Below, piece after piece: positions 1 through 36,233 of a DNA stretch of 36,233 bases. The stretch is from Ruminococcus sp. GTDB lineage: Bacteria > Bacillota > Clostridia > Oscillospirales > Ruminococcaceae. The notes under the pieces were generated by a model. The model was not told where the DNA came from. It saw only the letters and a program-made list of their open reading frames with translations, and did no database searches. The number at the start of each line of letters is the position of its first letter. The first letter of the stretch is position 1. The position numbers and the translations under genes are program-made. The stretch is from contig JAFXEJ010000070.1 of assembly GCA_017513795.1 (NCBI GenBank), positions 1 through 36,233 of the forward strand, written 5' to 3'.

Positions 1-1304
1 CTCCCAAGCCAGTGGCAAAACCGGAAGCTCCCAAGCCGGAGGTAAAACCGGAAGCTCCCAAGCCGGAGGTAAAACCGGAAGCTCCGAAGCCGGAAGTAAA
101 GCCGGAAGCTCCCAAGTCAGTGGCAAAACCGGAAACTCCGAAGCCAGAAGTGAAGCCGGAAACTCCCAAGCCAGTGGCAAAACCGGAAGCTCCCAAGCCG
201 GAAGTAAAACCGGAAGCTCCGAAGCCAGTGGCAAAACCGGAAGCTCCGAAGCCGGAAGTAAAACCAGAAGCTCCGAAGCCAGTGGCAAAACCGGAAACTC
301 CGAAGCCGGCACCAAAGCCTGAAAAGAAGGCTGTCAACAAGCCAAGCATAGAAATAGAAAACGGCGTATTTATAAGATACTCCGGAAACTCAGACGAAAT
401 TACAATTCCCTCCAGTGTACGAAAAATCGGCGAAAACGCTTTCGAGGACTGCACTACACTGAAAAAAGTTATTCTCCCCGACGGTCTTGCAGAAATCGGC
501 GGTTATGCATTCAGAAACTGCTCATCCCTTGAAGAAATTAGAATTCCGGAAAGTCTTTCCAAGATAGGTCCGTGGGCTTTCAGAGGATGCGTGAATCTCA
601 AATCAATGTTCCTGCCGAATAATATCAGTGTTATCCACGACTGTGTTTTTGCAGAGTGCGAAAGCCTTGAAAATGTTGAGATGTCCAACAGAGTGTCAGA
701 AATCGGTGCTTTTGCGTTCAACGGATGCAAGAATCTTGAATCAATATGGCTGCCTAATACGGTTATGCAGATAGGAAAATATGCATTTTCCGGCTGTGAA
801 AAGCTTAAAACTGTTATTGTTCCGGACGGGGTTTCCTCTATCAATGAGAGAACTTTTGCCGGATGTACAGAGCTTGAAGAAATCGAACTGCCGAAAACTA
901 TCAAGACTATCGGTCAGTTTGCGTTCCAGAACTGCGTTTCGCTGAAAAAAATCGCTATTCCGTTTGCCGTTACATACGTTGACGGTTTCGGAGGATGTAC
1001 ATCACTCCGCAGTGTGGATATTCCTTCAAAGGTTACATATTTAGGCGATTTCAGCGGATGTACAAACCTTGAAAGCATTAAGATTCCTCCGTCAGTTGTG
1101 AAAATCGACACTGTATTCTCAGACTGTCCGAATCTTATGAATATCTCATGGAATTATCTTATGGATAACCTCAGCAGATTTCCGGCTTATCAGGAAAAAG
1201 TGGTGAGCAGCTGGAAATCAATGGGCAAGTGCTCATTCTGTGGCGGAGATATCAAAAAGCTCGGAAAAACCTGCAGGGATTGCGGAAAGAAAAAGGATTA
1301 CTAA
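1..1304 (+). CDS. BspA-like leucine-rich-repeat protein with Lys/Pro repeats and C-terminal zinc ribbon (5' partial)
   Basis: The open frame enters from the left edge (frame of position 3), so the true start lies outside the window; the GTG at 12 is only a codon inside a repeat. From position 18 to 314 there are eleven 9-residue units of the KPEAPKPEV / KPEAPKPVA type, forming an extended proline-rich linker. Positions about 345-1150 encode roughly ten LRR_5 (BspA-like) repeats with the typical pattern of Ile-Gly-x-x-Ala-Phe-x-x-Cys and Leu-x-x-Ile-x-Ile-Pro. The C-terminus has a CxxC-x10-CxxC zinc ribbon (CSFCGG ... CRDCGK). LRR_5 proteins are usually surface or adhesion proteins, but a zinc ribbon is more common in cytoplasmic or membrane-anchored proteins, so location is uncertain without the missing N-terminus. 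A lipoprotein gene follows after 4 nt, suggesting an operon. Confidence 0.85.
18..314 (+). repeat. 27-bp tandem repeat, 11 units, coding for Lys/Pro-rich linker
   Basis: Eleven consecutive 27-nt units encode KPExPKPEV or KPExPKPVA. The two variants alternate from the fifth unit on, giving a 54-nt higher-order period, which suggests expansion by unequal crossing-over or slippage. At least part of another unit lies upstream, so the array probably continues beyond the window edge. Copy number is likely to vary between strains. Confidence 0.9.
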
Positions 1305-1308
1305 TAAT

Positions 1309-2088
1309 ATGAATAAAAAAATAACGGCAGTATTACTGTCAGCTCTGATGGCATGCGGCGGAATGGCTTCGTGCAGCAAGAGCAAATCGGACAGCAGCGA
1401 TAATAAATCGTCTGCTGTTCCCGAAAAAACGACGGCAGCTCCACAGCCAGCGGAAACTACGGTTTCAACGACTATTCCGGCGACTAAAGCTGCTGTTACA
1501 ACAAAAATTACTACCAAAAAATCAGCTGTGGTTACTACCACACAGCCGGATTCAACGGAGACAACAACGGTTCCGGTGAATGTATCCGGCAGCGGATATA
1601 CCGACAGCCTGACGCTTGCATCTGATTTCTATCAGGCGTATCTTGATCATGAGCCCGAAAAGGTGTACGAGATGTTCAATGAACAGGAAATAAAGTGCTA
1701 CAAGGAACTCATGGCTGACGAGCTTGAAGGGAAATCTCCGGACGAGGTGTTCAGTAAAGAGTCGCTGATTAAGGCAATTGACGCTTCTATGGTGATGATT
1801 GAGGAAATAATGGCAGAATTCAGCGATTCCGAAAACGACCGCTGGACGGCTGATATTTCTGAGGGACTTTTTACAGAAGTAACAGAAGAAGAACTTTCGG
1901 CTTTTAACGAGGACCTCGGCACTGACTATACAAAAGGTACGGTTATAAATTATATGTACTACGTCAACGCTGATAACGGTGAGCCTTTTGTGGGAAATTC
2001 AAGCGCCTTTCTTGAAAAGAACGGACAGTGGTATGTGTCCTTCTCAAGCCTGATGCAGAGCGAACTCATCAATCAGCTTGAAGTATAA
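1309..2088 (+). CDS. Lipoprotein with Thr-rich linker, unknown function
   Basis: The start is ATG 1309, chosen because a lipoprotein signal peptide begins there (MNKKITAVLLSALMACGG, lipobox MASC, lipidated Cys at residue 21) and a purine-rich site (AAAGGA) lies just upstream; longer in-frame extension would destroy the signal. The 259-residue product has a Ser/Lys patch, a Thr/Pro-rich linker (about residues 40-95), and then a roughly 160-residue acidic domain with conserved-looking aromatic and helical pattern ending in a Gly-Gln-Trp-Tyr-Val strand. That ending resembles NTF2-like/DUF4878-type lipoproteins, but I cannot confirm the family. It should sit on the outer face of the membrane. It follows the LRR gene by 4 nt and is probably co-transcribed. 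Confidence 0.85.
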   Translation: MNKKITAVLLSALMACGGMASCSKSKSDSSDNKSSAVPEKTTAAPQPAETTVSTTIPATKAAVTTKITTKKSAVVTTTQPDSTETTTVPVNVSGSGYTDSLTLASDFYQAYLDHEPEKVYEMFNEQEIKCYKELMADELEGKSPDEVFSKESLIKAIDASMVMIEEIMAEFSDSENDRWTADISEGLFTEVTEEELSAFNEDLGTDYTKGTVINYMYYVNADNGEPFVGNSSAFLEKNGQWYVSFSSLMQSELINQLEV

Positions 2089-2145
2089 AAATAAAGCATA
2101 AATATCTGTAACAATGATTTTTTATGGGAGTTTTACATGTCATAT

Positions 2146-2180
2146 TGAGGAAAACCCTTTTGAAAAAGGGTTGTTCCTCA
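2146..2180. repeat. Stem-loop in intergenic repeat cluster
   Basis: An outer stem TGAGGAA (2146-2152) / TTCCTCA (2174-2180) encloses an inner stem AACCCTTTT / AAAAAGGGTT. There is no U-tract after it, so it is not a textbook intrinsic terminator, though it may stabilise the 3' end of the lipoprotein mRNA. Confidence 0.7.
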
Positions 2181-2207
2181 AACTCCTTTCCTAAAACTTT
2201 CAGTATC

Positions 2208-2292
2208 AAATTTCCGCCTGACATATCACATTAATCAAGTAAAAAAGAAATCTTGATTATATTTCTGAATGTGATATGTCAGGCGGAAATTT
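2208..2292. repeat. 85-bp palindromic element with 25-bp perfect arms
   Basis: The arms 2208-2232 and 2268-2292 are perfect reverse complements over 25 bp (AAATTTCCGCCTGACATATC... and its complement). Inside them lies a second stem, AATCAAG (2233-2239) / CTTGATT (2252-2258). The sequences flanking the arms (2181-2207 and 2293-2316) are also roughly inverted copies of each other, so the imperfect palindrome extends to about 135 bp. This architecture fits a MITE-like or REP-like element. Confidence 0.8.
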
Positions 2293-2308
2293 TTAGTATT
2301 AAAAGTCT

Positions 2309-2412
2309 TTGGAAGGGGGCAGGGGTGACTCCCCGCAGTGCGGGGAGATGTCCGAAGGACAGAGGGGACCGCCGCTGTTGGCGGAACCTTTCCTCAGAAA
2401 GGTTTCCCCCGA
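2309..2412. repeat. GC-rich four-hairpin module
   Basis: Four perfect hairpins follow one another: CTCCCCGC/GCGGGGAG (2329-2347), GTCC/GGAC (2350-2360), CCGCC/GGCGG (2369-2384) and AACCTTTC/GAAAGGTT (2385-2404). A GGGGG (2315-2319) and CCCCC (2406-2410) could close the whole into a multibranched fold. Similar GC-rich intergenic modules that generate spurious short ORFs are, to my recollection, common in Ruminococcaceae genomes. The local GC content is far above the surrounding DNA. Confidence 0.7.
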
Positions 2413-2464
2413 TAGATACTTGTATAACTCCTATATAAAAACACTGTCACAGGTAATTATGCTT

Positions 2465-4555
2465 TTATTTTGCGCCTTCCATGATAGCTGAGAGGATTGC
2501 CTGATTCCAGGTAAGAGCGCCTCTGTTAAATAGACCAAAGCTCTGTTCACCGGAGGTGATATTATTATCCCAGACGAAGCATTTAATTCCCTGATTTTTA
2601 GCGGCTTCGATATAGTACTTATAATATTCCTGTCTTTCTGATTCAGGAGCCGCGTTGATACAGCCGAATTCTCCGATAATAACAGGAGTTCCCTTATCTA
2701 TGAATTTCTGTTTGAGTTCAGTAAATTTTGCATCAAGCTCTGATTTTCCGCTGTCATTGAAGTCAGTAACGGAGCCGTCAGAGAACTTCCACGGAGCATA
2801 GTAGTGAACTGAAAGGATGATATTCTTTGAGTTGGGAACTATAACATCATTGAGAGCGGCAGTATCTGCTGAAGCGGCATACGAAGTGATTATAAGTGAG
2901 CGGTGGGCGTTATTTCCGCCTGTTTTGCGCACGGTATCAACGAAATCCTTTTCATATCGTGCAACGATAGCTCTTTCAGCGGCAGTACCGCCGATCCATT
3001 CGTTAGCGCTTCCGACAGTTCTCGGTTCGTTCATTCCCTCAAAGAGAAGTCTGTCGCCGTAGTCAGCGAAGTATGAAGCAATCTGGCTCCATATAGCCTT
3101 GAGTTTTGCGCTGTCAGCGGCATATTCTGAATCAATGGGTTCAAACCAGATATAATCATCATGGTGCATGTTGAGGATAACGAACATATCCTGATCGTAG
3201 GCGTAATCAACGACTTCCTTGACACGGGCAAGCCAGTCAGCATTGATAGTATCTCCGGTCATATGCTCGCCCCACGTTACAGGAATTCTTATAGAATTAA
3301 ATCCGGCATCCTTGACGGATTTTATCATTTCCTTTGTAGTTTTGTAATTTCCCCAGCCTGTTTCAGTGGCGAGTCCTGATTTTCCGGTATTGTAGCTGTC
3401 GAGAGTATTACCAAGATTCCAGCCGGCGTTCATAGTCTTTACGATTTCCTCAGAGCTTCTGAAATCGCTTGTTTCTTCCGGACTTTCGGGGTCAGGTGTA
3501 GTATCAGGCTGAACAGGAGCGTAATTTCCATTGCCGAGACTGTACTTGACCGTAATGGAATCAAGAGTAATTGAAGGCTGTTCGCTCCACCAGTAGCCGA
3601 GGACGATTTCGCCGTCCTTTGCTGCTAAAGCCTTTGCCTGTGCCGGAACGAACCATGTGAGCGAAAGTGATGAGCTGTCAGTGAAAACAGCTGTATCCGG
3701 TGACTGATAATATCCGGCAGACGAATCATAGCCGAAGCCGCCGGTGAATTTTCCGAGAGAACCGGACGAACTTATATTATATGTAACAGCTTCCGGAACG
3801 GCATTTTCCGGAAGGAATCCGGCAGTTGGGATTCTTATTGTATTGTCTTCAGCGCTGAATGAAACGCTTTTGCCGGAGTTTTCGGTAACAGTGCCGTCAA
3901 CGGGGATATCTGCCGATCTTGTGTATGTGCAGATGACGTTTTCAATGCGGATGCTGGAGGAATTTCCCCACCAGTAGCCGAAAAGAAGTTCTCCGCCGGA
4001 AGTAATGTAATTCTGTATATCAGCGGGAACATTCCATGTGATTTCGCCGTAAGTTCCCTGAGTAGGAGCCGCAATATCCTGAGACTGATACCAGCCCTCG
4101 TCTGTAGCGGCTGGGCAGTCCTTTGTTACTGAAATTCCGAATCCGCCCTTGAATTCGCCGATATTGCTGCCGTCAGCGGAGTATATAACGAAAGTGAAGG
4201 AGCTTATTTTATCTCCCTCCTGAATGAGGTCAGCAAGCGGGATTTTAACAGTATTGCTTCCCTCGGTGTAGGGTATAGTTTTATTAACAGTAACCTGAGT
4301 ACCGCATGAAGCCGTAAGAGTTTCTCTCGGGCTGATGTGTTCTGTGGGAGGAACTGTAGAAGCCTCGGTTGCCGGAACTGTAGTTACAGGAACTTTGATC
4401 TCTGTTGTATCTTCTTCCGGATCAGCTTCTGAGGAAGATGTTGTAGATGATTCAGAAGATGATGAAGATGTAGACGAAGATTTTTTACCTGAGCAGCCAG
4501 CCATAGACGCCGCCATTGCGGACACGGTCAGAACTGCCATTATTTTTCTGCACAT
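2465..4555 (-). CDS. GH5 endoglucanase lipoprotein with two N-terminal CBM-like modules
   Basis: The 696-residue product begins with a lipoprotein signal (lipobox MAGC, Cys21) followed by a Ser-rich and Thr/Pro-rich linker to about residue 75. Two homologous beta-sandwich modules follow (about 80-214 and 222-340), both with the pattern GGFG ... YYQS/WYQS ... W.VP ... G(E)xxxGYWW; they resemble carbohydrate-binding modules of ruminococcal enzymes (CBM79/CBM80-like), which I cannot confirm. The GH5 domain spans about 365-690: WNLGNTLD, IRIPVTW, MHHD, the acid/base Glu510 in GMNEP, HYYAPW, and the nucleophile Glu629 in IIGEFG. The motifs are compatible with subfamily GH5_4 (beta-glucan/xyloglucan). 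There is no dockerin, so the enzyme is expected to be anchored to the membrane by lipid. The ATG at 4555 is preceded by GAAAGGAAA and by a good promoter. Confidence 0.92.
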   Translation of the reverse strand: MCRKIMAVLTVSAMAASMAGCSGKKSSSTSSSSSESSTTSSSEADPEEDTTEIKVPVTTVPATEASTVPPTEHISPRETLTASCGTQVTVNKTIPYTEGSNTVKIPLADLIQEGDKISSFTFVIYSADGSNIGEFKGGFGISVTKDCPAATDEGWYQSQDIAAPTQGTYGEITWNVPADIQNYITSGGELLFGYWWGNSSSIRIENVICTYTRSADIPVDGTVTENSGKSVSFSAEDNTIRIPTAGFLPENAVPEAVTYNISSSGSLGKFTGGFGYDSSAGYYQSPDTAVFTDSSSLSLTWFVPAQAKALAAKDGEIVLGYWWSEQPSITLDSITVKYSLGNGNYAPVQPDTTPDPESPEETSDFRSSEEIVKTMNAGWNLGNTLDSYNTGKSGLATETGWGNYKTTKEMIKSVKDAGFNSIRIPVTWGEHMTGDTINADWLARVKEVVDYAYDQDMFVILNMHHDDYIWFEPIDSEYAADSAKLKAIWSQIASYFADYGDRLLFEGMNEPRTVGSANEWIGGTAAERAIVARYEKDFVDTVRKTGGNNAHRSLIITSYAASADTAALNDVIVPNSKNIILSVHYYAPWKFSDGSVTDFNDSGKSELDAKFTELKQKFIDKGTPVIIGEFGCINAAPESERQEYYKYYIEAAKNQGIKCFVWDNNITSGEQSFGLFNRGALTWNQAILSAIMEGAK

Positions 4556-4630
4556 ATTCTATTTCCTTTCTTATTGCGAAAAAAGCTGTTAAAAGCCGAT
4601 AATTGAGCAATAATATAATCATACATTTTC

Positions 4631-4659
4631 ATTATACCATTTTATTTATATAATTGCAA
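4631..4659 (-). promoter_or_regulatory. Sigma-A-type promoter for the GH5 gene
   Basis: Read on the - strand, TTGCAA (4659-4654) is followed after 17 nt by TATAAT (4636-4631). Transcription would start near 4624, giving a leader of about 70 nt. It lies back to back with the promoter of the DUF1846 gene. Confidence 0.65.
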
Positions 4660-4709
4660 TGCTTTTCAATAGTTAAATAAATATTAATTGGAAATAAAAA
4701 TTAAAAAGC

Positions 4710-4738
4710 TTGCATTTTTTGTCGGATTGGTATATAAT
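4710..4738 (+). promoter_or_regulatory. Sigma-A-type promoter for the DUF1846 gene
   Basis: TTGCAT (4710-4715), a 17-nt spacer and a perfect TATAAT (4733-4738). The predicted start near 4745 gives a short leader that contains the AAGGAGG ribosome binding site at 4767-4773. Confidence 0.75.
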
Positions 4739-4781
4739 AAATAAGATAGTGAAAGTGAAATCAAATAAGGAGGAAGTTTAT

Positions 4782-6245
4782 ATGAAAACAGGGTTCGATA
4801 ATGACAAATATCTGAAAATGCAGTCTGAGCATATCAGAAAGCGTATTGAACAGTTCGGAGACAAGCTTTATCTTGAATTCGGCGGAAAGCTTTTTGATGA
4901 TTTTCATGCGTCAAGAGTTCTTCCCGGTTTTAAACCTGACAGTAAGCTTCAGATGCTTCTTCAGCTCAAGGATGAGGCGGAGATTGTAATTGTCATCAAT
5001 GCCGGAGATATCGAAAAGAACAAGGTGAGGGGCGACCTTGGAATTACATACGACGTTGATGTTATCAGACTCTACAATCTATTCACGAAGATCGGACTTT
5101 ATGTAAGCAGTGTAGTTCTCACTCAGTATGAAGGACAGCCGCAGGCTGTTGCATTCCAGAACAGACTTGAAGCTCTTGGCGTCAAGGTATATCATCATTA
5201 TAATATAAAGGGATATCCCTCAAACCTCAAACTTATCATCAGCGACGAGGGCTACGGCAAAAACGACTATATCGAAACCTCACGCAGACTGGTTGTGATT
5301 ACAGCACCCGGTCCCGGCAGCGGAAAAATGGCTACATGTCTTTCTCAGCTATATCATGATCACAAGAGAGGTCAGAATGCCGGATATGCTAAATTCGAGA
5401 CATTCCCGATATGGAATCTCCCTCTGCGCCATCCTGTAAATATCGCCTATGAATCGGCAACTTCCGATCTGAATGACGTCAATATGATAGATCCGTTCCA
5501 CCTTGAAGCTTACGGCGAAACCACCGTAAATTACAACCGTGATGTAGAGATTTTCCCCGTACTCAATGCGATGTTTGAGAAGATCCTCGGTGAATCTCCG
5601 TATAAATCCCCGACGGATATGGGCGTAAATATGGCTGGAAACTGTATTGTCGATGACGAAGCTGTATGCGAAGCGGCAAAGGCTGAAATAATCCGACGCT
5701 ATTACGTTTCGAAGTGCGATTATAAAAAAGGTCTTATCTCTGAGGAGGAGACAATGAAGCAGGAGCTTTTCATGAAGCAGGCTGGTGTTACGGTTGACGA
5801 CAGAAAAGTTGTTGCAGCTGCTCTTGCAAAAGAAGCTCAGACTGACGCTCCGGCTGCTGCAATGGAACTTCCTGACGGAACTATCCTCACCGGACGCACA
5901 TCTGATCTTTTAGGTGCTGTATCAGCGCTTCTGCTCAATGCACTGAAATATTTCGGCGGAATTTCCGATGAAGTTCTCCTGATGTCACCTCACGTTATCG
6001 AGCCTATCATGAATCTTAAAGTTCAGCATCTCGGCAATAACAATCCGAGAATACATACTGACGAAACGCTTCTTGCTCTTTCTATCTGTGCAACTACAGA
6101 TGAAAACGCAAAGAAAGCTATGGAGCAGATTTCAAAGCTGCGTGGCTGCGAGGTACATTCCACTGTAATTCTCTCACAGGTTGACGAAAGAATATTTAAA
6201 CGTCTTGGAATAAATCTCACATGCGAGCCAAAATACGAGAGATAA
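4782..6245 (+). CDS. DUF1846 (UPF0371) family protein
   Basis: The start at ATG 4782 is set by a strong AAGGAGG at 4767-4773; upstream in-frame codons overlap the promoter. The product has 487 residues, the usual length for DUF1846. Recognisable parts are the N-terminal GFDNDKYLKMQSEHI, a Gly-rich loop APGPGSGKMATCLSQLYHDH at about residue 175, and the region TDMGVNMAGNCIVDD. The family is widespread in Firmicutes, structurally characterised but without an agreed function; the Gly-rich loop suggests phosphate or nucleotide contact, which is an inference. It has no signal peptide and is cytoplasmic. It stands alone with its own promoter and terminator between two polysaccharide-degradation genes. 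Confidence 0.9.
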   Translation: MKTGFDNDKYLKMQSEHIRKRIEQFGDKLYLEFGGKLFDDFHASRVLPGFKPDSKLQMLLQLKDEAEIVIVINAGDIEKNKVRGDLGITYDVDVIRLYNLFTKIGLYVSSVVLTQYEGQPQAVAFQNRLEALGVKVYHHYNIKGYPSNLKLIISDEGYGKNDYIETSRRLVVITAPGPGSGKMATCLSQLYHDHKRGQNAGYAKFETFPIWNLPLRHPVNIAYESATSDLNDVNMIDPFHLEAYGETTVNYNRDVEIFPVLNAMFEKILGESPYKSPTDMGVNMAGNCIVDDEAVCEAAKAEIIRRYYVSKCDYKKGLISEEETMKQELFMKQAGVTVDDRKVVAAALAKEAQTDAPAAAMELPDGTILTGRTSDLLGAVSALLLNALKYFGGISDEVLLMSPHVIEPIMNLKVQHLGNNNPRIHTDETLLALSICATTDENAKKAMEQISKLRGCEVHSTVILSQVDERIFKRLGINLTCEPKYER

Positions 6246-6290
6246 CACTATATAATAAGTATAAAAGACCGCAATTTCCGGTCAATGAAA

Positions 6291-6319
6291 GGTATCCGTT
6301 ACGGCGGATACCTTTTTTT
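6291..6319 (+). terminator. Intrinsic terminator after the DUF1846 gene
   Basis: GGTATCCG (6291-6298) pairs perfectly with CGGATACC (6305-6312) and is followed by seven T residues (6313-6319). Confidence 0.9.
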
Positions 6320-6401
6320 ATGCCTTTTACGGAAATGATTAATCGTGTACATCGCAATATATAAAAAGCACAATATATCAGTTACTAAGTATTATATATC
6401 A

Positions 6402-6430
6402 TTGAAAAGCCGGTATTTTTCCGCTATAAT
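6402..6430 (+). promoter_or_regulatory. Sigma-A-type promoter for the pectate lyase gene
   Basis: TTGAAA (6402-6407), 17-nt spacer, TATAAT (6425-6430). Transcription would start near 6437, leaving a leader of about 95 nt that carries a small GTCC/GGAC hairpin (6461-6472) and the TTGGAGGG ribosome binding site at 6517-6524. I see no obvious operator palindrome around it. Confidence 0.75.
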
Positions 6431-6531
6431 ATAGACAATGAATGAAACGAAAGAAGAAAAGTCCTGAAGGACAAACGTGTACACATTATATTAACCTAAA
6501 CCTTATTTTAAATTTTTTGGAGGGAATTGTC

Positions 6532-9500
6532 ATGCGAAACTTAAACATGAAAAAAAGAATTGCTTCTGCTGCAGCTGCAGCTGTCATGAGTATCACAGCT
6601 GTTGCCGGAACATTCGGAGGCACAAATTTTATTATCAAGGAAAACAATACATTCACAGCTGTTGCTGCTGAAAGCACAGTAAAGTTCATCCAGACAACAG
6701 GCTACAGCGAAGGAATGTACGCTACATGGTCATCAGTTTCAGGAGCATCCGGATATAACGTTTACGTTGACGGTGTTCAGATCGACTCAATGCTTATCAG
6801 ACAGTACTCAGGCTACATGAGAGCAGATGCTGTTGGTCTCAAGGCTGGCAGCCACACAATGAAGGTTGTTCCGATTGTTGGCGGCAAGGAAGATTCCTCA
6901 AAGGCTGCTGAAACAACTGCATCAGCAGAGGCTCACGACAGAAGCGGTTACGCTTTTGAAGGAAATCACTCTCCCGGAGCTTACAAGGCAGACGGTACTC
7001 TCAAAGATAACGCAATCGTTGTATATGTAACAAACGAGAATAAGGATTCCGTTACAGTAAAGCTTAACGCTGAGGGCAAGGGCGAAGTAGACTGCACAGG
7101 TGTTCAGAACATTATCACAGCTTACAAGAAGGGCAAGGAAACACGTCCGATCGCTATCAGATTTATCGGAAACATCACTGATCCTTCCGTTCTTACAAAG
7201 GGCGACCTCGTAATTGATACAGCAACAGCTGGTATGACAATCGAGGGTATCGGCAACGACGCTACTTTCAACGGCTTCGGTCTTGTATTAAAGAATGCTG
7301 TTGATGTTGAAGTAAGAAACATCGGTTTCATGAACTGCAACAGCTCTGAGGGCGATAACTGCGGACTTCAGCAGAACAACTCATACTGCTGGGTTCATAA
7401 CTGTGACTTCTTCTACGGCGACGCTGGTTCTGATGCCGATCAGGCTAAGGGCGACGGCGCTCTCGATACAAAGAAATCACACCACATCACACATTCCTAC
7501 AACCACTTCGTTGATAACGGAAAGTGTAATCTTCAGGGTGCTAACTCAAGCGATACATCAAACTATATCACATATCACCACAACTGGTTCGACCACTCTG
7601 ACTCACGTCATCCTCGTGTAAGAGTAGCAACAGTTCACGTTTACAATAACTACTACGACGGAAATTCAAAGTATGGTATCGGTTCTACAACTGATTCTGA
7701 TATCTTTGCTGAAAATAACTACTTCCGCAACTGCAAGAATCCTATGATGATCTCCGGACAGGGTACAGACGCTGCCGGCGAAGGAACATTCAGCGGTGAA
7801 GTAGGCGGTATGATAAAGGCATACGGCAATGTCTTCGAGGGCGGTGTATATGTTCCCTATTCACAGAACAGCACACAGTTCGATTTCTACGATGCTAAGT
7901 CAAGAGACGAAAGCGTTCCTTCATCTGTAAAGGCAGCTAAGGGCGGCGCATCATACAATAACTTCGATACAGCAAGCGGCTTCTACAGCTACAAGGTTGA
8001 CGCAGCAGCAGATGTTCCCGCTGTTGTAATGGCTAAGGCTGGACGTGTAGACGGCGGCGACTTCAAGTGGCAGTTTGACAATTCTGTTGACGATGCAGAT
8101 TATGCTGTAAATTCTGCACTCAAATCTGCACTCAAGTCATACGATGATAAGATCACAGCTATCGGAAGCGGCTTCAAGGAGGATTCTGCACAGCCTCCCG
8201 TAGTTACAACTGTAACAACAAAGGCACCTTCATCTTCTGTAGTTACAACTACAACAGCAGCTCCCTCGCAGCCTTCACAGCCCGTACAGCCTTCTGAGGG
8301 CGGTCAGGTACACAACTTCACTGCTAACGGAACTTCAAGCAGTTTCTATACGATTTCAGGTAACCTCTCTACTTCAAAGGGCACTGTAACTTATGCTGGA
8401 AATACCCTTACTCAGTGCCTGAAGATCGAAACAGCCACATCCATCAGCTTCAATGCTGGCTCATCAGGAAAGCTTACTCTTGTATTCGCTGAGCCCACTG
8501 CAACAATTAAGGTGGACGGCACAAAATATGCAGCATCAGGCGACGGTATTATCACTGTTGATCTTGGTGCAGGAGCACATACTATCACAAAGGCAGATTC
8601 TGTAAATCTGTTCTACATGGTATTCGGCGGAAGCAGTGCAGCTCCTGTTGTAACAACTACAACAAAGACACCTTCCAATCCTTCAGTAACAACAACAACA
8701 GCAAAGACTCCTTCAAATCCTGTAACTACTCCTCCCGCTGTAACACCTGGCGACATCAAGGTAAATTACGCTGGCGGCTGGAACGAAATGGCATATCTCG
8801 TATGCTCCGGACTCAGCGACGCTGAAGTAAGCGGTGTATCATACAGCGGTGCAGCAACCGGCTCTCTCACCGGTGAGGATCTTGAATATCTTGTAAGAGA
8901 TACAAAGGACGGTCTCCGTGTTGATCTCCTCGGACTTAAACCCGGCACATACGCAATCACTCTTGAAACTTCAAAGGGAACAGTGACTCAGCCCGGTATC
9001 GTTGTAGGCGCACAGGACAGATCAGGCTATGCTCACTTCAACTACAACGAAGGTGTAGGCGCTTACACAGACGGCGGTACACTCAAGGCAAATGCAAAGG
9101 TTCTCTATATCACAGACGATAACAAGGACACAGTAACCCTCACATCAAAGGACGGTACATCAGTTACCGGTATCGGAAATATCCTTAACTCTGTTGGTCA
9201 GGACGTCGGCGGCGGAAAGGCAGCTAACGGCGGTACAGCTAACACAAACAGCGGTATTCTCAAGAAGATCGCTGAGGACGGAACTCCTCTCGTAATCAGA
9301 ATCGTAGGAGATGTTACAGCTCCTAAGGGACTTACAGAATACGACTCTACAGGCAACGGCGGTACAGCTGGCGACAACGGCTTCATGGCAAGAATGAAGT
9401 CCGCTAAGGATCTCACAATCGAAGGTGTCGGCAACGACGCTACAGTAAATGGCTGGGGCTTCCACTTCATGTGCGAATCAGCTGCTCCTGAGCTTGGAAA

Positions 9501-10602
9501 GAGCTTTGAAGTAAGAAATATTGCATTCAGAAACGTTCCCGAGGACTGTATCGGTATGGAAGGTGTTCAGACAGGTTCAGACCTTACAGCTCCCGTTGAA
9601 AGATGCTGGATTCACAACTGCGAATTCTATGTTCCTCACGTTTCAAACCCTGCTGAGTCCGACAAGGCAGAGGGTGACGGCGCTTGCGACTTCAAGCGTG
9701 GACAGTACTTCACAAACAGCTACTGCTACTATGAGGGCTACCACAAGACAAACCTCGTAGGTGCATCAGATACAAACTATCAGTACCACATCACATATCA
9801 CCACAACTACTGGAAGAACTGCGAATCAAGAGGACCTCTTGCACGTCAGGCTGACATCCATATGTACAACAACGTATTCGACGGTCAGACAAGCTACTGC
9901 CAGAACCCCAGAGCAAACGCATTTATCTTCTCAGAATACAACGCATTCGTAAATGAGTGTAAAGATCCTGTTACTGTAAAGTCAGGCGGTGTTGTAAAGA
10001 GCTACAACGACGCATACATCAGCCTCAAGAAGGGTGCAGAGCAGGCAGCTACAGTCGTAACAGACAAGAGCAAGACAGTAAGCTCATCATGCAAGTATGC
10101 AAACTTTGATACAAATGCATCTGTATCTTATGTTCCCTCCGGCAATTATAGCCTTACAGAAGCTACAGGTCAGGCACTCTATGATTCACTCGCTGCATCA
10201 TTCGAAACAGACGGCGGATGCATGGACAACATGAAGCTTTCCGCTGGCGAACCCGAAATCACTCCTCCTGCAGAGACAACAGTTACTACAACTTCAACAA
10301 CAACTACTACATCCAAGACAACTACAACAACTACTACAACTACACCCGGCCCTGTAACAGGCGGTGTGGCTGGTGACGCAAACTGTGACGGTAAGGTTGC
10401 ACTTTCTGACGCTGTACTTATCATGCAGGCACTCGGAAATCCCGACTCCTACGGTGTAAACGGTACGGAATCAGTACATCTTACAGCAGAAGGTGAAGCA
10501 AACAGCGACGTATATGCTAAGGGAGACGGCCTTACAAATATGGACGCACTTGCAATCCAGAGATATCTGCTCAAACTCATATCAGCACTCCCTGAGTCAT
10601 AA
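6532..10602 (+). CDS. Bifunctional two-domain PL1 pectate lyase with CBM77-like module and dockerin
   Basis: The start ATG 6532 follows a TTGGAGGG site and opens a signal peptide (MRNLNMKKRIASAAAAAVM...); upstream ATG 6442 has no such site. The 1356-residue product reads: signal; fibronectin-like module (about 45-130); first PL1 beta-helix (about 135-560) with HSYNHF, ITYHHNWF and RHPRVR (about 359, holding the catalytic Arg); Thr/Pro/Ser linker; a roughly 110-residue module (about 593-700, HNFTANG... TLTQCLKIE... AGAHTITKAD) that resembles CBM77, a pectin binder; linker; second Ig-like module and second PL1 domain (about 829-1230) with ITYHHNYW and RGPLAR (about 1100); Thr-rich linker; dockerin from about 1281. 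Lyase chemistry is calcium-dependent beta-elimination of polygalacturonate. The dockerin implies secretion and attachment to a cohesin scaffold. The gene is monocistronic. Confidence 0.92.
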   Translation: MRNLNMKKRIASAAAAAVMSITAVAGTFGGTNFIIKENNTFTAVAAESTVKFIQTTGYSEGMYATWSSVSGASGYNVYVDGVQIDSMLIRQYSGYMRADAVGLKAGSHTMKVVPIVGGKEDSSKAAETTASAEAHDRSGYAFEGNHSPGAYKADGTLKDNAIVVYVTNENKDSVTVKLNAEGKGEVDCTGVQNIITAYKKGKETRPIAIRFIGNITDPSVLTKGDLVIDTATAGMTIEGIGNDATFNGFGLVLKNAVDVEVRNIGFMNCNSSEGDNCGLQQNNSYCWVHNCDFFYGDAGSDADQAKGDGALDTKKSHHITHSYNHFVDNGKCNLQGANSSDTSNYITYHHNWFDHSDSRHPRVRVATVHVYNNYYDGNSKYGIGSTTDSDIFAENNYFRNCKNPMMISGQGTDAAGEGTFSGEVGGMIKAYGNVFEGGVYVPYSQNSTQFDFYDAKSRDESVPSSVKAAKGGASYNNFDTASGFYSYKVDAAADVPAVVMAKAGRVDGGDFKWQFDNSVDDADYAVNSALKSALKSYDDKITAIGSGFKEDSAQPPVVTTVTTKAPSSSVVTTTTAAPSQPSQPVQPSEGGQVHNFTANGTSSSFYTISGNLSTSKGTVTYAGNTLTQCLKIETATSISFNAGSSGKLTLVFAEPTATIKVDGTKYAASGDGIITVDLGAGAHTITKADSVNLFYMVFGGSSAAPVVTTTTKTPSNPSVTTTTAKTPSNPVTTPPAVTPGDIKVNYAGGWNEMAYLVCSGLSDAEVSGVSYSGAATGSLTGEDLEYLVRDTKDGLRVDLLGLKPGTYAITLETSKGTVTQPGIVVGAQDRSGYAHFNYNEGVGAYTDGGTLKANAKVLYITDDNKDTVTLTSKDGTSVTGIGNILNSVGQDVGGGKAANGGTANTNSGILKKIAEDGTPLVIRIVGDVTAPKGLTEYDSTGNGGTAGDNGFMARMKSAKDLTIEGVGNDATVNGWGFHFMCESAAPELGKSFEVRNIAFRNVPEDCIGMEGVQTGSDLTAPVERCWIHNCEFYVPHVSNPAESDKAEGDGACDFKRGQYFTNSYCYYEGYHKTNLVGASDTNYQYHITYHHNYWKNCESRGPLARQADIHMYNNVFDGQTSYCQNPRANAFIFSEYNAFVNECKDPVTVKSGGVVKSYNDAYISLKKGAEQAATVVTDKSKTVSSSCKYANFDTNASVSYVPSGNYSLTEATGQALYDSLAASFETDGGCMDNMKLSAGEPEITPPAETTVTTTSTTTTTSKTTTTTTTTTPGPVTGGVAGDANCDGKVALSDAVLIMQALGNPDSYGVNGTESVHLTAEGEANSDVYAKGDGLTNMDALAIQRYLLKLISALPES

Positions 10603-10639
10603 TTGATTCAGGTTCCCCTAAAAATATAATGGTACATGG

Positions 10640-10668
10640 AAACAGGAGCCCGAAAGGACTCCTGTTTT
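10640..10668 (+). terminator. Stem-loop terminator after the pectate lyase gene
   Basis: AAACAGGAG (10640-10648) pairs with CTCCTGTTT (10659-10667), closing a CCCGAAAGGA loop, followed by a short T-run. It lies 38 nt past the stop codon. Confidence 0.75.
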
Positions 10669-10685
10669 CATATTCAGAAACAGAA

Positions 10686-10716
10686 ATACCGCACAGTCAA
10701 GTGCGGTATTTTTTTT
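10686..10716. terminator. Intrinsic terminator between pectate lyase and hpt (probably bidirectional)
   Basis: AATACCGCAC (10686-10695) pairs with GTGCGGTATT (10701-10710), followed by a run of T on the + strand. It lies 3' of the convergent hpt gene as well, and the opposite strand reads GTGCGGTATTTCTGTTT, so it may serve both genes. Confidence 0.85.
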
Positions 10717-10732
10717 AGTATTATCAGTGATA

Positions 10733-11272
10733 TTATGCCTCAAATTCTGCGATATACGGCAGATTTCTGTGATAGCCGTTATAGTCGAGACTGTAGCCTA
10801 CAACGAAATAATCCGGAATAGTGAACAGTGAAACATCAGCGTCAAGTTTTACGACACGTCTTGCCGGCTTGTCAAGAAGTGTAACGATTCTGAGAGAAAG
10901 CGGATTTCTTCCCTTGAGAATTTTTATAACTTCGCTGAGTGTTCTTCCTGTATCAATGATATCCTCAACAATGATAACATGATACTTGCTGATGTCGTGC
11001 TTGAGATCCATGGTGATTGTTACCTGACCGCATGACTCCGTTGTGCTGCCTGAGTAGCTTTTGGCTTCCATGAAATCAAGTCGGCAGGGGAGATCAATGC
11101 AGCGGCAGAGATCGCCGAGGAAAATAAAAGCGCCTTTCAGTATACTTACAAGCAGTACGGGCTTGCCGGCATATTCCTGTGTGATCTGTTTTCCGGCAGT
11201 TTCAATTGCTTTTCTGAGTTCATCTTCTGAGATGAGTACACGTTTTACAGTTCCTTGATTATTATTATCCAT
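10733..11272 (-). CDS. hpt: Hypoxanthine (guanine) phosphoribosyltransferase
   Basis: The 179-residue protein has the family's usual size. It carries the PRPP-binding motif VIIVEDIIDTGRTL, the pyrophosphate-binding LVSILKGAFIF segment, and the C-terminal purine-binding PDYFVVGYSLDYNGYHRNLPY (VVGYSLDYN being typical). It converts hypoxanthine or guanine plus PRPP to IMP or GMP in the cytoplasm (purine salvage). The ATG at 11272 overlaps the end of the GH31 gene by 8 nt and its ribosome binding site (GAAGGGA) lies inside that gene, so it is translated from the same mRNA. In many Firmicutes hpt lies next to ftsH; here the GH31 gene separates them. Confidence 0.95.
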   Translation of the reverse strand: MDNNNQGTVKRVLISEDELRKAIETAGKQITQEYAGKPVLLVSILKGAFIFLGDLCRCIDLPCRLDFMEAKSYSGSTTESCGQVTITMDLKHDISKYHVIIVEDIIDTGRTLSEVIKILKGRNPLSLRIVTLLDKPARRVVKLDADVSLFTIPDYFVVGYSLDYNGYHRNLPYIAEFEA

Positions 11273-13604
11273 TTATTTTTTCCCTTCCTGTGATGATTGA
11301 AATTTCAAGTTCCTGCGGACTTTCAACTGTGAATGGTTTGTCCGTTCCGGTAACGGTCACGATAAGTCTGTTGTTTTTTCTTTCAGCCGAAACCTCTGCT
11401 GCTTGTATGCCGTTTCTGTCGTATATCCGACAGAAAGCGGTCTGATCGTTTTCAATTCCATAGATAACGAGCTTCATTCCGTTTGCGTAATCGTAATCGG
11501 CAGTATTGCGGAAATCTCCATACGCTATGATCGAACAAGGCTTTGCATAAAGCGGAAGTCCGAAATAATCGTATTTTTTTGTATACCAGCTGCCGCCGCT
11601 GAGAGTTTCACCTGTCTGGATATCTGTCCAGATACCGCAGTCCGGCAGATAAAAGGTGCATATTCCGTCCTCGCTGAAAACAGGAGCAGCAAGCAGTGAA
11701 TCTCCGAGCATATACTGCGTATCAAGAGCAAGACAGCTCCGGTCATAGCCGAAATCGACAGCCATTGACCGCATCATGGGAATTCCAGTTTTGTGTGTAT
11801 GTACAGCCTGTGCGTAGAGATACGGCATAAGTCTGCCTTTGAGATTTACGAAATGACGTGCGACATCACAGCTTTCCTCATCAAAGTTCCACGGTACACG
11901 GTATGAATGATTTCCATGATAGCGTGAATGCGTGGAAAGGAGTCCGAAAGCCGTCCAGCGCTTGTAGAGATCGGGAGTGGCAGTTGCTTCAAAACCGGAA
12001 ATATCGTGGGAGAAGAAGCCGAATCCCGACATACAGAGGGAAAGTCCGCCTCTGAGCGTTTCCCACATAGATTCGTAGGTAGAGAAACAGTCGCCGCCCC
12101 AGTGTACGGGAAACTGCTGACATCCGGCTGTTGCTGAACGTGCAAAAAGACAGGAATTTTCACTGCCGTTGACTTCGCTGAGAGCGTCGAAAACGGTCTT
12201 GTTGTAGAGATATGAGTAGTAATTGTGCATTTTAAAGGGGTCAGCACCGTTGTGATAAACAACATCGGTAGGGATTCTCTCGCCGAAATCTGTTTTTATA
12301 GCGTCGATGCCCATTTCTGCAAGCTCACGGATTTTTCCGGCATACCATTGTTTTGCATCGGGATTTGTAAAGTCGATTATAGCAAGTCCCGGCTGCCAGA
12401 GGTCGGTCTGAAAAACTGAACCGTCACGATTTCTGAGGAAGTATCCCTTTTCCGCAAGCTCACGGAATACAGCGGCACGCTGTCCGATATAGGGATTTAC
12501 CCAAAGGCAGAGTTTAATTCCCTTTGCCTTGATTTTTGCGATAAGTCCGGCGGGATCAGGGAACATATTTTTATCCCATTCAAAGCCGCACCACTGGAAT
12601 TCCTTCATCCAGAAGCAGTCAAGGTGGAATACATCAAGCGGAATTTCACGCCGTTCCATTTCTTCGATAAAGGACATGATAGTATTTTCGTCGTAGCTTG
12701 TGGTAAAAGATGTTGAAAGCCACAATCCGAATGAATATGCCGGCGGAAGTGCCGGTTTTCCGGTAAGTGTTGTGTATGTCTGAATCACGTCGCCGATTGA
12801 ATTTCCGCCGAATATGAAGTATTCAAGGCGTTGTCCCTGTACGGAAAAAGCCGTTTTTGAGACATCCTCACTGCCGACCTCGAATGAAACTTTTTCGGTA
12901 TGATTTACGAAAACGCCGTAATTGCGTGAAGAAACAAAGAACGGAATTGATTTGTAGCTCTGATCTGAGCAAGTTCCGCCGTCGCTGTTCCAGATATCAA
13001 CAGTCTGACCGTTCTTGACGAAAGGTGTGAATTTTTCGCCGAAGCCGTAGATGTGTTCGCCGACGGAAATTCCGAGCATATCACGGATATAAGTATTTCC
13101 GCCGTTGTCGGACTGAGAGAAGAAGGGGAGCGCTTTTTCTGAGGTTCTTCTTAATTCTGCGCTGAGAGGAGATTCCTCAATTACAGAGAGTGTACGCTGT
13201 CCTGATTTTGTAAGAAGCTTGCCGTCATATCTGTAGGTGATATCCCATTTATCGCCTGTTGTGCCGATTTTTACGGAAGTTCTGCCGGAAATAAGCTCGC
13301 ATCCGCCGTCAGAGGTTCTGCGTATCACCGGTCTGAAAGCCGGATTTTCATAGAGGGGAAAGTCCGGCTTTTTTTGTGCAAAACCGGAAAAATGTTCAAT
13401 AGTGACTTTTATGCTGTTTTCGAGAACTGATGTAAACCGTACAGTAAAGAGGGGACCGCCTAAAGTCATTCCTCTGTTTGCGATCCACTGATGAGTGGCA
13501 TAAACAGTGACAGAATTTTCATCGGTTTCAATTCCGGCTATCTGTACTGCATAGCTGACATTATATCCGTTCCTGTTCAGCCAGTAGCCATCTGAAATTT
13601 TCAT
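11265..13604 (-). CDS. yicI: GH31 alpha-xylosidase (YicI-type)
   Basis: ATG 13604 is chosen because AAGGAG lies just upstream; the longer frame to 13637 overlaps the promoter. The product has 779 residues. The catalytic (beta/alpha)8 barrel shows FHLDCFWMKE, FEWD, LWVNPYIGQ, the nucleophile Asp439 in KTDFGERIP, ARSATAGCQQFPVHWGGD with acid/base Asp505, and FGFFSHDISGFE. The spacing between the two catalytic Asp residues (66) equals that of E. coli YicI, and KTDFGERIPTD is the alpha-xylosidase signature. It removes xylose from the non-reducing end of xyloglucan oligosaccharides. There is no signal peptide, so it is cytoplasmic and would work on imported oligosaccharides made by GH5/GH9 enzymes. 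It overlaps hpt by 8 nt downstream. Confidence 0.93.
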   Translation of the reverse strand: MKISDGYWLNRNGYNVSYAVQIAGIETDENSVTVYATHQWIANRGMTLGGPLFTVRFTSVLENSIKVTIEHFSGFAQKKPDFPLYENPAFRPVIRRTSDGGCELISGRTSVKIGTTGDKWDITYRYDGKLLTKSGQRTLSVIEESPLSAELRRTSEKALPFFSQSDNGGNTYIRDMLGISVGEHIYGFGEKFTPFVKNGQTVDIWNSDGGTCSDQSYKSIPFFVSSRNYGVFVNHTEKVSFEVGSEDVSKTAFSVQGQRLEYFIFGGNSIGDVIQTYTTLTGKPALPPAYSFGLWLSTSFTTSYDENTIMSFIEEMERREIPLDVFHLDCFWMKEFQWCGFEWDKNMFPDPAGLIAKIKAKGIKLCLWVNPYIGQRAAVFRELAEKGYFLRNRDGSVFQTDLWQPGLAIIDFTNPDAKQWYAGKIRELAEMGIDAIKTDFGERIPTDVVYHNGADPFKMHNYYSYLYNKTVFDALSEVNGSENSCLFARSATAGCQQFPVHWGGDCFSTYESMWETLRGGLSLCMSGFGFFSHDISGFEATATPDLYKRWTAFGLLSTHSRYHGNHSYRVPWNFDEESCDVARHFVNLKGRLMPYLYAQAVHTHKTGIPMMRSMAVDFGYDRSCLALDTQYMLGDSLLAAPVFSEDGICTFYLPDCGIWTDIQTGETLSGGSWYTKKYDYFGLPLYAKPCSIIAYGDFRNTADYDYANGMKLVIYGIENDQTAFCRIYDRNGIQAAEVSAERKNNRLIVTVTGTDKPFTVESPQELEISIITGREKING

Positions 13605-13635
13605 ATAAAACTCCTTAAAAAACAAATATATATAC

Positions 13636-13664
13636 ATAATAACATATATTAAGGAGGATTACAA
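13636..13664 (-). promoter_or_regulatory. Possible sigma-A-type promoter for GH31-hpt
   Basis: Read on the - strand, TTGTAA (13664-13659), 17-nt spacer, TATTAT (13641-13636). It falls between the ftsH stop and the GH31 start, so GH31-hpt may be transcribed separately from ftsH, although no terminator is seen between ftsH and GH31. Confidence 0.5.
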
Positions 13665-13672
13665 GAGAAATA

Positions 13673-15298
13673 CTATTTTTCCGCAATTATTGACATGAAC
13701 TCAATACCTGACAAGGTTTCCTTTTCAAGGAGGTAGTCGGTCAGTCTGCGGAGCTTATCCATATTCTGTCTGAGGATATCAGCGGCATTTTCATAGCATT
13801 GGTTGATTATATTTCTTGTTTCAATGTCTATTTCGTAGGCGGTATCCGGAGAGCATATCAACGATGAATTTCCGCCAAGATAGCGGTCATTCGTGATTTC
13901 AAGAGCAGTCATGCCGAATTTTTCGCTCATACCGAATCTTGTTACCATTGCCCGTGCTATCTGCGTAGCCTTTTCGATATCGTTTGAAGCACCGCTTGTG
14001 CACGTTCCGAAAACAAGCTCCTCAGCGGCTCTGCCACCGGTCAGGACAGTTATTCTTGCAAGAGCTTCTTCCTTTGTCATGAGGAATTTTTCACCCTCGT
14101 CGATCTGCATTGTATATCCCAGTGCTCCGGAAGTACGGGGGATGATCGTTATTTTATGTACCGGTGCGGAATCCTTTTGTATTGCGGCAACCAGCGCATG
14201 ACCTATTTCATGGCAGGCGATAATTTTTCTTTCTGTCGGAGAGATAACGGCATTTTTTCGCTGATATCCGGCGATTACCACTTCAACGCTTTCTTCAAGA
14301 TCAGCCTGAGTTACGGTATTTCTTCCGCTGCGCACAGCACGAAGGGCAGCTTCGTTGACGATATTTGCAAGCTCTGCACCGGAAGCTCCGGCGGTTGCTC
14401 TTGCCACAGCGTCAAAGTCGATATCAGGTTCAGTTTTCACTTTTTTTGCATGAACAGCGAGGATAGCTTTTCTTCCAGCCATATCAGGAAGCTCTGCAGG
14501 AATGCGTCTGTCGAAGCGTCCGGGACGAAGAAGCGCCGGATCAAGCGATTCCGGACGATTCGTTGCAGCAAGTATCACAACGCCTTTTTTGCCGTCGAAT
14601 CCGTCCATTTCGGTAAGAAGCTGATTAAGCGTCTGTTCACGCTCGTCGCTGCTTCCGGTATGACCTTCACGCTTTTTGCCGATAGCGTCGATTTCGTCGA
14701 TAAACACGATACAAGGAGCTTTTTCACTGGCTTGCCTGAAAAGATCACGCACCTTGGCTGCACCCACTCCCACGAACATTTCCACGAATTCAGAGCCGGA
14801 AATCGAGAAAAATGGTACATCAGCCTCGCCGGCGACAGCCTGTGCAAGGAGAGTTTTTCCTGTTCCCGGAGGTCCCACAAGGAGTGCGCCTTTTGGCAGA
14901 GAAGCTCCGATAACGGCGTATTTTTCCGGATCATGAAGGAAATCAACGATTTCCTCAAGTGCCTCTTTTGCTTCATCCTGACCGGCGACATCCCCGAATG
15001 TCTTGCCGGTCTGAGCCTTAACATAGACCTTTGCACTGCTTTTTCCGAATGCCATCATTTTTCCGGCACGTCTGCCGGCTCCTTTTGAAAGAATCATGCA
15101 GACTGCGATAATCAGCATAGCCGGAAGTATCCATGAAAGAACGGGCGTGAGATGCTCCGGAGAGAAATCGGGCTGTACTTTGTGCGCATCCGGCTTATTT
15201 GTTGCGGGAATCACAAACAGACAGTATAGTACTGCCAGAATAATTCCTGTTGTGAAAAAAATCAGAAAATTCTTTTTGTTTTTACAGTTGTCTTTCAT
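13673..15298 (-). CDS. ftsH: ATP-dependent zinc metalloprotease FtsH, short form
   Basis: The start is ATG 15298; the frame opens at 15349, but the promoter at 15329-15357 makes that impossible. The 541-residue product has two membrane segments (about residues 11-30 and 52-71), a AAA+ domain with Walker A GPPGTGKT (142-149), Walker [12 protein letters not shown], second region of homology [10 protein letters not shown], and a protease domain with the zinc motif HEIGH (363-367). It degrades membrane and unstable cytoplasmic proteins as a hexamer. The loop between membrane segments is only about 20 residues, whereas typical FtsH has an extracytoplasmic domain of about 70 or more; together with a short C-terminus this accounts for the small size. 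The spacing from AAGGAG to ATG is long (14 nt). Confidence 0.95.
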
Positions 15299-15328
15299 AG
15301 GTAAAAGTTCAACTCCTTTTCTACAGAA

Positions 15329-15357
15329 ATTATAACATATAGCCGACACAAAGACAA
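15329..15357 (-). promoter_or_regulatory. Sigma-A-type promoter for ftsH
   Basis: Read on the - strand, TTGTCT (15357-15352), 17-nt spacer, TATAAT (15334-15329). Transcription would begin near 15322, leaving only about 24 nt of leader before the ATG at 15298. Confidence 0.75.
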
Positions 15358-15360
15358 CAG

Positions 15361-15420
15361 GTAAGTTAAGGCAATACCGTACAAAGCATAACTTACGGCT
15401 TTGTATGGTATTGCCTTAAG
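15361..15420. repeat. Inverted repeat with two mutually exclusive pairings
   Basis: The arms 15366-15387 and 15398-15419 are reverse complements over 22 bp with one mismatch (TTAAGGCAATACC...). In addition GTAAGTTA (15361-15368) is the exact reverse complement of TAACTTAC (15389-15396), which sits in the loop, so two alternative folds compete. It lies between the GH9 terminator and the ftsH promoter. It could be a small mobile palindrome or a bidirectional insulator. Confidence 0.75.
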
Positions 15421-15422
15421 TC

Positions 15423-15452
15423 AAAAAGAAATGCCCCGTTTCCGGAGCATTT
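15423..15452 (-). terminator. Intrinsic terminator after the GH9 gene
   Basis: On the - strand AAATGCTCCG-GAAA-CGGGGCATTT forms a 10-bp stem with one G-U pair and a GAAA tetraloop, followed by CTTTTTGA. The wobble pair only forms on the - strand transcript, which supports that direction. Confidence 0.8.
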
Positions 15453-15461
15453 CTGTATTTT

Positions 15462-17999
15462 TTATTTTTCGGGAAGTGCGCTGATAAGCTTGAGCATATA
15501 TTTCTGAATTGAAAGCGCATCGTTGTTTGTAACGCCATCGCCTGTATTATAGCAGTCAGAATTGATCATTCCCTGTTCTGTGATAGCGTTCTTGTCTGAA
15601 CCGCCAACACCGTATGCATCGGGATTTCCGAGATACTGCATTACGAGAACAGCATCAGAAAGTGAAATGCTTCCGTCGCAGTTAGCGTCGCCGTAATCTG
15701 CTTCAGGCTGGGGATCAGGCTTTGTAGTGGGTTCTGTATCCGGCTCAGGTTCTGCAGTCTCAGGAACGCTTCCGTCAGGTTCAACACCTCCGAGGAATTC
15801 ATCACCTGAGTAAACGCAGATATTGCTGAGCTTGACTTCGTTTCCTGTAGCGTGGAAAGCATCATCTACGGGGAAAATTTCAAGTCCGTTATAGCTCCAG
15901 TCATCAGAAGGATCCCATGTATCGCCGTAGTAAAGACCGATTGTGAACTGGTATTTTTTACCTGAGTTTGCGATGTTGTAGTCATCCCATGTAAAATCGA
16001 AGTAGTAAGTATCAGCAACCTTGTCATACTTGTGAGGACCGCTGATTACCGCACCCTTAGTTTCAGCCTCAGCAGAGGACTGATCGTAAAGCTTTGAAAC
16101 AGTTACGCCCATAGGATTGGACATTCCCTTGCCGCTGTAGAAGTAACGTACAGTTGTTGTGTCGAGAATCTTTGTAGCGTCTGTCATTACCATGAATGAA
16201 ACCTTTGTAACGCCAGCGCCGTTAGCATTAAGATCGTCGATACCGCAGGCATTTACCCAGTAACCGTTTCCGCCGCCTTCGCTCTGAGTGAACTTAGGAT
16301 CAGGCGGGAAGTTCTTTGTAGGCTGCATATCTTCTGTGCCGAAGAATTCGTAGAGACCAGCGCAGGCACCAACGAATGCTGCGTTGTAGTCGATAGTAAC
16401 TTCGTTGTCGATCCAGTCAGAAGTCATATCGTTGTGCTCGTCTGATGAGCCGGGACCTCCGGCGAGAGCACCGTAAAGAACGTATCTGTGCTCGTAGGGA
16501 TCTTCACACTTTGTAAGACCTGAAGCTGCTCTGTGGTGAGGATATTTAGCGGAATTCTCGTTGTATCCGACGATAAGGCTTCTGCTTCCGTGTGTAGGAC
16601 CGCCTGTTGCAGCTGCTTCTTCGAAAGTGAGGTCGTTGTCGCCCATGAGGTAGTGCATCTGCTTCTGAGCCCACTTGGAGAATTCGCCGGGCTGTCCGTT
16701 GTTTGTGTACTTATCGTAAACAAGACCTATAAGCTGCATAGCTGTATTGTAACGAGCTGAACCCCACTGGTTAAGGAAAGCATAACCCTGAGGAGTTTCA
16801 AGAGCCTGCCATGTAGGGAGACATTTCTGAACCTGTTCCCAGATGTTCTCGAAAACATACTGATTCTTGCCCTGAGCAGTTCTCAGCATATTGATAAGGT
16901 CAACTTCAGGGAATTCCTGATTGATTCGTGCCCATACGCAGGCAGCGCCGCTCCATACGTCGTTCCAGCAGAAGCACCAGCCGCTGGGAGCGTAGTAGTC
17001 ATAGAAAGGAGCACCGGCTTCAAGGTAAGATTTGTCTTCTGTAGAGAGGAAGAGCCAGCCGGCTGCCCAGCAGAAGTCGTCAACCCATTTTTCAGAACGG
17101 TAGTAACCCTTAGGACCGTCAGCGTTATCACTGAGAACAGCTTCAACGTCATCTGCCATTGACTTGATTCCGGCTTTGTCGAGAGCTGCTGTGCTGAAAT
17201 CCCAGAGAGCCTTTGCGTAATCAAGACACTTTTCAGCGTATTCGGGATCTGTATCCTTGAAGTTAAGGTAATTGAGTGCGAGAGAAGCAGCCGCAGAAGT
17301 TGTATAGTCGATCTGAGGCTTTTCTTCTGTAAGGAAGAAAGCAGGTCTGCCCATCTGGTCAATTTCGGGTGAGTTCCAGTAATCGTGGTCGATATCACCG
17401 TCGCCTACCTGATAGCAGTGAGCGATAACTTTTCCGCTGTCGTCACGGAAAGTACACTTCATAAGGTAGTCGTTGAAGTAGCGGAGAATTGTCTCGATGT
17501 GGTCATCCTGACCGGTTTTTACATAAGAGTCACGGAATTCATAATAACCCCAGCCAAGAGCAGCTGCGGAGTAGTTTTCAGGCATACCGAATTCAACGTG
17601 GTCGCCGGCGTCATGGAATCCGCCCGCAACGTCAACGCAGCCGTCGCCGTCGGGATCGAGGATATCCTTGTACTCGTCGATAAAGCTCTGTGAAAGGTTA
17701 GTACCAACGTATTTTTCGTCAATACCAGCAGTAAGCTTGACTGTTGCGTCATATGTATGACAGTCGCCTCTCCACTTGTAGCGGTTGTTTTCATCTACCT
17801 CAGTACCGCACATATTAGCGTCGTAGAAATAGATTGAATACTGGAGTGCACGGGCGTAGTCAATGTCAAGCCCTGAGTCGTTGGCGAGAGAATCTTCAAG
17901 CTCCTCTGCGCCTTTTACAGCCGGCATAGGAAGTGCCGCCTGTGAGATCGTTATTGCGCCGCAGAGTACGGACGCAATAAGCCTTTTTGAAATCTTCAT
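15462..17999 (-). CDS. GH9 cellulase with CBM3 and dockerin
   Basis: The 845-residue product starts with a signal peptide (MKISKRLIASVLCGAITISQA) after a good GGGAGGAATTAAAC site. The GH9 domain (about 45-560) shows DAGDHVEFGMP with Asp130/Asp133, PHHRAASG, and the general acid Glu533 in DNEVTIDYNAAFVG. A CBM3-type module (about 575-745) follows, with SGPHKYDK, FDFTWDDYNI and WDPSDDWSYNGL, matching the CBM3c kind found in processive endoglucanases. A Pro/Thr/Glu linker leads to a C-terminal dockerin (GDANCDGSISLSDAV and the second repeat GDGVTNNDALSIQKYML). It hydrolyses cellulose beta-1,4 links outside the cell and should dock to a cohesin. It lies 115 nt behind the GH26 gene, with a TATAAT (18027-18022) in the gap but no good -35, so co-transcription and independent expression are both possible. 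Confidence 0.95.
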   Translation of the reverse strand: MKISKRLIASVLCGAITISQAALPMPAVKGAEELEDSLANDSGLDIDYARALQYSIYFYDANMCGTEVDENNRYKWRGDCHTYDATVKLTAGIDEKYVGTNLSQSFIDEYKDILDPDGDGCVDVAGGFHDAGDHVEFGMPENYSAAALGWGYYEFRDSYVKTGQDDHIETILRYFNDYLMKCTFRDDSGKVIAHCYQVGDGDIDHDYWNSPEIDQMGRPAFFLTEEKPQIDYTTSAAASLALNYLNFKDTDPEYAEKCLDYAKALWDFSTAALDKAGIKSMADDVEAVLSDNADGPKGYYRSEKWVDDFCWAAGWLFLSTEDKSYLEAGAPFYDYYAPSGWCFCWNDVWSGAACVWARINQEFPEVDLINMLRTAQGKNQYVFENIWEQVQKCLPTWQALETPQGYAFLNQWGSARYNTAMQLIGLVYDKYTNNGQPGEFSKWAQKQMHYLMGDNDLTFEEAAATGGPTHGSRSLIVGYNENSAKYPHHRAASGLTKCEDPYEHRYVLYGALAGGPGSSDEHNDMTSDWIDNEVTIDYNAAFVGACAGLYEFFGTEDMQPTKNFPPDPKFTQSEGGGNGYWVNACGIDDLNANGAGVTKVSFMVMTDATKILDTTTVRYFYSGKGMSNPMGVTVSKLYDQSSAEAETKGAVISGPHKYDKVADTYYFDFTWDDYNIANSGKKYQFTIGLYYGDTWDPSDDWSYNGLEIFPVDDAFHATGNEVKLSNICVYSGDEFLGGVEPDGSVPETAEPEPDTEPTTKPDPQPEADYGDANCDGSISLSDAVLVMQYLGNPDAYGVGGSDKNAITEQGMINSDCYNTGDGVTNNDALSIQKYMLKLISALPEK

Positions 18000-18114
18000 G
18001 TTTAATTCCTCCCATAAATATATTATATGCTCTGCCGCAAGATCGCAGTAAATCGGTGATTAAAGCATTTATTTTGAGTCCGGACCGATATCCGCAGCTG
18101 AGAATATATGGTAC

Positions 18115-19983
18115 TTATTCAAGTTCCTTAACGAGACCGAGGAGATATTTCTGAATCTCCAGTGCGTCAAGGTTAGTTATGCCGTCACTATTTCCGGCAA
18201 CGTCGCTGTTGATTTCTCCCTGTTCAGAGATCTTGTTTTTATCGCTTCCGGATTTTCCGTAAAGATCGGGATTTCCGATAGCCTGCATAACGAGAACAGC
18301 GTCGTTGAGCTGAACCTTGCCGTCACAGTTAGCGTCGCCGGCAAGAGTTTTCTTTGTATCGGGGATCTCAGGCGGATCAACTTCGCTGCCGCCGGAAATA
18401 GGATATGATTTAAGATCCGGCAGTTCATCGAGAGTAATGCAGTATTCGCTGTTGTAGATTTCCACAAGATTTTCAACGGGATTATTCTGCTCGCTTGTGA
18501 GGTAATTCATATACCACGGGCAGAAGTAGAGCCATCCAGCCTTGTCGTTAATAAGATTTTCAAGTGAGGGGATGGAGTCGTTTTCAGTCATTGCAACCAT
18601 TTTCTGACCGTCAGTACTCTGAACGAGACTGTAGAAAGTAGAAGCTATGGAGCTGAGATTAGGCATACCGTCAACAGCGTTGTACTTGTCATAGCCCACC
18701 ATGTCAACAACGTCATCGCCGGGATACCATGCGGCAGAAGTGGGGAAAGTATATCCTGTCCACACCCATATAAGGTTGTCAAGACCGTATTCGTTTGTGA
18801 GCTTGTCGTAGAGAAGTCTGTAGAGCTGCTTGCATGCTTCAGGACCTTCTGCACCCCACCAGAACCATGCGCCCTCAGCTTCGTGGAGAGGTCTCCACAG
18901 AACGGGAACATCAGCTTCTTTGAGCTTTGTAAGCTCAGCAGCGATTGCGTCGATATCAGCAAGAAGCTGTTTGTTTTCCCATGTGCCTTCTTCAAGAGCC
19001 TTTGTGATACTGAATGTAGTGAAAGGCGTATTTCCCGTAGATTCCACATAGAATGCAACTTCTTCGCCGCCCTCAACGGAGGGAACGTTCCAGTGCCATG
19101 TAAGAGTAGCGATACCCTTGTATTCGTTTACCCATTCGATAGCACGTTCAGGAGCGTGATCCATCCAGTCGGTGTTTGAACGATATGCAAGGAGATCGAT
19201 ACCACGGATAGCCGGCTGTTTTCCGGTCTGTTCCATGATGTATTCAAACTCTGCTTCGTTGTCCTTGATGAATGTATCGGGATCAGCCCAGAGATTGTAA
19301 TTGTGTTCTCCGCAGTATTCCTGCTGTCCGGCAATAATATGCTTTCCGTACTGATCGCAGAGGTAGCTGTAAAGTCTCTTTGCGGAGTCAGAAGCATTCG
19401 GATTTGAGAGAGTTCTTGTCGGTGTAAGGTTAGTCAGGCTCTCGTCTGCGGGAGTAAGTGTAAGGTAATCGAAGAAAGTGTAGCCCCAGTAGGCTTTGAG
19501 TTCGATGGTGTTTTTGCCTTTTTTGAGGTTTACAACGCCGCCGGATGTTTCTTCGAATTCAAGGTTATAAACGAAGCTCAGCTCACCCTGATTTACGCCG
19601 TTTACCTGAAGATACTGTACTTTTTTGTTTGTGTCGTAGGGCTCGCAGTAGCAGACGTTCATTTCGTAGAGTCCTGCCTCGGGAACATCTACTTCAACGC
19701 TGACTGTTGTACCCTTCTGATCGAGATAGGAGAAGCCGGTGCCTGAAAATCCGGTGAGATCCATTTCATCGCCGCTGCCGTCCTCCTGAGTGTTGCCCTT
19801 CCAGCCTTCGGTGTGGATTTTTCCGCCCGAAGTAGAGCCGTCCTCAAACTCGAACTTGAGCACGTCTGTTTCAGCAGATACAGTATTTTTCTCCGGTGCT
19901 AACGGGGAAAAGGAAGTACCTGTCAACAAAACAGCGGCTGCAAGCGCAGTTGAGAAGATCGCTTTTTTGTTGTTTTTCTTCAA
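18115..19983 (-). CDS. GH26 beta-mannanase with CBM35-like module and dockerin
   Basis: I place the start at TTG 19983: AGGAGTG ends 6 nt before it, whereas the GTG at 19992 is itself part of that ribosome binding site. The 622-residue product has a signal peptide (MKKNNKKAIFSTALAAAVLLTG), a CBM35-like beta-sandwich (about 42-180, FEFEDG... AGLYEMNV... YFDYLTL-type ending), the GH26 domain (about 190-530) with IAGQQEY, TLTWHW, acid/base Glu368 in WRPLHEAEGAWFWWG, and nucleophile Glu467 in AMTENDSIPS, then a linker and a dockerin (GDANCDGKVQLNDAV; SDGITNLDALEIQKYLL). It hydrolyses beta-1,4-mannan outside the cell. It is first in a probable transcription unit with GH9. Confidence 0.93.
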   Translation of the reverse strand: MKKNNKKAIFSTALAAAVLLTGTSFSPLAPEKNTVSAETDVLKFEFEDGSTSGGKIHTEGWKGNTQEDGSGDEMDLTGFSGTGFSYLDQKGTTVSVEVDVPEAGLYEMNVCYCEPYDTNKKVQYLQVNGVNQGELSFVYNLEFEETSGGVVNLKKGKNTIELKAYWGYTFFDYLTLTPADESLTNLTPTRTLSNPNASDSAKRLYSYLCDQYGKHIIAGQQEYCGEHNYNLWADPDTFIKDNEAEFEYIMEQTGKQPAIRGIDLLAYRSNTDWMDHAPERAIEWVNEYKGIATLTWHWNVPSVEGGEEVAFYVESTGNTPFTTFSITKALEEGTWENKQLLADIDAIAAELTKLKEADVPVLWRPLHEAEGAWFWWGAEGPEACKQLYRLLYDKLTNEYGLDNLIWVWTGYTFPTSAAWYPGDDVVDMVGYDKYNAVDGMPNLSSIASTFYSLVQSTDGQKMVAMTENDSIPSLENLINDKAGWLYFCPWYMNYLTSEQNNPVENLVEIYNSEYCITLDELPDLKSYPISGGSEVDPPEIPDTKKTLAGDANCDGKVQLNDAVLVMQAIGNPDLYGKSGSDKNKISEQGEINSDVAGNSDGITNLDALEIQKYLLGLVKELE

Positions 19984-20002
19984 AATATTCACTCCTATTT
20001 TT

Positions 20003-20027
20003 TTCTGTCCGGAAGAAGCGGACAGAA
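20003..20027 (-). promoter_or_regulatory. 5' leader stem-loop of the GH26 mRNA
   Basis: On the - strand TTCTGTCCG and CGGACAGAA form a perfect 9-bp stem in the leader. It lies a few nucleotides upstream of the AGGAGTG ribosome binding site. It could protect the mRNA 5' end or modulate initiation; no ligand-type motif is recognised. Confidence 0.6.
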
Positions 20028-20046
20028 GCCTATTTTTCCATGTACT

Positions 20047-20075
20047 ATAATATCACACATTTCCGGAAAAATCAA
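20047..20075 (-). promoter_or_regulatory. Sigma-A-type promoter for the GH26 gene
   Basis: Read on the - strand, TTGATT (20075-20070), 17-nt spacer, TATTAT (20052-20047). Predicted leader of about 57 nt. Confidence 0.65.
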
Positions 20076-20144
20076 TAGTTTGTAACAAAAAATCCTTATT
20101 GATTTCATAATTTCGCAACATTTGAAAAGTTGATGCGGAATTTA

Positions 20145-20996
20145 TCATTTTCTGCTGTTCCTGAATGAGGAGATAAGAGCCATTATGAGGAAGAAAAGTC
20201 CGGCGAACAGGAATATTTCCGGAAGCTTTACAGGAGCATTCCGGCTGTTTTGCGGAGCAAATGCGGCGGCAGTTTCGGGATCTGCGGAGAAAGGAAACTC
20301 ATTTTCTGCTGCATATTTTTCAGCGGCGGAATCTGGACTTCCTGTGACAGAAAAGCCGGATATTTTCCCGTATTCGTTGTATCCGAGCGAATGTATCCCG
20401 ATATTTTCCACTGAATCGGGAATGTAGATCTCACCGGCTGAATTACATCCGTAGAAGGCAAGATCACCGATACTTTTCAGATTTCCGCTGAGGGATATGC
20501 CGGAAAGCGAACCGCATCCGGCAAAACAGAATTTCTGTATTTCGGTAACGTTCTGCGGCAGTATAATGCTTTTCAGCGAGGAACAGCCACGGAAGCATGA
20601 TTCCGGAAGAACGGCAAAATTTTCGGAAAGAGTTACTTCGCTAAGGGCAGAACATCCGTCAAAACAGCCCATTCCGATTTCGGCGGTACTGTCAGGAATG
20701 GCGATTTTTTCAAGGGAAGTGCATTCAAAAAAGCAGTGATGCCCCATTTTTTCAAGACTTTCCGGCAGCGTTATTTCTTTCAGGGAGGAGCATTTGTAAA
20801 AGGCGTTGTCACGGATTTCAGTGACAGGAGCACCTTCTAATTCCGGCGGAATGACAATGCTTTCCGGTTGTCCGGAAAATCCGGTTATGGTAGCTTCTCC
20901 GTTTATCACGGTATACTGAAGTTCCTGCGCATAAGCTGTAAATTCGGTAAAAAAGAGCATAAAAGCAATTATCGGGAATAATATTATTTTTTTCAT
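20145..20996 (-). CDS. BspA-like LRR protein, secreted and membrane-anchored
   Basis: ATG 20996 is preceded by AAGGAG with 6-nt spacing and starts a signal peptide (MKKIILFPIIAFMLFFTEFTAYAQ). The 283-residue product carries about seven LRR_5 repeats (pattern EITLPESLEKMGHHCFFECTSLEKI) between residues 45 and 225, a short linker, and a C-terminal hydrophobic helix (LFAGLFFLIMALISSF) followed by RNSRK, so the repeats face outward with a membrane stop anchor. Such proteins are thought to mediate binding to host or substrate surfaces; no catalytic domain is seen. A TATAAT lies at 21030-21025 on this strand without a clear -35. It is divergent from spoIIR. Confidence 0.88.
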   Translation of the reverse strand: MKKIILFPIIAFMLFFTEFTAYAQELQYTVINGEATITGFSGQPESIVIPPELEGAPVTEIRDNAFYKCSSLKEITLPESLEKMGHHCFFECTSLEKIAIPDSTAEIGMGCFDGCSALSEVTLSENFAVLPESCFRGCSSLKSIILPQNVTEIQKFCFAGCGSLSGISLSGNLKSIGDLAFYGCNSAGEIYIPDSVENIGIHSLGYNEYGKISGFSVTGSPDSAAEKYAAENEFPFSADPETAAAFAPQNSRNAPVKLPEIFLFAGLFFLIMALISSFRNSRK

Positions 20997-21013
20997 ATCG
21001 GTCTCCTTAAAAA

Positions 21014-21034
21014 GTAATATACATATTATATTAC
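21014..21034. promoter_or_regulatory. Inverted repeat in the LRR/spoIIR divergent intergenic region
   Basis: GTAATATA (21014-21021) and TATATTAC (21027-21034) are perfect reverse complements separated by CATAT. It overlaps the likely -10 of the LRR gene, so it could be an operator, but its AT-richness makes chance occurrence possible. Confidence 0.35.
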
Positions 21035-21114
21035 ATACCCTCTGCGGAATTTGTCGTAATCGGTAAGTGTATAATTCTGATAAATCTGCCAATTATATCT
21101 GCGAGGTGAAAGAA

Positions 21115-21723
21115 ATGAAAAAGTTCCATACATTAATATTGACAGCCGGATTTATACTTACGATAATTATTTCAAATTCTGTCGGATTCATAAAGGATGG
21201 CAGAAAGCTTGACCAGCTTAGGGAGAGCGTGCTTCGTCTGCACATACTTGCGGATTCTGACAGCGAGGAAGATCAGCGGCTTAAATTGTGCGTGCGTGAT
21301 GCACTGCTTGAACGGAGCGGAGAACTTTTCGGTGAAGCTGATGATCTTGAATCTGCGGAAGAAGCTGCACTTGAAGCATTGCCGGAAATTGTAGATATTG
21401 CGGAAAATACTCTCAGAGCACAGGGCTGTGATTCTCCTGTGAGGGCGTATCTTGCGGATATGGAATTCGATGAGCGTGTTTACGGAAATATCACAATGCC
21501 GGCTGGAAAATATCGTGCTCTGCGCATTGAGATAGGCGAGGCAAAGGGGCATAACTGGTGGTGCGTGATGTATCCGCCGCTGTGTATACCGGCGGCAGAG
21601 AAAGTTGAAAGCCGTAACGAAAAGGAATATTACGATGAAAAGGAACTTGATATTGTATATCGTCCTAAGAAATATCGTATAAAATTTGCTATATGGGATA
21701 AATTCAAGAAGCTATTCGACTGA
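21115..21723 (+). CDS. spoIIR: Stage II sporulation protein R (SpoIIR)
   Basis: ATG 21115 follows GAGGTG with good spacing. The 202-residue product has an N-terminal hydrophobic signal or anchor (LILTAGFILTIIISNSV), then the SpoIIR hallmarks LRLHILADSDSEEDQRLKL and, near the middle, GHNWWCVMYPPLC. In sporulating Firmicutes SpoIIR is made in the forespore under sigma-F and crosses into the intermembrane space to trigger SpoIIGA-dependent processing of pro-sigma-E. No other sporulation gene is present in this window. I could not find a convincing sigma-F promoter in the 118 nt upstream; a TATAAT at 21071-21076 has no good -35. Confidence 0.9.
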   Translation: MKKFHTLILTAGFILTIIISNSVGFIKDGRKLDQLRESVLRLHILADSDSEEDQRLKLCVRDALLERSGELFGEADDLESAEEAALEALPEIVDIAENTLRAQGCDSPVRAYLADMEFDERVYGNITMPAGKYRALRIEIGEAKGHNWWCVMYPPLCIPAAEKVESRNEKEYYDEKELDIVYRPKKYRIKFAIWDKFKKLFD

Positions 21724-21758
21724 TAAATTGTTAAATCCTACAAAAAGCAAAACGGCGC

Positions 21759-21787
21759 TTGACAAATTATACCGGACAGTGTATAAT
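21759..21787 (+). promoter_or_regulatory. Consensus sigma-A promoter for infC-rpmI-rplT
   Basis: TTGACA (21759-21764), 17-nt spacer, TATAAT (21782-21787): a perfect consensus in all 12 positions. This matches the high demand for ribosomal protein genes. Confidence 0.92.
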
Positions 21788-21794
21788 ATACAAG

Positions 21795-21932
21795 TAAACA
21801 AAGCAGAACTATGCGTTCTCACCGTCAGGCAAAGCTTAAACGGTCAATATGAAGTGACTTCGTGTATCTCAGGATAGCGGAGAATCAGTGAGTATTGTAT
21901 GAGTGCGGATAATTTCTGCACTCATTTTTGTT
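21795..21932 (+). promoter_or_regulatory. Structured infC leader, L20-type attenuator
   Basis: The roughly 165-nt leader between promoter and infC contains paired segments ACCGT/ACGGT and GAAGT/ACTTC, then a terminator hairpin. In Bacillus the infC-rpmI-rplT operon is attenuated by binding of L20 to its leader; the position and architecture here suggest the same control, but I cannot verify the L20-binding core by covariance. Confidence 0.6.
21900..21932 (+). terminator. Attenuator terminator in the infC leader
   Basis: TGAGTGCGG (21900-21908) pairs with CTGCACTCA (21916-21924), including one G-U pair, followed by TTTTTGTTT. It sits upstream of the coding region, so it must be conditional for the operon to be expressed. 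A second TGAGT at 21889-21893 could pair with the 3' arm and act as an antiterminator. Confidence 0.75.
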
Positions 21933-21961
21933 TCAATATACAAAGTTGGAGGTGCTTGACT

Positions 21962-22480
21962 ATTAGCAAACAGGAACTGCAGATCAATGAAGAGATAAGA
22001 GATAAAGAAATTCTCGTAATCGACAATGACGGAAAGAAGCTTGGAGTTTTATCTGCAAAAGAGGCGCAGCAGATCGCCTTTGATAAAGACCTTGATCTTG
22101 TAAAGATTGCTCCTCAGGCTACGCCGCCCGTATGCCGCATAATGGACTACGGCAAGTACTGTTTTGAGCAGGCTAAGCGTGAAAAGGAAGCAAAGAAGAA
22201 TCAGAAGGTCGTTTCAATCAAAGAAATCAGAATGTTCTCTACAATTGATACTCATGACTATGAAACAAAGGTAAATCAGGCTGTAAAGTTTCTCCAGGGC
22301 GGAGATAAGCTTAAAGTCTCGGTAAGATTCCGTAAGAGAGCTATCGCTCACCCACAGCTGGGAGAAGAGCTGCTCAATCGTTTCAAAGAGGCAGTTTCAG
22401 CAGTCGGCACTGTTGATAAGCCGGCGAAAATGGAAGGACGCAGCATCGTAATGTTCGTTTCACCCAAGGCCGGTAAGTAA
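21962..22480 (+). CDS. infC: Translation initiation factor IF-3, ATT start
   Basis: A strong GGAGGTG (21948-21954) is followed after 7 nt by ATT (21962), giving 172 residues starting (M)SKQELQINEEIR, the normal IF-3 N-terminus and length. A TTG at 21956 is too close to the ribosome binding site. An AUU start is the known hallmark of infC in several bacteria, where IF-3 itself rejects the codon and so limits its own synthesis. The N domain (INEEIRDKEILVIDNDGKKLG), linker, and C domain (KEIRMFSTIDTHDYETK, FLQGGDKLKVSVRFRKR) are complete. IF-3 binds the 30S subunit and enforces start-codon choice. First gene of infC-rpmI-rplT. Confidence 0.95.
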   Translation: MSKQELQINEEIRDKEILVIDNDGKKLGVLSAKEAQQIAFDKDLDLVKIAPQATPPVCRIMDYGKYCFEQAKREKEAKKNQKVVSIKEIRMFSTIDTHDYETKVNQAVKFLQGGDKLKVSVRFRKRAIAHPQLGEELLNRFKEAVSAVGTVDKPAKMEGRSIVMFVSPKAGK

Positions 22481-22492
22481 GGAGGATTTATA

Positions 22493-22696
22493 ATGGCAAA
22501 GGTTAAGGTTAAAACTCACTCAGGCGCTAAGAAGCGTTTTAAGATTACAGGAAACGGTAAGGTTAAGTATCAGCACACAAACAAGAGACACAGACTTACC
22601 CAGAAGGATACAAAGCGCAAGAGAATTGCTCGTAATGCAGGCGTTTGCGATCCAACAAATGCACCTACAGTAAAGAAGCTCGTTCCCTATATGTAA
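22493..22696 (+). CDS. rpmI: Ribosomal protein L35
   Basis: A 67-residue, highly basic protein with the L35 signature [20 protein letters not shown] and the motif [14 protein letters not shown]. It lies 12 nt behind infC with AAGGAGG as ribosome binding site. It is part of the 50S subunit, in the canonical infC-rpmI-rplT order. Confidence 0.98.
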
Positions 22697-22751
22697 TCTG
22701 TATCAGTTGTACTGATAGTTTTCGTAATTTTAATTTTGGAGGTATAAGACT

Positions 22752-23105
22752 ATGGCACGTATTAAAGGTGCAATGATGACTCGTAAGAGAAGAAATAAGA
22801 CTTTAAAGCTTGCTAAGGGCTATTTCGGCGCTAAGAGCAAGCACTTCAAGATGGCTAAACAGGCTGTAATGAAGTCCGGCAACTATGCATACATCGGAAG
22901 AAAGCAGAAGAAGAGACAGTTCAGACAGCTCTGGATCACAAGAATCTCCGCAGCTGCTAAGCTCAACGGCATGAACTACTCAACATTCATGAACGGCTGC
23001 AAGAAGGCTGGCATCACTCTCAACAGAAAGATGCTCTCCGAGATCGCTATCAACGACGCAGCAGGCTTTACAGCTATCGCTGACAAGGCTAAGGCAGCTC
23101 TTTAA
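22752..23105 (+). CDS. rplT: Ribosomal protein L20
   Basis: A 117-residue basic protein with [33 protein letters not shown] and [16 protein letters not shown], all typical of L20. TTGGAGGT provides the ribosome binding site. L20 binds 23S rRNA early in 50S assembly and in Bacillus also represses this operon by binding its leader. Last gene before a strong terminator. Confidence 0.98.
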
Positions 23106-23113
23106 TCCGACTA

Positions 23114-23151
23114 AAAACACGCTCTTTTTTACATAAACGAGCGTGTTTTCT
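23114..23151 (+). terminator. Intrinsic terminator of infC-rpmI-rplT
   Basis: AAAACACGCTC (23114-23124) pairs with GAGCGTGTTTT (23139-23149) around a 14-nt loop, 9 nt after the rplT stop. The 3' arm ends in TTTT. Confidence 0.85.
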
Positions 23152-23219
23152 TGTAATGTGTGATCCGGTTCTCATCGCTGAGATGCCGGACTGCGCATAT
23201 TCGGGAGGTGTCCGTACTA

Positions 23220-24002
23220 TTGGAAAACATTATAACATCTAAAGATAATCCTGTTATCAAGCTGTATCAGAAGCTCTCATCCTCGAAAAAGGAAAGACTT
23301 CAGTACGGCTTATTCGTGTTGGAGGGGCTCAGAATAGTTCAGGATGCGGTCAGTGAGGATTCCGGACTGTCGCACCTTATCTTCACAAAACAGGCTTACG
23401 ATAAATATGCAGATACTCTGTTTCAGGCTGATTTGAGAAATACAAGAATTATTGTCATTTCAAATGAACTTGGAAAGAAAATCGCTTCAACTGACAGCAC
23501 TCAGGGAATATTCGCAATCTGCCGCATGATGACCGGAAAAGCTCCGGTATTCAGCGAAAATGGACGGTATATTGTTCTTCACTGTCTTCAGGATCCGGGA
23601 AATCTCGGCATGATAATCAGGACAGCGGACGCTCTCGGCGTTGACGGGATATTCCTTTGCGGATGCTGCGATCTTTACAGCCCTAAGGTAATACGCTCAA
23701 CTATGGGCTCAGTATTCAGGGCGGAAATATATATCGAAAACGACGAGGAGAAGCTCTTTGCGCTCCTTGAGGAAAACGGCGTTTCAACGTCTGCTGCGGT
23801 GATAGATACAGACGCTCTGCCGCTGACGGAATGCTCCTTTGAAGGAAGTCATGCCGTATTTATAGGAAATGAGGGGAATGGTCTGCCGGCCGAGGTATCT
23901 CATCGCTGCGGCAGACGTGTGACTATTCCCATGAACGGAAATATAAATTCACTCAATGCCGCAATGGCAGCCGGAATTATAATGTGGGAGCTTAAAAAAT
24001 AA
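23220..24002 (+). CDS. TrmH/SpoU-family RNA 2'-O-methyltransferase
   Basis: TTG 23220 is the probable start because GGGAGGTG (23203-23210) precedes it by 9 nt; the upstream frame to 23160 lacks any site and lies at the end of the terminator. The 260-residue product has an N-terminal substrate-binding region (ITSKDNPVIKLYQKLSSSKK, LFVLEGLRIVQDA) and the SPOUT knot domain with motifs LQDPGNLGMIIRTADALG, STMGSVFRAEIY and FIGNEGNGLPAEV ... PMNGNINSLNAAMAAGI. The enzyme uses AdoMet to methylate a ribose 2'-OH, most likely in 23S rRNA; the exact site cannot be told from sequence. It is followed by dprA after 12 nt. Confidence 0.92.
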   Translation: MENIITSKDNPVIKLYQKLSSSKKERLQYGLFVLEGLRIVQDAVSEDSGLSHLIFTKQAYDKYADTLFQADLRNTRIIVISNELGKKIASTDSTQGIFAICRMMTGKAPVFSENGRYIVLHCLQDPGNLGMIIRTADALGVDGIFLCGCCDLYSPKVIRSTMGSVFRAEIYIENDEEKLFALLEENGVSTSAAVIDTDALPLTECSFEGSHAVFIGNEGNGLPAEVSHRCGRRVTIPMNGNINSLNAAMAAGIIMWELKK

Positions 24003-24014
24003 GGGGGGATATCT

Positions 24015-25307
24015 GTGGATGATACAAAATACTGGGTATGGCTTACTATGGTTTTCGGCGTAGGAAGCCGCAGAATATGGGATACCGTGAATATCTACGG
24101 CGACGCTGAGGATACTTATACTGCGCTTATTTCAGGCGGAAACGGTCTTTCTGTAACTCAGGCTGAAAAGCGTAATATCGACAGCATATCGCTTGAACAG
24201 GCTCAGAGCTATATTGAACGCTGCGCCTCCAAGGGAATAGGTGTTGCTGGTTACAGCAGCAGAGAATATCCTCCGCAGCTGAGAAATATTTTCAATCCGC
24301 CGGCAGTTCTCCATTATAAGGGAAATATCGCCTGCCTTACAGGTACAAGAACCATTACAGCTGTCGGAACAAGAACACCTTCCGCCTATGGCGCAGACGC
24401 CGCATACAAGATATGCCGTCAGCTTGCGTCAGAGGGATTTGTAATAGTCAGCGGATTCGCAGTCGGAACTGATATCGCAGCGCACATGGCAGCTGCTGAC
24501 TGCCGCCGTCCTACTGCCTGCATTCTCGGATGCGGTCTTGATGTGAATTATCCCAAGCCGAATATGAGATTCCGTGAGAAGATTCTTGAAAACGGCGGTG
24601 TATTTGTATCGGAGTATCCTCCGGGAACTGAACCGCATTTTTCCAATTTTCCGAAAAGAAACAGGATACTTGCCGCACTGGGAAGACTTTCGCTCGTATT
24701 TGAAGCCTCTATAAAGAGCGGTTCGCTTATTACTGCTAATATGGCAGCTGATTACGGCAGAGATGTTTTTGTACTTCCGCCGGCAGATATATTCGGGAAC
24801 GCTTTTTCCGGAAATATTGCACTTCTCCGTGACGGTGCACAGCCGCTTTACGGTACAAGCGAGGTCATAGACTGTTTTAGTATCGGCGGCACCATAGATG
24901 CTGAGATTCGTGCTGACCGTTATTCCGGCATGGGAAATATCAGAATGTCATCATCTGGTTATGATGATGAAGATTCATCCATAGATATGGTAAAGGAAAC
25001 AGCAAAAAGCGTCAGAAGAAGGAATAAGGCGGAAAAGCCGGAAGTGACGCAGAATAAGGAAGTAAATATTAACGAAGAAAAACAGACACAGGAAGAAAAA
25101 GAGGAAGCTCCAGCTGTTATCGCAGATTTGCCGCTTACTGATATACAGCGTCAGATATGTCAGGCTCTTGCCGCAGAAAAGCTTCATATAGAAGTTCTTG
25201 CAGCACAGCTTGAAATTGATTCGGCTGAGCTCATGACGGAAATGACGGAGCTTGAAATTCTCGGATTAGTCCGTCAGCTTCCGGGAAAATCTTTTGAATT
25301 ATCATAG
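24015..25307 (+). CDS. dprA: DNA-processing protein DprA
   Basis: GTG 24015 is preceded by GGGGGG. The 430-residue protein has an N-terminal helical part, the DprA Rossmann domain with ITAVGTRTPSAYG, VIVSGFAVGTDIAAH, CILGCGLDVNYPKPN, SEYPPGTEPHFSNFPKRNR and EASIKSGSLITANMAADYGRDVF, and a C-terminal winged helix (LTDIQRQICQALAAEKLHIE). Between them lies a Lys/Glu-rich unstructured stretch of about 60 residues (around 310-372), which makes it longer than many DprA proteins. DprA loads RecA onto incoming single-stranded DNA during transformation. It lies in the usual Firmicutes dprA-topA-trmFO order. Confidence 0.95.
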   Translation: MDDTKYWVWLTMVFGVGSRRIWDTVNIYGDAEDTYTALISGGNGLSVTQAEKRNIDSISLEQAQSYIERCASKGIGVAGYSSREYPPQLRNIFNPPAVLHYKGNIACLTGTRTITAVGTRTPSAYGADAAYKICRQLASEGFVIVSGFAVGTDIAAHMAAADCRRPTACILGCGLDVNYPKPNMRFREKILENGGVFVSEYPPGTEPHFSNFPKRNRILAALGRLSLVFEASIKSGSLITANMAADYGRDVFVLPPADIFGNAFSGNIALLRDGAQPLYGTSEVIDCFSIGGTIDAEIRADRYSGMGNIRMSSSGYDDEDSSIDMVKETAKSVRRRNKAEKPEVTQNKEVNINEEKQTQEEKEEAPAVIADLPLTDIQRQICQALAAEKLHIEVLAAQLEIDSAELMTEMTELEILGLVRQLPGKSFELS

Positions 25308-25310
25308 AAA

Positions 25311-25336
25311 TTCTGCACAGTAATGCTGGTGCAGAA
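25311..25336 (+). other. Stem-loop in the dprA-topA spacer
   Basis: TTCTGCAC (25311-25318) and GTGCAGAA (25329-25336) form a perfect 8-bp stem 3 nt after the dprA stop. There is no T-tract, so it may be an mRNA-stabilising or partial-termination element. Confidence 0.55.
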
Positions 25337-25358
25337 CATTTTAAGGGGATAGATGTAA

Positions 25359-27440
25359 ATGTCGGATCTGGTTATAGTAGAGTCGCCTGCAAAGGCTAAA
25401 ACAATACAGAAATATCTCGGACAGGGATATGAAGTCATTGCGTCCATGGGACATATAAGGGATCTTCCCAAGTCAAAGATGGGCGTTGACAAGGAGAACG
25501 ATTTCAAGCCTCAGTATACAGATATGAAGGGCAAGGAAGACGTTATCAAGGAACTTAAAAAACGTGCCCGCAAATGCGATAAAGTCTATCTCGCAACCGA
25601 CCCTGATCGTGAGGGAGAGGCTATTTCATGGCATATAGCACAGCTGCTCAAGCTTGATATGAACGATAACAACCGTGTTGCGTTCAATGAGATCACCAAA
25701 TCAGGCGTTAAAAAGGGAATGAGCAATCCGCATAAGATAGATGTTGATCTTGTAAATGCACAGCAGGCAAGACGTATTCTTGACAGACTTGTAGGTTATG
25801 AGCTTAGTCCTTTTCTCTGGAAAAAGGTCAAGAGAGGACTTTCCGCCGGCAGAGTTCAGTCTGTTGCGGTAAAGCTTGTTGTTGACAGGGAAAATGAAAT
25901 CAGAAAATTCGTACCCAAGGAATACTGGTCAGTGGATGCCAAATTCATAGCTCCGTCGTCCAGAAAGATATTCGATGCTTCACTCGTTACCGTTGACGGG
26001 AAAAAGCCGGAGCTTTCGGCTCAGTCAGAGGCTGACAGTGTTCTTGCAAGACTTGAAAATGCTGTTTATACGGTAAGCTCCGTGAAAAAAAGAGTTACCA
26101 AAAAACAGCCGGCACCGCCGTTCATCACATCCACGCTCCAGCAGGATGCTTCAAGACGTCTGAGCTTCACAGCAAAGCGTACAATGAAAGCTGCTCAGGA
26201 ACTTTATGAAGGTGTTGACGTTCAGGGTGTAGGTGCTGTTGGTCTTATCACATACATGAGAACTGACAGTCTGCGTATTTCGGACGAAGCAAAGGCAGCT
26301 GCCGCTGAATATATCGGTACAGTATACGGCAAGGAGTATCTCCCGCCGGAGCCGAGAAATTACAAATCAAAGAACAACGCTCAGGATGCCCACGAAGCTA
26401 TACGTCCGTCAACGCCGGAGCTTACTCCTGACAGAGTAAAATCCAGCCTTACATCGGATCAGTTCAAGCTTTACAAGCTTATCTGGGAAAGATTTATCGC
26501 AAGCCAGATGGCGAATGCGCTTCTTGATACGGTATCCGCTGATATCGAAGCAAACGGCTGTATTTTCAGAGCGTCCGGATATTCCGTTAAATTCGACGGA
26601 TTTATGGCTCTTTATGTTGATACATCGAGCGAGGAGGAATCCGGAAAGAAAATGCTTCCTGAGCTTGCTAAGGACGACAAGGTAAAGCTCAAATCCATCA
26701 CAGGAAATCAGCATTTCACACAGCCGCCTCCGAGATATACAGAAGCTTCTCTTATCAAGGCTTTGGAGGAAAACGGTATAGGCCGTCCGAGTACTTATGC
26801 TCCGACTATCACAACGATCACAACAAGACAGTATGTTGAGCATGAAGGAAAGGCTCTCAAACCGACAAATCTTGGTGAAGCCATCACTCAGCTCATGACA
26901 GAGCACTTCAAGAAGATAGTTGACGCTAAATTTACTGCTCAGATGGAAAGTGATCTTGACGAGGTAGAGCAGGGCAACAAGAACTGGGTAAGCGCTCTGC
27001 ATGAATTTTACGATGAATTTGAAGTTACGCTGAGAAATGCTGAAGAAGCAATGGACGGCAAGCGTATAAAGGTTCCCGATGAGGTCACAGATGTTGTCTG
27101 CGAGCTCTGCGGAAAAAACATGGTTATCAAGTACAGCCGTTTCGGAAAATTCCTTGCCTGTCCCGGATTTCCCGACTGCAAAAACGCAAAGCAGATCGTT
27201 ACGGAGGCAGACGGAAGCTGTCCGAGATGCGGCAAAAAGATATTGCTGAAAAAATCAAAGAAGGGCAGAAGCTTCTACGGATGCGAGGGCTATCCGGACT
27301 GCAATTTCATGACATGGAATCTGCCTACAAAGGAAGTATGTCCTCAGTGCGGCAAGACGCTGTTCAATAAGGGCGGAAAATCAGGCCGTCTTTTATGCGA
27401 AAATGAGGGCTGCGGCTACGAAAGAGAGCTTTCAAAATGA
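25359..27440 (+). CDS. topA: DNA topoisomerase I
   Basis: ATG 25359 follows AAGGGG. The 693-residue type IA topoisomerase carries the TOPRIM start VIVESPAKAKTIQKYLG, the acidic metal site DPDREGEAI, the active-site Tyr299 in GLITYMRTDS, and the C-terminal signature IGRPSTYAPTITTI. Three zinc-ribbon units lie at the end (about residues 582-693), starting with CELCGK, CPRCGK and CPQCGK. It relaxes negative supercoils. The stop overlaps the trmFO start in an ATGA arrangement, so the two are translationally coupled. Confidence 0.98.
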   Translation: MSDLVIVESPAKAKTIQKYLGQGYEVIASMGHIRDLPKSKMGVDKENDFKPQYTDMKGKEDVIKELKKRARKCDKVYLATDPDREGEAISWHIAQLLKLDMNDNNRVAFNEITKSGVKKGMSNPHKIDVDLVNAQQARRILDRLVGYELSPFLWKKVKRGLSAGRVQSVAVKLVVDRENEIRKFVPKEYWSVDAKFIAPSSRKIFDASLVTVDGKKPELSAQSEADSVLARLENAVYTVSSVKKRVTKKQPAPPFITSTLQQDASRRLSFTAKRTMKAAQELYEGVDVQGVGAVGLITYMRTDSLRISDEAKAAAAEYIGTVYGKEYLPPEPRNYKSKNNAQDAHEAIRPSTPELTPDRVKSSLTSDQFKLYKLIWERFIASQMANALLDTVSADIEANGCIFRASGYSVKFDGFMALYVDTSSEEESGKKMLPELAKDDKVKLKSITGNQHFTQPPPRYTEASLIKALEENGIGRPSTYAPTITTITTRQYVEHEGKALKPTNLGEAITQLMTEHFKKIVDAKFTAQMESDLDEVEQGNKNWVSALHEFYDEFEVTLRNAEEAMDGKRIKVPDEVTDVVCELCGKNMVIKYSRFGKFLACPGFPDCKNAKQIVTEADGSCPRCGKKILLKKSKKGRSFYGCEGYPDCNFMTWNLPTKEVCPQCGKTLFNKGGKSGRLLCENEGCGYERELSK

Positions 27441-28765
27441 CTGAAATAGTAAATGTTATCGGTGCCGGACTGGCAGGCTGTGAAGCGGCATGGCAGCTGG
27501 CACAGGCAGGAATAAACGTAAGGCTTTACGAAATGAAGCCGGAAAAGTATTCTCCTGCTCATAAATACAGCGGATTTGCAGAGCTTGTCTGCTCAAATTC
27601 GCTTAAAGCGGCAAGAATAGAATCAGCAGCCGGACTTCTTAAATATGAAATGGAAATGCTCGGTTCGCTGACAGTTCCGTGCGCAAAGGAAAATTCTGTT
27701 GAAGCCGGCGGTGCGCTTGCTGTTGACAGAGAGAAATTCTCTGACAGCGTAACGGAAAAAATCAGAAATCATCCGCTTATCGAGGTGGTATACGGCGAAG
27801 TTACAGAACTTCCGGCTGGAAAATGCATTATCGCTACAGGACCTCTCACATCGGACGGAATGGCTGATATAATAAAGGAACTCTGCGGCGAAGGACTCAG
27901 CTTTTACGATGCTGCTGCGCCTATCGTCACATACGAAAGCCTTGACAAGGATCGTGTTTTCTTTGCGTCACGCTACGACAGGGGCGAGGCAGATTATGTC
28001 AACTGCCCTATGGAAAAGGACGAATATCTGGCTTTTTATGAGGCTCTCACCGGTGCGGAAAGAGTTCAGCTGAAGGATTTTGAAACACATCCGTTCAGCG
28101 TTTATGAGGGTTGTATGCCTATCGAGGAGCTTGCCCGCAGAGGTGTTGATACAATGCGTTTCGGACCTATGAAACCGGTAGGAATTACCGACGCAAGAAC
28201 GGGCAGACGTCCCTATGCGGTAGTTCAGCTTCGCCGTGAAAATCGTGAGGGTACGCTTTTCAATCTTGTGGGATTCCAGACAAATCTGAAATTCGGCGAG
28301 CAGAAGCGTGTTTTCTCAATGATTCCCGGACTTGAAAACGCTGAATTCATGCGGTACGGCGTTATGCACAGAAATACATTCATCAACAGTCCTCAGCTTC
28401 TGAACAGTGATTTCTCCATGAGAGAAAGACCGGATATCTGGTTTGCCGGACAGATCACAGGCGTTGAGGGATATATGGAATCGGCTGCAAGCGGTATTAT
28501 CGCCGGAATTTCTGCCGTAAGAAAAATAAAGGGACTCGAGCCGATAAAGCTTCCGATCGACACAATGACGGGAGCACTCAGCGCATATATAAGCGATCCC
28601 TACAATACCGGAAAGTTCCAGCCTATGGGCGCAAATATGGGAATTCTTCCGGATATCGGCGTAAGAATAAAGGATAAAAAGGAAAAATACGGAGTATACG
28701 CACAGCGTGCAGTTGAATCGCTGAAAAAGGAAATGGAGAGAGTGGGCTATGAAAGTAATTGTTGA
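27437..28765 (+). CDS. trmFO: Methylenetetrahydrofolate-tRNA-(uracil-5-)-methyltransferase TrmFO
   Basis: The 442-residue flavoprotein starts with the FAD-binding VIGAGLAGCEAAWQLA and YEMKPEKYSPAH, then shows FAELVCSNSLKA, NSVEAGGALAVDRE and, near the C-terminus, FAGQITGVEGYMESAASGIIAG. It forms 5-methyluridine at position 54 of tRNA with methylenetetrahydrofolate and FADH2. It overlaps topA by 4 nt and plsX by 17 nt. Confidence 0.97.
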   Translation: MTEIVNVIGAGLAGCEAAWQLAQAGINVRLYEMKPEKYSPAHKYSGFAELVCSNSLKAARIESAAGLLKYEMEMLGSLTVPCAKENSVEAGGALAVDREKFSDSVTEKIRNHPLIEVVYGEVTELPAGKCIIATGPLTSDGMADIIKELCGEGLSFYDAAAPIVTYESLDKDRVFFASRYDRGEADYVNCPMEKDEYLAFYEALTGAERVQLKDFETHPFSVYEGCMPIEELARRGVDTMRFGPMKPVGITDARTGRRPYAVVQLRRENREGTLFNLVGFQTNLKFGEQKRVFSMIPGLENAEFMRYGVMHRNTFINSPQLLNSDFSMRERPDIWFAGQITGVEGYMESAASGIIAGISAVRKIKGLEPIKLPIDTMTGALSAYISDPYNTGKFQPMGANMGILPDIGVRIKDKKEKYGVYAQRAVESLKKEMERVGYESNC

Positions 28766-29744
28766 CGCTTTCGGAGGAGATAACGCTCCTCTTGAGGTCA
28801 TAAAGGGATGCGCAGAAGCTGTTTCCGGACTTGGAGTTGAAATCCTCCTTACCGGAAGTGAAAGCGTTATAAAAAAATGTGCCGCAGATAACGGCATAAG
28901 CCTGAATGGCATGGAAATCGCCCACACTGACGAGGTATTTGATATACACGACGAGCCGAATGAAATAATCAAGTCGAAGAAGAATACATCTCTCGGACTC
29001 GGACTTCAGCTTCTTGCCGAGGGTAAAGGCGATGCGTTCGTATGCGCCGGAAGTACAGGTGCTCTTGTAATGGGAGCAACTTTTATAGTAAAGCGTATAA
29101 AGGGTATCAAGAGAATTGCGCCGTCACCGGTACTTCCCGGAGACAAGGGCAGCTTTATTCTCCTTGACGCCGGAGCAAATACAGAATGCCGTCCGGAAAT
29201 GCTCGTGCAGTTTGCCGTTATGGGAAGCGCATATGCTGAAAAGGTGCTCGGATATAAGAATCCCTAAGTTGCGCTTCTGAACATCGGTGCTGAGGAAACA
29301 AAAGGCCGAGAGCTTGAAATAGAATCCTATAAGCAGCTCAGTGAATCAGGACTGAATTTCGTTGGAAACATTGAAGCAAGAGATCTTCCCAATGGCGAGG
29401 TTCAGGTAGTGGTAACTGACGGTTTTACGGGAAATATAGCACTTAAACTCTATGAGGGACTTGGTTCGTTCTTCAGCCATAAGATAAAGTGGATATTCTC
29501 AGGAATCGGCAAGGTCGGAGCACTTTTTTCTCTCGGAAAGATAAAGGCATTCCGCCGTCAGATGGACTATAAACAGGTCGGAGGTTCAGCTTTGTTAGGC
29601 GTAAAGAAACCTGTTATCAAGGCACATGGAAGCTCTGATGCAACTGCCTTCTACAATGCAGTAAGACAGGCAAAGAAGTGTGTTGAAGCAAATGTTACCG
29701 GAGAAATAGAAAGCTATGTTGCGGCTGCCTCCGGAAAGGAATGA
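28749..29744 (+). pseudogene. plsX: plsX (phosphate acyltransferase) interrupted by an in-frame TAA
   Basis: The frame runs from ATG 28749 through 172 codons to a TAA at 29265-29267 and then continues in the same frame, without insertion or deletion, to TGA at 29742-29744. Ignoring that codon gives a normal 331-position PlsX: MKVIVDAFGGDNAP, LDAGANTE, YKNP[stop]VALLNIGAEETKG, VTDGFTGNIALK, and the usual C-terminus. At the stop, PlsX proteins normally have Lys or Arg, so AAA to TAA is a one-base explanation. PlsX makes acyl-phosphate from acyl-ACP for phospholipid synthesis and is usually essential in Firmicutes. The options are a sequencing or assembly error, a true nonsense mutation (strain variant), or suppression. 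The gene overlaps trmFO, and its stop overlaps the rnc region. No acpP gene lies between plsX and rnc. Confidence 0.92.
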
Positions 29745-29749
29745 TTATA

Positions 29750-30439
29750 ATGGATAATATCGCAAAATTTGAAGAAATAATCGGATATACCTTTAAGAAT
29801 AAACAGCTTATCCATCAGGCACTTTCTCATTCATCGTACTCAAACGAAAGAAAGAATCCTAACGGAAGCAATGAACGCCTTGAATTTCTCGGCGACAGCG
29901 TGCTTTCTATCGTGGTATCCGACTTTCTGTATAAGAATCTCAATGTGGCAGAGGGACAGCTCACAAAGATAAGAGCATCACTCGTATGTGAAAAATCGCT
30001 TCATGTCTTTGCAAAGAAGATATCGCTCGGAGATTTTCTTCTTCTCGGCAAGGGCGAGGAAAATACAGGAGGACGTCAGCGTCCGTCGATACTTGCGGAT
30101 GCATTTGAAGCCGTTATAGCAGCAATATACCTTGACGGCGGAATGGAAGCTGCTGCAAAGCATATACTGCGCTTCATACCGGAGGATGTTCACCATACAG
30201 GTCATCCGGTATTCAGCGATTTCAAGACAATTCTTCAGGAAGTAGTACAGAAGAATCCGGAGGAAAAGGTTGAATACGTTCTCATCGGCGAGGAAGGTCC
30301 TGACCACAACAAGCGTTTTGTGGTGGAGGTATGCCTTAATTCCCAGATGATCGGCAGAGGAAGCGGCAGAAGCAAAAAGGAAGCCGAACAGCTTGCCGCC
30401 AAGGAAGCTCTGGAGCTTATGGGCTATGAAACACAGTAA
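29750..30439 (+). CDS. rnc: Ribonuclease III
   Basis: ATG 29750 is preferred to ATG 29741 because GGAAAGGA ends right before 29741 and fits 29750 with 9-nt spacing. The 229-residue protein has the catalytic signature ERLEFLGDSVLSIVVSD, the second acidic motif DAFEAVIAAIYLDGG, and a C-terminal double-stranded RNA-binding domain (DFKTILQEVVQ ... GRGSGRSKKEAEQLAAKEAL). It cleaves double-stranded RNA in rRNA processing and mRNA decay. The following radical SAM gene starts inside its 3' end (14-nt overlap). Confidence 0.97.
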   Translation: MDNIAKFEEIIGYTFKNKQLIHQALSHSSYSNERKNPNGSNERLEFLGDSVLSIVVSDFLYKNLNVAEGQLTKIRASLVCEKSLHVFAKKISLGDFLLLGKGEENTGGRQRPSILADAFEAVIAAIYLDGGMEAAAKHILRFIPEDVHHTGHPVFSDFKTILQEVVQKNPEEKVEYVLIGEEGPDHNKRFVVEVCLNSQMIGRGSGRSKKEAEQLAAKEALELMGYETQ

Positions 30440-31424
30440 TATTTCAATTTTTATCCCTCATATCGGATGTCCGCATCAGTGCAGCTTTTGCAATCAGCGG
30501 ACTATCAGCGGAGCACAGCATGCTCCGTCCGGCGATGAGGTACGACAGATATGCACGTCTGCTTTAGCAGAAGCAAAATCGCCGGAAAACAGTGAAATTG
30601 CATTTTTCGGCGGAAGCTTCACAGCTATTCCCCGTGAATATATGACGGAGCTGCTTGAAGCTGTACAGCCATTTATCGGCGTGGGAAAATTCCGTGGAAT
30701 ACGGATATCCACACGTCCGGACTGTATCAACAACGAGGTGCTGTCGCTGTTGAAAACTTACGGAGTAACATCAATTGAGCTTGGTGCGCAGTCCATGAGC
30801 GATAAGGTTCTTGAAGCCAACGAGCGTGGACATTCGGCGGCAGATGTAGAAAAAGCCAGCCGCCTTATCCGTGAATACGGCTTTGAACTCGGCTTGCAGA
30901 TGATGGTCGGACTTTACAAAAGCGACATGGCTGACGAGTTTGAAACTCTTGACAGAATTATAGCAGTTCATCCAGATACAGTGCGTATCTATCCCATTGT
31001 CATACTTGAAGGAACGAAGCTTGCTGAGTTTTACAAATCGGGGAAATACAGAACATTTTCCTTCGACGAGGCAACAGAATTTGTTTCAATTGCAATGATG
31101 CGTTTTGAGCATGAGAGCATAAAAGTAATAAAATGCGGACTTCATGCCTCTGAATTCGTAGAGCGTGACATGGTCGGCGGATTTTATCATCCTGCTTTCC
31201 GTGAACTCTGCGAGGGAATCATCTACCGCTGGAAAATGGAGGAACTTATTGGCTATGAAACTGAAAGCAGATTTGATTTCGTTTTTTCGGTGAATCCATC
31301 ATGTATAAGCAAGGCAATGGGGCATAAAAAAGCAAATGCAGAATATTTCGGAAAGTCCGGAATAACGATAAAAATAATCGGGGATAAAAATATTCCAAAA
31401 TACAAAGTTAAGCTGAGGAGGTGA
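30426..31424 (+). CDS. Radical SAM protein with C-terminal Radical_SAM_C domain
   Basis: ATG 30426 lies 10 nt after GGAG within rnc. The 332-residue protein has the radical SAM cluster motif CPHQCSFC (Cys15, Cys19, Cys22), GGSFTAIP, ISTRPDCI, IELGAQSM and GLQMMVGLY, as in the ELP3-related/YhcC-like bacterial group with a Radical_SAM_C region. It would bind a 4Fe-4S cluster and cleave S-adenosylmethionine. The same gene sits between rnc and smc in many clostridia; its substrate is not established, and a tRNA or RNA-modification role is only an inference from related Elp3 proteins. Confidence 0.9.
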   Translation: MKHSNISIFIPHIGCPHQCSFCNQRTISGAQHAPSGDEVRQICTSALAEAKSPENSEIAFFGGSFTAIPREYMTELLEAVQPFIGVGKFRGIRISTRPDCINNEVLSLLKTYGVTSIELGAQSMSDKVLEANERGHSAADVEKASRLIREYGFELGLQMMVGLYKSDMADEFETLDRIIAVHPDTVRIYPIVILEGTKLAEFYKSGKYRTFSFDEATEFVSIAMMRFEHESIKVIKCGLHASEFVERDMVGGFYHPAFRELCEGIIYRWKMEELIGYETESRFDFVFSVNPSCISKAMGHKKANAEYFGKSGITIKIIGDKNIPKYKVKLRR

Positions 31425-31428
31425 AGAA

Positions 31429-34400
31429 ATGTATCTGAAATCACTTGAAATACAGGGCTTTAAGTCCTTTCCGGACAAGATAAGCCTGACCTTTGACAAG
31501 GGACTTACAGCTGTAGTAGGTCCTAACGGCAGCGGAAAAAGTAATATCGGCGACTCGGTGAGGTGGGTTCTCGGAGAGCAGTCTACCAAGACGCTGAGAG
31601 GAAATAAAATGGAGGACGTTATTTTTTCCGGTACCGTTGCAAGAAAACCCATGGGATTTGCAGCTGTTACGCTTAATATCGACAATTCCGACAAGACATT
31701 TCCTGATATGGATGACGAGGTTGCTGTCACGAGAAAGCTCTACAGAAGCGGCGACAGCGAGTATATGATAAACGGAAAATCGTGCCGTCTTAAAGATATA
31801 AACGAGCTTTTCATGGATACAGGTCTTGGTCGTGACGGATATTCAATCATTGGTCAGGGACGTATCGCTGAGATTGTCGGTGCAAAAAGCAACGAGCGCC
31901 GTGATATCTTTGAGGAAGCGGCGGGAATCTCGAAATTCCGCTACAAAAAGCTTGAAGCTGAACGAAAGCTTACATCGGCACAGGAAAATCTTGTGAGACT
32001 GACGGATATACTTTCGGAGCTTGAAGGCAGAGTTGAGCCGCTGCGTATCCAGTCGGAAAAGGCAGCGAAATTCATAAAGCTTGCAGAGCAGAGAAAAACG
32101 CTGGAAATTTCCGTCTGGGTGAATCGTCTTGACGAGCTTAAAGGCAAGCTTGAAGCTCTTGATGAAAAGATACTTGTAAGCAGAAATGAGTATGAAAATA
32201 TCGAAAACGATATCCGCCGTGAGGAGGAGAAAATCAGCGAAGGCTACGCACGGATGCAGGAAAGCACTGTAAAATCCGATGAACTCCGTCAGAAAATGAT
32301 CGAGGAGGAACAGGAAGCGTCCGGCATGAAATCCGGTATAGCCGTTTTCGAGAACGATATAAAGCACTGCGAGGAAGCAATTGAAGCCGCACGTCGGAGT
32401 ATCGGAAATTCCGAGAAAAACAGACAGTCTCTGCTTGATGGAAAGAAATCTGCTGAAAGTAAAATTTCTGAGCTTACAGATGAACTCGGAAAGCTTGAAA
32501 AGGAAATCGCAGAAGCTGAAAAGTCTCTTGCCGGTGCAGAAGCAGAAAGCTCCAGACTCGGTGAAAACGTCGATAAGGCTGGAAGCGAGATAAATGGTCT
32601 CTACATAAAGCAGAGTGAATACCGTTTTGCTGTTGAATCAGCTAAAAATGCGATCAGAGAAGAAAATTCCCGACTTGAGGAAATAAGCGAGGGAAATACA
32701 GATTTCAGCAGAAAGCTGGAGGAGCATCGTCAGCGTCTTTCTGAGGCTGAAAAGGATAAGGAAAAAAATTCTGCCGCAAATCAGGAACTGAAAAACAAAC
32801 TCAGCGGACTGGAAATGCTCTATAAATCAAGGAAAAACGGATTTGAACAGGCAAAGGCGGAATTTGAAAAGGCTCTTTATGAGCTTAAAGACCGCCAGCA
32901 GAGAAGAAAGATTCTGACTGATCTTGAAAATAATATGGAAGGCTTTGCCGGAAGCGTAAAGCTTGTGCTGAAAGCCGGAAAACAGGGAAGAATCAGTGGT
33001 GTTCTTGGAACAGTTGCGCAGAATATCGGTGTAAAGCCAGAGTATGCTGTAGCTGTGGAAACGGCTCTTGGCGGCGCAATGCAGAACATCATCGTTGAGA
33101 ATGAGGATATTGCGAAACGCTGTATCCGCTTCCTGAAAGAACAGCGTGGAGGACGTGCTACATTTCTTCCGCTGACGTCAGTGAACGGCCGTGAGCTTGA
33201 TGAAAAAGGACTTGAGGAATGCAGCGGATTTGTAAGCATTGCAAGCCGGATAATCGAAGCGGATGAGAAGTTCAGCGGAATAATCAGTTCGCTTCTTGGA
33301 AGGATAGCTATTGCCGAGGATATTGATTCGGCTGCGGTTATCGCCAAAAAATACGGCTATAAATTCAGAATCGTCACACTTGACGGTCAGGTTGTAAATG
33401 CCGGAGGATCATTCACCGGCGGTTCGGCGCAGAAATCGGGCGGTATCATCACACGAAAGAACGAGCTTGATACGCTTGATGCTGAAATAGAGAAACTTAC
33501 AGCGCAGCGTGATTCTCTCCGTGATAAGGCTGAAAAGCTTCGTGCGGAATCAGAAAAGCACCGTTACAATACAGAAGCGGTCAGAGAAGAACTTTCACAG
33601 AACGAGAATGAAGCTGTCCGTATAAATGCAGAAATATCGGGCTTGAATTCTCTTATTGAACAGATGAATGCGCAGTCGGAGAATTCTGAAAAGCTTGCAG
33701 AGGACGCAAGACAGAAAATCGCCGCATGTGAAAAAAATATTGCAGACGCTGAAAAAGCGCTTCTTGAAACAGAGGAGCAGATACGTCTTGCAGAGGAAAA
33801 GCTTGCTGAGGGACAGGGCGTCCGTGAGGAACTTCGTCTTAAAAGAGGAAAGCTTTCGGAAAGACTTTCACAGCTGAAAATTCAGGGGATAGAGCTTTCC
33901 GGCAGTATAAGGAATCTTGAATCCGAGGTCGGAAGATATGACGAAAGTCTTGACGCTCTCAGCCGTGACAGCAAGGATGCTGAGGATGAAATAAATCGTC
34001 AGAAGGATATCATAGCACATAAGCAGATAGATATCGAAAAGCTGAGAACACGTCTTGCCGGTTTCAAGGATAATACTGCGGCATATCAGGAGCAGATTCA
34101 GCGTTATCAGGATATGCATACTGAGCAGAATCGTCTTGTAAACGAAATGACAAAGGGACTGAAACAGTTCAATGAAGCTAAGGAAAAGCTTTCCGGCGAG
34201 ATAACACGTCTTGAAGAACGCCGTGAAGCCATCTGCCGTGACAACGACTACATTATAAAGCAGCTTCTTGAGGTCTATGAGCTGACACGCTCCGAAGCTG
34301 TTGCGCTTGCTGAAAAGATAGAGGATATCTCAAAGGCGCAGAGAGAGCTTACAGAGGTCAAAAACAAGATTCGTGCTCTTGGAAATGTAAACGTTGAAGC

Positions 34401-35001
34401 AATTGAGGAATACAAGGAAGTATCGGAGAGATATCAGTTCCTTTCAGCACAGATAGCAGATGTCCAGAGGTCAAAGGCTGAGCTTGAAAAGATAATCAGC
34501 GGACTTACAGAAGAAATGTGCAGGATATTCTCCGAGAGCTTTGTGATAATAAATTCAAATTTCAAGGAAATATTCGTTGAGCTTTTCGGCGGAGGAAAGG
34601 CAGAGCTTATCCTCACAGATCCGGAAAATGTTCTTGAATCCGGAATTGAAATCAGCGTTGCGCCGCCCGGAAAGGTTATCAAGAATCTTATTTCGCTTTC
34701 AGGCGGAGAGCAGTCGTTTGTGGCGATAGCTATCTATTTTGCGATACTAAAACTTCGTCCGGCACCGTTCTGTATACTGGACGAGATCGACGCCGCACTT
34801 GACGAGGTAAATGTCCGCAAATACGCACAGTATCTCAAAAAGTTTACTGATACAACACAGTTCGTTCTTGTAACTCACAGACGAAGCGCAATGGAGGAGG
34901 CGAATGTGCTTTACGGAGTTACCATGCAAGAGGACGGAATATCAAAGCTTCTGAAAATGGAACAGGTAGATTTTCAGGAGGATACAGCCTCTGTAGAATG
35001 A
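31429..35001 (+). CDS. smc: Chromosome segregation ATPase SMC
   Basis: ATG 31429 follows GGAGGTG. The 1190-residue protein has an N-terminal Walker A (GPNGSGKSNI, 31-40), a long heptad-rich coiled coil, a hinge (about 521-660, from GRISGVLGTVAQ to GGSFTGGSAQ), a second coiled coil, and a C-terminal ABC signature LSGGEQ (about 1090) and Walker B FCILDEIDAALD (about 1115). The length is typical. With ScpA/ScpB (not in this window) it compacts and organises the chromosome. It is followed by ftsY after 45 nt, as in many Firmicutes. Confidence 0.98.
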   Translation: MYLKSLEIQGFKSFPDKISLTFDKGLTAVVGPNGSGKSNIGDSVRWVLGEQSTKTLRGNKMEDVIFSGTVARKPMGFAAVTLNIDNSDKTFPDMDDEVAVTRKLYRSGDSEYMINGKSCRLKDINELFMDTGLGRDGYSIIGQGRIAEIVGAKSNERRDIFEEAAGISKFRYKKLEAERKLTSAQENLVRLTDILSELEGRVEPLRIQSEKAAKFIKLAEQRKTLEISVWVNRLDELKGKLEALDEKILVSRNEYENIENDIRREEEKISEGYARMQESTVKSDELRQKMIEEEQEASGMKSGIAVFENDIKHCEEAIEAARRSIGNSEKNRQSLLDGKKSAESKISELTDELGKLEKEIAEAEKSLAGAEAESSRLGENVDKAGSEINGLYIKQSEYRFAVESAKNAIREENSRLEEISEGNTDFSRKLEEHRQRLSEAEKDKEKNSAANQELKNKLSGLEMLYKSRKNGFEQAKAEFEKALYELKDRQQRRKILTDLENNMEGFAGSVKLVLKAGKQGRISGVLGTVAQNIGVKPEYAVAVETALGGAMQNIIVENEDIAKRCIRFLKEQRGGRATFLPLTSVNGRELDEKGLEECSGFVSIASRIIEADEKFSGIISSLLGRIAIAEDIDSAAVIAKKYGYKFRIVTLDGQVVNAGGSFTGGSAQKSGGIITRKNELDTLDAEIEKLTAQRDSLRDKAEKLRAESEKHRYNTEAVREELSQNENEAVRINAEISGLNSLIEQMNAQSENSEKLAEDARQKIAACEKNIADAEKALLETEEQIRLAEEKLAEGQGVREELRLKRGKLSERLSQLKIQGIELSGSIRNLESEVGRYDESLDALSRDSKDAEDEINRQKDIIAHKQIDIEKLRTRLAGFKDNTAAYQEQIQRYQDMHTEQNRLVNEMTKGLKQFNEAKEKLSGEITRLEERREAICRDNDYIIKQLLEVYELTRSEAVALAEKIEDISKAQRELTEVKNKIRALGNVNVEAIEEYKEVSERYQFLSAQIADVQRSKAELEKIISGLTEEMCRIFSESFVIINSNFKEIFVELFGGGKAELILTDPENVLESGIEISVAPPGKVIKNLISLSGGEQSFVAIAIYFAILKLRPAPFCILDEIDAALDEVNVRKYAQYLKKFTDTTQFVLVTHRRSAMEEANVLYGVTMQEDGISKLLKMEQVDFQEDTASVE

Positions 35002-35016
35002 TTTCTGATGATTCAC

Positions 35017-35031
35017 GCCGCATAATGCGGC
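35017..35031 (+). other. Small hairpin upstream of the ftsY ribosome binding site
   Basis: GCCGCA (35017-35022) and TGCGGC (35026-35031) form a 6-bp stem with a 3-nt loop, 5 nt before the GGGAG (35037-35041) of ftsY. It could affect initiation or processing of the smc-ftsY mRNA. Confidence 0.5.
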
Positions 35032-35046
35032 AGATTGGGAGTATTT

Positions 35047-36233
35047 ATGGGAATTATAGCAAAAATTGCAGCTGGTCTCAGAAAGACCAAGGCGAGCTTT
35101 CTTGGCAGACTTAAAAGAATTTTCAATTCCTTCACAAAGATAGATGAGGAGCTTTTTGAAGAACTTGAAGAAGCTATGATAATGAGCGATATCGGCGTTG
35201 AAACATCGCTTGAAATATGCGACAGGCTCCGTAAAAAGATCAAGGAGAGAGGAATCACCGATCCCAATGAGATAATGGAGCTTATTCAGGAGGTAATCGG
35301 CGAGATTATGGGTGATGATACAGGTCTTGATCTCACACAGTCTCCAGCAGTTATCATGGTAATCGGCGTAAACGGCGCCGGAAAGACAACCACAATAGGA
35401 AAGCTCTGTCACCAGTTCAAGAAGGAAAAGAAAAAGGTTCTTGTTGCGGCAGCGGATACTTTCCGTGCAGCCGCTATAGATCAGCTTGAGGTATGGACTG
35501 AGCGTGCCGGCGTAGATATCGTGAAGCACGCCGAGGGTTCTGATCCGGGAGCTGTAGTTTATGACGCTCTTGAAGCGGCAAAGGCAAGAGATTGCGATGT
35601 TGTTATAATCGACACAGCCGGACGTCTTCACAATAAGAAGAATCTTATGGATGAGCTTGCGAAGATCAACAGAATTATTGATAACAAGGCAGGAGAATGC
35701 TCTCGTGAGGTGCTTCTTGTCCTTGATGCAACTACAGGTCAGAATGCCGTAAATCAGGCAAAGCTGTTCAGTGAGACTGCTCCTATCACCGGAATTGTCC
35801 TTACAAAGCTTGACGGAACAGCTAAGGGCGGAATTGTAATTTCAATAAAGAATGAGCTTGGAATTCCTGTAAAGCTTATCGGTGTCGGCGAGAAAATCGA
35901 CGATTTACAGCCGTTTGACAGCCGTACATTTGTCGAGGCGCTGTTCAGTGATACTGATTTTGACTCTGAGGATGAAGACGAGGACGATATCATTTCTGAT
36001 GAAGAATCCGAGGATACTGAGGAATTCGAGGAAAATGAGGAAATCGCTGAGGAAACTGAGGAAATCGAGGAAGTCGAGGAAACTGAGGAAACTGAGGAAT
36101 CTGAGGAAGTCGAAGAAATCGAGGAAATCGAGGAATCTGAGGAAATCGCAGAGGAAGAAGTTGTTGAAGAAGCTGATGAGGAATCCTATGATGAGGAAGA
36201 ATCTGATGACGATGACGACGACGATGATAACGA
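35047..36233 (+). CDS. ftsY: Signal recognition particle receptor FtsY with acidic C-terminal tail (3' partial)
   Basis: ATG 35047 follows GGGAG (35037-35041). The frame stays open to the window end (395 codons). The NG core occupies about residues 1-300: a short N domain (DEELFEELEEAMIMSDIG), P-loop VNGAGKTTTIGKL, DTFRAAAIDQL, DTAGRL and TKLDGTAKGG, ending with FVEALF. Normal FtsY ends here. This protein continues with at least 95 residues rich in Glu/Asp (repeats of E-E-x such as EETEEIEEVEETEETEE) and a final run of Asp. Conversely, the usual N-terminal acidic A domain is absent, the N domain starting almost at the first residue. FtsY is the membrane docking GTPase for SRP-ribosome complexes. 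Confidence 0.95.
   Translation, partial: MGIIAKIAAGLRKTKASFLGRLKRIFNSFTKIDEELFEELEEAMIMSDIGVETSLEICDRLRKKIKERGITDPNEIMELIQEVIGEIMGDDTGLDLTQSPAVIMVIGVNGAGKTTTIGKLCHQFKKEKKKVLVAAADTFRAAAIDQLEVWTERAGVDIVKHAEGSDPGAVVYDALEAAKARDCDVVIIDTAGRLHNKKNLMDELAKINRIIDNKAGECSREVLLVLDATTGQNAVNQAKLFSETAPITGIVLTKLDGTAKGGIVISIKNELGIPVKLIGVGEKIDDLQPFDSRTFVEALFSDTDFDSEDEDEDDIISDEESEDTEEFEENEEIAEETEEIEEVEETEETEESEEVEEIEEIEESEEIAEEEVVEEADEESYDEEESDDDDDDDDN
36024..36150 (+). repeat. Imperfect 9-bp coding repeat (GAG GAA xxx) in the ftsY tail
   Basis: The codon pair GAG-GAA recurs roughly every three codons, each followed by a variable codon (ATC, ACT, GTC, TCT or TTC). The regular period suggests slippage-type expansion and possible length variation. 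Confidence 0.8.

Follow-up and report, generated by a model that had tools for sequence, protein, structure and literature searches.

Gene organization of the plsX locus

The analysed stretch of DNA, termed the window, comprises 36,233 nucleotides and constitutes one contig (C64) of a Ruminococcus draft genome that is 96% complete and spans 2,555,290 bases over 163 contigs. Around the investigated site the gene order is infC, rplT, an rRNA-methyltransferase-like gene, dprA, topA, trmFO, plsX, rnc, a radical-SAM-like gene and smc. The rRNA-methyltransferase-like gene scored under the cut-off of the corresponding model, the radical-SAM-like gene under all cut-offs shown. The features at the site are:

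27437..28765, plus strand: trmFO, uninterrupted, overlapping the start of plsX (TIGR00137 above cut-off)
28749..29744, plus strand: plsX (acyl-ACP:phosphate acyltransferase) with one interruption (PF02504 in both halves)
28749..29264, plus strand: N-terminal part of plsX, 172 codons (PF02504 positions 1-174 of 324)
29265..29267, plus strand: in-frame TAA, codon 173 of plsX (sense codon at 110 of 110 other loci)
29268..29741, plus strand: C-terminal part of plsX, 158 codons (PF02504 positions 176-322 of 324)
29741..30439, plus strand: rnc (RNase III), uninterrupted, overlapping the end of plsX (TIGR02191 above cut-off)

The TAA at 29265-29267 shares its frame with the start codon ATG (28749) and with the terminal TGA (29742-29744). 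Matching the whole frame, including the TAA, to the PlsX profile PF02504 yielded 307.1 bits (cut-off 29.1) over positions 1-322 of 324, and the two halves reached E-values of 3.9e-45 (positions 1-174) and 1.4e-39 (positions 176-322). Hence, with respect to PlsX membership, a full-profile match above the curated cut-off was found, an uninterrupted frame was not. The N-terminal part aligned with residues 1-171 of 6a1k_A, a phosphate acyltransferase of solved structure. With the PlsX family (PF02504; solved relatives 6a1k, 1vi1 and 1u7n) the gene shares the full-length family match and the near-invariant residues of both halves, while the single TAA at codon 173 sets it apart from known PlsX. A preliminary description of this DNA, which had proposed a plsX split by one in-frame stop, was thus confirmed. 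It had also noticed no compensating duplicate, and indeed the whole-genome profile search gave a single PF02504 match, with the limitation that in a 96% complete assembly a second copy could sit in the missing part.

Within the window no Rfam match at gathering score was obtained for an RNA element. A phage origin of plsX was considered and dismissed, as megablast returned no matches in the phage collection. Among the best 80 relatives of this plsX, Ruminococcus assemblies predominated, many of them of ruminant origin. The gene order around plsX was the same in the contig of the sister species. Comparing window positions 20001-36200 with this contig (G056 C5), similarity changed in blocks, ranging from some 65% to 100% per 150-base segment. 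From the alignment, these changes, one of them inside plsX near 29450, suggest recombination between species. At the left end of the window (12-1304) a gene of the leucine-rich repeat (BspA) type was observed, the first part of which matched the sister contig in many registers.

Codon 173 in related genomes

A plsX match was found in 121 of 125 genomes of the genus, and an in-frame stop in only one of the 121, the genome of the window. Order-wide, 241 of 255 genomes had a plsX match, and no in-frame stop was seen among the matches listed, which did not comprise that of the window itself. Codon 173 was compared for 111 loci and encoded lysine in 91, arginine in 9, threonine in 5, serine and alanine in 2 each, glutamate in 1 and a stop in 1, again that of the window's genome. 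Using the 87 distinct proteins of the 110 other loci, the corresponding numbers were 71 for lysine, 6 for arginine, 5 for threonine, 2 each for serine and alanine and 1 for glutamate. The alignment with relatives that had been proposed as a check therefore showed a sense codon at every other locus. Lysine or arginine, as expected earlier for this position, is the usual residue (100 of 110 other loci), although threonine, serine, alanine and glutamate also occur.

The nearest relative, the sister G056 with 96% protein identity, carries a lysine codon at position 173 which differs from TAA at two positions. A lysine codon only one position away from TAA was found at 34 of 111 loci. Around the codon, the difference from the nearest relative is also readable as an unchanged run of a few bases displaced by one position. 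From the letters, this can be read as the pattern that two small insertion or deletion errors would leave. Breaks of plsX were observed in other drafts of the genus. In G019 the gene was present in two pieces and two frames on one contig, while in G103 and G112 it was found in pieces on two contigs each. All three look like technical or assembly breaks.

Conservation of plsX on both sides of the stop

At 132 positions, 73 of them ahead of the stop and 59 behind it, 98% or more of the 87 distinct proteins agree, and the window departs from them at none. When identical proteins were kept in, one of 154 near-invariant positions was changed, residue 27, which lies before the stop. Behind the stop, residue 196 is Gln in the window, while Leu or Met were found in 108 of 109 relatives and Gln in one. 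Compared to the nearest relative, dN/dS was 0.10 after and 0.018 before the stop, with 9.5 and 6 non-synonymous differences, respectively. The value of 0.10 mostly reflects low synonymous divergence after about 29450, where within plsX a stretch of high similarity to the sister starts. Relaxed selection after the stop, which this value would have indicated, was not seen against two outgroups, with dN/dS values after the stop of 0.040 and 0.036 for the window and 0.059 and 0.052 for the sister, all at a synonymous divergence above 1 and thus near saturation. Judged from these comparisons, plsX has not visibly decayed behind the stop, and little trace of such a process is apparent. An assembly join at the stop was also considered. 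It was rejected, since the similarity shifts near 29450 and not at 29265, and comparable shifts recur along the contig. We read the shift within plsX as probable ordinary recombination.

Interior stops elsewhere in the genome

The survey of interior stops set the window and another 316,000 bases of its genome (16 stretches) against 366,960 bases of the sister (22 stretches). A total of 257 sister ORFs, the longest non-overlapping ones of at least 150 codons, served as queries, and matches required an identity of at least 70%. Stops were counted in the best alignment only, leaving aside its first 25 and last 15 columns. Under these conditions 53 sister ORFs (24,471 codons) were matched in the window's genome, and one of the 53, plsX, contained an interior stop. 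With the direction reversed, 55 of 258 ORFs were matched, 2 of them with interior stops in the sister. Higher stop counts of 9/67 and 14/77 from an earlier ORF set were discarded, because many of those queries were overlapping or antisense frames. Possible frame breaks were flagged once for the repeat gene at the left end of the window and twice for a single ORF of L157. For the ABC ATPases, a family with many members, 50 matches were obtained, one of which, at 40.5 bits, had stops inside. As the sampled genes were free of other interior stops, the assembly is not generally error-rich.

Translation of the stop or a split enzyme

If the stop were translated by a suppressor tRNA, by recoding or by leaky readthrough, full-length PlsX would be formed, and the near-invariant residues kept in both halves are what is expected for a protein that is still made. 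We consider this very unlikely. Of all stop codons TAA is used most often in the window, ending 12 of its 20 other genes, a count which leaves out plsX and the overlapping ORF 1240-2088 (no Pfam match, also ending in TAA). The genome search gave 36 tRNA matches, to 35 of which ARAGORN assigned an anticodon. None of these 35, an incomplete set in which Ile and Phe tRNAs were not found, reads a stop, so that the suppressor tRNA to be looked for according to the preliminary description did not turn up in it. Moreover, the relatives examined have no stop at this site, and the other sampled genes are without interior stops. Even less probable, in our view close to negligible, are two separately made halves acting together as a split enzyme. 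The halves do divide the PF02504 profile almost without loss. However, a usual start codon is missing at the split, the first in-frame ATG, GTG or TTG past the stop being the GTG at 29409, 47 codons downstream (ORF 29409-29744). Furthermore, none of the other genomes among the 121 has an interior stop, G019, G103 and G112 break elsewhere in the profile, and a division within one catalytic domain would be an unlikely working arrangement.

A promoter or terminator at the split was rejected, since no such site was predicted there. Predictions for 28700-29800 gave a single promoter-like site, against 1.5 in shuffles, and three sites resembling terminators, which exceeds chance as judged by the shuffles (mean 0.9, sd 0.9). 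None of them is at the split. On the plus strand the terminator-like sites are at 29060-29078 and 29506-29518. The 36th of the tRNA matches, a weak Rfam match of 63 bases and 34.9 bits (L155:451-513, minus strand; contig C68 of the window's genome, G000), lacks the anticodon loop and was not called by ARAGORN. It may be an element resembling a tRNA or have matched by chance.

Bypass genes and genomes without plsX

The gene had been called essential in the preliminary description. This is overstated, since plsX-deleted Firmicutes can survive by the FakAB-PlsY route, the families of which are present in the genome. As given in excerpts of the published work, plsX-deleted Enterococcus faecalis and Staphylococcus aureus need fatty acids, Streptococcus pneumoniae grows without plsX as a thioesterase frees fatty acids, and FakAB together with PlsY carry the bypass (PMC10449490, PMC13245860, PMC12288450). 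Rescue of plsX deletions was described there for both exogenous and internally released fatty acids (PMC10449490, PMC13245860). On the basis of the gene content, loss of plsX would not necessarily be lethal here.

Two uninterrupted matches to PlsY were found in the window's genome. A FakA-like ORF of the YloV family (552 aa) scored above the YloV cut-off and below the FakA equivalog cut-off, and two DegV/FakB-like proteins were both under the FakB1 cut-off. A single match to the acyltransferase family PF01553 was obtained, with an open frame of 215 codons, a size which we take to fit PlsC rather than PlsB. With this family profile, the search for a plsB elsewhere in the genome, proposed earlier, thus identified none, and PlsB was rejected as a stand-in for PlsX. 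The bypass families PlsY, FakA-like and FakB-like are those known from the laboratory plsX deletions in E. faecalis and S. aureus, as far as excerpts of these reports show (PMC10449490, PMC13245860). We are aware of the fact that those deletions are clean and growth-tested, whereas the evidence in the window is one codon of an assembly at draft stage, known from sequence only. In titles and abstract openings of the papers listed for plsX and pseudogenes, no natural plsX loss was described.

The order search left 14 of 255 genomes without a plsX match. Seven of the 14 were at least 90% complete, with a Dak2/FakA domain in 5 of 7 and PlsY in 4 of 7. One genus contributed four genomes to the 14, with a completeness of 92 to 98%, and a repeated search of this genus again gave plsX in none of the four. 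In these genomes, from four species (G141, G163, G225, G238), the Dak2/FakA domain was present throughout (4 of 4), and PlsY was found in 3 of 4. By its gene content this genus is possibly a natural plsX-less lineage which uses the FakAB-PlsY route. The search results suggest that loss of plsX is possible within the order. For two genomes, G291 and G360, both 99% complete, searches at E 0.001 gave neither PlsX nor PlsY nor Dak2/FakA.

Origin of the in-frame stop

The stop is isolated among the sequences examined, there is little decay behind it, and no sign of stop reading came from the terminators of the window or from the incomplete tRNA set, which leaves a consensus error or a very recent mutation. 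A base-call error, a recent mutation and suppression had been named in the preliminary description as the possible causes. This was the right set, of which suppression (as well as recoding) is disfavoured by the data. We favour a consensus error as the best fit and place a very recent mutation second. The data cannot separate the two, as a very recent true mutation would leave the same pattern. Most probably, the TAA stems from a miscalled base or from a consensus taken from minority reads, within a plsX that is otherwise an ordinary housekeeping gene in single copy. If so, living cells would carry a normal plsX. The draft nature of the assembly with its 163 contigs and the technical-looking plsX breaks in other drafts of the genus speak for an error. 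Against it stand the sampled genes with no further interior stop, the two positions that separate TAA from the codon of the nearest relative, the dN/dS of 0.10 after the stop compared to this relative, and the Gln at residue 196.

A real and very recent nonsense mutation, which would leave plsX dead or nearly so and PlsY fed from free fatty acids by a FakA/FakB-type kinase, is clearly less likely, yet has to be taken into account. For it speak the genes found in the genome, i.e. PlsY twice, the YloV-family FakA-like ORF, the two DegV/FakB-like proteins and the PF01553 acyltransferase, together with the other genus of the order in which plsX is missing (0 of 4) and Dak2/FakA (4 of 4) and PlsY (3 of 4) are found. 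Excerpts of published work also describe rescue of plsX deletions by fatty acids, but report for S. aureus and E. faecalis that cells without plsX need such fatty acids or suppressors (PMC10449490, PMC13245860). Conserved residues past the stop are kept, and the FakA-like and DegV proteins are below the FakA equivalog and FakB1 cut-offs, respectively, all of which argues against this reading. Overall, we infer as the cause an error and not a nonsense mutation of very recent date. A gut Ruminococcus lineage that is losing plsX and lives on fatty acids, imported or freed inside and phosphorylated by a FakAB-type kinase, appears improbable from the present evidence.

If the TAA is an error, it is only a warning for annotation. 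If such a plsX loss were true, it would be an early snapshot of a state that the plsX-less genus of the order has seemingly reached. A real mutation would suggest that in wild gut bacteria, too, the FakAB-PlsY bypass of the laboratory deletions works, and for testing this bypass in nature the plsX-less genus is a better place than the genome of the window.
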